NCBI GenBank assembly: GCA_943736015.1
Contig: OX031060.1
Location: forward strand, 19,111,231 to 19,175,230
From: Tridacna crocea
Taxonomy: Eukaryota > Mollusca > Bivalvia > Cardiida > Cardiidae
Length of the DNA: 64,000 nt
Reading direction: 5' to 3'
Shown: in pieces, positions 1-64,000 of the stretch
Layout of the letters: the number at the start of each line of letters is the position of its first letter
Numbering within the stretch: the stretch's first letter is position 1
Notes under the pieces: model-generated
Told to the model about the DNA's origin: nothing
Seen by the model: the letters and a program-made list of their open reading frames with translations, nothing else
Database searches by the model: none
Made by a program: the position numbers and the translations under genes

Positions 1-281
1 TCTTTTAAACAAATTTCAGTTTTTGAGTTACATTTAATTTGTCCTCTCTTTCCGACGTATTTTCGCCTCTCACCTCTGCTGAAGCATGTGAGAAAAGTAG
101 TTGGTGGCTTTGGAAAGAAAGCTGTGTTAGTATAGTTGTAAGAAAGCCAGGAAACACATGTGCGTCACCGACCACCATGATATGACCTTAGCTGTTAAAG
201 TGGTGTTAAACCCCAAATACAACCAACCAACCAACTGATTTGTCCTCTGCAAGTGATTTGACTAGTTTGGTAAGGCGTTAA
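1..281 (-). mobile_element. Family A MITE remnant split by a SINE
   Basis: The right half of a family A element runs 1-46 and resumes at 248-281, ending GGCGTTAA. The interruption is the SINE at 47-237. Confidence 0.75.
47..237 (+). mobile_element. tRNA-derived SINE, 5'-truncated
   Basis: SINE body and ACCA-repeat tail without the tRNA-like head. Flanked by the 10-bp duplication ATTTGTCCTC (37-46, 238-247), which proves insertion into a MITE. Confidence 0.85.
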
Positions 282-318
282 AAAAGAGATAATGCTGGTA
301 ACTAGAAAGTAGGTTTTT

Positions 319-547
319 TTAACCCTTTACCCCATAAGGCATTTCTATGGTATATCTAATTGACCCTAAATAACAGTAAGGGTGAAGCCATTTCTTATGT
401 ATGTATGACACCTTTTGATAGCATAGAAAACATTGTGACAAAAGGTGAAATTGCTCGTCGTGAGCAATTTCACCTTTTGCCACAATGTTTCCCAAAGGCT
501 CCCACAAGCAATGCGTAGAAATGAGTATCTGTGGAGTAAAGGGTTAA
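319..547 (-). mobile_element. Family B MITE
   Basis: Full length with TTAACCCTTTACC at the left and GTAAAGGGTTAA at the right; central palindrome around 455 (TTGCTCGTCGTGAGCAA). Confidence 0.88.
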
Positions 548-730
548 GCAACCAGTGCTTTCTTCTCACGCTTTGTTTACATCCTTTTGAACTATTTATT
601 GCTACTCAGGAATAACATTTAAAAGTTTAAAAAACATTGTAAAAAGGGAAAAAACTACTGACAAAGCTACAGAGGTCAAAGAATGTTTATATGTATTATA
701 ATAACTATGTTAACCCTAAGGCTGCATGAC

Positions 731-948
731 TTAACCCATTACCAAACGACAATATTTTAGACTGGTCCAAATTGAAAGCATATTTGCAGACGACAAAATA
801 AAGGTGACTGAAATATTGAAATTTTTTCTGGGAAGGGTAGAAAACACTGTGGGAAAAGGAGAAAATGCTGGTTACCAGCATTTTCTCCTTTTCCCACAGT
901 GTTTTTAAAAGGGGCGTCAAAAGTAGGGATTGTGTGATAATGAGTTAA
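731..948 (+). mobile_element. Family A MITE
   Basis: TTAACCCATTACC to AATGAGTTAA. Stem ends read CACTGTGGG/CCCACAGTG, a paired variant of the usual ATTGTGGG. Carries AATAAA on the + strand. Confidence 0.87.
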
Positions 949-983
949 ATTAAGGAACTTTTGCAGACAGTGATAAGGAGATG

Positions 984-1212
984 TTAAGCCTTTACCGCAC
1001 AATGCCAACTTTTGATGCTCCTGAAAAAGAGGCCTTTTGAAAACATTGTGGGAAAAGAAGAAAATGCTGGTAACCAGCATTTTCTCCTTTTCCCACAATG
1101 TTTTCTACTCTATCCAAGAAAAATTACACCATTTGAGCCACACTGAAATTTTCATCTGCTAATGCTTTCAATTTGGACAGTGCTAAAATTTTGTCGTCTG
1201 GTAAAGGGTTAA
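984..1212 (-). mobile_element. Family A MITE
   Basis: Starts TTAAGCCTTTACC, ends GGTAAAGGGTTAA; full hairpin at about 1042-1101. Confidence 0.88.
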
Positions 1213-1331
1213 TCCCCCAAAAAGAAAGTTTTTTTGGAAGGAAAATCTTAGCTTTTACTTTCAGCTTGAAGTTTCATTTCACTTATTTAACAAGATGAGG
1301 GTTAACATTAAGCTGGTTATAAAAGGAAGTT

Positions 1332-1560
1332 TTAACCTTTTACCACACAATCCCGAATTTTAATGACCCTAGGAAAGGAGCTTTTTGAAAACATTGTGGG
1401 AAAAGGAGAAAATGCTTGTAACCAGCATTTTCTTCATTTCCCACAATATTTTCTTCCCTTCATAACACAAATTTCAATTCTTTAGTCACATTTATTTTGT
1501 CGTCTGAAAATGCTTTCAATTTGGATCAGTCTAAAATTTTGTTGTTTGGTAAAGAGTTAA
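1332..1560 (-). mobile_element. Family A MITE
   Basis: TTAACCTTTTACC to GTAAAGAGTTAA, 34 bp upstream of the acceptor of receptor exon 1. Confidence 0.88.
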
Positions 1561-1593
1561 AGAGTAAACAGTAGCCTACTGATTGTTTCCTAG

Positions 1594-1767
1594 AATGTGG
1601 TGCACCAGAAATCATTGATAATGGTAAAGTATTGTATACAAGAACAACATTTGGCAGCAGAGTGACGTATTCCTGCAACATTGGCTATGAGCTACAGGGA
1701 GACTCGATATTGACCTGTCAAGCAGATGGAACATGGAGTGGATCCCCACCTATCTGCAACATACTAA
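1594..1767 (+). CDS. Receptor exon 1: sushi/CCP domain 1
   Basis: The acceptor is TTTCCTAG and the donor GTGAGT. Both flanking introns are phase 1, the usual arrangement for an exon encoding one sushi module. The four cysteines and the late Trp are visible (ECGAPEI-type start, [22 protein letters not shown]). It is the first exon seen; its 5' partner is off the window. Confidence 0.93.
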
Positions 1768-4700
1768 GTGAGTATTATACCAATTACAAATCAAATCACC
1801 ACTTAACCCTTTACTCCATAGACACTCATTTATACCCCAGCAAACGAAGTTTGTGGGGGGTATACTGGAATCAGCCTGTTGGTCGGGTGGTCAGTCTGTC
1901 GTAAAATCTTGTCTGGACAACTTCTCCTACATTTTCTGTCTGATTCACTTTAAACTTGGCAGAAGTTTTCATGAAAATTCTATGAAGAATTAATGAGTTA
2001 TTGCCCCTGATTCAAATTTAAAATGCTTGTCCGGACAACTCCTCCTACAATATCAGTTCCATTCACCTTATACATGGCAGAAGTGTCCATTTGGATTTGC
2101 AGATGTGCAAGACGCAAATTTTGTGAAAATTCCGTCAAGAATTACTGAGTGATTGCCCCTGATTTGACTTAAAAATGCTTGTTCGGACAACTCCTCCTAC
2201 AGTTTCTGTCTGATTCACTTTAAACTTGGCAGTACTAGTGCTAATTAGGAGTTGTAGATGTGAAAGAGCAACTTTCGTGAAAATTCTATGAAGAATTAAC
2301 AAGTTATTGCCCCTGTGACATGAAATATAGGGGTGGGGGTATTTATCACCTGTAGTGATAGTTCTTCTTGTTTTGACATATCAACAACAGACAGCTTTTG
2401 AAAACATTGTGGGAAAAGGAGAAATTCCTCATAACGAGCAATTTCTCCTTTTCCCACACTTTTTTCCACTCATTCAGATATTTGTATCCTCATTTGTCCA
2501 TATTTTTCACGCCATATCTTTATTTGCAGCTGAAATGGAAGAGCCTCAAATTGGCATATCAGGTAAAGGGTTAACTCATTACCAAACGACAACATTTTAG
2601 GTGTGTCCAAATCGGAAGCATTTGCAGACAAAATAAAAGTGAGCGAGAAAATGAGTGGTAAAGAATTAACCCTTTACCAAACAATCCCTGGTTTTTACGA
2701 CCCTGAGATAGAAGCCTTTTGAAAACACTGTGGGAAAAGGAGATAATTCTTGTAACCAGCATTTTTTTTCCTTTTCCCACAGGGTTTTCATCCCTTTCCA
2801 AATAAAATTTCAATTTTTGATTCACATTCAAATTTTATTTTGTCATTTGCTTTCAATTTGGACAAGTCCAAAATTTTGTTGTTTGGTAAAGAGTTAAATC
2901 AAACTCCATTCAACAGCCTGCGAAGAGCTCCAAGACATTCCAAATGGACAAGTAGACACAGGTGATGGTCTGGTTTATGGGGATGTGGCTACGTACACAT
3001 GTGATGATGGTCACACATTGATTGGTGAATCCACAAGACAGTGTGGTGCCTCAGGGACTTGGATTGGTGCACCCCCAGTATGCCAGCCCATAGGTAATTA
3101 TAGAAACAATTTTAGAATCAAGTTCTATTTCCTTACCCCATTACCACATAATCCCCACTTTTGACGACCCTGAGAAAGAACCCTTGAAAAAACATTGTGG
3201 GAAAAGGAGAAAATGCTGGTTACCCGCATTTTCTCCTTTTCTTGCGATGTTTTCTACCCTTCACAAAAAAAAAATTCAAATTTTCAATCACTTTTATTTT
3301 TTTCGTCGGCAAATGCTTTCGTTTGGGACAAGCCTAAATACATATTGTTGTTTGGTAATGAGTTAAATACACATTGGCTACCATAAGTAAACAATGTGGG
3401 TATTAAAATGCATCTAAATTATACCATTTCAGACTATGAAAATCTGTTATTGTATGGCTTGTCCAAGTGATAGTAGCTGGCAGAAAATGAATTTTAAAAC
3501 TAGCTGAATAGTTGCCAAGTAGCTCAGTGGTTAGCATATTGGACTCGTGACCTGGTGGTCATGAGCTCAATACCCTGTGGAGACGATTGTTCTTTGCAGA
3601 GAATTTTCGCCTCTCACCTCTGACACATTTGAAAAAAGTAGTAAGTGACTTATAAAGAAAGTTGTACCAACGCCGGTGTAAGAAATCAAGGAAACACTTG
3701 CGTAGGTGCACTGACTGCTTTGGTATTAAAGTCCAATTCCATCAGTCGCTCAATGTACATAAAACTAGAACTATTAGAAACTGGTTTAATGTGTCTTTTA
3801 ACCCTTTACTCCATAGATACTCAGTTCTACGCATTGCTTGTAGGAGCCTTTGGAAAACATTGTGGCAAAAGGTGAAATTGCTCGTGACGAGCAATTTCAC
3901 CTTTTGTCACAATGTTTTCTGTGCTATCAAAAGTTCTCATATACACATAAGAAACAGCTTCATCCTAGCTGTTATATAGGGTCAATTAGAGATACCATAG
4001 AAATGTCTTATGGGGTAAAGGGTTCATTGCTTTGATTTTAGAAATTTGTGAGCAAAGTGCTCTATGAAGAAAGGTTGTTGTTTTTCAGTTATACCTATAA
4101 CAACATGTCCAGAGACCCAAGACAGCACATATAACTATGTATGGAGTGTGCAGCAGATTGGACAAACTAGTAGCAAACAGTGTCCTGATGGATTCACAGG
4201 TAAGCAGATGGTGGTTATTGGTGATCTAGATATTTTTATACATAACCCATTGTACAAGACAGTCCCATACTTTTAGCATTCTGTTGGACAGGGCTTTGAA
4301 AATATGGTAGGAAAAGGAGAACATTCTGGTAACTAGCATTTCCTCTTTTTTTTTTTGATGATGTTTTCCTTTCCAAAGACAACTTCCAGCACCATGTAAT
4401 GGATGAATGATCAGCATCAATGACAGTGACATGTGCTGTTTCAGACGTATTTTCACAGAGCATGGATGATGATGATTATTATTAATATTATTATGATCTC
4501 ATGTTAACAAGCACATGATTATTATTGTTAAGATAAAAACTGATTTTTTTTTTCCAATTGGTCTTTAAAATTTTACTACAGATACATATGATTAATGATG
4601 ATGGTGACTGATGATGATGATTATGTACAGAGAATTTTGATTTTGATTTTTGTTGCTGTTGATGAGTTAAAATGGAGTTAAACTTTAATTCAATCAAGCA

Positions 4701-7700
4701 GTTGTTGTTGTTGATGGTGATTATCATGATGATGATGATGGTGGGGCAGGGTGTGGTGTTGGTGAAGGTAATGATGTTGATCTTGTTGTTGATGATGATG
4801 ATGATGATGATGATAGTTTCAAAATTATGGTTATGATGTAGATGATGATTTTGTGTAACATAACTCTTGTATGTTTGTATTTTTTGTCAACCCTTGTAAT
4901 GTTATATGAGAATAATTACAATAAATGGTTTGATTTGATTTGACTCATACATTCTATAACAGAGAGTATCTATCTACAGGCACAGTAACAAGAGACTGTA
5001 GAGAGGGTGGTCTGTGGTCAGAAACAAATTACAACTGTATCAGAGAAGCTGTTATTGATGTACAAAATAAGGTAAATTATATTTACATCAACTATTTCAT
5101 CTATATAGCACTAACACTAACCAGTTCTTTATAATCTACTTATTCATCATGGACAAAACCTGTTTAACTGTTTACCAAACAAGCCCTGGGTTTTACGTGT
5201 CTGCGCCCGCCAGGGTGGCTCAGTGGTGAGCGTGTCGGACTCACGACCTGGTGGTTGTGAGTTCGATACCCAGTTGAGACAAACTTTCTTTCCGGCGTAT
5301 TTTCGCCTCTCACCTCTGCTGAAGCATGTGAGAAAAGTAGTTGGTGGCTTTGGAAAGAAAGTTGTGGTAGTACTGGTGTAACAAAGCCAGGAAACACACA
5401 TGCATCACCGATCGCCATAATAATTATGACCTATGCTGTTGAAATGGCATTAAACTCCAATACAACCAACATTTTACATTTCTGCAGTAAAAGTCTTTTG
5501 AAAACACTGTGGGAAAAGGAGAAATTGCTCGTAACGAGCAATTTCTCCTTTTCCCACAGTGTTTTTTACCCTTTTTGAGAACTTTCTGCCATTTACTCAC
5601 AATCTAAAATTGTCATCTGCAAACTCTTTTGGTTTGGAAGAGTCAAAACTTTGTTGTTTGGGAAAGGGTTAACTTTTTACCACACAACAAAATTTCTTAC
5701 TTGTCCAAATTGAAAGCACTTGCAGAAGGCAATTCAAATGTGGTTCAAATAAGAAATTGTCCTTTGAATGGGTAGAAAACTTCGTGGGATAAGGAGAAAA
5801 TGCTGGTCATATGCATTTTCTCCTTTTCCCACAAGGTTTCCCAAAGGAAAAAATTATAGACTGGTCCACATTGAAAGTATTAGATCTAGCAGGTGACAAA
5901 ATAAATGTGACTGAAAAAATGACATAATTATTGTTGCAAAAGTAGAAAATGCTGGTAACCAGCATTTTCTCCTTTTCCCACAATATTTTCTAAAGGCTTT
6001 AAATTTTGTCTCAAGGTCATTAAAAGTCAGGATTGTGTGGTAAAGAGTAATTTTGGACAGGTCAAAATTTTGTTCTGTGATAAAGGGTTTAACCCTTTAC
6101 CCCATAGATACTCATTTTTATGCATTGCTTTTAGGAACCTTTGTAAAACATTGTGGCAAAAGGTGAAATTGCTCTTGACGAGCAATTTCACCTTTTGTCA
6201 CAATATTTTCTATGCTATCAAAATGTGTCATATACACATAAGAAACAGCTTCATCCTTGCTGTTATTTAGGGTCAACTAGAGATACCATAGAAATACCTT
6301 ACAGGGTACATGGTTAATAATATGTGTTTTAATCACTTAAATTTGTTATTTATCAGGCTTCAACATTGAACCAAAACTCCTCAAGTGAGGAGATAGCGGA
6401 TACACTTGGAGAACTGTCAAATATTGCAAATATAACAGCAGAAGTCAATGACACAGGTGATGTGAATGCTGATCTGACACAAGGTGAACTACAGGTCCTT
6501 GCTGAGACACTTGATACAGTAGCAAGTGCTATTGTCAGTGAAACTCTGACAGATGAAATTTCAAACGTAAGATTTTTTAAAATAATTATAAAGAGCATAT
6601 TAACTCTTTACCAAATGACAAAATTACAGACTGGTCCAAATTGAAAGCACTTGCAGATGACAAAATAAAGGTTCCTCAAAAATTGTATTTTAAATTTAGT
6701 AGGGTAAAAAACATTGTGGGAAAAGGAGAAAATGCTGGTTACCAGCATTTTCTCCTTTTCCCGCAATGTTTTCAAAAGGCTTCTATCCCAGGGTTTTAAA
6801 AACAAGGGATTGTTTAGGAAAGGGTTCACTGAGTTTTGTGTATTTTGAATTTTCGTGACTCTTCATCTAATGATAACTTGGTTGGTGGGTTGGTTGGTTG
6901 TATTGGGTTTAATGCCACTTTAACAGCTAAGGTCATATCATGGCGGTAGGTGACACACATGTGTTTCCTGGCTTTCTCGTACCAGTACTAACACAACTTT
7001 CTTTCCAAAGCCACCGACTACTTTTCTCACATGCTTCAGCAGAGGTGAGAGGCGAAAATACGCTGGAAAGAAAGTTTGCCTCAACGGGGTATCGAACTCA
7101 CAACCACCAGGTCATGAGTCCGACGCGCTCACCACTGCACCACCCGGGCGGGCTTCTAATGATAACAGTACATGTATATCAGATAAAGGAAAGGTGCATG
7201 CTTTAAGATTTGGAAAATGAACTGGAGGCACTAACCCATTACCACACAATGCCAATTTTAAACAAACTTGAGAAAAAAGACTTTTGTAGGAAAAGGAGAA
7301 AATGCTGGTAACCAGCTCTAACAAGGATATTAATTTCACTTCAAGTTAACATAGATTAACATAAAACTCAGATAGAATCCAAAATACATAGATAAAAAGA
7401 ACTTGCTAATGCACAAAATTCTGTACGATTCAAATGCAGACAGTCTTTTTCCTTTGGTTTTGTGGCTCTTGCAGTGGCGTAATGTTCCCATACACTGTGT
7501 TAGTAAGCACTTTTCTTCTGTTTTTGATCAGGATTTCATGGAAGTTGCCAGCAATTTGATAGACGAGGAGAACTCAGATTCATGGCGAAATACTGTAAGT
7601 AATATTTATGTTCATGTATACAGATCTTTTACTCGTTACCAAACGCCATGCAATTGTTTGGACAGGACCAAATTCAAAGCATCTGCAGACGACATATTAA

Positions 7701-10700
7701 CTCTTAGTATTTTGATGATTTCTGACTTTAATGTTAGAAAATATTGTGGGAAAAGGAGAAAATGCTGGTTACCAGCATTTTCTCCTTTTCCCACAATGTT
7801 TTCCATAGGCTTTCATTCTTTTGATGCTATACCACATTAATCTCTGGTTTTTTTTTTTCTGTACTGCAGCAGATAACATCTGAAAACATAGTGGCAAAAG
7901 TCAAAAGATGGTGCTAATATCTGCTCAATAGTAAACCTTTATTAGATTTGTTTCATAGCAGGCAATTCTTCCTTTTGCAACAATGTTATCTTTTGTACTC
8001 TTTAGTAATTCTAAAGTTGTTTTGATTTTCCATACAAGGAAAGTGGAGCAGAGAGGATACTATCAGCTGTAGATCAGTTTGCTAGCACCCTGTCAACAAG
8101 ATTACAGACATCCAATGAAACAAGAAACATTATCACAAAGAAAAATATAGGTAAGTTGTAATATCTAAAGAAAAGGTAAATCTTAAAGATGGTTACTGCT
8201 CAGTTGTAAAGAATTTTTTACACCAGTTGCATTGCTAGCCGTAGTTTAATATGGTTGTTAAAAATCTTAGACAAAATCAATTTCCATATTGTAGGATGAC
8301 TTGCTTTGTATAATGCATTTCAAAGTTGTTTTAACTCTTTACTAAACAACAACATTTTAGACTGGTCCAAATTGAAAGCATTTGCAGACAACAAATTAAC
8401 TGTAACTCAAAAATTGATTTTTTTTTTCCAGCAGGGTAGAAAACATTTTGGGAAAAGGAGAAAATGCTGGTCACCAGCATTTTCTCCTTTTTCCACCATG
8501 TTTTCAAAGGTCTACCATCTTAGTGTCATAAAAACCAGGGACTGTTTGGTGTAGGGTTAAATCCTTTTCTGCCTAATCACCACTCATATTAGCCATGCTC
8601 TGGCTAAGGAGGGTTTAACCCTTTCCCAAACAATCCCTGGTTTTTACAAGCCTGAGAAAGAAGCCTCTAGAAAACATTGGGGGAAAAGGAGAAAATGCCG
8701 GTAACCAGCATTTTCTCCTTTTCCTACATTGTTTTCTACCCTGCTGGAACAGATTTCAAGTTTTGAGGTATGTTTATTATGTCGTCTGCTAATGCTTTCA
8801 ATTTGGACCAATCCAAAAACTTGTTGTTTGGTAAAGGGTTAATGGATCTCAGTGATGCTTGATGCCACATGAGTCATCACATTGTGATGGATAAGAAAAG
8901 ACCATTTTGTCAAGCAGCTTGCTGAATCATTAGATATAAACAGGTCCTTTATCATGAAGGAAATTAACCCTTTACTCCATAGATACTCATTTCTACACAT
9001 TGCTTGTAGGAGCCTTTGAAAAAACATTGTGACAAAAGGTGAAATTGCTCTTGACGAGCAATTTTATCTTTTGTCACAATGTTTTCTATGCTATCAAAAG
9101 GTGTCATTTACACATAAGAAACAGCTTCATCCTGTCTGTCATTTAGGGTCAATTAGAGATGCCATAGAAATGCCTTATGGGGTAAAGGGTTAACTCTTTA
9201 CCACACGAGAAAATTTTAGGCTGGTCCAAATTGAAAGCATTTGCAGATGACAAAATAAAGGTAAATGAAAAATTGAAATTTGTTCTGGGAAGGGTAGAAA
9301 ACACTGTGGGAAAAGGAGAAAATGCTGGTTACCAGCATTTTCTCCTTTTTCCACAGTGTTTTCAAAAGGCTTCCTTCTCAGGGGCGTCAAAAGTAGGATT
9401 TGTGTGGTAAAGGGTTAACCAATACAAAGTAGTGTCCATGGTTGTGAGGTAGAGTATTGGCCTCATAACCTAAAAGTCCTGTGTTTGATATCAGAGAGGG
9501 GGTGTCAACTTCGGGATTTTTCATTAGCCCACACATTCGATGCAAGTACTGGTGTAGTTCCAAGGAAGCAGAATCAAGAGAGATAAGTTTAAGTTGTAAG
9601 AAGTTGTTTCTCAATTGATGTAAAATAAATATGTTTAAACTGACCAATATGAAAAGTGTTGATCCAGATCAGCCTTACACATTACACCTCCTTTTCACAG
9701 ACCATTGCTCATATACATGTAGATATATTTTTCATACATGGATAGTGTTTCTTTTGCACAGTGCTTGAAGTGAAGAAAGTGGCAACAAATTCTGATTATG
9801 TGTTTCCAAATGCAAGTGAAGCAGAAGATTATGATGAGGATTGGGTACAGAATACAACCAGTGGTCTGACACTGTCCTCTGAGAACCTTCAGGGTATGTG
9901 GAAATATCATTTACTTTTTAACTTATTACCCACACAGCAATATTCTAGGCTTGTCCAAATGGAAAGCATTTGCAGACGACAAGTAAAAGTGACTGAAAAT
10001 TTGAAATTTGGTTTGTGAGGGGTAGAAAACATTGTGGGAAAAGGAGAAAATACAATATTTTCTGAAGGCTTCTTTTTCAGGGTTGTCAAAAGTAGGGATT
10101 GTGTGGTAATGGGTTAATGGTTTACTTGAAGACATAGAGGATATTTTTTTTTTACGTTGAAAGATCAAAATTTGTTTTATAGAGTGAAAATCATCGGTAA
10201 TATTTTCACAAGTGTTGCTCAATTGAACATCTTTAGAAGCTCTAAACCCCATTGAAGTCTTTTTATGAATTCATTGTCTGTTAGTTATTATCTCCTTTCT
10301 TCATAAACGTTTTTCACTAAAGGTATATGATAACAATGGTTTGCATATCTGTTTTGTCGTATCAAGCACCAGATTCAACGAAGGTGTCATCTTAGAAGCA
10401 CCTTTTACACTTGCAATTTAACCCTTTACCAAACAATCCCTGGTTTTTATGATCCTGAGAAAGAAGCCTTTTGAAAATATCGTGGGAAAAGGAGAAAATG
10501 CTGGTTACCAGCATTTTCTCCTTTTCCCACAAGGTTTTCTACCTTGCTCGAAACAAGTTTTAATTTTTAGTTACATTTATCTTGTCTTGTGCAAGTGCTT
10601 TCAATTTGGATCAGTCTAAAATTGTGTCGTTGGTAAAGGGTGAAACGGATTGGCTGTCCACACAGAAATTCAGAGTTGTATAATATTCCATTTATTCACC

Positions 10701-13700
10701 ATAGTCATTTCCCAAATGTACTGGTATACTGTAATACATGAACATGTATTTCAATTTTTCCTAGGGAATGAATCCTACATTACCCGCTCATCTATATACA
10801 GAGATGTGAGAGATATCCTTCCAACATACACAACAAATGAAAGGTACAGTATATAAAGTTTATTTCATTAGCTTGTGGTTAATATGGGGAAATATTTTCC
10901 GAAATAGGGAAAGGTATGCGAAAATAACAAGTGTATAAGGCACAAGTTATTTTGCAGACCTTTTCCTTTTGAGGCAAATATTTCCCCAAATTAACCACAA
11001 GCTAATGAAATAAATTATAGATTACATTTTCTCTGATTGTTTTGTCAATGAATGCCAGTTTCAAAAATAGTGATCTTAAGTCAATTAACCAGATACGTGA
11101 TATTTTCAAAAAGTAGTTCCAGATTTTCAGCAGGAGGAAAATATTCACTGTGACGGGGAAATAATTCCCCCCTCCCCCCAGCTTAAATTACGACATTTCT
11201 TTACCCATAACATTTCTAAAAAATAGACACATGAAATATAACATCTTTTTTTCACCATTTTTTAAACATTTTTTCCATATTTTTAGCTTTCCTGCTCACA
11301 GAAAAAATACATGAGGTAGTATTATCATATGTGCAAAATAAATGACAATTGCTGATACCTCTGTCATTATTACCGCAGACATTTACTGCAGATTGGACTA
11401 CAGTCACATACAAAAAGTATTTATGAGAAAGGCCGCCATCTTTGATTTATCCCAAAACTGACAGACTTGTTTGGGAGCTTAGACTAAGTTAACTTCTCAA
11501 AGGAACTAACTGAAAACTGTTTTTCCTTACCTTAATGCTTTGTGATTGGCCCTTTAACCCTTTACCATACAATGACGACTTTGAACAACCCTGAAAAAAA
11601 AGCCATTTGAAAACATTGTGGGAAAAGGGGAAAATGCTGGTAACCAGCATTTTCTCCTTTTCCCACAATGTTTTCAACCATTTCAAAGCAAAATTGCACC
11701 ATTTGAGCTACTTTGACATTGTCGCTTGCAAATGCTTTAAATTTGGATGGTCTAAATTTTGCCATGTGGTAAAGGGTTAAAGTGGATTACTGACATGATT
11801 TTCCTTGTAATTGATTAGTGAAGGTTAACTCATTACCACACGCGAAAATTTTAGACTGGTCCAAGTTGAAAGCATTTGCAGACGAAAAAATAAAGGTGAC
11901 TGAAAAATAGAAATTTGTTTTGGAAAGGGAAGAAAACACTGTGGAAAAAGGAGAAAATGCTGGTTACCAGCATTTTCTCCTTTTCCCACAGTGTTTTCAA
12001 AAGGCTTCTTTCTCAGGGGCGTCAAAAGTAGGGATTGAGTGGTAATGGGTTAATAATAAAACCTGGCGGATTGTCCATCCAAATTCTTCTTATTTCATGA
12101 AACAAGTATGCATTATTGTTGATGACATGGGGTCTATTTGCGAGTTTTCACTTGATATAAAGCCAAACCTTTCTATTATGTTCAGATCAGGTGATTATGC
12201 TGGCTAGGAAACTGATTTATGGTTGTTTGTGGTGATGTATTCTTGAATTCTAAGACCAGCATTTTCCCCTTTCCCTGCATTGTTTTCAAAAACTATCTTG
12301 ACCTTGGTTGTGAAAACTCAGGATCATATAAAAGGTCAATGGTTTATTCTTCATGTGGAGTAAATATTTATTCAGATCTGCAGATGATGATGATACAGAA
12401 ATCAATGGCCCAGTCATAGCTCTGTCTGTACAGCCACCCCTTGGCAGACTTGATCCCCCTGTTACCATTATATTTGAGCACACAAAGGTAAGTAATCTTT
12501 TAACACTATTCTTCATATTTACATATAATTTGATATTTAAAGACTAAAGTGATATAAATCTATTAACTGCCACTGTGTGGTGGATAGATTGCTTTTGGGA
12601 AAGAAGGGGGGGGGGGGTGTGGAGGGAGATGAGGGGGTTAGTGGTGGTTTAGTACTGGCCTGTCAGCCTGTCATATTGGGTGGAGAGGGATGTTCGAAGG
12701 ACAGGTGACTCTGAGCTCAGTTAACCTCTGAAAGCTGTGGAACTACACACACCCATGAGAACCGGTTAGGTTTCCATTTGTCATAAGTTTATATTTATTT
12801 TGTAGACTTCTTAACCCTTTACTAAACAATCCAAAATGTTAACAACCATACAGAAGAAGGCTTTTGAAAACAGTAGCGGAAAATGAGAAAATGTTGGTAG
12901 TCAGCAGTTTTTCCTTTATAACAATTTTTTCTTCACTGTGAAGGACAAATTTTATCTTTGAAGTAACATTTACCGTCTTCTATTGTATTTAATTTGGATT
13001 AATCTTAAATTATGTTATTGGGTCATGAAAGATCTATGTAAAGCAATCAGTTTTTAACTATATGTTGACTAACCTTTTCCCAAACAATCCCTGGTTTTTA
13101 CAGTTAAGGAATAGAAGCCTTTTGAAAACATTGTGGAAAAAGGAGAAAAGGCTGGCAACCAGCATTTTCTCCTTTTCCCACAATGTTTTCTACCTTATCA
13201 TATAGAAAAATCATCTATTTAGCAACTGTTAATTTATCATCTGCAAAATGCTTCCAATTTGGTCTGGTCCAAAATTTGCCATTTGGGAAAGGATTTAGTA
13301 AGTGTTCTTTGGCATTTCCATTTATTAAATATGCTTTATTAACTTATGATTTATTTCATTATTTTGCAGAAAGGCTCAAGAAATGCAACTTGCAACTTCT
13401 GGTCCTTTGCTGAGTAAGCATCTATTGTATATATTTCAATCATGCCTATAATGAAATTAGTCTGTTTATTTCTTGATTCATTGATTGACTCATTCATTGA
13501 TCCATCCGTCTGTCTATCCATCTATCCAGCCACCCTTCTATCCATCCACTCTTCCATCCATCCATGTTTGCTTTTTTGATTCCTCATATATTTCATTTCT
13601 TTTTTTTCTTTGTAAGCCCTTCATCTGTTTTAATATTATATAAGACTGCTTCACTATGTTCCTGTCATTGAAATTACAACATCAATATTTTGGCTGAAAT

Positions 13701-16700
13701 ATGTCGGGGATGCCAAATGACTGAGGCTGTAAATGGGCTTTTGTTTATATTTTGTTTATTTATTATTTTGTTCAGTCATTCGCTCTGTTTCCATAATCTT
13801 GTTTCTTGATCTTACACAGCCATTTTATTGTTATATCTTCTATTTCAGAAATGGCACAGGGTTTTGGTCAACAGAAGGCTGCACTGTTGTATCAAGTAAT
13901 GATACAATAACAGTGTGTGAATGTGACCATCTAACAAACTTTGCTGTTCTTATGAGCCCTTTTAAAGCGGTAGGTCTTTCACTTTACGATAAAGGAAACA
14001 TGCAAGACAAGCAAGGACTTGCACGCCCCACATTCCATTGACAAAAGATCATGAATCTCATTAGGATTGTTATAGTTCCTATAATTGAGCTGTCCTCTGG
14101 TAAAAGGGGGCTTAATGCATCTCCATGTTCCATTATACCCAACAGGACACCCCAATATTATGGATCATAGAAAATTAAATATGTATAACAACCAACTGAA
14201 CTATAAGGTAGACTGGTTCTGTGACATACAGAAAATTGATCAATATTGAATTAACTCATTACCAGGCGATAATATTTTAGACTTGTCCAAATTGAAAGCA
14301 TTTGCAGATGACAAAATAAAAGTGACTGAAAATTTGAAATTTGTTTTGTGAAGGGTAGAAAACATTGTGGGAAAAGGAGAAAATGCTGGTTACCAGCATT
14401 TTCTCCTTTTCCCACAATGTTTTTGGAAGGCTTTTTTCTCAGGGGCATCAAAAGTAGGGATTTGTGTGGTAATGGGTTAAACAACTAAACTTTGGACAAG
14501 TCCTACTTGAATGCATTTTCAGACAAGAAAGTAATTGTTTTCCAAATAACCATGGGTTTTCACAACCTTAAGAAAGAAGACTTTTAAATACATTGTTGGA
14601 AAAGGCTGGCATAATTATAGCCATGACATGTAGGTTCATGGTACTTATTGCTTCAAGGTAATTGGTATTTTTCTGTCATAACAAAAATTGGTGCCTTCTA
14701 ACTTGTCTGGTCTTTATTTTGATTGTGAATACCTTGACTCAGATATTTCTTTACCAAATCTAACTTCATTTTCCACAATTAAAGGTAAGAATGGAAGAAA
14801 AATATACCAGAAGTGAAAACAATGTCATCGGCACCTACATGCTAAATACCATTTACCCCACCCTCTAAAATCTTTCTTTACACACAGTTTTACTGAAAAA
14901 TATGCATGGAGACATATTTGGATCATCTGCTAGATCATGTGGCAATTATTTTCAAATCATGTGACTGCAAACTTAAGCCAAATATATCAAGTTGTATTGT
15001 CTTTTTTGCAAAAACCACCCAAATTACATGAATCAAAGTCTTAACTCTTTACCACACAATGACTACTTTTGATGACCCTAAGAAAAAAGCCTTTTGAAAA
15101 TATTGTGGGAAAAGGAGAAAATGCTGGTAACCAGCATTTTCTCCTTTTCCCACAATGTTTTCTATTCTATCAATAAACAATTGCACCATTTGAGTCACAT
15201 TGAAATTATGGTCTGCAAATGTTTTCAATTTGGACAGGGCTAAAATTTTGTCATCTGTTAAAGAGTTAATGGTACCAGGACAGAGGTGAAGATCAAGGTG
15301 TATTTTCTGTTATATGTTTGAATGAAACTTGACAATATTTTCTATGACACTATGTAAAAGATGAACTTAGAAATTTATTTTGTGATTTATTCCAAACTAC
15401 ATGTATGTTAAAATTTGGGCTTTTTCTTTACTACTATGAATCAACAAACTGCAAGGCTAGTTACAATTTTCAAAGATTGAATTATGTGGTACGTGTACGC
15501 CAGTAATGATATCGTTTTAGTCATTACGCATCCCTGCATTTCATACTAGGCTATAGGACTCTAAAATCTTTACCACATAACCCCAAGTTTTAACCACTCT
15601 GAGGAAATAGCCTCTGGAAAACCTCGTGGGAAAAGGAGAAAATGCTGGTAACCAGCATTTTCTCCTTTTCCCACAAGGTTTTTTATGCCTTTACCAACAA
15701 TTATAGTCATTTCAGATAAATTTAAAGTATAGTCTGCAAATGCTTTCAATTTGGACCAGTGTAAAATTTTGTCGTTTGGTAAAGAATTAGTTGTTTCGTC
15801 AAGGGATATTCCTGTGAAAAGAGGAGTGCTTAAAGTGAGGATTGGTTGATTTTTAAATGACTTCTATATTTTCCTAGGCTGACGCATATTCTCTACCACT
15901 TCGGATTATTTCCATCGTCGGGATTTGTGTATCCATCCTTGGACTTGTTATAACAGTTTTCCTGCATTTGACATTATGGAGGTATCTAAAGTTTCGACTA
16001 CTGAGTATTAACTCATTACCAAACAACAATATTTTAGGCTTGTCTAAATCGAAAGCATTTGCAGACAACAAAATAAAAGTGACTGAAAATTTAAAATTTA
16101 TTTTGTAAAGGTAGAAAACATTGTGGGAAAAGGACACAATGTTTTCTAAAGGCTTCTTTCTCAGGGATGTCAAAAGTAGGGATTATGTGGTAATGGGTTA
16201 AGTGTTTATGACCCTGAGGAAGAAGCCTCTTGGGTGGCTCAGTGGTGAGCATGTTGGACTGATGACCTGGAGGTTGTGAGTGCGATATCCGGTTGAGGCG
16301 AACTTTCTTTTTGGCGTATTTTAGACTCTCACCTCTGCTGAAGCATGTGAGAAATGTAGTTGATGCCTTTGGAAAGAAAGTTGTGTTAGTACTGATATGT
16401 GAAAGCCAGGAAACACATGTGCCTCACCGACCGCCATGATATGACCTTGGCTGCTAATGTGGCGCTATACCCCAATAAAACCAACCTGCCAATCCCGAGG
16501 AAGAATACTTTAGAATACATTTAAGAGAAAAAGAGAAAATACTGGTAACCAGCATTTTCTTCTTTTCCCAAAAATGTTTTCTAAAAATGATTTTTAAAGA
16601 CAAACCCATGGGTTCTATTTGATGTGCTTCAACATAAGTCAATGTGAAAATTTGCTGACTGTTACAGAGTTAAATGTATGCTCTTTGATTTGTAAAATGC

Positions 16701-19700
16701 ATACCGGTAATCATGTTCTCCAAAGAAAAAAATTTTTTTTGTCTAAATTCAATTTGCTTCCAAAGTATTTGTGACCCATCATGCAGAAAGAGGCCATCTG
16801 GAAATTCTCTACATCAGTTAGATGAAAACAGATCAATGATAGCGCAGGTCAGTTTAGTGTCAACCCTGGTCCTGCAGCCTGCGCAATTTGCGCAGTCTGA
16901 CCAGGGTTGACACTTTTTGCAGTTCCCAGAAGGTCCTTTTTTGTGTGATATAGGTCACATCTGAGTCTTGTCGCCTTTGTTGTCTGCAAATACTATAAAC
17001 ATGGGAAAAAATTAAACTTTGTTGTTAGGGACAGAGTTACATGTTAGTAATCCTTTGCCACAGTATTTGTTCTTCCATTCATTTCAGATATTTAAAGAAT
17101 GACAGGGTTACAATTCTAATGAATCTTTGCATTGCATTAGTTTTGTCTTACATCATATTTATTGGAGGTGTGGATCGGACAGAAAGCAGGGTAAGTTAGA
17201 CTAGTGTGCATATCATTCATTGATTGTCCATATATACATGTATGGTAGACTGACCAAAAATTCTTGGACAATGCTGTATGAAAAAGGCATTCAGTGCATT
17301 AACTCATTACCAAACAACAAAATGTTAGGTTTGTCCAAATCGAAAGCATTTGCAGACGACAAGATAAAAGTGACTGAAAATTTAAAATTTGTTTTGTGAA
17401 GGGTAGAAAACATTGTGAGAAAAAGAGAAAATGCTGGTAACCAGCATTTTCTCTTTTTCCCACAATGTTTTCTAAAGGCTTCTATCTCAGGGGCGTCAAA
17501 AGTAGGGATTGTGTGGAAATGGGTTAAAGATTATCGGCTCAAAAATATCACTAGCTACCTTCCTTTTCCAATCGTGTTTTCCAAAGGCTTCTTTTTCAGG
17601 GATCTTGGAAGCTTGGATAATGTGTTATAGGGTTAATTCTCTACCAAATGATTGAATTAATTCTTTACCAAACAACAAAATTATAGACTGGTCTAATTTG
17701 AAAGCATTAGCAGAAGACAAAATTAAAGTGACTCAAAAACTGAAATTTGTTTTGGGAAGGGTAGAAAACATTGTGGGAAAAGGAGAAGATGCTGGTTACT
17801 GGCATTTTCTCCTTTTCCCACAATTTTTTTCAAGAGGCTTCTTTGACAGAGTTGTGAAAACCAGAGATTGTTCTGTAAAGAGTTAAAACAATTCTCTTCC
17901 TGCAGGAATCATGTGCAGCTGTAGCAGCCATCTTACAATACATATACCTAGTTGTGTTTTTCACCATGCTGGCAGAGGGAATTGAGATTAGCTCCAGCGT
18001 GTTGTTTGTTTTTTCCAAAAAGTCCAGAGTAAAAATACTCCTTATTTTAGCATGGGGTGAGTGTTCAGTTTTACAGTTTAACCCTTTCCCAAACAACAAA
18101 TTTTGGACCCTTCCAAACCGAAAGAGTTTTCAGAAGACAATTTTAGATTTGGAGAAAATGGCAGAATGTTCTCAAAAAGGGTAGAAAACACTGTGGGAAA
18201 AGGAGAAATTGCTCGATACGAGCAATTTCTCTTTTTCCCACAGTTTTTTTTCAAAAGACTTTTACTGCAGACACGTAACAACCAGGGCTTGTTTGGGAAA
18301 GGGTTAATATGTATGTCAGCACATTGATTCTTTCAAACATATTAACAAATTTTTATGATAACAATGATAAAAACTTTTAACCCCTTACTTAACAATTAAA
18401 ACAACTTAAAGTTGTGAAGGCCTATCAAGCGATAGTTGATCGTTTACTGTGATTTTGAAATGTATCGATGTGTACAAAGCCATTTGTATGAACTATCTAT
18501 GATAACAAGCTAGACAAAAACTGTAGGAGGCAGCATTTAATTACCTTTCTCACAGAACATCCAACAGAATACATTAATAGTTGTACGGTCAGGTGGCAGG
18601 GTACGTGGAAACTTGTTCACGGCTGTAGTTAATCATGTCGCCCAGAGCTGAAGGTGAGGTGGAGACATGATTCACCACAGCCGTGAACAAGTTTCCAAGT
18701 TCCCTGCCACCTGACTGTACAACAAATTTATTATACTTCAAAGTTTTCCCCCTTTCAAAGCGTGTTAAGTGAAATTTTCCTGTTTTATAATTTCACGAAT
18801 CAAGTATGCTGACGAAATAGAAATTCCCTTCTGAGTGCCCCAATTCAATGAAAACTGATGTCACTGGAAATTGACGTCACTAAAACATGCAGTTTGGTGC
18901 ATAAATGTGCAGTCTGGTGATCGAAACGACGCCGCCATTTTGGATGTTGTGTTGCAAATGTAGTGATGTTTACAGAGCACTCAAAAGGGAAACTGGTTTT
19001 GCTTGGTTTTTGCCAGGGAACATGATATATGTTCCTGGCATGTTAACCAATCAGATCACAAGAAATTTCTTTGCAGTATAATAATATTAGTTGTGCATTC
19101 AAGTGGCAGGGGACTTGGACACTTGTTCACAGCTATGGGCAATCATTTTGTCCCAAGCTGAACTTGGAAACTTGAAAACTTGTTCACAGCTGTGCTGAAT
19201 CATGTCACCCTGAGCCATAGGCGAGGTGGTGAGGTGATGATAGGATTTGCCACTGCCGTGAATAAGTTTCCAAGTCCGCTGCCACCTCACCGTACAAAGA
19301 GTTAATTGTAATGTAAAAATTACCATTCAAATGTGTATTCAATGAACTGGTCTCACAAATTGAGTATGCTGATAAAATAGAACTTGCCTTTTGAGTGCCC
19401 CTATATTCAATGAAAACCAATGTCACAGACAACTGACATGACTGAAACCATGGTAAAACATGCAGTTTGGTGCATATATTTGATGATTTCACTGTGATAA
19501 ACAACTAACATATTTTTAACTAAACATGGATTTAAACAACTTCAAGGTAAGTATCCACACATTTAAATGATTTGTTGACAAAAATGAAGGAACATTGATT
19601 GCATCAAATAACCATGAGGTTGTCCTTTTAACCCTTAACAACATGACAAGGTTTTAGATCTGTTCGAATTGAAACCATTGGCCGATGACAGTTTCAGTGT

Positions 19701-22700
19701 GGCTCATATGAAATGGTTTTTCTTTGATAGGGTAGAAACATTATGGGAAAAGGAGAAAATGCTGGTAACCAGGATTTTCTCCTTTTCCCACAATGTTTTC
19801 AAAAGGCTTCTGTCTCAGGGTCGTAAAAGCAGGGATTATTTGGTAAAGAGTTAATATTGCAACATATGAGTTTCAACACTTCACAATTTGCTCACCTGAT
19901 AAAGGGATGACTTGTTCTAACCCTGTGTATTTGTTTTAGAAATACAATGAATTATAATACATGTATATGCAACTATATTCACTTACTTTAAAAAATATTC
20001 AATTCTTTCAACTTATGTGACATTTATCTGGGGAACCTAGTAATACGGTATGGTGCAGGCTACTCATTTTGACTTGTGGGCCCTTTGTACTAACTTGGCA
20101 GCCATTTTGGGTGTTGTGTTGAAAGTGTAGTAGTGTATGGGGCTCCTGTAAGGGAAACTGCTTTTATATTCATGAGCTTTGCCAGAGTACTGGAATATAT
20201 GTTCGGGACATACATGTATTATACGATTGCAAGAAATTTCATTGCAGTATTACTATAGATATTAGACTGCAAGGTTTGTGTTGTCTGACCTTATCTACAC
20301 TGGTTCCTTTACCATCTCAGGCACTGGAGCGATTAACTCTTCACCAAAACAACAAAATTTTGGACCTGTCCAAATTGAAAGTATTTGCAGAGGACTAAAT
20401 CAGTGTGACTCAAAAATTTGAACTGGATTTGGGAAAGGTAGAAAACATTGTGGGAAAAGGAGAAAATGCTGGTTATCAGCATTTTCTCCTTTTCCTACAA
20501 TATTTTCAAAAGCTTTCTTTTTCAGGGTCGTTAAAAGTCGGGATTGTGTTGTAAAGAGTTAAACCAGGCTAGAATCTCAGATAATTGTTCTTTTCAGTTT
20601 TACCTGGTGTAATAGTAGGTGTTTCTCTTGGAGTGACAAAAGCAGACGGCTTTGGAAATAAAGATTTGTAAGTATCACATTGTAGTCCTAAGTGGAAAAA
20701 AAAATAACCTTTCATGGAACAAAGACATCTTTCCATGGACTAAGAGGTAAATGGTAAAAAAATTCAAAGTCTAGTATTAATCAGCATCTCCTGAACTATA
20801 AAGAAACAAAAATGGATAACTAACATAAACTCTCTACCAAACGACAAAATTTTTGATTGGTGGAAATTCAAAGCAGTTGCAGACGACAATTCAAACATGA
20901 CTCAAGTAAATGGGAATTAGTTTTGATAGGGTGGAAAACATGGGGGAAAATGAGAAAATGTGGTTACCAGCATTTTTCCTTTTCCAACTATGTTTTAACC
21001 TTTTACCAAACAACAAAATTTGGGACGTGACCAAATTGAAAGCATTTGCAGATGACAAATTTAAACATTGATGAAATTATGATTTCTGTCTTTGACAGAG
21101 TAGAAAACACTGAGTGAAAAGGAGAAAATGCTGATTACTAACATTTTCTCCTTTTCCCACAGTGTATTCCAAAGACTTCTTCTATTTTTTGAAGGGTCAT
21201 TAAAACTCTGAATTCTGTGGTAAAATGCTTATAAAGATTTAACTCTTTACCAAACAACAAATTTTAAAATTTTAGACTGGTCCAAATTGAAAGCATTGGC
21301 AGACAACGAAATAAAACTGACTGAAAATTTGAAAATTGTTTTGTGAAGGGTAGAAAACATTTTGGAAAAAAGAGAAAATGCTGGTCACCAGCATTTTCCC
21401 CTTTTTCCAAAGTGTTTTCAAAAGTCTTTTTTCTCAGGGTGGTCAAAAGTAGGGATTGTGTGGTAATGGTTTAATACTGGAATATAAATACAAGCAAAAA
21501 CATAGAGCAAAAAGGGCTCTGAAGTATTTTGCCCAAAGATCCTACACCTTACCACTGAGTCATACAGAATTTCTCTGTAGAAATCTTCTGGTGCTAAAAC
21601 TAATATATGAAAGGATCAACTCTTTACCAAACGATGAAATTTTAGACTTGTCCAAATTGAAAGTATTTGCAGATGACAAAATAAACAGGACTCAAAAATT
21701 GAAACTTGACTTTAGAAGAGTAGTAAACAATGCTGCTTACCAGCATTTCCTCCTTTTCTGACAATGTTTTCAGAACTTGAGAAGGTTTCTTTCTCTTAGT
21801 CGTAAAAACCAGGGATTGTTTGGTAAAGGCTTAAAGCGTCTTTCTGTTTTTTTTCAGCTGCTGGCTTTCAATGGAGAGTGGGTTGATCTGGGCCTTTGTA
21901 GGTCCAGCGCTTGCCATTATTTTTGTAAGGATAGTTTCTTCTGCTGTTAAACTCCTGTGTAATATAACCATAATTTTCAAACATTACTGTATGTCAACCT
22001 CAGTTTGGCCAATTTAAAAGAAATAAATACAAAAAAAATGAAATTTAAACATTGTATATATCTGCAAAATATGACCTTTTGACTTGAGATAATGACTAAA
22101 AATACTAGTGGAAAGTACAGTTTTGTCTGAATTTGATTTTACATTCTATCTCTGACATGTGCTTCCCTGTTTATCAGAGTGTTTGATAGTGAAGGATAAG
22201 TTTTCACATAGTATAACTCTTTACCAAATGACAAAATTCTAGACTTCTACTTCCATATGTTAGAACATATATTCAACCCTTTCCCAAATGACAAATTTTA
22301 GACTGTCCCAAACTCAAAGTGTTTGCAGATGACAAATATGAATTTGATGAGAATGACAGAAAGTTTTCCAATGGCTAGAAAACACCGTGGGAAAAGGAGA
22401 AATTGCTGGTTACGAGCAATTTCTCCTTTTCCCACTGTGTTTTCTAAAGACTTGTACTGCAGACATGTAAAAACCAGGGCTTGTTTAGGAAAGAGTTAAC
22501 GAGATAAAAAACAATATAAGAATGCTGGTTACCAGTATATTCTGCTTTTTCCAAAGTGTTTTCATAAAGCTTCTTCTTTAAGGTTGTTAAATTCTTTTGG
22601 TGAAAGGTTTACATAACCGGCTGTAACCCATAAACCCAAGTTTTTCTGACACTGATGAAAAAGGAATTGGAAAGTTTTGTGTGGAAATGACAAAATGCAA

Positions 22701-25700
22701 TTAACCAGCATTTTCTGCTTTTCCTAAAATGTTTTTTGCCTTTTAAGAAACGATTTCTTTTCTTTTGAAGTGCATTCAAAAAGTTGTCTGCAAATGGTTT
22801 TGATTTAGACATGCCTAAAATTTTCCCATTTAAAAAAGCCTTGAATCCTTTATAAAAACACAATAAAAGTGTTAAATTGGTTGAGCAAGCTCTGGGCACA
22901 AGAGCAGCTTTTTCTTCACACAGTGTTTATGTCAAGAAATGTCTTTGATATGTTCAGAATTTTCCTGGATTTATAAAGGGGAAAAAACAGATTACCCAGA
23001 TTTTCTTCTGTTTCTGAAGTGTGTTTTAAATTCCTTTTCTGTCAGGATTTTTAACTTGTTTGGTACAGGGTTCATTCAACAGAGATCTCTTTCATGGTAT
23101 AGAGTGAACAAAGTATAAGGCCCTTTACCAACAATCCTCTGTTTTTAACCCTTTACCCCATAAGGCATTTCTAAGTTATACCTAATGGACTTTAAATAAC
23201 AGCAAGGATGAAGCCGTTTCTTATGTGTATATGACACCTTTTGATAGAAAACATTATGGCAAAAGGTGAAATTGCTCATCACGAGCAATTTCACCTTTTG
23301 CCACAATATTTTCCAAAGGCTCCTACAAGCAAGGCGTAGAAATGAGTATCTATGGCGTAAAGGGTTAAAGACCCTGAGGAACAGAACTTTCTAAAACACT
23401 GGAAAAAAGAGAAAATCCATGTAATAAGCTTTCTCTCCTTTTTCGCACAATGATTTCTACCCTGTCAAAAAAACTTTTTTAATTTGCATCACCTTTAGAA
23501 TTTTTGCATGGAGAAGCTTCAATCTGGAAGAGTGCAAACTTTGTTGTTTGGGAAAGCATTGACACAATATTTTTTATATGTTTCTGTTTTACAGTTTAAC
23601 TGTGTGTGCCTTATTATTGTGATGAGAGCCATGTTTACCACGCAAGCCATGGCTCAGAAAAAGAAAGCAGAAAAGCTCAAGTAAGTTTCATAGGACTTTA
23701 ATCAGCAGATGACATTATTTTGGTGTTAGGATACACTTTCTATTAACTTTTTACCCAATATCCTGAGTTTCAACAACCCTGAGAAGAAGGCCTTTTGAAA
23801 ACATTGTGAGAAAAGGAGAAAATGCTGGTGACCGGCATTTTCTCCTTTTTCCCCACAATGTTTTCTAGTCTGTTTGATACAAATCTCATCATTTGTGCTG
23901 TATGAATTTTGTTGTCAGGAATTGTCTTCAAATTGAACTGTCAAAAATATTGTCACCTGGGAAAGCGTAAACACTATTCATTAATGGCAACTTTTTCTGG
24001 TCATTCATTTTTTTTTTCGTAATTTACTGTAAATTGTTATTTTGGTGTAAAGGTATACAAATGTGTGGATTTTTTTTTTACTCAAGAAATGTTTTGACAG
24101 ACGTACCAGTAGATTAGCTGCCAATAATTCTGAACTATATAAATGACCATCATTGATCAACAGTACCAGTACATGTATATCATTACATACAACATTAACC
24201 ATTTCCCAAACAACCCCCCGGTTTTTACAACCCTAAGAACAGAAGCCTTTTGAAAACATTGTAGGAAAAGGAGAAAATGCTGGAAACCAGCATTTTCTCC
24301 TTTTCCCACAAAGTTTTCTACCCTTTCCAAACAAACTTCAATTTTTGAGTCCCATTCATTTTGTTGTCTGGAAATGCTGTCAGATTGGACCAGTCTAAAA
24401 CTTTGTCGTTTGGTAAAGAGTTGATATTTTCCTCTTTCAGTCATTACTATTTTTGAGGTTGTCATGAAATTTAATGATTAAGAAAGGAAGTCTTTACAAA
24501 GAACATTGTTCTCAGGAAAAATTACAACAAATGTACATTTAGATAAAATGCTTCCTCAGCTTATCAGACAAGTAATGCTTTTCTCAAATTGACGATTTTT
24601 GCTGCTCAGTTTATCATGGTCTATAGTCGGTCATACTACTTACATCATAGTGTTTGATTTTTTTTTCTTTTGATCAGGACAAGTGTAAGGTCACTGTGTG
24701 TGTTAATGCCATTAATGGGTGTAACCTGGCTCATAGGTATATTTCATATCAACGACAGTTTCTACTGGATACAGTATATGTTTGCCATTTGCAATGGTCT
24801 TCAGGTAAATCTTGTAACATATAGTCTTACAAACAATGTCATTACCTCTTACCACACAATCCCGACTTTTAACGACCCTGAGAAAGAAGCCTTTTGAAAA
24901 TATTGTGGGAAAATGAGAAAATGCTGGTAACCAGCATTTTCTCATTTTCCCACAATGTTTTCTACCCTTCACAAAACAAATTTCAAATTTTCAGTCACTT
25001 TTATTTTGTCGTCTGCAAATGCTTTCAATTTGGACAAAGCTAAAATTGTGTTGTTTGGTAATTGGTTAACAAAGAAACAAATGAACAAATGCATAGCAGA
25101 AATACAGGGACCAGGCAGATTCGAACCTAGAATGCACGGATTAGTGGCCAACATCATAACCACTAGGCTAAAGAGAATTCCCCTCTCGTCCAGGCGTTTT
25201 AGGTTCGAATCCTGCCTGGTCCTTGTATTTCTACTATGCATTTGTTTATTTGTCTCTTTGTCGATGCGCCATAAAACAACATTCATTATTTGTTTCTTTG
25301 TTACGGACTTCATTCGTAAGAATGGAGCAATATGGGCTTCTGTCATCCTCTTTGAAAGTAAAGTGGAAAATGTATACATTTCTACAATACCTTAGTGGAT
25401 CATTGTTTTGCATGTTATTGCTAACTTAAGTACAAATTATCATACATTTGCCCATGTGAAATGTATGGCACATAACAAAGTTTGAAAATGTGAAACATAT
25501 TTAATACATCTGTTTCATGGTCCATGTTGTGTAAAACTAAAGAAGAGAATTAGCTGAAGCTTCAACTGATAAAAATATTAATGTCCATTATCTATTATGC
25601 TGTTTTATATGACTATTTTTTGGTTTCTACAGGCATATTTAAAAAAGTGATATTTTTTTGGTTTCTACAGGCATATTTAAAAAAGTGATATGAGCTTTTC

Positions 25701-28700
25701 CGGGATACAATGAAATTGTTATGCCCATTGCTTATACATGTACTTGTTAATATGAAATATGGGTAATACTGAACAAGAGCTTAATTTTACTTTGAACATA
25801 AGCGCTTGTTGAAGACAGGGAGGTGGTGGTGGATGGGATGTTAAAAACTACAGTACTGTCAGTGCCCCTTTCTCCCAATGTGAATTATGTATCATATGCA
25901 ATTTACATCAATTGTAACTCTCTAGCAAAAAAGAAACAACACATTTTTATAACTCTTACGAAAAAGACTTTTCAAACAATGTGAAAAAACATACCAAAAT
26001 AGCTGTTGTGATCAGTCAATGTCTCTGAAACGTTTTTTTTTTTTAAATGTTAGTTGGATCGTTCTCTTGTCCTGTCTGGCTAGTTGTTCTCTTGAGGTCC
26101 AGGTTTGCTGTAACAATACTGGCTATAAGAATGTAAAGGCATTAATAAAGATTGATGAACAAATCTGTATTTTAACATGTATTTCAGGGATTTTTTATTT
26201 TCTTGATTCATTGTGTATTCAATCAACAACTCAAACGAGCATGGGCTACACGTAGCCGCAGGAAATCATCCACAGCTTTTTCATCATCTATGGTAGGTGA
26301 TATAAGTGCTCATGCTTTCATCATGTTCCACCCAACTTTTTTGTTGAATTTCAACAAAATATTTGTCTCTTTTATTTTACTCTTTACCAAACAACAAAAT
26401 TTTAGACTTGTCTAAATTGAAAGCATTAATTTTATTGACAACAAACTTAATGTTAGTCAAAACTTGAATTTTAATTTGGGTAGGGTATAAAATACTGTGT
26501 GAAAAGGAGAAAATGCTGGTTACCAGCATTTTCTACTTTTCCCACAATGTTTTCAAAAGGTTTCTGAGGGTCATGAAAACGAGTGACTGTCTGGTAAAGG
26601 GTTAATATAAACCATTTTCAAGTGTCATGTTTTAACCCTTTACTCCATAAGGTATTTCTTTGGTATCTCTAATTGATCTTAAATAACGGCAAGGATGAAG
26701 CCGTTTCTTATGTGTATATGACACCTTTTGGTAGCATAGAAAACATTGCGACAAACGGTGAAATTGCTCATCACAAGCAATTTCACCTTTTGCTACAATG
26801 TTTTCCAAGGGTTCCTACAAGCAATGTGTAGAAATGAGTATCTATGGAGTAAAGGGTTAAAGACAGTAATAAAAATACTTGAAAACATAGTGCAAAAAGA
26901 AAAAAAATAACTGTCTACTGTTTCTAAAACAGATTGTATCAGTTAGAATCATGCTCATTTCGTCGTCTACAAGTACTTCCAATGTGGATACTTTCTATAT
27001 TTTGTGCTCTGCTTCACCCTTTACTCCATAGATACTCATTTCTATGCATTGCTTGTAGGAGCCTTTTGAAAACATTGTGGCAAAAGGTGAAATTACTCGT
27101 GACGAGCAATTTCACCTTTTGTCACGATGTTTTCTATGCTATTAAAAGGTGTTATATACACATAAGAAACGGCTTCATCTTTACTGTTATTTAGGGTCAT
27201 TTAGAGATACCATAGAAATGCCCAATGGGGTAAAGGGGGTTAATAAATAAACTTATTTTTTAGTCTGAATTGATCAATTATGACACATTTTGAATTGGGA
27301 TATAAACAGCTTCTAATGCCTCTAAAGGTAATACATATACTTTGAAAAGGATTTGATCCATGCTCCATGAAAAGGGGGGTAAATACATCAGCGAAAAGTA
27401 TCGACCCAGGTTAATGTGCGTAAGATGACCTGTATCCGAACTTTTCACCATTGTTTAAAATTCTGCATGCACAAGGACCCGTCTATCTCATGTTTTAAGT
27501 TGGTTGCTAAAATAAGTGAATATTATGGATTTATAAGTATGCAATGGCTTGCTCGGTGCAGAGAGATGCATTAAGCCCCCTCTAGTCAGAGCATGGCTCA
27601 TTTATTATTTAATCCCTGACTTGGTATATTGAGAAAGCTGCTGGAATCTGAAAACTCCTCTTATTATAAAGCTGAAATCAATATCTCAAAGCCTCTTCTA
27701 AAATAAGCAATTTCAGCCACACTATCAACTTTTTTTCCTTTTCAGCAAAATAAAAGTTCAAAACTGAAGCTGGCTGGCTCAAGACTAGGTAAAGTAATTC
27801 TCTCACAAATTTCATGGTTAAATCAATTAAAGAAAATGAAATTTATTATACCCCCCACAACATTGTGGAGGGGGGTATACTTGAATCGCCATGGCTATCT
27901 GTCTGTCGGTCCGCAGACACAAATTTGTCTGGAGCAATACTCCTACAGTTTATCACGTTCTGAAATCAAATTTACACGCAGGGTTCCTATATATATATAG
28001 AAAATTGTGCATGTGCAATTTTCATGGCCCTTCTGTGATTTGTTACAGAATTATCTCCCCTTGAACTTTTATCAGTTTTAATTTTGTACTAAACCATACA
28101 GCATTCTAAACCATTTTGTGACAAGGAACTGTTTTTGTGATAAGGAGCCGATAGCTGTAGTTTCCATCAGGACAGAAGGCATTGTGGGAAAAGGAGAAAA
28201 TGCTGGTTACCAGCATTTTCTCCTTTTCCAACAATGTTTTTAAAAGCTTTCTTTCTTAGGGTCATTAAAAGTAGGGATTGTGAGGTAAAGGGTTAAAGAC
28301 AAATGCCACCATTGAAGCATTATTATACCTTTGCAAACAAATGTTTTCGGGGGTATAATGGAATCAGTCTGTTCATCCATTTGTCCGTCCGTGTGTCCGT
28401 CCATCCATGTACAAAATACGAGTAATTGTGGGTCACCAACTCCTCCTCCGGTTTTCCTTCAATTGTATTGCAACTTTGTTCATATACTGATCATATATTG
28501 AAGATTTGCAAGACAATTTTCAAATGTCAACTCTTCTTGGTTGAGGAATTATCTCGCCTTGAACTTGACACTTTTTTATGTCAAAGCACTGGCGTGGGCA
28601 TTAATTCACATTCAGTGACAGCTCTAGTTTTTTTTTTGTTGTTTGGTAATGTTTTGAATTTAAAGTTTTGGATTTACACAAGTCTAGAAGTTTGGTAAAA

Positions 28701-30222
28701 AGTGAAAAAAAATTTAATTATGTGATTCGTCGGGTACAAAGGGTCCTCCTGGGAAGCACAAAAAGTGTCAATCCTGGTCAGCCAGTGCAATTCGCGACAC
28801 TCGCGATTATATTTTCTGTATAAAATGTGGTCATTGTACCTTGTTTACAATCATTTTTTAACTATCAACTTAGATTGACCTGCACTATCTAATTGATGTA
28901 AGGAATTCCCAGATGGTCCCTTTTGGTGTGACAGGTAACACATAAATGAAGAAGTGACAATATATTTTCACAGCTTCAAGAGAAAGTAAGGATCTTCGAA
29001 TATCTTCATCCAGCCAGGTGAAAAGTGATCCAATAGACTTTGTAAGTACCCTTACAGATAATTCTACAGAAGTTAGTCCATGAAAAATGTTGAGCATATA
29101 AATGGTGTTGTGCACTAAATGGAAAAAGAAATGTGAGATAAACATTTTACATGTATGTAATTTTATACAATACCTACTGAACCACTTAACCCTTTACCAC
29201 ACAATGACGACTTTTAATGACCTTAATTAAGTAACCCATTGAAAAATTTGTGGGGAAAGGAGAAAATGCCGGTCAACAGCATTTTTTCCTTTTCACACAA
29301 AGTCTTCTACACTATCAAAGAAAAATTGCATCATTTGAGCCACTATAAAATTGTCGTCTGCAAAAGCTTTCAATTTGAATAGGTCTAAAATTTTGTCATC
29401 TGCTAAAGACTTAATGCAACACAATGTTACTGGGTACCGTCAACATTGTTTGCTAATTCTACAAATTCAGAAAAGTTTGGACATTCACGAAACTATGTAA
29501 TGTATAGCAGTTGAAGACATACTAGTACATTTTTAGTACACAAAATGAACATGTCTACTTTTTGTTTGTTTCTTTGTCAAATAAAAGAATTAAAGTAGCT
29601 AACTTTACGTTATTATGAAATAAAGTTACTAGGATGATGCAGTACTGTTTTTTTTTAATGGTCATGAGGTAACAATGCTGAGTATTGGGTTTGCTTACAT
29701 ACTATTAATGCTTTACCAAACGACAAAATTTTAGACTGGTCCAAAATGAAAGCATTTCCAGACGTCAAAATGAAAGTGACTGAAAATTTGAAATTTGTAT
29801 TGGGAACGGTAGAAAACATTGTGGGGGAAAAAGGAGAAAATGCTGGTTACCAGCATTTTCTCCTTTTCCTCACAATGTTTTCAAAAGGCTTCTTTCTCAG
29901 GGTCATCAAAAGCCAGCATTGTGTGGTAAAGGGTAAATGAATTTGTTTTCAAGGTCTCAATGCCATAAACTAAAACCCCAAATTTCATCTTTTTCAACAG
30001 AGTCAATCAAATACAGACAATCTAAAAGACACTGCCAAAGATGTCAATTTTACTCGACTTGTCAGGTCAGAGGACAGTGGTGGAAAATTACAAGGATCAA
30101 CAGACTCTTCAAATGGTCATCGTGACAGTGGTATTGGGGGTGATTCATTAATGATAAAACGCTACCATAACAGAAGACATGGAATAGATAGTTCGACAGG
30201 TTTTCTCGGAATGCATATGTAG
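1594..30222 (+). CDS. Adhesion GPCR gene (5'-partial, 23 exons visible)
   Basis: Joined exons give 861 residues plus stop, with every intron bounded by GT/AG and every phase matching. Domain order by visible residue: sushi 1 (1-57), sushi 2 (58-116), HRM (about 117-189), GAIN (190-480) with its GPS at about 430-478, seven membrane helices (about 485-735), cytoplasmic tail (736-861). The GPS shows C-x-F-W, then W, C, and [13 protein letters not shown], so autoproteolysis is expected between L and T. Family marks in the 7TM include MLAEG in TM3, CWL in the second extracellular loop, GVTWLIGIF in TM6 and NGLQGFFIF in TM7. HRM plus GAIN resembles latrophilin-like (ADGRL) and related invertebrate receptors, but two sushi domains are not part of vertebrate latrophilins, so no symbol is given. 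Adhesion GPCRs are cell-surface receptors activated by a tethered peptide after the GPS; the ligand here is unknown. The start codon and signal peptide lie outside the window. Introns are crowded with MITEs. Confidence 0.94.
1803..2574. mobile_element. B/C-type MITE split by a satellite-core element
   Basis: A family B left end (1803-1830) precedes the element at 1831-2374. A C-like palindrome (about 2398-2460) and a GGTAAAGGGTTAA end follow it. Joining the halves as one host is inference. Confidence 0.5.
1831..2374 (+). repeat. Satellite-core element starting TATACCCC...GGGGGTATA
   Basis: The left hairpin TATACCCCAGCAAACG/GTTTGTGGGGGGTATA is followed by about three diverged 120-150-bp units (each with GGACAACTNCTCCTAC and GAATTANNGAGTTATTGCCCC). 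The end is GTATTTATCACCTGTAGTGATAGTTC, a 3' hairpin. Layout resembles bivalve pearl/Helentron-like non-autonomous elements (inference). Confidence 0.6.
2571..2669 (+). mobile_element. Family A MITE, internally deleted
   Basis: Both TTAA ends are kept (TTAACTCATTACC, GGTAAAGAATTAA) but the centre, including the palindrome, is missing. Shares a TTAA with each neighbour. Confidence 0.75.
2666..2897 (-). mobile_element. Family A MITE
   Basis: Full length; its right TTAA lies about 20 bp before the exon 2 acceptor. Confidence 0.88.
2917..3093 (+). CDS. Receptor exon 2: sushi/CCP domain 2
   Basis: A second phase 1-1 sushi exon with [28 protein letters not shown] and PPVC. The acceptor CAACAG lies only about 20 bp after the TTAA end of a MITE at 2666-2897. 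Donor GTAATT is slightly weak. Confidence 0.93.
3132..3366 (-). mobile_element. Family A MITE
   Basis: The left end is mutated (TTACCCCATTACC); the right end is GGTAATGAGTTAA. Hairpin centre GCTGGTTACCCGC. Confidence 0.83.
3513..3740 (+). mobile_element. tRNA-derived SINE, old copy
   Basis: The tRNA-like head has an A box (TAGCTCAGTGGTTAG) and a B-box-like GGTCATGAGCTCAATACC. The body is diverged from the 5205 copy and no clear tail duplication is found. Confidence 0.7.
3798..4026 (+). mobile_element. Family B MITE
   Basis: Full length, TTAACCCTTTACTCC to GGTAAAGGGTTCA; centre GCTCGTGACGAGC. Confidence 0.87.
4089..4199 (+). CDS. Receptor exon 3: first half of HRM domain
   Basis: The exon encodes [17 protein letters not shown] and then [11 protein letters not shown]. 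This matches the hormone-receptor motif Cys...Trp...Cys-Pro-x-Gly. Phase 1 on both sides; acceptor TTTTTCAG, donor GTAAGC. A sushi reading is excluded by the CPxG pattern and spacing. Confidence 0.88.
4290..4375. repeat. Family A MITE core relic
   Basis: Only a decayed hairpin remains (GGAAAAGGAGAACATTCTGG ... AACTAGCATTTCC). Confidence 0.5.
4455..4850. repeat. GAT/TGA-rich trinucleotide tract
   Basis: Imperfect GATGATGAT and GTTGTT runs over about 400 bp within the intron between exons 3 and 4. No gene seen. Confidence 0.8.
4965..5071 (+). CDS. Receptor exon 4: second half of HRM domain
   Basis: It encodes [14 protein letters not shown] and then NYNC, the typical end of an HRM domain. Three AG dinucleotides lie side by side at 4961-4966; only the one giving a start at 4965 keeps the frame with exon 3 (the junction codon becomes GAG). 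Ends in phase 0 at GTAAAT. Confidence 0.86.
5164..5672 (-). mobile_element. Family C MITE split by a SINE
   Basis: Host ends TTAACTGTTTACC and GGGAAAGGGTTAA; palindrome centre GCTCGTAACGAGC at about 5527-5539. Interrupted at 5205-5471. Confidence 0.85.
5205..5471 (+). mobile_element. tRNA-derived SINE, full length
   Basis: The head has GGTGGCTCAGTGGTGAGCG (A box) and GGTTGTGAGTTCGATACCC (B box); the tail is CAATACAACCAAC. Imperfect duplication TTTTACGTGTCTGC / TTTTACATTTCTGC on the two sides. Confidence 0.88.
5669..5858 (+). mobile_element. Family A MITE, right end lost
   Basis: TTAACTTTTTACC start shared with the previous element; hairpin around 5785-5835; runs into the next copy. Confidence 0.75.
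5859..6046 (+). mobile_element. Family A MITE, left end lost
   Basis: Begins inside the arm at TTATAGACTGGTCC; hairpin centre GCTGGTAACCAGC at about 5951; ends GTGGTAAAGAG. Confidence 0.75.
6089..6317 (+). mobile_element. Family B MITE
   Basis: TTAACCCTTTACCCC to CATGGTTAA, ending 40 bp before receptor exon 5. Confidence 0.87.
6357..6566 (+). CDS. Receptor exon 5: GAIN subdomain A, first part
   Basis: Seventy codons, phase 0 on both sides. The stretch is rich in Asn, Thr, Glu and Asp and predicted helical ([34 protein letters not shown]), as expected for the helical half of a GAIN domain. Potential N-glycosylation sites are N-I-T and N-S-S. Confidence 0.88.
6600..6827 (+). mobile_element. 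Family A MITE
   Basis: TTAACTCTTTACC to GGAAAGGGTTCA, starting 34 bp after the exon 5 donor. Confidence 0.87.
6878..7154 (-). mobile_element. tRNA-derived SINE, full length, reversed
   Basis: The tail (complement of ACCA repeats) is at the left and the tRNA-like head at the right. Perfect 12-bp duplication TCTAATGATAAC (6866-6877, 7155-7166). Confidence 0.92.
7230..7322 (-). mobile_element. Family A MITE, left half only
   Basis: Runs from CTAACCCATTACC to the hairpin centre GCTGGTAACCAGC and stops there. Confidence 0.7.
7532..7594 (+). CDS. Receptor exon 6: GAIN micro-exon
   Basis: Twenty-one codons, phase 0-0, starting [18 protein letters not shown] after TTGATCAG and ending at GTAAGT. 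LIDEEN-S-W resembles the conserved helix of latrophilin-type GAIN domains. A 63-bp phase-symmetric exon could be skipped without a frameshift. Confidence 0.85.
7629..7840 (+). mobile_element. Family A MITE, diverged flanks
   Basis: Flanks are altered but the hairpin is a perfect repeat (about 7741-7800). Confidence 0.8.
7872..7996. repeat. Family B-like palindrome relic
   Basis: GAAAACATAGTGGCAAAAG and CTTCCTTTTGCAACAATG are decayed stem ends of a B element. Confidence 0.4.
8039..8150 (+). CDS. Receptor exon 7: GAIN domain
   Basis: It encodes [18 protein letters not shown] and continues to [11 protein letters not shown]. Phase 0 to 1, donor GTAAGT. The acceptor CATACAAG lacks a strong polypyrimidine tract, but the phases and GAIN-like helix fit. 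Confidence 0.86.
8331..8560 (+). mobile_element. Family A MITE
   Basis: TTAACTCTTTACT to GTGTAGGGTTAA; hairpin centre GCTGGTCACCAGC. Confidence 0.87.
8615..8842 (-). mobile_element. Family A MITE
   Basis: TTAACCCTTTCCC to GGTAAAGGGTTAA. Confidence 0.88.
8964..9193 (+). mobile_element. Family B MITE
   Basis: TTAACCCTTTACTCC to GGTAAAGGGTTAA; its right TTAA is also the left TTAA of the next A copy. Confidence 0.9.
9190..9418 (+). mobile_element. Family A MITE
   Basis: Abuts a B element through one shared TTAA. Stem ends CACTGTGGG/CCACAGTG are matched variants. Confidence 0.9.
9762..9893 (+). CDS. Receptor exon 8: GAIN domain
   Basis: Forty-four codons in phase 1-1, with [20 protein letters not shown] and [17 protein letters not shown]. 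Acceptor TTTTGCACAG, donor GTATGT. Contains an acidic patch and two N-x-S/T sites. Confidence 0.88.
9918..10117 (+). mobile_element. Family A MITE with collapsed hairpin
   Basis: Both ends and flanks are intact, but the palindrome is cut to GTGGGAAAAGGAGAAAATAC-AATATTTTC; most of one arm is gone. Confidence 0.85.
10418..10644 (-). mobile_element. Family A MITE
   Basis: TTAACCCTTTACC to GGTAAAGGGTGAA. Confidence 0.87.
10765..10843 (+). CDS. Receptor exon 9: GAIN domain
   Basis: It encodes [20 protein letters not shown] and ends TNER, phase 1 to 2. The donor GTACAG is followed 15 bp later by a 156-bp foldback repeat (10859-11014). Confidence 0.85.
10859..11014. repeat. Foldback repeat beside exon 9 donor
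   Basis: TTTATTTCATTAGCTTGTGG at the left and its complement at the right end a 156-bp inverted repeat. The arms also include GGGGAAATATTTTCC-type pairing. Confidence 0.82.
11554..11780 (-). mobile_element. Family A MITE
   Basis: TTAACCCTTTACC to GGTAAAGGGTTAA; the right arm follows a subfamily with GCACCATTTGAGC. Confidence 0.88.
11825..12053 (+). mobile_element. Family A MITE
   Basis: TTAACTCATTACC to GGTAATGGGTTAA; CACTGTGG/CCACAGTG stem ends. Confidence 0.88.
12256..12340 (+). repeat. Family A MITE, right half
   Basis: Starts at the hairpin centre (ACCAGCATTTTCCCC) and decays before exon 10. Confidence 0.6.
12376..12487 (+). CDS. Receptor exon 10: GAIN subdomain B
   Basis: It ends in [18 protein letters not shown]. 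PPVTIxFEH is a strong signature of the GAIN beta-sandwich before the GPS. Phase 2 to 0, donor GTAAGT. Confidence 0.92.
12488..12810. other. Intron stretch without gene
   Basis: Contains a run of G at about 12605-12617 and GT-rich sequence; nothing else recognised. Confidence 0.6.
12811..13030 (-). mobile_element. Family A MITE, decayed
   Basis: TTAACCCTTTACT start; hairpin with several mismatches (GTTGGTAGTCAGC). Confidence 0.7.
13069..13298 (-). mobile_element. Family A MITE
   Basis: CTAACCTTTTCCC to GGGAAAGGATTTA; hairpin largely intact. Confidence 0.82.
13370..13413 (+). CDS. Receptor exon 11: start of GPS motif
   Basis: A 44-bp micro-exon encoding [15 protein letters not shown], the first GPS cysteine and aromatic pair (C-x-F-W). 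Phase 0 to 2; acceptor TTTTGCAG, donor GTAAGC. Confidence 0.9.
13490..13566. repeat. ATCC tetranucleotide tract
   Basis: Imperfect CATC/ATCC repeats in the intron before the GPS exon 12. Confidence 0.8.
13849..13969 (+). CDS. Receptor exon 12: GPS cleavage site
   Basis: It encodes [14 protein letters not shown] and [13 protein letters not shown]. These are the remaining GPS cysteines and the H-L-T cleavage triad, with the tethered agonist starting at TNFAVLMSP. All catalytic positions are intact, so the receptor is probably self-cleaving. Confidence 0.96.
14251..14480 (+). mobile_element. Family A MITE
   Basis: TTAACTCATTACC to GGTAATGGGTTAA; perfect hairpin. Confidence 0.9.
14481..15040. 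other. Intron stretch with MITE relic
   Basis: About 14530-14610 retains CCATGGGTTTTCACAACC-like family A sequence; the rest is unassigned. Confidence 0.5.
15041..15269 (-). mobile_element. Family A MITE
   Basis: TTAACTCTTTACC to GTTAAAGAGTTAA. Confidence 0.88.
15561..15790 (-). mobile_element. Family A MITE
   Basis: Left TTAA lost; the stem ends carry a paired change (AACCTCGTGGG/CCCACAAGGTT). Confidence 0.83.
15878..15981 (+). CDS. Receptor exon 13: TM1
   Basis: It encodes [20 protein letters not shown] followed by more hydrophobic residues and LTLWR: the linker and first membrane helix. Phase 0 to 2; acceptor TTTCCTAG. Confidence 0.93.
16008..16201 (+). mobile_element. Family A MITE with collapsed hairpin
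   Basis: Ends are intact, but the core is only TTGTGGGAAAAGGACACAA, a clean loss of the inner palindrome. Confidence 0.87.
16198..16673 (-). mobile_element. Family A MITE split by a SINE
   Basis: Shares its left TTAA with the previous copy and ends CAGAGTTAA; interrupted around 16225-16493. Confidence 0.8.
16225..16493 (+). mobile_element. tRNA-derived SINE, full length
   Basis: Head GGTGGCTCAGTGGTGAGCA and tail AATAAAACCAACC. Flanked by CCCTGAGGAAGAA (16212) and CCCGAGGAAGAA (16494), a slightly decayed duplication. Confidence 0.85.
16857..16913. repeat. Short foldback AGTGTCAACCCTGGTC
   Basis: AGTGTCAACCCTGGTC ... GACCAGGGTTGACACT with a GCGCAATTTGCGC inner palindrome. A related fragment is at about 28766-28806. 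Confidence 0.8.
17088..17190 (+). CDS. Receptor exon 14: TM2
   Basis: [20 protein letters not shown] then [11 protein letters not shown]. The N-x-C-I-A-L pattern matches TM2 of adhesion GPCRs. Phase 2 to 0, donor GTAAGT. Confidence 0.94.
17299..17527 (+). mobile_element. Family A MITE
   Basis: TTAACTCATTACC to GGAAATGGGTTAA; the stem carries AAAAAGAG/CTCTTTTT, a change present in both arms. Confidence 0.9.
17558..17636 (+). repeat. Family A MITE, right end only
   Basis: From CTTCCTTTTCC to TTATAGGGTTAA. Confidence 0.65.
17657..17886 (+). mobile_element. Family A MITE
   Basis: TTAATTCTTTACC to GTAAAGAGTTAA; ends 19 bp before exon 15. Confidence 0.9.
17906..18056 (+). CDS. Receptor exon 15: TM3 and start of TM4
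   Basis: [20 protein letters not shown], then [11 protein letters not shown], then [13 protein letters not shown]. The Cys is the partner for the ECL2 cysteine; MLxEG is the class B2 TM3 signature. The acceptor is about 20 bp past a MITE end (17886). Confidence 0.95.
18078..18307 (+). mobile_element. Family C MITE
   Basis: TTAACCCTTTCCC to GGGAAAGGGTTAA; centre GCTCGATACGAGC. Confidence 0.9.
18569..19090. mobile_element. Roughly 0.5-kb foldback element, copy 1
   Basis: A stem of about 60 bp (TTGTACGGTCAGGTGGCAGG ... 18581-18722) is followed by a 360-bp segment bounded by TTATTATACT-x-CAAAG and CTTTGCAGTATAATAATA. Copy 2 lies at 34590-35095. Confidence 0.8.
19091..20252. mobile_element. Foldback element, decayed copy split by a MITE
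   Basis: Diverged stem (AGTGGCAGGGGACTTGG ... CTGCCACCTCACCGTAC) at about 19100-19300, then the same internal segment, resumed after the MITE at 19628-19854. Confidence 0.6.
19628..19854 (+). mobile_element. Family A MITE
   Basis: TTAACCCTTAACA to GGTAAAGAGTTAA. Confidence 0.87.
20333..20562 (+). mobile_element. Family A MITE
   Basis: TTAACTCTTCACC to GTAAAGAGTTAA; ends 35 bp before exon 16. Confidence 0.88.
20598..20667 (+). CDS. Receptor exon 16: TM4
   Basis: [20 protein letters not shown] then NKD. Matches the adhesion-GPCR TM4 pattern P-x-V-I-V-G-x-S. Phase 1 to 2. Confidence 0.92.
20825..20998 (+). mobile_element. Family A MITE, right part replaced
   Basis: Left arm and a decayed hairpin only; cut off by the TTAA of the next copy. 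Confidence 0.75.
20995..21228 (+). mobile_element. Family A MITE
   Basis: TTAACCTTTTACC start; right end decayed (GGTAAAATGC). Confidence 0.8.
21239..21474 (+). mobile_element. Family A MITE
   Basis: TTAACTCTTTACC to GGTAATGGTTTAA; stem variant TTGGAAAAA/TTTTTCCAA is present on both arms. Confidence 0.88.
21615..21834 (+). mobile_element. Family A MITE, shortened hairpin
   Basis: The left stem arm is partly deleted (AAACAATGCTGCTTACCAGC). Ends GGTAAAGGCTTAA, 24 bp before exon 17. Confidence 0.82.
21858..21924 (+). CDS. Receptor exon 17: ECL2 cysteine and TM5
   Basis: [20 protein letters not shown] then IIF. CWL supplies the disulfide to TM3; the G-L-I-W-x-F-x-G-P motif is highly conserved. 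The acceptor lies 24 bp past a MITE end. Confidence 0.95.
22272..22500 (+). mobile_element. Family C MITE
   Basis: TTCAACCCTTTCCC to GGAAAGAGTTAA; centre GCTGGTTACGAGC is an A/C mixture with one mismatched pair. Confidence 0.85.
22503..22855. repeat. Two decayed family A MITE fragments
   Basis: A right half (22503-22610) and a diverged full-length relic (22620-22855, reversed). Confidence 0.6.
23115..23563 (-). mobile_element. Family A MITE split by a family B MITE
   Basis: The left arm stops at TCTGTTTTTAA and resumes AGACCCTGAGGAAC after the B element; the right end is decayed. Confidence 0.82.
23145..23369 (-). mobile_element. Family B MITE nested in family A
   Basis: Inserted exactly at a TTAA of the host, which is present on both sides: direct evidence for a TTAA target-site duplication. 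Confidence 0.92.
23595..23680 (+). CDS. Receptor exon 18: end of TM5 and ICL3
   Basis: [20 protein letters not shown] then QKKKAEKLK, a basic third intracellular loop. Phase 0 to 2; acceptor TTTTACAG, donor GTAAGT. Confidence 0.93.
23743..23970 (-). mobile_element. Family A MITE
   Basis: TTAACTTTTTACC start; hairpin centre GCTGGTGACCGGC. Confidence 0.83.
24195..24424 (-). mobile_element. Family A MITE
   Basis: TTAACCATTTCCC to GGTAAAGAGTTGA. Confidence 0.86.
24678..24804 (+). CDS. Receptor exon 19: TM6 and start of TM7
   Basis: [20 protein letters not shown], then IFHIN and [12 protein letters not shown]-x-G-V-T-W is the TM6 signature and N-G-L-Q begins TM7. Phase 2 to 0. Confidence 0.96.
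24839..25069 (-). mobile_element. Family A MITE with paired stem change
   Basis: Stem reads GGGAAAATGAG ... CTCATTTTCCC, with the same substitution on both arms; ends GGTAATTGGTTAA. Confidence 0.9.
25070..25275. mobile_element. Head-to-head pair of tRNA-derived SINEs
   Basis: A reversed copy (25070-25176) with B box complement GATTCGAACCTAGAA faces a forward copy (25193-25275) with GGTTCGAATCCTGCCTGG. They differ from the 5205-type SINE. A third fragment is at 44733-44820. Confidence 0.75.
25380..26187. other. Intron stretch without gene
   Basis: A 38-bp direct duplication (TTGGTTTCTACAGGCATATT unit) lies at about 25618-25690; otherwise AT-rich and unassigned. Confidence 0.6.
26188..26292 (+). 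CDS. Receptor exon 20: end of TM7 and juxtamembrane tail
   Basis: [19 protein letters not shown] then an Arg/Ser-rich stretch. G-x-F-I-F-x-x-H-C matches the latrophilin-type TM7 exit. Phase 0-0; donor GTAGGT. Confidence 0.94.
26376..26605 (+). mobile_element. Family A MITE
   Basis: TTTTACTCTTTACC to GGTAAAGGGTTAA. Confidence 0.87.
26632..26860 (-). mobile_element. Family B MITE
   Basis: TTAACCCTTTACTCC to GTAAAGGGTTAA; centre GCTCATCACAAGC. Confidence 0.88.
27014..27243 (+). mobile_element. Family B MITE
   Basis: TTCACCCTTTACTCC to GTAAAGGGGGTTAA; about 150 bp of decayed family A sequence lies just left of it. Confidence 0.87.
27244..27745. other. Intron stretch with weak inverted repeat
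   Basis: CCATGCTCCATGAAAAGGGG (27358) and CCCCCTCTAGTCAGAGCATG (27578) may be the ends of one old element; nothing else seen. Confidence 0.4.
27746..27788 (+). CDS. Receptor exon 21: tail micro-exon
   Basis: [14 protein letters not shown], 43 bp, phase 0 to 1, acceptor CCTTTTCAG, donor GTAAAG. Too short for recognition by itself; supported by splice sites and frame. Together with exon 22 it forms a frame-neutral pair. Confidence 0.75.
27846..28165 (+). repeat. TATACCCC-type element, decayed
   Basis: Hairpin start TATACCCCCCACAACATTG / TGGAGGGGGGTATA, as at 1831, then GTCTGGAGCAATACTCCTAC. Confidence 0.55.
28175..28296 (+). mobile_element. Family A MITE, left arm missing
   Basis: Perfect inner palindrome, then the right flank to GGTAAAGGGTTAA. 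Confidence 0.78.
28324..28690 (+). repeat. TATACC-type element, decayed copy
   Basis: TTATACCTTTGCAAACAAATG / GGGGGTATAATGGAATC start, as at 1831 and 27846; the right end is unclear. Confidence 0.5.
28974..29041 (+). CDS. Receptor exon 22: tail
   Basis: [20 protein letters not shown] then DF, phase 1 to 0, acceptor TTTTCACAG, donor GTAAGT. The Ser-rich sequence offers likely phosphorylation sites. Confidence 0.78.
29186..29414 (-). mobile_element. Family A MITE
   Basis: TTAACCCTTTACC to GCTAAAGACTTAA; hairpin with a few mismatches. Confidence 0.84.
29705..29937 (+). mobile_element. Family A MITE
   Basis: TTAATGCTTTACC to GGTAAAGGGTAAA, 63 bp before the last receptor exon. Confidence 0.87.
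30001..30222 (+). CDS. Receptor exon 23: C-terminal tail and stop
   Basis: Seventy-three codons and TAG after acceptor TTTTTCAACAG. Polar tail with [20 protein letters not shown] and DSGIGGDSL, ending GFLGMHM. No canonical class I PDZ ligand is seen at the C-terminus. Confidence 0.88.
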   Translation, partial: SQSNTDNLKDTAKDVNFTRLVRSEDSGGKLQGSTDSSNGHRDSGIGGDSLMIKRYHNRRHGIDSSTGFLGMHM

Positions 30223-30345
30223 CCCATCCTGAGAAAGCAGTGCAACTCAGTATTTTAGAATCTGTGGAAAGCCAATAACTTTTTGTGATATTTTAATTTT
30301 TTAATCGATTGATCCTGTGTTTTTACAATCCTGAAATAAAAGATT
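30223..30345 (+). promoter_or_regulatory. Receptor 3'UTR with candidate poly(A) signal
   Basis: AATAAA occurs at 30335-30340, about 113 bp after the stop. It lies in a decayed family A MITE where most copies read CTGAGAAAGAAG. There is no transcript evidence; later hexamers could be used instead. Confidence 0.4.
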
Positions 30346-30486
30346 TTAAAATAATGTTGGTAACCGGCATTATCTCCTTTTCTTTTGATATTTTTCTGCC
30401 CTTTTAAAGACAAAAATGCTAGCCACTGATGTGTTGACTGTAAATGCGTCCAATTTGGTTGAGTAGTAAAATATTATTGTTCAGTG
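30303..30486 (-). repeat. Family A MITE relic in receptor 3' region
   Basis: Decayed copy containing GTTGGTAACCGGCATTATC and an AATAAA formed by mutation. Confidence 0.65.
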
Positions 30487-30499
30487 AAGGAATCACTTT

Positions 30500-30728
30500 G
30501 TCAACCCTTTACCACACAATCCCAACTATTAATGACCCTGTTAAAGAAGCCTTCTGAAACATTGTGGGAAAAGGAGAAAATGCTGGCAACCAGCATTTTC
30601 TCCTTTTCGCACGATGTTTTATACCATTCACAAAACAAATTTCAAATTTTCAGTCACTTTTACTTTGTCGTCTACAAATGCTTTCAATTTGGACCAGTCT
30701 AAAATATTGTCGTTTGGTAATGGGTTAA
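30500..30728 (-). mobile_element. Family A MITE
   Basis: TCAACCCTTTACC to GGTAATGGGTTAA. Confidence 0.88.
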
Positions 30729-30912
30729 AGAAAACTTTTGAATCATTGTGGGAAAAGGAGAAAATGCTGGTAGCCAGCATTTTCTCCTTTTCTTACAATG
30801 TTTTCTACCATTCCCAAACCAAATTTTAACTTTTTAGTCACATTTATTTTGTCACCTGCAAAAGCTCTCAATTTGGACCAGTCTATTATTTTGTTGTCTT
30901 GTAAAGAGTTAA
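30725..30912 (-). mobile_element. Family A MITE, left arm shortened
   Basis: Shares TTAA with its left neighbour and goes straight to GAAAACTTTTGAATCATTG; right end GTAAAGAGTTAA. Confidence 0.82.
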
Positions 30913-31440
30913 GCAGGTAGCTCCAACATTCTTGCTTTCTACCAGTATAGTTTTCTTTATGAAGTTATTAGTGGCAGGGGAATTAATTTTCTTGCACACT
31001 TAAAGGTACGAATATGTAAGTAAATGGGAATTCATATTTGGTGAAACATTTACAGGTATGTGCCCTCGCTTTACTAGTATTTCTTAAAATGAAGCATGTC
31101 AATATTGTAGATAGCTATACAAATGAGCTAGACTTCAAAACTGACATATGTATTATAATTTTACGGGTAAGAGGTCCAAAACATCAAAGGGCGTATTTAA
31201 TCAAAGGTCATAATTATGCTGGTTTTCATTTTATGGTGATTGATGGCCTGTTTTGTTCTTTTCTACAGTAGTCATATAGTGTGTGTGAAAGGCTGCACCG
31301 GCAGGTCAACATCTTTATCAAAAGAGGCATTATTTTTTGCTGTACAAATTTCACAGGGTCATTTGTACAATTACCAAACTTGTGTGATTATTATAATAAT
31401 GACTGTGGATCGAACACCCCCTAATGTTCATCAAAGGTCA
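30913..31440. other. Intergenic stretch, no gene seen
   Basis: AT-rich sequence with no recognised coding or repeat signal. Confidence 0.5.
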
Positions 31441-31462
31441 GAATATCAGTTTGCCGTTTATT

Positions 31463-31637
31463 GCACAGTGATGACATTTAACAATCCTGGAAAAAGAGAC
31501 CTTTTCAAAATATTGTGGGAAAAAGAGAAACTGCTGGTAACCAGCATTTTCTCCTTTTCCCACAATATTTTCTTCCCAGAGAAAAAAATGCTTCATTTTC
31601 AACAGCAACACTGAAATTGACAAATGGACAAAGTTTA
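31463..31637 (-). mobile_element. Family A MITE, truncated both sides
   Basis: Left arm from AACAATCCTGG; the hairpin is intact; the right flank is short before the next TTAA. Confidence 0.72.
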
Positions 31638-31857
31638 ACCCATTACCACACAATCCCTACTTTAGACCACCCTGAGAAAGAAGCCTTTAGAAAAAATTGT
31701 AGGAAAAACAGAAAATGCTGGTAACAAGCATTTTCTCCTTTTCCCACAATGTTTTTTACCCTTCCAAAATCAAATTTTGATTTTTCAGTCGCATTTATTT
31801 TGTCGTCTGCAAATGCTTTGGACCAGTCTATAAAGTTGTCCTTTGGTAAAGACTTAA
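31635..31857 (-). mobile_element. Family A MITE
   Basis: TTAACCCATTACC to GGTAAAGACTTAA. Confidence 0.87.
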
Positions 31858-31929
31858 TTTCATTGTCTGTTAAAGGATTCACTTGATAATTATGTACAAT
31901 CAAAGTAACACCTTTAAACAGATTGCCAA

Positions 31930-32110
31930 CGCTAGACACTTTTTGCAGCAGACAATTTTTGAAAGTATTATGGCAAAAGGATAAATTGCTCATAATAAGA
32001 AGTTTTTACCTTTTGCAAAATAGATTCCACATGTACATGTAAACCTTAGAAATGCAAAGAAGAGGAAAACAATGTCAAAAAGGGAGAAAATGTTGAAGAA
32101 ACTTTTTTCC
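31930..32110. repeat. Family B/A core relics
   Basis: TTATGGCAAAAGGATAAATTG and TTTTACCTTTTGCAAAATAG are the stem of an old B element; a weaker A-like piece follows. Confidence 0.45.
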
Positions 32111-32228
32111 CCTTTCTAAAAACGTTTTTCTTATCTTTCAGAAAGAAATCTCATCATTTGATTCAGCATGATGTAAAGATTTAAACATGAATAATTTCAA
32201 TTGTCTTTTGCAAATTTGTTTCGTTGTC

Positions 32229-32613
32229 TTAACTCTTTACCACACAAACTTGAGTTTTGTCGACACTGAAAAAGATACCTTTTGACAACACGGTAGGAAA
32301 AGGAGAAAATACTAGTAATCAGCATTTTTCTCCTTTTCCCTCAATATTTTCTACTGTATCAAAGAAAGATTGCACCATTTGAGCCACACTGAAATTATTG
32401 TCAGGAAATGCTTTCAGTTTGAACTAGAGTGGTCACTGAATGTGACTAATACTACCCCCACCAGCGCTTTGACAGAAACAGGCAATTACTAGTATTTTGT
32501 ACACAGAGGGACACTAGGACTGACACACGTACAGACAGGCTCATTCCAGTATATCCCCGAAACATTAGTTTTGCGGAGGTATAAGTCTATAAATTTGTCA
32601 TTTGGTAAAGTTT
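32229..32613 (-). mobile_element. Family A MITE interrupted by another repeat
   Basis: The left TTAA and hairpin are normal. Sequence at about 32426-32582, with ends related to the TATACCCC-type elements, splits the right arm (GAACTA | GTCTATAAATTTG). Confidence 0.72.
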
Positions 32614-32689
32614 TACTCTTTACAACACGAAAACAAATTTAGACTCAGCCAAACTGAAATCCTTTACAAGTGAAAAATGCTAATCAAAA

Positions 32690-33152
32690 CTTGCTATCAT
32701 CAAGACAAACACTCTGACCAACTTTCAAAAGTTTTGGACTGAAAATGTGGCCTCCAGAGTGTACACAAGGTTGATCTAAGATTTGACTTGGTGACCAAGT
32801 TTTTTGACCCGACATGACCCATTTCCTACTCGTCCGAGATATTATCAAGGCAACATTCTGACCAACTTTAAGGAGTATTGGACAGAAAATGTGGACTCTA
32901 TGAGCATACACAAGATTTTTTTAAGATTTGACATAGTGACCTAGTTTTTTACATGACATGACCCATTTTCGAACTCGGCCGAGATTGTATTAAAGACAAA
33001 GATTCTGACCAAGTTTCATGAGTATCGAACTGAAAATGTGGCCTCTAGAGTGTACACAAGGTAAAAATTGACAAAGGATGACGCACGACAGACGACGGAC
33101 ACAACATGATCACAATAGCTCCCCATGTGCACTTCTTGCTCAGGTGAGCTAA
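32690..33152 (+). repeat. Satellite-core element with GCTCACC-type right end
   Basis: About three 150-bp units (TTCTGACCAANTTT ... GAAAATGTGGCCTC ... TGTACACAAGG). Then GACAGACGACGGACAC and the terminal hairpin TAGCTCCCCATGTGCAC / TGCTCAGGTGAGCTAA. The right end is the same as at 44106, but the core differs. Confidence 0.78.
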
Positions 33153-33649
33153 GAAGTAAAATAACAAAATGGTACGGTTTTTTTTTTTCAGTTGTGTTTG
33201 ATGCCTACTGTGTTACTGAAATTGTGATTTCTTTTTATGTTTTCTGACTAGGGTTTTGTTCTGGATAGTTACTGGAACAGTCATGGTTTATTCAAAGGAA
33301 TTAATTTGTATTCCTTTTCAGCAGATTTGTGTAACAAATCCATTTACTGTGATCCTGTTGACCGGAACCAAGCATACCTCAAGCATAACAATGCATAATT
33401 ATGTGCTCACTCTTCGCTTTGTTATCAGTTTGATCTGAACCAGCCATGTACAGTCATACAGGCTGCAGCTCTACCTATTCTACTTTCAGTTTTGGCTTAG
33501 ATACGCCTCATCCTCGCTTTTATCACCAGTTGGTACTGTATATACGGTCCCACATGTGTGTACACATAGTCCGAAATCCAATACCAGCAAAAAAGCACTT
33601 TTCTCCTTTTCTCAGTTTCCTATCCTGTCTGGGAAAAATACCATAAATC
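33153..33649. other. Intergenic stretch, no gene seen
   Basis: No convincing coding sequence; T-rich at its start. Confidence 0.5.
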
Positions 33650-33905
33650 GAGTCACATTTGGCTTGCATCGTGAAAAGGGAAATTGGACATTTGTGCAAA
33701 AAGTTGTATCGGATCTGTCTGCACAGTCCATGAAGGCTAATCAGGGCTGGCACTTTAAGACTATATTAGATTTTGTTCTTCAGTAGACTTGCACAAAACA
33801 GAAAATTACATAAAAACGGAAAGTGTTGTTTCAGATTAGCGTGCATGGACTGCGCAGGCTAATCCGAGACAACGTTTTACCCAGATGTTGCAGGCCATTT
33901 ACTCT
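33650..33905. repeat. Palindrome-bearing MITE related to the 57.1-kb element
   Basis: GAAAAGGGAAATTGGACATT matches the terminal repeat at 57092. The inside holds facing copies of GCATGGACTGCGCAGGCTAA-type sequence. Confidence 0.6.
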
Positions 33906-34220
33906 GCCACCTACAAAAACTTCCAATTTTGGCCTATCTAAAATGTTGTCGTATGGTAGAGAGCAACTGGATAATTCTTATTTAATGTATTATACAGCCC
34001 TGAAAAAACAACAATAAATGTAAAATTTTTCATTGCTTTATTTCTTTGAAATTCTTTCCTCTCCACATGCAACAAAATTGGGTTCATGTGCAAGAAATTA
34101 TATTTTATGAAGTTGCATGAGGTATTTTTCTTTAATTTGTTTGTTGCTTTGTTTGTCTGTTTTGGATGTTGTCTGAAATGGCATTCAGTACTTCACTTTC
34201 ACTATAGTAGTTCCTCCTTT

Positions 34221-34448
34221 ATCAACTCTTTACCAAACGACAAAATTTTAGACATACCCAAATTGAAAGCAAATGCAGATGACAAAATAAACATGACTCA
34301 AAAATTGAAACTTGACCTTGAAAGAGTAGAAAACATTGCAGGAAAGGAGTAAATGCTGATTACCAGCATTTTCTCCTTCACATACAATGTTTTCAGAAGG
34401 CTTCTTTCTCAGAGTTGTTAAAACTAGAGATTGTTTGGTAAAGGGTTC
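34221..34448 (+). mobile_element. Family A MITE
   Basis: TCAACTCTTTACC to GGTAAAGGGTTCA; right stem partly changed (CTCCTTCACATAC). Confidence 0.84.
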
Positions 34449-34589
34449 ACATTCCTGGGCATAAAAGCTTTTGAAAAACAATATGTGAAAACAAAATGTG
34501 AAAACAAAATTAAAGGCCTCACTCTATGCTCATGAAAAGACTGATTTAAAAAGAACCCTCAAAATTTACAGAACATTGTACGAAAAACT

Positions 34590-35095
34590 TTATTAGTTGT
34601 ACGGTCAGGTGGCAGGGGACTTGGAAACTTGTTCACGGCTGTGGTTAATCATGTCGCCCCGAGCCAAAGGCAAGGTGGCGACATGATTCACCACAGCCGT
34701 GAACAAGTTTCCAAGTCCCCTGCCACCTGACCGTACAACAAATTTATTATACTGCAAAGTTTTACCCTTTCAAAGCGCGTAAAGCGAAATTTTTCTGTTT
34801 TATAATTTCACGAATCGAGTATGCTGACGAAATAGAAATTCCCTTCTGTGGGCCCCAATTCAATGAAAACTGATGTCACTGGAAACTGACCTCACTATTT
34901 ATGGTGCATAAATGTACAGTTTGGTGATCGATTGACGCCACCATTTTGGATGATGTATTGCATGTGTAGTGATGTCTACGGGGCACTCAAAAGGGAAATT
35001 GGTTTTACGTGGATTTTGACAGGGAACATGATATTATGTCCCCGGTATATTAACCAATCAGATCACAAGAAATTTCTTTGCAGTATAATAATATT
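34590..35095. mobile_element. Roughly 0.5-kb foldback element, copy 2
   Basis: Stem arms TTGTACGGTCAGGTGGCAGG and complement (34597-34738) pair almost perfectly over about 60 bp. The following 350 bp end CTTTGCAGTATAATAATATTA. Younger-looking than the 18.6-kb copy. Confidence 0.85.
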
Positions 35096-35235
35096 ACAGG
35101 AACCCTAAAAATTGCCAGAACATTGTATGACCATGAAAATTATGATTTTCATAAGTACCGTACCCCAAACATTACCTCAACATTGAATGACCAAGGTGAT
35201 TATAATTTTTTGCCAGGACCCTAAAATTTACATGA
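35096..35235 (+). repeat. About 58-bp tandem repeat fragment
   Basis: Units start ACCCTAAAAATTGCC, ACCCCAAACATTACC, ACCCTAAAATTTAC at about 58-bp spacing. The same unit appears at about 34550, 38168, 38480 and 39720-39870. Confidence 0.65.
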
Positions 35236-35322
35236 CAACTGTTTATGTATAATAAGATGGCCCTCTATTGCTTCACCAGCTTTCCAACAAAAAGTGGTTG
35301 TTTGAGTTTTTAAGTGAAAAGT

Positions 35323-35552
35323 TTAACCCTTTACAAGACACTCCCTGGTTTTTACAACCCTAAGATAGAAGCCTTTTGAAAACATTGTGGACAAAGGAGA
35401 AAATGCTGGTAACCAGCATTTTCTCCTTTTCCCCACAATGTTTTCTACCCTGCTGGAAACAAATTTCAATTTTTGAATTGCATTTATTTTGTCATCTGCA
35501 AGTACTTTCAATTTGGACTAGTATAAAATTTTGTCATTTGGTAAAGGGTTAA
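35323..35552 (-). mobile_element. Family A MITE
   Basis: TTAACCCTTTACA to GGTAAAGGGTTAA. Confidence 0.89.
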
Positions 35553-35803
35553 GTTGAAACAGAGGTATAACTGCATCTACAATACTTCGATGACCTGCCC
35601 TCATTGTTTAAGTTCCCCTTTTGATAATCAAGCACTTGTTCAAGTTTGAAGTAAATATTTTAAGTAATATCAATAATGGAGATGTTGAAAATTGTTAAAT
35701 GTTCCGCAGAAAATTACAGACAACAATAACAATGATGACACCATGGTTTTGACAGTATGTGGTTTTCTCAGAAAACAGCTAAACTAATACATGAGTAATG
35801 CTC

Positions 35804-36032
35804 TTAACTCTTTACCAAACGACAATATTTTAGACTGGTCAAAATCGAAAGCATTTGCAGACAACAAAATAAAAGTGACTGAAAATTTGAAATTTGTTCT
35901 GTGACGGGTAGTAAACATTGTGGGAAAAGGAGAAAATGCTGGTTACCAGCATTTTCTCCTTTTCCAAAAATGTTTTCTAAGGCCCTCTTTCTCAGGGTCG
36001 TCAAAAGCAGGGATTGTGTGGTAATGGGTTAA
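35804..36032 (+). mobile_element. Family A MITE
   Basis: TTAACTCTTTACC to GGTAATGGGTTAA. Confidence 0.9.
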
Positions 36033-36544
36033 TTGGCATTGACAGAGGCATAAACCATAAAAAGTCTGTATGGCAATAAACTTACATAGCAAAAGTGGGT
36101 TTTTCCCCCCGCTCCTCAAAACAAAAAAATATTTTCTTTCCAATTCCAAAGAATATGTCCAAGATCTAATCACATATCATTCATACCAAATATCAATGAA
36201 CTGCAGCAATGTGCTTTGACAAGAAGATTTCCAAATCATACAAGTAGAAAACAGTTTTTTCAGTGGTATAAATAGTACAGAAATGGAGCAAAACACTGAA
36301 TGATAGAAATCTTGCTTGTAAGTTAGATATTCCACTCATGTGAACATTACTATTAAAATCTGAATAAATCAGTCTCACTGAAAACTGAACATTTTCTATC
36401 AAAAAAAATTTGAAAACCTAACGCCAACAATGTGACTGTGTCTTATGATAGTCACTGGAGGCAAATTGTAACAAGCTATAGGTCTGGTATAACAGAAGTT
36501 ACTTTCTTTGATAAAATTATAAAGTTATATTGACTTCACGTTCT
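36033..36544. other. Intergenic stretch, no gene seen
   Basis: No supported coding sequence or repeat boundaries. Confidence 0.5.
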
Positions 36545-36773
36545 TTAACTCTTTACCAAATGACAAAATTCTAGACTGTTCCAAATTGAAAGCACTTGCA
36601 GACGACAAAATAAACGCAACTCAAAAATTCAAATTTATTTCCAGCAGGGTAGAAAACATAGTGGGAAAAGGAGAAAATGCTGGTTACCAGCATTTTCTCC
36701 TTTTCACACAGTGTTTTCAAAAGGATTCTATCTCAGGGTCGTAAAAACCTGGGATTGTTTGGTAAAGGGTTAA
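36545..36773 (+). mobile_element. Family A MITE
   Basis: TTAACTCTTTACC to GGTAAAGGGTTAA. Confidence 0.9.
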
Positions 36774-36956
36774 GAAGATTTTAGAAGTTTTCTATATATA
36801 AACCTTTGTAAAACCTGTTACCCCCTTAGGCTATACTTCTAGCATTCTTGCTACAGGTCTACTAGATGAAGCTACATGTCAAAATACGGTGAAACTGGAT
36901 TTATGGTTGAAACCAGGTAGTTCTTTTAGGTTTCGGTTTATAAGCCCATGTAAAAC

Positions 36957-37185
36957 TTAACCCTTTACTAAACAACAAAATTTTAGACTGTTCCAAATTG
37001 AAAGCACTTGCAGGCGACAAAATAAACGTGGCTCAAAAATTGAAACTTTACTTTAGGAAAGTAGAAAACATTGTGGAAAAAAGAGAAAATGCTGATTACC
37101 AGCATTTTCTCCTTTTTCCACAATGTTTTCAGAAGTCTTCTTCCTCTGGGTTGTAAAAACCAGGGATTGTTTGGGAAAGGGTTAA
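36957..37185 (+). mobile_element. Family A MITE
   Basis: TTAACCCTTTACT to GGGAAAGGGTTAA; both arms carry the TGTGGAAAA/TTTTCCACA variant. Confidence 0.9.
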
Positions 37186-37595
37186 GCCCCCCTCCCCCAA
37201 GTGGGACAATTTAAACTCCAAGGCTATAAATGGAACAATCTTGTTAGAGGTCTATGGTATGAGATGGCATGCCAAATTTAGCAGCCCATGGCCTTACAGT
37301 TAGCACCAAAATAATTTTTGAAATTTTCAATATAAGGCAATGTAAAATCTGTGACCCCCCACCCACAAATTGTGGCTGATTTTGTGACTCCAGGGCTTAA
37401 GTTCAAGTATTCTTCAAAGAGGTGCACTGGATGAGGCTATAAGCAAAATTTGGTATGCTGATACTTTATTGTTAAGAACCAGAGGAATTTTAAAGTATTC
37501 ACTACTTAAGCCCCTGTAAAAGTTGTATCTGTGAAGATTACACCAATTTTGATGACAATGCTATAACCTGAAGGAACTTGATAAAGGTTTATTAA

Positions 37596-37824
37596 TTAAA
37601 ACCTTTTCCGAAACAAGCCATGGTTTTTAAATGTCTGCAGTAAAAGTCTTTTAAAAACACTGTGGGAAAAGGAGAATTTGCTCGTAACGAGCAATTTCTC
37701 ATTTCTCACAGTGTTTTCTACCTTTTTTGAGAACTTTCTGGCATTTTCCCCAAATCTAAAATTGTCGTCTGCAAACTCTTTTGGTTTGGAAAAGTCCAAA
37801 ATTTGTCGTTTGGGAAAGGGTTAA
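37596..37824 (-). mobile_element. Family C MITE
   Basis: TTAAAACCTTTTCC to GGGAAAGGGTTAA; centre GCTCGTAACGAGC. Confidence 0.87.
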
Positions 37825-38238
37825 AAGGATCTATATGCCACATGCCCTATGGTTTAGGACAAGAACATTTTTATAAAGCTTTTTAGATATTTGCAAGTCT
37901 TGCTGCAATGGTAGCAAGAGTTTTTATTTGAATACAATTCTTAAAATAAATTCCAAAGAGTGTGATGGCAGGATCATTTCTGTGCAGTTTCATCAAAAAA
38001 GAATGGATAGTTTCAGAGAAAAAGATATATGAAATAAAAGTTAAAGGATACATGGACACACAGATGGCCACACAGATGAAGACATGGATAGAGGCATCAC
38101 AGATACCTGGCCATGATAAAAGCTCACTTGCCATCAGTCAGAAGAGCTAAAAACTACTTTTGAAAGTACCCTTAAAATTACCAGAACACACTGTACAACA
38201 ATGAAAATAATTTATGCTGTACAGACCCTCAACATTTT

Positions 38239-38466
38239 TTAACCCATTACCAAACAGTAAAATTTTAGACCTATCCAAATTGAAAGCATTTGCGGACGCC
38301 TTATTTAAAGTGGTTCAAATGGTTAAAATCTGCTTTGAAAGGGTAGAAAATTTTGTGGTAAAAGGAGAAATGCTGGTTACCAGCATTTTCTCCTTTTCCC
38401 ACAATATTTTCAAAAGGCTTCTTTTTCAGGGTCATTAAAAGTAGTCATTGTTTGGTAAAGGGTTAA
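38239..38466 (+). mobile_element. Family A MITE
   Basis: TTAACCCATTACC to GGTAAAGGGTTAA. Confidence 0.88.
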
Positions 38467-38572
38467 ATGTGATGAAAAATCACTTTACAAGACTTAGTAC
38501 CCCTAGAAAAACCCCTAAATGCCATGACATGAATTATGGAATTCGACCTTTTTCCAATACAACCCTTATGTA

Positions 38573-39573
38573 CAGGGTGTCTGGAAAGTAAGGTAACACT
38601 TTCGTACATTTATATTTTGGCTTAAAATATAAGATAGAGAGATAAAAATATATATACATGTAAATAAAATCTGTAAGTTTTTTGTGTGATGATTTAATCA
38701 AATTTTCATTGCATTTTGTGTTTTTATAGAGGTTTAATTCAAAGGTGCTTTTTCAGTCATTGGCGTCATTTTAACGATTAATGACGTTTTCAAAGTGACT
38801 ACTGAATATGCTCTTTCCTTGCCGAACATGCAGGATAAAACTGTCAATCACTTTAGCGTACCTATCAATATCAGTCTTCTTGATTTCACTTTAAGTGTTC
38901 TTTGACAACATGTATGTGCTGTCTGGTTGGGATTGTCCACCTTTGACTTCACATTACCCCACAGACAGAAGTCACACGGGTCGAGGTCAGGATGAAGTCA
39001 TACAGATATGAAAAAAAATAGTTCATGCTGGATGGTGCTAAGGTACACACATTTAAATCTGTGACAGACTTTATATGATACGTTTGTTGATGGGATAATA
39101 TCAAAACGATATTCCGGAAGTCACAGATTGCTGAAAATTGTGGCCTGCACAAAGTCCCAATCTCAAGCTTCAGAACTTTCTCCTTTGCATTACTTTGCAG
39201 TCAAAGGTTTACGATCCCTACCCAGACAACACAGACATGTTGTTTAAAACTTTTAAGTAAACTCAATATCATTGATATTTGAATGTGACCTAAAGTGATT
39301 GACAATTTTGTCGTATGTGTTTGGAAACGAAAGAGCATAAAAGGCCGTCAAACTGAAAATGTCATTAATTACTAAAATGACGCCAAAGACAAAAAAGTAC
39401 TTCTGATTTGAAATCTGTATAAAAGTCCTTAGTGTTACGAAAATTGCATGAAATTACCACACAAAAAACTTGCATATTTTAAATACATATATGCCTATTT
39501 CTACCTCTTTATCTATTTTTTAAAGCCATATAATAGATATACAAAAGTGTTACCTTACTTTCGGGACACCCTG
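38573..39573 (-). mobile_element. Mariner-type DNA transposon relic
   Basis: A 1.0-kb element bounded by TA on both sides, with terminal inverted repeats CAGGGTGTC-x-GAAAGTAAGG and their complement CCTTACTTTCGGGACACCCTG. On the - strand around 38.9-39.0 kb a decayed transposase C-terminus resembling DPCDFCLWGNVKSKVDNPNQ can be read, as in IS630-Tc1-mariner enzymes. No intact ORF. Confidence 0.82.
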
Positions 39574-39711
39574 TATAAAGAAAAAAATTATTGGATTTGG
39601 TTTAATCAAATGCAAATTTTGACGAGGGATGCCCATAGTCTCACACACCATTATGAATGGCTAATGAGGCTGAAAAAGGTAATAAATGATTGGAGAACAT
39701 ATCAACAATGA

Positions 39712-39870
39712 TGACTTTTAAAAGATTCTTTAAAATTACCAGAATACTGTATAACCATATAAATAATGGTTCTTTTTGAAGGACCCTTAAGAATTACACA
39801 AACATTATATGACTATGAAAGTAATGAATTTTGTATGTACCCTCAAAATTACCTTTCAATACAATGACAT
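39712..39870 (+). repeat. About 58-bp tandem repeat fragment
   Basis: Three units (TTTAAAATTACCAG, CCTTAAGAATTACAC, CCTCAAAATTACC), a piece of the same satellite as at 35096. Confidence 0.62.
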
Positions 39871-39980
39871 GCCAAAGCAACAAATTTTTTCCATAAGAAA
39901 CTTATTGGGCAACCTCCATGCTGGATTAAATACCCAGTAAGAGCCAAAAAGTTAAAGCAGCTACCGTAATACATTTAGAT

Positions 39981-40209
39981 TTAACCCATTACCACACAAT
40001 CCCTACTTTAGACACCCTTGAGAAAGAAGCCTTTAGAAAACATTGTGGGAAAAGGAGAAAATGCTGGTAACCAACATTTCCTCCTTTTCCCACGATGCTT
40101 TCTACCCTTCACAAAACATTTTTCAAATTTTCAGTCACTTTCATTTTGTCGTCTGCAAATGCTTTCCATTTGGACATGCCTAAAATATTGTCATTTGGTA
40201 ATGAGTTAA
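39981..40209 (-). mobile_element. Family A MITE
   Basis: TTAACCCATTACC to GGTAATGAGTTAA. Confidence 0.89.
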
Positions 40210-40321
40210 ATCATACCATTTACAAAGCATGAAATTCTGTCAGCAACTAACAGTTGGACCAACCATACAATGACAGATTGTCATCTTCACAATAATTTCC
40301 ATACTTTTAAATGGTATGATA
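40209..40321. repeat. Short element with ATCATACCATTT ends
   Basis: ATCATACCATTTA at the left, AAATGGTATGAT at the right; about 110 bp, starting at the TTAA of the preceding MITE. Confidence 0.5.
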
Positions 40322-40433
40322 TATATTCAAATGCATTTTTTGCACCTGCTTTGTTTACTTTTGGCCTTTAATGTCACTGTAAATTCCAAAGTAGGTATGT
40401 TCAACCCTTTACTAAACATTCTGTTTCAGCAAC

Positions 40434-40714
40434 CCCTACGTAGCATCCTCGTATACCCCGGGGTCTCCCTATATGCTACGCTACGTTGACCCTAGGACAA
40501 TTGACTAATAAAACTTTGAATCAGCCACCAAAAATCGATACGAAACGTCATAGCGTACAGTCCACTCGCCCATCACAAAATGATGATGGAACCAATGAAA
40601 AGCCAGCATTCGGCCAGCGGTAAAGCGAGGGAAATTCAATTAATTGTCCCAGGGGTCGATGTAGCGTAGCAAATAGGGAGACCCCGGGGTATCCAAGGAC
40701 GCTTATGTGGAGGC
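40434..40714. mobile_element. GC-rich foldback element
   Basis: Inverted arms of about 75 bp contain TACCCCGGGGTCTCCCTAT and its complement, plus GCTACGCTACGTTGACCC. No ORF, so a non-autonomous DNA element. Confidence 0.75.
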
Positions 40715-40818
40715 CTTTCAACAAACCATAAATAGGTTTTTGTACAGCCCATCTGACAAGTTGCACCTATGTACTACCGATAGTCAAAAACTTGTAAGCT
40801 GACATCCATGACCATTCT

Positions 40819-41047
40819 TTAATCCTTTACTCCATTAGGCATTTCTAAGGTATCTCTAATTGATCCTAAATAACAGCAAGTATGAAGCCATTTCTTATGT
40901 GTATATAACACCTTTTGATAGCATAGAAAACAGTGTGACAAAAGGTGAAATTGCTTGTCATGAGCAATTTCACCTTTTGCCACAATGTTTTCCAAAGGCT
41001 CCTACAAGTAATGCGTAGAAATTAGTATCTATGGAGTAAAGGGTTAA
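40819..41047 (-). mobile_element. Family B MITE
   Basis: TTAATCCTTTACTCC to GTAAAGGGTTAA. Confidence 0.89.
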
Positions 41048-41217
41048 TCCTCAACCAAAGAACGAAATTGTACATATGTCCAATTAAAAGCATGTGCACA
41101 AAACAAATGAAAAATGGCTCAGGTGATGGCAACTGTACTTAACAGGTCAGAAAACATTTTGGGAAAATTGGACATCACAGAAGCAGAATTGTTTAAGCAT
41201 CAAATGACCTTCATTTA

Positions 41218-41397
41218 CCCTCAACAACACAATCCTGTGGTTAAACAACAAATGAGGAAGGTGGCTTTTGAAAACATTTCTGCGAAAAGTTATGATCACA
41301 TTCAGTGATAGCTCTAGTTTGCAATGTTTAGTTTCTCCTGTAAAAATGCTTTCATTACAGGTTAAGTCAAAAATTTTATTGTGTGGTAAAGGATTAA
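41218..41397 (-). repeat. Family A MITE relic
   Basis: Recognisable only at ACACAATCCTG, GGCTTTTGAAAACATT and TGTGGTAAAGGATTAA. Confidence 0.5.
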
Positions 41398-41419
41398 AGA
41401 ATAGGAAGCAGCATGTATG

Positions 41420-41625
41420 CTATTTATTGCCATGTTGAGTCCACATATGAACTTCCAAGTTTCCCCGTTGAGTGAAGCCACGCCCACATAAGTGACACCT
41501 GTACGGCTTATCTCCAACTGGAACAGTCACCGGTGCACCCATCTCTGAATTCAGATCTGTGACTTGTCCTGTCTTTGTTGTTATTTGGGATAAAACCTCT
41601 CGTAAGTAGAAGTCTGAAAGCATGG
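41420..41625 (-). CDS. Terminal exon with one C2H2 zinc finger
   Basis: Read on the - strand, the acceptor TATTTTTCAG is followed by two bases and 67 codons to a stop. KPYRCHLCGRGFTQRGNLEV then HMWTQH forms a classical C-x2-C-x12-H-x4-H finger after a GDKPY linker. The AATAAA hexamer overlaps the last two codons (Asn-Lys, 41423-41428). The lead-in phase equals that of the exon at 54892-55094, so the two can replace each other as 3' ends of one gene. Shared upstream exons (possibly with a BTB domain, as in broad or lola; this is a guess) are not in view. Confidence 0.8.
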
Positions 41626-41673
41626 CTGAAAAATACCAAATGGTAATTATTTTACTCTTTCATGACAAATAGC

Positions 41674-41903
41674 AATACTGTGAACTCTTTACTGGATGAC
41701 AAAAATTTTTGACTTGTCCAAATTCAAAGCATTTGCAGACCACACTATAAAATCTGACTTGAATAATGGAGTCTGTCTTCAATATGATAGTAAACATTGG
41801 CGGAAAAGGCTTGTTAACAGGACTGACTCCTTTTCCCATTAGTTTTTCTAAAGGCCTCTGCCTCAATGTCATTAAACCACAGGATTGTGTGGTAAAGGTT
41901 TAA
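41674..41903 (+). mobile_element. Family A MITE, decayed hairpin
   Basis: GAACTCTTTACTG to GGTAAAGGTTTAA; ends about 50 bp from the acceptor of the zinc-finger exon at 41625. Confidence 0.72.
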
Positions 41904-42512
41904 ATTCAATCGGCACCAAATGCCACCGCAACCACTCAGTTCTTTTATTAGTGGAAACTTTTAGCTCTAAAAAAGGGCATAACCTTGCCAATAATATTTC
42001 AAGGATTATATACCCACTTTTGAAAAACCCTTTATTATCCTGCAAATAAATTGTTTGCGATCAAATTCGATTATATGCCCTGAACATATATATCATGTAC
42101 AGTAGCAAAACCAACATAAAAGCAATTTCCCTTTCGGGGGCCATATATACATGACTATACAAAATGGCGGGGTCAATCAAGATTTAGAAGCTGCATGTTT
42201 TAGCACGCACTACCAAGGTTTCAGTGATGTTACTTCCTAGTGATGTCAGATTTCATTGAATTTGGGCACTCAGAAAGGAAATTCTACTTTGTCAGCGTAC
42301 TCAAAAGGCACCATTTTCAGTCCACTACTCATTAAAGTTTGTTAGAATGTCTGTCTTGATATCTTGGAAAAAATTAAATTTTGGGTCAATAAAAGCTCCG
42401 GTGAGAAACTTTTACGTTCCAGCTTTTTCACTTTTCCCATGATGTTTCTCCCTTTTACAAAGAAAATCACATTACTGATGTCATGTATCATTTGTTGAAT
42501 GCAGAATCATAG
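41904..42512. other. Gene-free stretch with foldback-element relic
   Basis: About 42120-42320 is a reversed, decayed piece of the 18.6/34.6-kb foldback element (AGCAATTTCCCTTT, AAAATGGCGG). Confidence 0.5.
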
Positions 42513-42629
42513 TGGTGAATGTGAAACTATTCCTTCTGTGTTTTGGAAAATATCACTGAAATGTTTTCTCCTCTTCATGTAAAATTCTGCACAACAGATA
42601 TGGAATATGGGATAGTTTCACATTCACCC
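42513..42629. repeat. Small element with 19-bp inverted ends
   Basis: GGTGAATGTGAAACTATTCC at the left and GGATAGTTTCACATTCACC at the right. Confidence 0.68.
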
Positions 42630-42871
42630 CAATAAACTTAGTATAATATATCAAGATTTCCTGACTGCGAAAGTAACAAAACTTCTGATTGGCTAAACTT
42701 TCATGAGGACAAAATTCTAAAGAACATGACTAAGAATTAAGAATCTTCTAAGAGCGGTTGGTGAATATGAACCCTGATCCCATTGGTTCTGATTTTTTGT
42801 ATTAAAAGCATTAATTTTGAAGACTTCAAACTGAATATTGCTCAAATAATGAGTTTTGTATGAGAGAATAA

Positions 42872-44106
42872 AACAAGAAAACCATGATGGTCCAATATCT
42901 CTCACCTGTGTACTAAGCTGTAAAATCAAACTTGTGACCCCTGGGCAGGGCCAGTTTTGACCCCAGGGGCATCCTAAGACAAAAACTTGGTAGAGATCCA
43001 CTAGGAGATGTTACTTACAAAATATCAAAGCTCTACACCTTCTAGTTACAGAGAAGTAGAATTTTAAAGTTTTCCTTCTTTGTTCCTGTTTTGAACTTGT
43101 GACCCCTGGGGCAGGGCAAGTTTAGACCCCAGGGGCATCGTATGAAGACACTTTGTAGAAGTACACTAAGAGATGCTGCAACCCAAATATCAAAGCTCTA
43201 CACCTTCTAGTTTCAGAGAAGAAGAATACTAAAGTTTTCCTTCTTTGTTACTATGTTTCGAACTTGTGACCCCCGGGGCGGGGCCAGTTTTGAACAATCT
43301 TGGCACAGGTCCACTAGGAGATGCTACATACCAAATATCAAAGCTTTGCATCTTCTAGTTTCAGAGAAGAGGAAATTTAAAGTTTTCCTTCTTTGTTCCT
43401 ATGTTTCGAACTTGTGACCCCCGGGGTGGGGCCAGTTTTGACCCCCAGGGACATCATATGAACAATCTTGGTAGAGGTCCACTAGGAGATGCTACATACC
43501 AAATATCAAAGCTCTGCACCACCTAGTTTCAGACAAAAAGAATTTTAAAGTTTCCTTCTTTGTTGCTATGTTTCAAACTTGTGACCCATGGGGCAGGGCA
43601 TGTTTTGACCTTAGGGACATCATATGAAGAATCTCTGTACAGGTCCACTAGGAGATGCTACAAACCAAATATCAAAGCTCTGCACTTTCTAGTTTCAGAG
43701 AAGAAGAATTTTAAAGTTTTCCTTCTTTTTTCCTATGCTTCAAACTTGTGACCCCCGGGGCAGGCCAGTTTTGATCCCAGGGGCATCATATGAACAACCT
43801 TCGTAGAGGTCCACTAGGAGATGCTACATACCAATTTTCAAAGCTCTACGCCTTCTAGTTTCAGAGAAGAAGATTTTCAAAGATTTTGCTAGTTTTTCCT
43901 TTTGGTTGCCATGGCAACAAGAGTAATGGGTGGAATTCAATCTCTTGAACAACTTTGGTATAGCTTCACCCAAGGAACATCCCTGCCAAGTTTCATCAAG
44001 ATTGGCCCAGGGGTTTAGGAGGAGAAGACGACGCATGACGGACGACGGACATTGGACAATCATAAAAGCTCACCATGAGCACTTCGTGCTCAGGTGAGCT
44101 AAAAAC
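42872..44106 (+). repeat. Satellite-core (pearl-like) element, complete
   Basis: The left end is AACAAGAAAACCATGATGG ... CTCACCTG. It is followed by about six units of about 170 bp (ACTTGTGACCCCNGGGG ... GGTCCACTAGGAGATGC ... CTTCTAGTTTCAGAGAAG). The 3' segment is GACGACGGACATTGG with the terminal hairpin GCTCACCATGAGCACTTCG / TGCTCAGGTGAGC. No coding capacity; likely mobilised in trans. Confidence 0.82.
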
Positions 44107-44163
44107 ACTGGGGGAGAGAGGGGGAATGGATAAAATCCTAATAAACAGCATTTGCAAGGCTCT

Positions 44164-44383
44164 ATAACCCTTTACTAACTTTTAATAATCCCATGGAAAA
44201 AGACTTTCAAAAGCATTGTGGGGAAAGCAAACAATGCTGGTGACGAGCATTTTCTCCCTTCAAAACAATCTTATCTACTCTTTCAAAGACACAATCAAAC
44301 CTTTTGAGCCAAATTTAATTTATTGTTTGAATGTGCTTTCAATACAGGTCAGTGTAAGTTTTCGTGTTTCTGTCTAGAGTTAA
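44164..44383 (-). mobile_element. Family A MITE, decayed
   Basis: TATAACCCTTTACT to CTAGAGTTAA; centre GCTGGTGACGAGC. Confidence 0.75.
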
Positions 44384-44469
44384 ACATTAGAGTATCAACT
44401 AATCTAAATGGACATCTTCAAATGCTACGGGGAGATCACTCCTTCATACATAGCTTCATCCTGGTTTAA

Positions 44470-44696
44470 TTAACCCATTACCACACAATCCCTACTTTTG
44501 ACACCCCTGAGAAAGAAGCCTTTAGAAAACATTTTGGGAAAAGGAGAAAATGCTGGTAAAGCATTTTCTCCTTTTCCTACAATGTTTTCTACCCTTCACA
44601 AAACAAATTTCAAATTTTCTGTCACTTTTATATTGTCGTCGGCAAATGCTTTCGATTTGGACAAGCCTAAAATATTGTCGTTTGGTAATGAGTTAA
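44470..44696 (-). mobile_element. Family A MITE
   Basis: TTAACCCATTACC to GGTAATGAGTTAA; hairpin centre shortened to GCTGGTAAAGC. Confidence 0.88.
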
Positions 44697-44732
44697 AATA
44701 TAAAACCTAACAACAGCGTTAGAGATATCCTT

Positions 44733-44820
44733 TTAGCTCAGGGGTTATGGTGTTGGCTTTTCATACGAGCGAATCCTGCTTGGTCCCTGTATTTCTGCTA
44801 TACATTTGTTCATTTGATAT
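44733..44820 (+). mobile_element. SINE fragment (25-kb type)
   Basis: TTAGCTCAGGGGTTATGG A-box-like start and CGAATCCTGCTTGGTCCC. Confidence 0.6.
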
Positions 44821-44830
44821 GTACACCTTT

Positions 44831-45059
44831 TTAACTCTTTACCAATCAATCCCGACTTTTAACACCTCTCTGAAAGAAGCCTTTAGAAAACATTGTAGGA
44901 AATAGAGAAAATGCTGGTAACCAGCATTTTCTCCTTTTTCCACAATGTTTTCTACCCTTCACAAAACAAATTTCAAATTTTCAATCACTTTTATTTTGTC
45001 GTCTGCAAATGCTTTCAGTTTGCACCAGTCTAAAATATTGCCGTTTGGTAATGGGTTAA
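44831..45059 (-). mobile_element. Family A MITE
   Basis: TTAACTCTTTACC to GGTAATGGGTTAA. Confidence 0.89.
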
Positions 45060-45116
45060 AAGTTGATTTTGTCCAGAATGCTGCAGCAAAGTGGACAGTG
45101 TAGATCAAAGACCAGG

Positions 45117-45233
45117 GGCCGTATTCACCAACCATTCTTAAGAACATTCTTTGTCTTATTCTCCAAGGTTTTCTGAATTTGTATGCAACACAACCTCTGA
45201 CTGGCTAAACCGAATGGTTGATGAATACGGGCC
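45117..45233. mobile_element. Small MITE with GGGCCGTATTCACCAACC ends
   Basis: Inverted ends GGGCCGTATTCACCAACCATT and AATGGTTGATGAATACGGGCCC, 117 bp. A decayed relative is at about 42660-42775. Confidence 0.75.
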
Positions 45234-45561
45234 CAGATATCATATCTTTTTGCTGCCAAATTTCAATCTACACTGGCAGGAAAGGCAACTATAGCTGTGA
45301 AAGGCATCTCAAGAATAAAACCACAGGCGTTTGTTATAAGAAAAACATCATCATCTACATATTTCTTTTTACATATTACATTATATACAGGTGGCAAAGT
45401 TCATCAGAAACAAGAGGGCCATTGGCCCTGGAACGCTCACCTTAGACTATAGCTTATGAGTGAAATTCAATTCTTTGAACAACTTTGGTAAAGCTTCACC
45501 CAAGGAACATCCCTGCCAAGTTTCATTAAGATTGGCCTGGTGGGTTAGGAGAAGAAGATGT

Positions 45562-45789
45562 TTAACTCTTTACCACACAATCCCGACTTTTAACGACCCT
45601 GATTAAGAAAGCCTTTGAAATCATTGTGGGTAAAGAAGAAAATGCTGGTAACCAGCATTTTCTCCTTTTCCTACAATGTTTTCTACCCTTTCCAAATCAA
45701 ACTTCAATTTTTGATTTATGTTATTTTGTCGTCTGCAAATGCTTTCATTTTGGACTAGTCCAAAAGTTTGTTGTTTGGTAAAGAGGTAA
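45562..45789 (-). mobile_element. Family A MITE nested in the satellite-core element
   Basis: Inserted at TTAA in GATGTTTAAAGAAATTG, a site seen uninterrupted at about 54281-54296. Confidence 0.88.
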
Positions 45790-46864
45790 AGAAATTGTTG
45801 ATGGACGACGGACGACAGACGTGCGGCATAGGGCAATCAAATATCAAAGCTCTACACCTTCCAGTTTCAAAGAAGAATTTTAAGTTTTTCTTTTTTGTCC
45901 TATATTCGAACTTGTGGTCCCTGGGGCTGGGTCAGTTTTTACCAAAGCAGCATCCTTGGGACAAACTTGGTAGAGGTCCACTCAAAGATGCTAGATACCA
46001 AATATCAAAGCTCTACACCTTCCCGTGTAAGAGAAAAAAAATTGTTCTTATGTTCCAACCTGTGACCTCTTGGGCAGGGCCAGTTTTGACGCCAGGGACA
46101 TCATATGACCAAACTTGGTAGAGGTCCACTAGAAGATTCTGCATACCAAATACCAAAGCTCTGCACCTTCAAGTTTCAGGGAAGAAGATTTCTAAAGTTT
46201 TCCTTCTTTGTTGCTATGTTTGAACCTGTGGCGCCCCCCTCCCCCCCCCCCCACCCCCGGGACAGGGCCAGTTTTGACCCCAAGGGCATAATATGAACAA
46301 ACTTGGTAGATGTCCACTAGGAATATCATAGCTCTGTGCCTTCTAGTTTTAGAGAAAAAGAATTTCAAAATTTTCTTTCTTTCTTCCTATGTTTGAGCTT
46401 GTGACCCCCGGGGTGGGGCCAGTTTTGACCCCATGGGCATGATTTATACAAACTTGGTAGAGGTCCACTAGGAGATGCCACATACCAAATATCAAAGCTC
46501 TATGCCATCTATTTTCATAGAAAAAGAATTTTAAAATTTTCCTTCTTTGTTTAGATCAAACTAGTGACCCCCGGGGTGGGGCCAGTTTTGGCCCCAGGGG
46601 CATCATTTAAACAAACTAAGTAGAGGTCCACTAGGAGATGCAACAGACCAAATATCAAAGCTCTATGCTTTCTAGTTTCTGAGGAAAAGAATTTGAAAGT
46701 TTTCCTTCTTTGTTACTATGCTCAAATTTGTGACCCCCGGGGTGAGGCCAGTTTTGACCCCAGGGGCATAATGTGAACAAACTTGGTAGAAGTCCACCAG
46801 GAGATGCCACATACCAAATATCAAATCTCTCCGCCTTCTAATTTCATCAGAGAAGATTTTTAAA

Positions 46865-47400
46865 GGTGGGTATTTAGAATTTTTACATCTCACCAAATTA
46901 AAAAATATATATAGTACTGAAATTTATATGAAAAATGATACAAATCATTAATAATTAAGAATCATAAAATTACAAATAAAAAAGTCTTTGATGGTATTCC
47001 CTTAAAAGGCTACGTAGCCTCTTAAGCTATTTTTAGATTTCGCGCCAAAAATCAAAATAGCATTGTGGGAATGTCAAGTGACTGGCACGTAACTAAAAAC
47101 CATTAAATTCCATTACAAAACAAACATTTAATAATTATTTTCCATAATGTCTTCTTCGGACGCTATGTTTAAACTTTGTCTGTGTTTTTCTGTATGTAAA
47201 TGAGAGAATTGATCATCTAAAAATAGAACGTGTTTCCCGTTGGTGTCAATCTGGGCTGTAGTAAATCTCTTAATTTCTCGTGTTGTTGGATGGTTATGGA
47301 CTACTTGGGTTTATTAATGCAAATTAAAAGGCTTTGGGAGTATAAGGATGATTTTTTTGCATTTTTGCTAAATTTTCGTCCCAATATCTGAAGGGCTACC
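46865..47400. mobile_element. 536-bp element with GGTGGGTATTTAGA/CTACC ends, copy 1
   Basis: Flanked by TTTAAA on both sides (46859-46864, 47401-47406) inside a satellite unit. No ORF. Contains GGCTACGTAGCC and TTTCGCGCCAAAAATC. Confidence 0.85.
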
Positions 47401-47972
47401 TTTAAAGCTTCTTTGTTCCTATGCTCAAACTTGTGACCCCCGGGGCGGGCCAGTTTAGACCCCAGGAGCATAATTTGAACAAATGTGGTAGAGGTCCACT
47501 AGGAGATGCCACATACCAAATATCAAAGCTCTACGCCTTCAAATTTCAGAGGAGAATGAATGAATGTTGTTTTATGGCACATCAACAGCTTTGGTCATTT
47601 AGCACCCATATCTGTCTTTAAAGTTAATAAAAGTGGAGTTGTTTGAATTGAATAAAGTTTGAATATGTTAATGACAATAAAAGAATTGAATTAAGAAGTA
47701 TACATAAAGGGCATTATCGAGTTACAGGGCATTCCCTATATACTCAAAAGTTTTAAATGATAAGATTTCAGATTGTGATAAAAGGTTTGAAGTCAGTGTT
47801 GGATTGATAAAAGGATCTTTTTTTTTTAAATGAAAAAGAAATATGTGTCATTTATAATTTGGAGATAAGATGTCCTCAAGAGAGCCAATCCTCCCATTAA
47901 GGAGATGCAAACTGAATATTAATGAAGTAAAGAATGTTGCAAAAAGATAGGTAAGAAACTCAAGAGTAAATG

Positions 47973-50900
47973 TCACAGTTTATTGTAAATGCCAATCTCC
48001 TTTATGAAAGTGATAATAGATTCAACGCTGACAGAATCAAAAAGATTTTTCAAACTATCAACATTGAAATATTTTGAACGACCTGGCTGAAAGTCAATGC
48101 AGTCTAGTAGGATATGTTTTACAGAAAAGGTTGCATTGCATGGTATACATTCAGGGGCATCATCTCTTGTCAAGAGCCAGGAATGAGTGATGCGTGAATG
48201 GCCAATTCAAAGTCGTGCAATTATCACTTCTCGACGAATGGATCTGTAAACGGGATACCATTCACCAAGGGATGGTTTAACTGAATGCAGTTTATTGAAA
48301 ACATCAGCATCCAACTGGGATTGTGAAGAAGATTGGATATGTGATAAAATGGAGGATTTAAAATCAGTGTGTGGAACTTTAAAATCTGAAATGAGAAGGT
48401 TAAGTGCAGATTTGGCAGACTTATCAGCATCTTCATTGCCTTTGATGCCCACATGACTTGGAAGCCAGCAGAACGCCAATCTATCCTTAAAAGAAATTTG
48501 TGAGATCCTTTCAAGTAAACTACAGATTAAGGGATTCTCTAGCCCTTGATTTGAAAGTGCCTGTAATGTTGACAAAGAGTCCGAAAAAATGATAAAACGG
48601 TTGGAATTAGAATGTTCAGCTAGATTAAGGGCAAGATCAATTGCTTTGATTTCAGCAGAGAAGATAGAGGAGTTGTTTGGAAGGCGGCATTTTAAGCTCC
48701 TTTGTCCATAAACAGCGGCAGTTGCTACAGAATTGCCTTCTTTAGATCCATCTGTATAGATGGGTTTGAAGGAAAAATAATGCTCCTTTATCTCGTGAAA
48801 CACATGTTCTATCCGTGACAGACTTTTTGTCAGATGCAAGGTCAAATCTGAATTCTGCACTGTTTAGTGTCCATGGATGGATTTCAGAGATTTTGAAGTC
48901 GGCAATAGACTCAGTGTCTATGCCATGGTTATTTACAATGGGCTCCAGGCGGATACCAAATGGAGGAATATCATTTGGTTTCCTTTCAAAAAGATGTTTA
49001 TATTGAGGTTTAAATACAATGTTAGGAGTTGGATTAAAATGATTCGACTTCAGTTTTAAAATATATTGAAGTGAGAGTTTTTCTCTCCTGTAGGAAAGGG
49101 AAGGTTTATTAGCCTCAACATAGAGACTATTGACAGGAGAAGTTCTGAAAGCTCCAAGTACAAGACGCAGACCTTTGTGATGTATAGAATCGAGAATTTT
49201 GATTTATGGGCCGATCCGTATACAACTGATCCATAGTCTAATTTGGAGCGAATTAAAGACCGATAAAGTCTTAAGAGGACTATAGGGACTGCTCCCCATT
49301 CTGAATGGGCCACAACCTTAAGAAGATTAAGAGCCCTCTTGCAATTCTTTTTAAGCCCAGTGATGTGAGGAAGGAAAGAAAGCTTTCTGTCAAAGATGAC
49401 TCCCAAGAAATTTAAACTAGGACACAACTTCAATTTTAGTTTTGTCCAAATACAGTTCAGGATCTGGATGAACACCTCATAGATTACAGAGGTGCATGCA
49501 CTTAGTTTTTGACTTTGAAAATTTGAAGCCATTTTCATCAGGCCACGTTTGCAGTTTGTTGAGACACTGTTGAAGTTGTCTCTCAATAATATTCATATTT
49601 CGAGATCTGAAGCATATAACAAAGTCATCAACATAGAGGGAACAATCTACACCAGAAGAGACAGCTTTAACTATACTGTTTATTTTTACACTGAAAAGTG
49701 TAACAGAGAGAATACATCCTTGGGGTACACCCATCTCCTGTTCAAGGGCTCCCGAGACAGTATTACCAACTCGGACACAGAAAATGCGTTCATCTAAGAA
49801 GGCTGAAATAAAAAGAGGAAGACGGTCTCAAAGACCAAAGTCATGCATGTCTTTAAGAATTTCGTATTTCCACGTTGTATTGTAAGCACTTTCAAGGTCA
49901 AAAAAGATAGATACCACATGCTGTCTATTAATAAAGGCTTCTCTGACAAAGGTTTCAATGCAGACAAAATGATCAATGTTGCCACGCTGGCAACAAAATC
50001 CACTCTGCACATCAAAAATGAGGTTGTTTTTCTCTAAAGACCAGACAAGCCTGTCGTTGACCATTCGTTCTAGGGTCTTGCAGAGACAACTATTAAGGGC
50101 TATTGGCTGATAGTCACTAGCATCTTTGCCAGGTTTTGGGATAGGAATGACTAGTGCCTCCCCCCAGGATGCAGGAAAAACACCTGACTGCCAGATATCA
50201 TTAAAAATATCAAGTAAAACTGAGAGGGAAGTAAAAGGTAAGTGTTTTAAAAACTGGTAATGAACTTTATCTGGGCCAGGAGAAGAATCGTGAGCTTTAT
50301 TCAGAGCAGATTTTAATTTTATAAAAGTACAGAGTTTATTATAATGCTCTGAATTCAAAGACTTGAAATTAAGCTTTTTCTTTTCTTCTCTAGCTTTATT
50401 CCTCTGAAACTTACCTGAATAGTTTGCAGAGGAAGACTTTTTGCAAAAGGTGTCAGCAAGAGCATCAGCTATATCCTGGGGTGATTCCAATGAAGTACTC
50501 TTAACTTCAAGGTGACTTAGAGGGGGATGGCCTTTGTCATTTATTTTTCTGATCATATCCCAGGTTTTTTTAGTAGCAGTTCTACTATTCAACTTAGAGA
50601 CATATTGTCTCCAGGCCTTGCGCTTATCTTCTCTAATGGTACGACAGGCTTTTGACCTGGAAATACATAATAAGTTAAGATTTTCTTTGGTAGTCCTAAG
50701 GTTAAATTTTCTAAGGGCCTGTTTTCTGTCTCTGACAGCCTGTTTACAATCATCATTGTACCAAAGATTGTCAGGACGTTTTGGGTCTGTCGAGGTCTGA
50801 GGGGCGGACTGTTTAGCTGCATCAATTAATAGGGAAGTGAAAAGTTTGCAGGATCATTGCAATCTCTAAATTTATCATGTGTAATTGTCTGTTCACATAG

Positions 50901-51579
50901 GGTTTCAAATTTATTCCAATAAGCTTTGGAAAGCTTCCATTTCTGCGGTCGTACACTGCTGGACGGTTGTGTAGATGAAAAGATAATAGGGAAAAGATCA
51001 CTTCCACACAAATCCTCAGTCACTTTCCAAGTAAAATTGGGAAGTAAGACTGGGCTGCATAATGTTAGATCAATGGAAGAGTAAGATCCAGTTGCTGGAT
51101 GCAAGTAGGTTTTGGACTTATTATCATTCATGAAAGACAATGAGTTGTTCGAAATGAAGTTCTCTAATTGTAGACCTCTCTGGTTGGTGTCATTGCAACC
51201 CCACACACAGGGGGATGGCGATTGGGAAATGAGATCATTCAGATTGGTCTCATTGATAGGTGTGCTTGGTGGGAGATATAAAGAACACAGTGTAACAGCA
51301 CTGTGTAAAGACGGCAACAGCTTGCAAGTTTGTATTCAAAGAGATAACTTTGTGAGGAATGTTGTTGTTAACAATAACAGAAACACCACCTCTGGCTTTT
51401 TCACCTTCAGTAAAGATCTTGTTGTAAACAGAATGATATTTGATAGTGATATCATCCTCCCGTTTAAGGAAGGTTTCTTGCAGACAAACAGCAACTGGTT
51501 TGCGATCATTGATTAAAAGGGAAAGTTCGTCAAAGTTTGACTTCAGACCTCGACAATTCCACTGGATTATGGTATCCAT
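47973..51579 (-). pseudogene. LINE ORF2 (endonuclease, reverse transcriptase, RNase H), frameshifted
   Basis: Begins MDTIIQWNCRGL (APE-type endonuclease; also CLQETFL and RGGVSVIVNN). The RT region shows SPGPDKVHYQFLKHLP, IPIPKPGKD, FFDLESAYNTTW and the catalytic YVDD. RNase H shows YTDGSKEGN, AEIKAIDLAL, FSDSLSTLQAL and WLPSHVGIKGNEDAD. The end has C-x2-C-x7-H-x4-C (ECIPC...HILLDC). The reading frame is interrupted at roughly 51.3, 50.8, 50.6, 49.8, 49.5, 49.0 and 48.2 kb. Confidence 0.88.
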
Positions 51580-51651
51580 AGTGCATGAGGAAAGTATAAA
51601 GACTAAAGTAAAAAACGAGGCCGTAAACCAATGCATTTTAAAATAGACTGG

Positions 51652-53152
51652 TTAAGATTTAATTACAGATGTCTCGGCTTTGGATAATTGCCAAGCGTCA
51701 AAATCCTTGTTCCAAAGATCTTTGGAAGTGGACCAGATAGAGGCTTCTGAATCTGAAGCCTCACCTTCCAGATTTTCAGTATCTGCATCCATGTTCTCTA
51801 GCTCCGAAAATCTGTTGGAGGTAGGGACAGGATCATTTACTTTGACTGTGATTTCACAAGATCCTTGGTTATCTCTAGATTGTGGTTTAGATTTGGAAGA
51901 AAACCTTTTAGGAGGTTGTGGTGTATGATTGGGATTGTTATCCTTAGATGAGACGTTAGGTTTTGTTGTAGACTGTGAAGATTTAGGTTGTTTTTCTTAG
52001 GAGGTGATTGTGAAAGGTAGATGGCTTTGAAATTTTCCGTGAAGAATTTTGTGAAGGTGTAGATGGCTTTGAAGTTTTTTGAGAAGAATTATTTTGAGAG
52101 TTTGTGGGTTTTGAGGATGCCGTAGAGGTTGTGATTGTTTTAGATGCAGATGGAGAGTCAGGAATTAGTTTGGACAAGGTAGATGGAGGAAGAAGTTCTT
52201 TCAGCTCAGAAGCTACATCAGGAAATTTTTGAAGTAGAACTTGCGCAAGAATTTTACAAGTGCTGCGGTCGTCCTTTTCAGTTGATGAGCCAACAACACC
52301 TGCATAACTAGAACTAGAAGAGGTTTTCTTGCGTTGTTCGAATATTTTCCTTGCCTCTGGAAAGCTAACATTATTGTTATATTTAATTGAAAGAATTTCT
52401 TTTTCTTCCTTCCATACTGGACACTCTCTTGAAAAAGTAGAGTGTGGAGATTTGCAATTTATGCAGAGTGGAGGATTTGAACAAGTAGTACTATCATGGT
52501 CAGGTCCTTGATGAGCACATTTCGAGCATGTTTCTTGGTTTGGACATTTACTGATGGGTGTACCTCTGGCATTTAAAGCATCGCAAGGGGTTTGGCACAT
52601 ACACATCTACTTTGACTACTTGCAAGCCTATCTTGATAGACGTTGGAAGAACAGGTGAAGAAAAAGTTAAAATGTACGTATTTGTAAGTCTCTGTTCTCC
52701 ATCTCTGCGTACAGAAATCCACTGATCATCGGATACACCTTGTTGTTTCAAGTTATTTTTAATTTCTTGTAAGGAGCTGTAGTAAGTAAGCTCTTTACAT
52801 CTTATTACTCCTTTGCAAGAATTGAGGGAAGGTTGTGGAAAAATTTAATGTCCATGTCAAAGAATTTTGTGTTTTTCAAGAGATTTAGTGCTTGTTGATT
52901 AGTAAAACGTTCAACTAAGAGATTCTGATCTTTCAGTTTTTTAACAGATTTTGGAGTTCCAAGGATGCAAGATATTTGTTTTTCAATAATAAAAGGAGAT
53001 AGTTTTGTGACAGGTTTAGAGGGATCTTTGGATTGGATGACAGTAAAACGTGGTGAGTTAAAAGAAGAACTAGAAATAGGTTCCGTTTCAGATTCACTAT
53101 CTGAAATGGGGCGCTTGGTTTTGCTGAGCTTGGCCTTTTTTTTGGATGCCAT
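51652..53152 (-). pseudogene. LINE ORF1 (zinc-knuckle nucleic-acid-binding protein), frameshifted
   Basis: The start MASKKKAKLSKTKRPISDSE is at 53152 and a Lys/Ser-rich N-terminus follows. CCHC-type knuckles are visible (CFKCQRYTHQ, CSKCAHQGPDHDSTTC, CINCKSPHSTFSREC). The frame shifts near 52.8, 52.6 and 52.0 kb; the C-terminal piece ends at TAA 51652-51654. Such proteins coat LINE RNA. Confidence 0.82.
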
Positions 53153-53770
53153 GTTTGTGTGTTAAGTTTCACCACCGATGCTCCCCACCCGCCATGGAGC
53201 CCAACGAGGGGACATGGTTTGGGGTAAACCCATTCGCAGACCATGACAGGGATACATCAATGGTATACTCAGTATGAAAGGGTTAGACTGGACAGATGCT
53301 TTCTCGCAGAAAGTCCTACGAAGCGTAGACAATCATTGAGAGGTTACAAATGTCAGCCAAATTCCAAAAAGTTTCACCCCCTTGACCCTTGAGCCACCGC
53401 CTTCTAGGGCTAAACAAGAAATATAACATCTGAAAGAGTGTGATATAATTATGTGGAGAAGATGGTAAATTTAATTGAGAAAAGGATGTAAAAGAAAGAG
53501 TATATCAGATGTCCTATGGCAAGGCATGACCAGCCGATTGATTAGGACTGGCCTTCCTGACCTCCTGTTTAGCCCAACTTAGGGCCAAAGTGGTGTGTTG
53601 CAAGTACAGGGCCTAACCAATCCCTGGTGTCACTCAACCACCAGGATCCCATCATCAGGCGACACGGGTCGCAGCCAACGGCAAACAGGCAGGTCCTTTT
53701 CAATTGGGTTTTACCACTCTGCAGGACTACAACCGGGATTTTTTTTAGTCCCCCTACTTGGCTGGGGGGG

Positions 53771-54375
53771 TTCAGAGGAGAAGATTTCTTAAGTTTTCTT
53801 TCTTTGTTCTTATGCTCAAACTTGTGACCCCCGGGGCCAGGCCAGTTTAGACCCCAGGGGCATAATTTGAACAAACTTGGTAGAGGTCCACTAGTAGATG
53901 CCATATACCAAATATCAAAGCTCTACGCCTTCAAGTTTCAGAGGAGAAGATTTTTAAAGTTTTCCTCCTTTGTTCCTCCTTTGTTCCTATGCTCAAACTT
54001 GTAATCCCCCGGGTCGGGGCCAGTTTTGAGCCTAGGGACATAATTTGAACAGACATGGTAGAGGTCCATCAGCAGACGCTACATACCAAATATCAAAGCT
54101 CTTGGCTTTCTAGTTTCAGAGAAGAAGATTTTCAAAGATTTCGTTTATTTTTTTCTTTTTGTTGCTATGGCAACCAGTTATGGGTGGAATTTAATTCTTT
54201 CAATAGTTTTGGTAGAGCTTCACCCAAGGAATATTCCTGCCAAGTTTCATGAAGATTAGCCCAGTGGTTAAGGAGAAGAAGATGTTTAAAGAAATTGTTG
54301 ACGGACGACGGATGCTAGACATTGGGCAATCACAATAGCTCACCTTTAGCACTTTGTGCTAAGGTGAGCTAAAAA
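53771..54375 (+). repeat. Satellite-core units and right terminus after the LINE
   Basis: Two to three core units, then GACGACGGATGCTAGACATTG and the terminal hairpin. Restores the unit broken at 47556. Confidence 0.85.
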
Positions 54376-54663
54376 CACCTGTGAGTGAAACAGATTTTAC
54401 TGAGTAAAGCATCATACCTAGCCCTTTATGTCTCATGAGACATGCAAATACCAGCAGTACAACAGTTCCTATGTATGAAGTTTTCCTGTTCTTTCAATAT
54501 CATTTCAGGGTATCCACTGTAACAACTCGCTAAGTTTTGTTCCTATGTTTCCTGGGTTTCACTAGTACCAAACTGGGGCCCGTGGTAGTAAAACACAAAA
54601 ATGTTGAGTTACTAAGTAATGTCCAAACACATAAACTATTCAAATACTCACAAAAAATATTAT

Positions 54664-54895
54664 TAATTGCCCCATTACCACACAATCCCTACTTTAGACG
54701 ACCCTGAGAAAGAAACCTTCTGAAAACATTGTGGGAAAGGGAGAAAATGCTGGCAACCAGCATTTTCTTCTTTTCCCACAATGTTTTCTACCCTTAACAA
54801 AACAAATTTCAAATTTTCAGTCACTTTTATTTTGTCATCTGCAAATGCTTTCGATGTGGACAGGCCAAAAATTTTGTCATTTGGTAATGAATTAA
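54664..54895 (-). mobile_element. Family A MITE forming the 3' flank of a zinc-finger exon
   Basis: The right end GGTAATGAATTAA overlaps the stop codon of the exon at 54892-55094. In the sense of that gene it reads GACAAAATAAAAGTGACTG. Confidence 0.88.
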
Positions 54896-55094
54896 AAATT
54901 GATATTTTTCAAGTTCATGTGTGCCATATATTCATGAGCCTTCATATTATGCTTGTGTGCAAATCTTCTGCCACAGTGTTTGCATTCAAATGGTTTCTCT
55001 CCTGTATGAATTCTCATATGCCGTGATAAATGACACTTCTTTGCAAGTACCCGTCCGCATATCTGACACTGGCATGACTCTTGTGAGCGGTTCA
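54892..55094 (-). CDS. Terminal exon with two C2H2 zinc fingers
   Basis: On the - strand, acceptor TTTCTCAATGTTTCAG leads into NRSQES and two fingers: CQICGRVLAKKCHLSRHMRI-H and, after the TGEKPFE linker, CKHCGRRFAHKHNMKAH-x4-H. It has 66 codons and a stop. The stop TAA sits on the TTAA end of a MITE (54664-54895), which continues directly as the 3' flank and provides AATAAA (54826-54831) about 60 bp on. DNA-binding transcription factor by domain. Confidence 0.87.
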
Positions 55095-55296
55095 CTGAAA
55101 CATTGAGAAACAAAGTGCTAATTACACAAATGTGTCACCACTGCAGTGGTACTTAGAAATTAGAATCAGGGGCTAAGTCGAGTCTAAGAATAACACTTAT
55201 TCTAAAATCATAAATCTACACAGTTTTCTAAATATTGCAGGAAAACAATTTGGCTCAAATGGTGCAATTTTTTCTTTGAATTGCTGGGAAAATATG

Positions 55297-55525
55297 TTAA
55301 CCCTTTACCAAACAATCCCTGATTTTTACGACCCTGGGATAGAAGCCTTTTGAAAACACTGTGTGAAATGGAGAAAATGCTGGTAACCAGCATTTTCTCC
55401 CTTTCCCACTATGTTTTCTACCCTGCTGGAAACAAATTTCAGTTTCTGAGTTGCGTTAATTTTGTCATCTGCAAGTGCTCTCAATTTGAACCTGTCTAAA
55501 ATTTTATCGTTTGGTAAAGAGTTAA
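55297..55525 (-). mobile_element. Family A MITE
   Basis: TTAACCCTTTACC to GGTAAAGAGTTAA. Confidence 0.89.
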
Positions 55526-55698
55526 AAGGAGAATGTGATGGTTACCAGAATTTTCTCCATCACCCACAAGGTTTTTTCATATGGCTCCTTTCCAAGGGTC
55601 GTTGAAAGTCAGCATTGTGTGGTAAAGGATTAACTCTTTACCAAATGACAGAATTTTTGACTGACCAAAATCCATAGCATGTGCAGATGTCAAATTAA
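55522..55698 (+). repeat. Two partial family A MITEs sharing TTAA
   Basis: A copy missing its left arm (55522-55633) and a stub of a left arm (55630-55698), each bounded by TTAA. Confidence 0.7.
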
Positions 55699-55934
55699 CC
55701 CTTTCCCACTTGACAAATTTTAGGCTTTTCTAAATCCAAAACATTATACTGACAACAAATTCAAAATTAAGAAAAATTAATAAACTTAACTTCTCTGATG
55801 AGATAGAAAACACAGTGGAAAAAAGAGAAAATATTTATTACCTGCATTTTCTCCTTTTCCCACAATGTTTTTCAAAAGGCTTTTTCGTTAATTAAATGGT
55901 CGTTAAAATAGGGGTTTGTTTTGTAGAGGGTTAA
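55695..55934 (+). mobile_element. Family A/C MITE
   Basis: TTAACCCTTTCCC to GTAGAGGGTTAA; diverged left arm. Confidence 0.82.
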
Positions 55935-56159
55935 CTCTTTACCACACAATCCTGACTTTTAACAACCCTAAAGAAGAACTATTTGGAAAACACTGTGGGA
56001 AAAGGAGACAATGCTGGTAATTAGCATCTTTTCCTTTTCCTGCACTGTTTTCTACTTTATCAAAGAGAGAATTCATCATTTCACCAATGCTTTATTTGTC
56101 GTCTGCAAATGCTTTCAATTTGGTCACATCCCAAATTTTGTCATTTGGTAAAGGGATAA
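55931..56159 (-). mobile_element. Family A MITE
   Basis: TTAACTCTTTACC to GGTAAAGGGATAA; last of a chain of adjacent copies. Confidence 0.86.
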
Positions 56160-56189
56160 ATGTTGCTGAAATGACTGGATTTGTCCTGT

Positions 56190-56275
56190 AGAGGGAAAGG
56201 AGAAAAATGCTGATTACAAGTATTTTCCCCTTGTCCCACAATGGTTTCAAAAAACTTCTCTGTAAGAGCTGTTAA
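56190..56275 (+). repeat. Family A MITE, right half
   Basis: GGGAAAGGAGAAAAATGCTG to GAGCTGTTAA. Confidence 0.6.
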
Positions 56276-56501
56276 CCCTTTCCCAAATGACAAACTTCTG
56301 GACAAGACCAAACTGAAAGCATTTGCAGAAAACAATTCAACTCTTGCTGAAAAGATTATTTCTGTCTATGGATGGGTAGAAAACATTGTGGCAAAAGGAG
56401 AAAATGCTGGTTACCAGCATTTTCTCCTTTTTCCACCATGTTTTCAAAAGGCTACCATTCCAGACTCGTAAAAACCAGGGATTGTTCGAAAAGGGTTTTA
56501 A
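56272..56501 (+). mobile_element. Mosaic A/C MITE
   Basis: C-like ends (TTAACCCTTTCCC) with an A-type palindrome (GCTGGTTACCAGC). Confidence 0.82.
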
Positions 56502-56861
56502 ACCTTGGAACTGTGGAATACAGAGGTGACTTTTTACCAAACATCAAATTTTTAAGCCCCTCAAAATTGAAGGCATTATATAAATTTAGCAGACAACAAA
56601 ACACACCTTAAGTGATGAGATTCGATCATTAAAAATGTCGGGAAGGATATAGCAAAAGGTTACCAACACTTTTGCCCTTTCTTACAATGCTTCATACATT
56701 GCCAAAACTGTAATTTCTGTTCAAATACCAGTACATTGTTGAATTGTTTTGCTACGTTTGTATGAATCATAACTAGCTTTAGAATTTGTCCATGCTCAGA
56801 CCCTGTTGTATAATAATAAAATTATGAAAACCAGACAGACCATAAAGGAAAGTCTTTTAAA
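56502..56861. other. Gene-free stretch with MITE stub
   Basis: About 56530-56600 is a decayed family A left arm; the rest is unassigned. Confidence 0.5.
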
Positions 56862-57084
56862 ACCATTACCACACAATCCCTACTTTTGACGGCCCTGAGA
56901 AAGAAGCCTCTAGAAAGCATTGTGGGAAAAGGAGAAAATGCTGGTAACCAGCATTTTCTCCTTTTCCTACAATGTTTTCTACCCTTCACAAAACAAATTT
57001 CAAATTTTCAGTCACTTTTATTTTGTCGTCTGCAAATGCCTTCAATTTGGACCAGTCTAGAATATTGTCATTTGGTAATGGGTT
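56862..57084 (-). mobile_element. Family A MITE
   Basis: AAAACCATTACC to GGTAATGGGTTTA. Confidence 0.86.
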
Positions 57085-57091
57085 TATTATA

Positions 57092-57354
57092 TGGCCTGAA
57101 ACACGCGAAAAGGGGCATTTGGACATTTGCGTAAAGTGTCGTCTAGGATCAGCCTTCCACAGTCTGTCCAAGCTTATCCGAGATGGCACTTTCAGTTTTT
57201 ATGTAATTTTCTGTTCTGTTCAAATCTACTGTAACACAAAATCTAATGTAATCGTACAGTCTTGTCTTGGATCAGCCTGGGGGGCATACACAGGGTGATC
57301 CAAGACAGCACTTTACGCAAATTTCCAAATGTCCCTTTTCGTGTGTTACAAGCC
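57092..57354. mobile_element. MITE with about 45-bp inverted ends
   Basis: The left GGCCTGAAACACGCGAAAAG and GGGCATTTGGACATTTGCG match the complement of CGCAAATTTCCAAATGTCCC and CTTTTCGTGTGTTACAAGCC at the right. No ORF. Confidence 0.85.
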
Positions 57355-57675
57355 ATATACTGGTAAATTTTCCTGGGTAATGCATTGAATCTTTGAATCA
57401 GATATAGTAAGACACACTTCAGAAAAAAATCTGAATCTACACACAGTGAAATATGGTCCCAAATATGGTATGATGAAAGTGTATCTTACCCTTGGACTAA
57501 GCATGCATTCAATTGCGATTTTATTGGTCAAAATGTTTTGCTATGATATTTATCCACCATTCATGAACAGATGGCACAGTACCATTGGCACTGCTCTTTC
57601 ATTTTGTTTGCTTTCTTTTAACAAAATGTCAATAATTTCAAAATGTTGTTAATAAAAGGATTATTATGTTGTGGT

Positions 57676-57943
57676 AACTTTCCTAGTATTTGTATTTAGT
57701 TCTCACTGCATAAGAAAACTTTTGACATCGTGCTCGATCATTGGTCGCATGTGATATGGAATTTTCCCACGCTGCTGCTGGTGAGAATACAAGCACTAGG
57801 AAAGTTTTTTAGGTGAAAGATCGAAATTTATTTCATCTCATGAACACCATCGGTAATATTTTTACTCGTCGCTGTGCCACTCCCGGAAATAGTACCTATG
57901 GTGTTCACGAGATGACATAAATTTTGATCTTTCGCCAAAAAAA
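57676..57943. repeat. Two adjacent inverted-repeat elements
   Basis: AACTTTCCTAGTATTTG ... CAAGCACTAGGAAAGTT (57676-57809), then GGTGAAAGATCGAAATTTAT ... AAATTTTGATCTTTCGCC (57814-57937). A relic of the second is at about 10150-10215. Confidence 0.68.
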
Positions 57944-58608
57944 ACAAATATTCTATTTATTTCATGCATTTAACCCTTTCTTTGAGGAGCTTTATCAAAA
58001 TCCAGTACAGATTTTTTCCGTTATTCCCCGTGGCGTACCCCTCCTGCATAGCAACACATTACAATATTATGTCAAGCGTGAGAAATGTAAGGTATATGAG
58101 GTCAAATTTCCCATCTGGTTGAGGCACACACAATTATTTAGGCAACATGAACTTGAAAATCGGTATCTTCACTGGTGGTATCAGTGTAAGATCGAAAAAT
58201 ATATTCACTGCTATTTCTCAATATCCTACTGGAAAGCATGAAATTATATTCCATATCTATCACATAACCTCCCTTGTTTTCAGTGTAACATACCCATCAC
58301 AAATTTTCTTATGGTATACATGTTGAATCTTCGAAGAATATGCCATGCGAAGAATATGAGTGTATACACCAATAGATACATCAAAGTACTAACAGTTCTG
58401 AACAGCATCTCTTTGTAGCAGTGTTTAGCCGATACGATTGGGAGGACTGAATGGAAGCTTTTAGACATGTAATACATTTTTTATGCAATAACATGATAAA
58501 ATAAGTATGGGCAAGGAACAAAATGGATGGTCAGCCCTGCATGCTCAAAATGCTGAATTATAGATCTATTGAAGTTACTATTTTGCAATCCCTGGTAGGT
58601 GATCACCA
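57944..58608. other. Stretch without recognised gene
   Basis: Open frames here are short and unsupported; no repeat boundaries seen. Confidence 0.5.
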
Positions 58609-58841
58609 CCTAACTCTTTTGCAAATGACAAAACTTTGGACTAGACCAAGTTGAAAGCATAATTTGCAGATGAGAAATGATATATAATGTACATGATTAT
58701 TTCTGTCTTTGAAAGAGTAGAAAACATTGTAGGAAAAGGAGAATATGTTGGTAACCAGCATTTTCTCCTCTTTCTACAGTGTTTTCAAAAGCCTTCTTTT
58801 CCAGCATCGAAAAAAACAGAAAATTTTTGGGAAAGGGTTAA
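58609..58841 (+). mobile_element. Family A/C MITE
   Basis: CTAACTCTTTTGC to GGGAAAGGGTTAA. Confidence 0.83.
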
Positions 58842-59064
58842 CTCTTTCGCACATGACAAAATTTTAAACTTGTCAAAATCCAAAGCATTTGCAAATGACA
58901 ATTACAAGTGACTCAAATTGTGCTTTTTGGTTGTGACAGGGTCAAAAACATTGTGGGAAAAGGAGAAAATGCTGGTTACCAGCATTTTCTCCTTTTCCCA
59001 TAATGTATCAAGAGGCTTCCTGCACAGGGTGATAAAAATTCTGGATTGAGAGGTAGAGTGTTAA
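58838..59064 (+). mobile_element. Family A MITE, rightmost full copy
   Basis: TTAACTCTTTCGC to GGTAGAGTGTTAA; shares TTAA with its left neighbour. Confidence 0.86.
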
Positions 59065-59179
59065 AAGCTTTGGTACATGTAGTTATTTCAAAATCTTTAT
59101 CTATGCTGTAACAAGGATTACATAGAAAATCTTTCTAGAGATTATAAAAATTCTTTGAACAAGATTCAATAACTGACAG

Positions 59180-60030
59180 CCTGCTGAGTGTCACTTACTG
59201 ACCTTTTGCAGTTTGACATCAGACTGCACAAAGCATGCAGTCTGATCTTACATGTAGATCTACACTGTCCAATAAGGAGATGTTCATTTTCAAAAAACAT
59301 GACTGAAAAAGTAATATTTGGGATTTTACTATCCAATTAAAGATTTCATGTTAGTTACTAGTATTTAGCAGGAACAGGGTTGAAATATGAATTTTCATCC
59401 ATCAAGTAGAAAACATTGTGAGAGATGGAGAAAATGCTGGTTCCCTGTGTTCTTAATAAAAAGCTACGATCCCATCATTTCATAATCCCGAATTTCAATG
59501 ACTCTGAAGTAAAAAGGCTGTTTTGGTAATCAATATTTTAACCTATTCCCACATTGTTTTTTACCATTTCAAATGCAAGCCCCATTGAGTCACAATAGAC
59601 CATCTGCCAATTACCGTTACTGATGTATCACCACGAGTTACTTCCCTTTCTACCGGACAATCTTTCCTAATCTTGTATATACATGAATAGTGAACGGGTC
59701 ATGGAATACACCCTAAGCGCGATAAAAAAGACAAAAAACCTAAAACGGCCGTGTCGGTAGTTTTATCAATTATCTTTTTCGAAGACACACACAAAAAAGA
59801 ACTTGTTTTATCAATTTTTCAGTAGACTTCAGACAGTAAAGCGGTATCATAAGCGTTGTCTCCTGCCGGGTCTGTTGATAGAAAATTTTGTATGCAGACT
59901 GCATTAACCCTTAGGCTGCCAAGCGTGATTCGATGACCTTTTGCAGACAATATAGATTCAGATCACATAACGAAGAACGTGCAGTCTGATCCTAGATCTT
60001 CACTATCCGATACGGAGAGATTTTTCCTCG
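59180..60030. repeat. Two related GACCTTTTGCAG segments
   Basis: 59210-59290 and 59935-60020 share GACCTTTTGCAG, GTGCAGTCTGATC-type and GGAGA-x-TTTTC segments in direct orientation, suggesting an old dispersed repeat. A decayed family A core lies at about 59400-59600. Confidence 0.45.
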
Positions 60031-60519
60031 AGATTGACCCCCCGTAACAGATTTTAACAATTCCAAACCTTTTCAAGTGATCAACCTAAGACTAAACGGG
60101 ATAAACACTTAATTGTGACACTTATGTGTTAGTCGGTGCCTAAAAAGAACATCACATCTTTTCATATAGATCACCCACTTTGACGGTAAAATACCGAGAT
60201 CAAACGAACACCCAGCTAACCCTTTACTAGCTTTGCAATGAAAACAAGTATAGCACGTATTCGCTTCCTGAAAATGAACCTCTAATATCTATTTTTTTCC
60301 TAGAGGGAATGGAAGGTTTGAAATTTGAATTAAACTTTGTTATTACGATAGTCAACTTATACGGTAGTTCAAACAGTAATATGAGAAAAATGCAACCATA
60401 AAGATTTTTAAAGATGTTAATTATGTCAAAGTCGGAACTTTCGCTGTAAATTCAAAATGTATATGTCCCAGTTTCTTGATTGTAGACTGTCCCTGTCTTT
60501 TAACAGATACTGGAACGAT

Positions 60520-60547
60520 TTTTTTTTTTTTTTAGGGGGGGGGGGGA
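60520..60547. repeat. Poly-T/poly-G tract
   Basis: A T run of about 16 followed by a G run of about 12 after one A. Confidence 0.85.
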
Positions 60548-61552
60548 ATTATCAGATTACTAGTTTAAATTAATCAAAGCACAGATTCCTGGACTTCAAG
60601 CCTGTACGTTACAAACTTAGCTACTGAATTCGGCAAACATTGGTTGAATAATCACACATAAAAATACGGGTAAGACACAATATAGGGAACAGTAGTGTTG
60701 CACTTGGGGGTGAAAAATGAAGGTCCCTTAATTGACAAAAGAAATAGTTTTTCATTTAGTACTATGCTTTAAGTTCAAGAAACCAAAATATCTTGTAGAT
60801 TGCTGCGCACGAAATACATTTTTTGTTAGCAGACAAATTGACCTTCTAGAGCTTGTTACGGACACTACACAGGGATATAACATCAATAAAATACTTGAAA
60901 TTATGTTTTTCTTTTTTTTTATGTCATACAGTTCAAATTTCCTCATATTTTTAACTGGTATAAAACAAAAAATACAACCCAAAATGATAATTACATCTCA
61001 TAATCCTTACAAGAAATCTTGCAAAAAATACTGCTGAAAGATTGCCATGTTTCAACTCTGCTCAAAAATACAGTTCTCATCTTTAGACACTGTTATTACA
61101 CAAAACTTGAAGTTTAACTTATAATCAACATACAGAAATAAAAAAGTTTTATCAGACTCTGTCTGTATCAATTCAAATTTTGAAAACGAAAAAGCTTTAA
61201 GTTTGGTTACGGACTCTACATGAATATATGACAAAGGCAAATCTGTCTATTATCTTGAAATTTGTACTGAACTGTGCTTGTTTCAATACTTTATTATGTA
61301 ATTTATGATATAATTAAAAAAAAATCCCTGTATATCAGTAATTTTTGCAAATACAAATATGAACAATGCAGAAAAAAGAAATGAACTCTTTGACAACTAT
61401 CTGTTTTCGTATGAGTGATATCATATCATGTTCTCATATACCTATTTCTGTAGGAATAAACATGAAAACTATTAGTAAAGGTTCTTTTTTTGGGCACATG
61501 ATAGTTCTAATATGGATAAATCTGTTCATGACACTACGCATTTTCCTTTAAA

Positions 61553-62065
61553 GGTGGGTATTTAGAATTTTTACATCTCACTAAATTAAAAAATATATAT
61601 ATCACTCAAATTCATATGAAAAAATAATACAAACAATCAATGATTAAGATTCATAGAATTACATTTTTTTTTTTCTTTTGATGGTATTCCCTTAAAAGGC
61701 TACGTAGCCTCTTAAGCTATTTTTAGAATTCGCGCCAAAAATCAATAAAGCATTGTGGGAACGTCAAGTGACTGGCACATGACTCATAACGCTTAAATTC
61801 CCTATCATAACAAACATAATGTCTTCTTCGGACGCTATGTTTGAAGCTTCTTCTGTGTATTCCTGTAAGTAAATGAGCGAACTGATCAGCTAAAAATAGA
61901 ATGTGTCTCCCGTTGGTGTCAACCTGGGCCGTAGTAACTCTCTAATTTCTTGTGTTGTCGGAAGGTTTTCAACTACTATGAGTGAAAATTAAAAGGCCTT
62001 GGGAGTATAAGGATGATTTTTTTGCATTTTTGTAAAATTTTCGTCCCAAAATCTGAAGGGCCACC
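61553..62065. mobile_element. 513-bp element with GGTGGGTATTTAGA/CCACC ends, copy 2
   Basis: Same family and orientation as 46865-47400, preceded by TTTAAA and followed by TTTAAT. Confidence 0.82.
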
Positions 62066-62159
62066 TTTAATGGAAATAAACATTTTTAAAGTCTTTCATC
62101 AACTTTTGGAAATGTCTGTTATTTCTTTGGGCTCAAAAACAAAGTGTAAAATGTTCAAT

Positions 62160-62310
62160 TTCACCTCCCGCCTCTGTATCAAGTGGGAAAGTTGTCAGCG
62201 ACATGGAAAGAAGGTTGTGTAAGTACTGGTGTGAGTAAGCCAGGAAAACATGGGATGCCGTGATATAACATAGATGTTGAAAGGGGCATTAAACTCCAAT
62301 CAACCAGCAA
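62160..62310 (+). mobile_element. SINE tail, 5'-truncated
   Basis: Matches the 3' part of the 5205-type SINE (GGAAAGAAGGTTGTGTAAGT ... GGCATTAAACTCCAATC). Confidence 0.7.
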
Positions 62311-62347
62311 ATGAACACCAGACAAAGTAAAAAGAACATTTTGAATC

Positions 62348-62577
62348 CAAAACTGTTGTAACTCAAAACCTATCTAAAACCCCAAGTTTAGGGGCACAAC
62401 TGACTCCTTTATAGGGGTTATAAGATGTTTTCTTCAGTAAACAATGTAAATTTAGGTGCCATTGCTCATCATGAGCAATGGCACCTAAATTTACATTGTT
62501 TACTAAGGAGTCAAATTTGCCTCTAAACTTGGGTGTTTAAGATGGGTTTTTAGTTACAATAGTTTTGAACTTAGCCC
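62348..62577. mobile_element. Long palindromic MITE
   Basis: Near-complete inverted repeat with ends CAAAACTGTTGTAACTC and complement. The centre is a perfect palindrome of 34-bp arms around one base (62470): GTGCCATTGCTCAT and complement. Confidence 0.87.
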
Positions 62578-64000
62578 TCGATTTGTAGGCATCTAAATTA
62601 TGTTCATGTTAAACAGTATATTGTAATTGATTTTGGCCTTAAAGTAAGTTTCAACGTCTGGCTTGTAAGTGTTATCAAAATCAATTAACAAAAGCTATGT
62701 TATTATTATTTCTGTGTAACTTAATGTCAAAATATTTGATACATATATACTATATATTAAATCATGTAGTGTCCGTAACTTTCACACCATTCTTTATTAT
62801 CATCTGTGTAAAGAACATGTTCTGGTATTTTATTTGGAATTGTATCCTGTCTGAATAATGGATATTTAAGCTTTGGAAATATGTCTGCCTTTAAGTTACT
62901 GACGCTTATAAAATACTGCAATTATTCTCAATGAATGATATTAAGGGAGAAAACTACCATTTCAACAAAATGTATCTTGAAAATAGAAATTGTGCCAAAA
63001 AAGCTTTCTCAATTAGTAATGTTACCTACAGGATGTAAAAGACAGCTTAATTTTGTTTTTTGTGCAGCAAAAGTATAATTTTAGTTTTATAATAATTTGG
63101 TTACGGACACTACACAATTATTAGTAAAGAAAGATGGGAAATAAACTTAACTTTATTAACTTATTAGCTGGAAAACTTTGGTGTTTTCCAATGTTGGAAC
63201 CATATTAAGCTGATAAAACAAACTGATTTAAAATGAATCATTTGAATAGATTTTCTATGACTAAACTATTTACAGTGATGCCACAGTGGAAAAAATGGTG
63301 TTTATAGATATGATACAATCAAGGAGATTTCTGTATTACATCACCAATCATGATCCTCAAAATAAACAAGGGATGCTATATTTGATGAAAAAAAAACATT
63401 AAAACATAATTTGTGATTTTAAGTGGGGCAAAAAAAATGAGGAAAACTGGGTTTTTTTTTAAGGTTACGGACACTACACATTTTTTGTAGAGTCCGTAAC
63501 CATTAAAGTTGGTTAACCGCTTTGTCTTAGGGGAAAGATGTTGTCGAATGTATTTTCTGAAATCTGTGTAGGTCATGAGTGAATAATGAATTGCTGTGAA
63601 GTATCTTTAGAGACTTATATCCACTGAATTTTACATGGTTACGGACTCTACTATTTTTCTGAAAAGGCATTTTGTACATTTGAAAAAATCATGAAAATTT
63701 TTTTTTGTTAATAACACTTCCAAATGCTTTTCCATGTTGATCAACCTTATCATAGTTGTAATTCTATAACAAAAAGTACTGAAAAAAGTTGTATTAAGAA
63801 GGTTTTTTCATCCTATAACAAACAAGAGATATTCAAGATTAAATTTGCATAACATGCTACTACATTTACAGTTTTCGTCATATTTTTCATATTCTTTAAC
63901 CAATTTTAACAAATCAAACATCAAATTAGTCCTTGATAATTTTACTATCTGTTGAATATACCTACTGAGCACTTACCAGAATATTTAACAAGTAGTGCAA

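Follow-up and report, generated by a model that had tools for sequence, protein, structure and literature searches.

Paired changes in the central palindrome of a TTAA-type MITE family of Tridacna crocea: mostly subfamily states against a background of one-armed decay

The MITE copy at 24839..25069 (minus strand) of the window that we analyzed, by which we mean the whole 64,000-nucleotide stretch of Tridacna crocea DNA, carries a substitution in one arm of its central hairpin that is matched by a complementary substitution in the other arm. A sequence-only reading of the window had pointed to similar pairs in several other copies and reasoned that changes due to random decay would be expected on single arms. 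It proposed that the arms are rewritten from each other, by template switching or conversion, or that the hairpin is kept by selection. The locus raises the question of whether the two arms change together in individual copies, or whether the pairs were already present in the elements from which these copies descend.

A profile built from the repeats matched 107 nonoverlapping pieces of one family, 68 of which were full length, i.e., reached within 15 positions of both ends of the 229-position model. At about 227 bp each, the full copies make up roughly one-quarter of the window. TTAA was present at both ends of 36 of the 68 copies (47 at one end and 50 at the other), and the consensus begins with TTAACTCTTTACCAAAC... 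and ends with ...TGTGGTAAAGGGTTAA. For piggyBac/TTAA-type MITEs, the terminal inverted repeats are described as carrying a CC[C/T]T motif (PMC2872659); in our family, one consensus end has TTAACCCTTTACC, and the other, TTAACTCTTTACC, is off by one base, at which some copies have C. This short, uniform, TTAA-flanked, high-copy family is a piggyBac-type MITE. Ten pairs of adjacent matches overlapped by exactly one TTAA. Both neighbors reach the model end there in 7 of the 10 (2571-2574, 5669-5672, 9190-9193, 41044-41047, 55630-55633, 55931-55934, and 58838-58841), and at 23365-23368, 55522-55525, and 56272-56275, the common TTAA lies inside a piece, with one neighbor breaking off at it. Because neighboring matches have one TTAA in common, newer elements seem to land in the TTAA of older ones, whether at a terminus or in the interior.

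Of the published cases that we found, the nearest is CMITE, a group of piggyBac/TTAA-type MITEs from the corals Acropora millepora and Acropora palmata (PMC2872659). The two have in common TTAA at both ends, a CCCTTT-type terminal motif (here at one end), a small and putatively noncoding sequence, copies that adjoin each other, and an unusually conserved core, the internal region of CMITE being reported as more conserved between families than its TIRs. They differ in length (~229 bp here versus ~100 bp in CMITE) and in the nature of the conserved core, which here is a long palindrome. They also differ in how neighbors meet, since CMITE arrays are ascribed to slippage, whereas neighbors here have one TTAA in common, as by insertion into an older element. 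The published 60-base internal consensus of CMITE gave no nhmmer match in the window, and its best blastn match there was 11 bases long (E=0.61), which is chance level. Pattern scans of viral and of bacterial/archaeal collections gave no matches to the hairpin core, and there were no Rfam matches at the gathering score.

The center of the family is a near-perfect palindrome of 67 bp, with 33-bp arms on either side of a 1-nt center (33+1+33; stem positions are counted from 0). In the type A copy at 24839..25069 (profile match 24844-25069, 225.8 bits), the palindrome lies at 24896..24962 and contains the paired change T24914/A24944 and a single mismatch, T24901/G24957; folded as DNA, this copy is far more stable than shuffles (z = -8.2). 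All of the paired strings named in the sequence-only reading are present in the copies to which they were ascribed. The type A copies at 17299..17527, 36957..37185, and 21239..21474 (all plus strand) carry paired changes at stem position 18 (G to A), at position 13, and at positions 9 and 13, along with one, two, and three unpaired changes, respectively. The paired ACCT/AGGT change, placed earlier in a copy starting at 15561, belongs to a copy at 15565..15789 (minus strand), where it occupies stem position 6 beside two unpaired changes. The strings CACTGTGG/CCACAGTG were found in the plus-strand copies of the CACTGTG/CACAGTG group (stem position 7) at 731..948, 9190..9418 (whose TTAA at 9190-9193 is common to the copy at 8964-9193), and 11825..12053, and also in the element at 5164..5672 (minus strand), a subfamily C copy split by an insert. 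The left end of this split element was placed by eye; its profile match covers only 5459-5672, and its hairpin lies at 5500-5566. To the eye, the insert (about 5207-5450) and a stretch at about 25100-25190 both resemble tRNA-derived SINEs. ARAGORN predicted no tRNA gene anywhere in the window.

These examples are real but selected. Across the 56 type A copies, 205 changed stem pairs were altered on one arm, 17 on both arms in a compensating manner, and 3 on both arms but unpaired; the copies of subfamilies B (8) and C (4), recognized from their stem and flanks, are not part of these counts, nor are partial copies and gapped cells. Paired change is thus not the general pattern that the examples implied. 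The expectation that random decay hits one arm at a time describes most copies well (205 of 225 changed pairs were one-armed), and deletions, too, are unmirrored: the copy at 21617..21834 (plus strand) has lost 18 nt from one arm, and copy 41683 has lost 8 nt from one arm, the other having no counterpart in either case. Two further copies, at 16008..16201 (plus strand) and 9920-10117, have deletions that run through the palindrome center, which is what an unstable hairpin would be expected to produce.

What does not fit this expectation is a small surplus of compensated changes. When right arms were shuffled among the type A copies, 6.6 compensated pairs were expected versus the 17 seen (p=0.0002), and a null that kept each copy's changes per arm, and hence its age, gave 8.7 (p=0.0043). 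Leaving out stem position 7, which marks the CACTGTG group, the same age-keeping null gave 7.5 expected versus 12 seen (p=0.06). Sliding the arms by 1 to 4 positions left 8-16 two-armed cells versus 20 in register. We also divided the type A copies by decay, again without position 7, into classes that were chosen after seeing the data. Paired changes numbered 2 versus 0.6 expected in the 28 copies with 0-3 stem changes, 3 versus 0.9 in the 13 copies with 4-5, 4 versus 1.0 in the 6 copies with 6-7, and 3 versus 5.0 in the 9 copies with at least 8; pooling the 47 of 56 copies with 0-7 changes gave 9 versus 2.5 (p=0.0007). Scoring covarying against unpaired substitutions in the aligned hairpin cores of the window, as had been suggested, therefore yields an excess that is real but small, with one-armed changes dominating. 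The copy-specific part of the excess is known from the copies of one window, and unsampled source elements are possible.

Twelve of the 31 stem matches outside full copies were long enough to score, and the one at 62437 was left out, as it lies in another element; the 11 remaining partial copies had 62 mismatched and 8 paired-changed cells. The omitted hairpin, 62437-62508 (E=0.081), would alone have supplied 13 of the 21 paired cells in the 12-stem table. The element in which it lies, at 62375-62539, is a different inverted-repeat element with outer repeats at 62375-62409 and 62505-62539 that are 83% complementary. Within it, 62436-62504 is a perfect palindrome with 34-bp arms, whose core resembles that of subfamily B; the profile match is weak, and the likeness may reflect convergence or distant relationship.

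Most paired cells turned out to be subfamily states. The 68 full copies held 59 paired cells in 15 states, with 52 cells in states of at least two copies and 7 in single-copy states, and 46 of the 59 fell into five states that mark subfamily B (8 of 68 copies, e.g., 3798..4024, minus strand), subfamily C (4 of 68 copies, e.g., 18078..18307, plus strand), and the CACTGTG group. The A and B consensus sequences differ at five stem pairs, four of them on both arms and one on one arm only, and A and C differ at three, all on both arms. These are differences between consensus sequences; individual B and C copies are not all paired at stem position 30. On a tree of the flanks of the 68 copies, we counted 7 paired and 36 single stem changes on internal branches, whereas terminal branches carried 6 paired and 227 single changes, plus 3 double changes that do not pair (paired share, Fisher p=0.0012). 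One internal paired event (34223) rests on a gap in copy 21617, and moving it to the terminal branches gives 7/227 versus 6/36 (p=0.0066). The paired fraction averaged 18.7% on internal versus 4.0% on terminal branches over 60 bootstrap trees and was higher on internal branches in 60 of 60. Six of the 7 paired events placed on internal branches are those that set subfamilies B and C apart.

The idea that paired changes simply mark inherited subfamilies, which had been put forward as what would refute copy-specific change, thus accounts for 46 of the 59 paired cells but, among the copies of this one window, for only 3 of the 17 within type A. These 3 are the cells of 731, 9190, and 11825, which group on the flank tree; the other 14 were traced to no flank group and form a smaller, scattered set. 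Copies 2666 and 20995, which have the position 7 state, lie apart on the tree, and so do the copies that bear the states seen twice (positions 5, 11, and 13). These states have therefore arisen repeatedly, passed from one lineage to another, or been copied between arms. Among partial copies, 16508 has the position 9 T state and 32064 has the position 12 A state, both of which belong to the 7 single-copy states, and 31501 has the paired state of position 5. Sampling 17, 34, 51, and 68 copies gave 3.9, 5.2, 6.4, and 7.0 single-copy paired states, a number that is still rising, and therefore the source variants are not exhausted by one window. Two cases are of particular relevance to copy-specific change. 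At stem position 18, copies 24839 (T/T) and 17299 (A/A) are unlike each other and also unlike flank relatives that are 89-93% identical to them. At stem position 9, copies 35804 and 44470, which are relatives of 21239, have T on the right arm only, while 21239 has T on both, a pattern that looks stepwise and is what arm-to-arm copying, or a second hit, would leave.

Mismatches and paired changes also behaved differently with copy age. In the 56 type A copies, mismatches increased with flank divergence (Spearman 0.45, p=0.0006), whereas paired changes, which are few and give low power, did not (-0.07, p=0.61). With terminal branch length as the measure of age, the type A correlations were 0.40 for mismatches (p=0.003) and, again with few events and low power, 0.11 for paired changes without position 7 (p=0.40).

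We then compared the stem to the rest of the element. Between the A and C consensus sequences, 3 of 33 stem pairs, 47 of 122 inner-flank columns, and 6 of 40 columns in the 20-base ends differed; between A and B, the corresponding figures were 5 of 33, 71 of 122, and 11 of 40. The stem was thus less diverged than the inner flanks (p=0.0013 for A-C and 9e-6 for A-B, although B flanks may not be homologous to A flanks throughout, which would inflate flank divergence), while the difference in conservation between the stem and the ends (20 bases each) was not significant (p=0.50 and 0.26). Mean divergence of A copies from the consensus was lowest in the stem (0.072), intermediate in the ends (0.125), and highest in the inner flanks (0.189), and the stem had a smaller ratio of internal to terminal changes than the inner flanks (p=2e-5). 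For inserted copies, the two measures of how fast the stem changes disagree: singletons per column were not fewer in the stem (0.81 versus 0.61 in the inner flanks), whereas parsimony placed 3.4-4.0 terminal changes in the stem versus 6.1 in the inner flanks. We reason that, if arms were copied without bias and no selection acted, stem pairs would diverge like neutral sites and keep pace with the flanks. Since the stem diverges more slowly than the flanks and copying alone predicts equal rates, we prefer a constraint on the hairpin in source elements.

We consider it probable that source lineages, the elements that are copied onward, keep the palindrome paired, and that copies lose pairing after insertion, mainly through changes on single arms. 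The counts show a high-copy nonautonomous TTAA (piggyBac-type) MITE with a 67-bp near-perfect central palindrome, its subfamilies, a stem that changes much more slowly than the inner flanks, and decay that is predominantly one-armed. We infer that most paired changes in single copies come from source elements that lie beyond the window. Selection to keep the hairpin functional, for instance for a hairpin-dependent step of transposition, may hold the source stems paired, and occasional arm-to-arm copying possibly helps. The source elements that would explain 24839, 17299, and the paired excess of the less decayed copies were not seen in the window, which counts against this explanation.

The alternative closest to the original proposal is that a polymerase switches template within the hairpin, during replication or gap repair after excision, such that a single event pairs a change in resident and source copies alike. 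The excess in less decayed copies (9 versus 2.5), the complementarity of 17 of the 20 two-armed changed cells, the scatter of most type A paired cells on the flank tree, and the one-armed and two-armed states at position 9 would all be accounted for, and template switching at inverted repeats is an established mutation process (PMC8794818, PMC8604942). As described there, it predicts one-step changes of both stem arms and homogenized arms. Two-armed changes are seen here too, but they are a small minority and do not increase with copy age. Rewriting in place should erase or pair new mismatches, and yet mismatches grow with age and paired changes do not; terminal branches bear 227 single versus 6 paired changes; the arm deletions in 21617 and 41683 were left unmirrored; and the stem diverges between subfamilies more slowly than the inner flanks. 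We regard this alternative as unlikely overall, and general rewriting in resident copies is not supported. Of what the sequence-only reading offered, wholesale rewriting of resident copies thus finds no support, and rare arm copying or selection on the hairpin may still be at work. A narrower version, to which we likewise give only a small chance, is that arms are copied in active elements during replication or repair linked to transposition, which would keep the palindrome perfect, with each jump able to pair a one-arm mutation and found a subfamily.

Coincidence explains less. Two independent hits at mutable stem positions could produce some pairs, and position 13, which supplied two of the earlier examples, is often hit singly (5 left and 8 right arms of 56), with 0.71 joint hits expected and 2 seen. 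Without position 7, the age-keeping null leaves 12 versus 7.5 (p=0.06), and the nine most decayed copies have fewer pairs than expected (3 versus 5.0). However, paired differences that extend across whole subfamilies are not chance double hits in single copies, the less decayed copies exceed expectation (9 versus 2.5), and the paired changes at positions 18 (G to T) and 6 fall on sites where only 0.05-0.11 are expected, so we judge chance to be an improbable general account. Least probable is selection on a transcribed RNA hairpin, for example a small-RNA precursor, that keeps the arms paired. The fold of the copy is very stable (as DNA, z = -8.2), and the stem is more conserved than the inner flanks, as such selection would have it, but among the one-arm changes, transitions that would keep a G-U pair are not clearly in excess for either strand (52 and 63, alongside 90 transversions), and pairing is lost with age in inserted copies.

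Constraint on the hairpin of source lineages therefore remains our preferred explanation, and the family offers a way to examine it against the alternatives. A dense family whose hairpin can be scored pair by pair would, with the whole genome, make a good natural test of template switching versus hairpin selection, and, if arms are indeed copied in active elements, the family would be a natural record of template switching. More generally, claiming a mechanism from paired changes in a repeat family first requires a phylogenetic control and a tally of the one-armed changes. Among the matches listed in a search of the open-licence literature, we noticed none that deals with paired changes in the stems of MITE hairpins.

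The window also holds other repeats. Another family, at 42905-47582 and 53745-54152, is clustered, with copies mostly 148-178 bases apart. Nine reading-frame pieces were compared to Pfam; three matched nothing, and six matched Sushi, GPS, reverse transcriptase (twice), RNase H, and LINE-type endonuclease, a set that suggests an animal genome. On the minus strand, 48207-51335 contains a LINE in several reading-frame pieces, with matches to endonuclease, reverse transcriptase, and RNase H.
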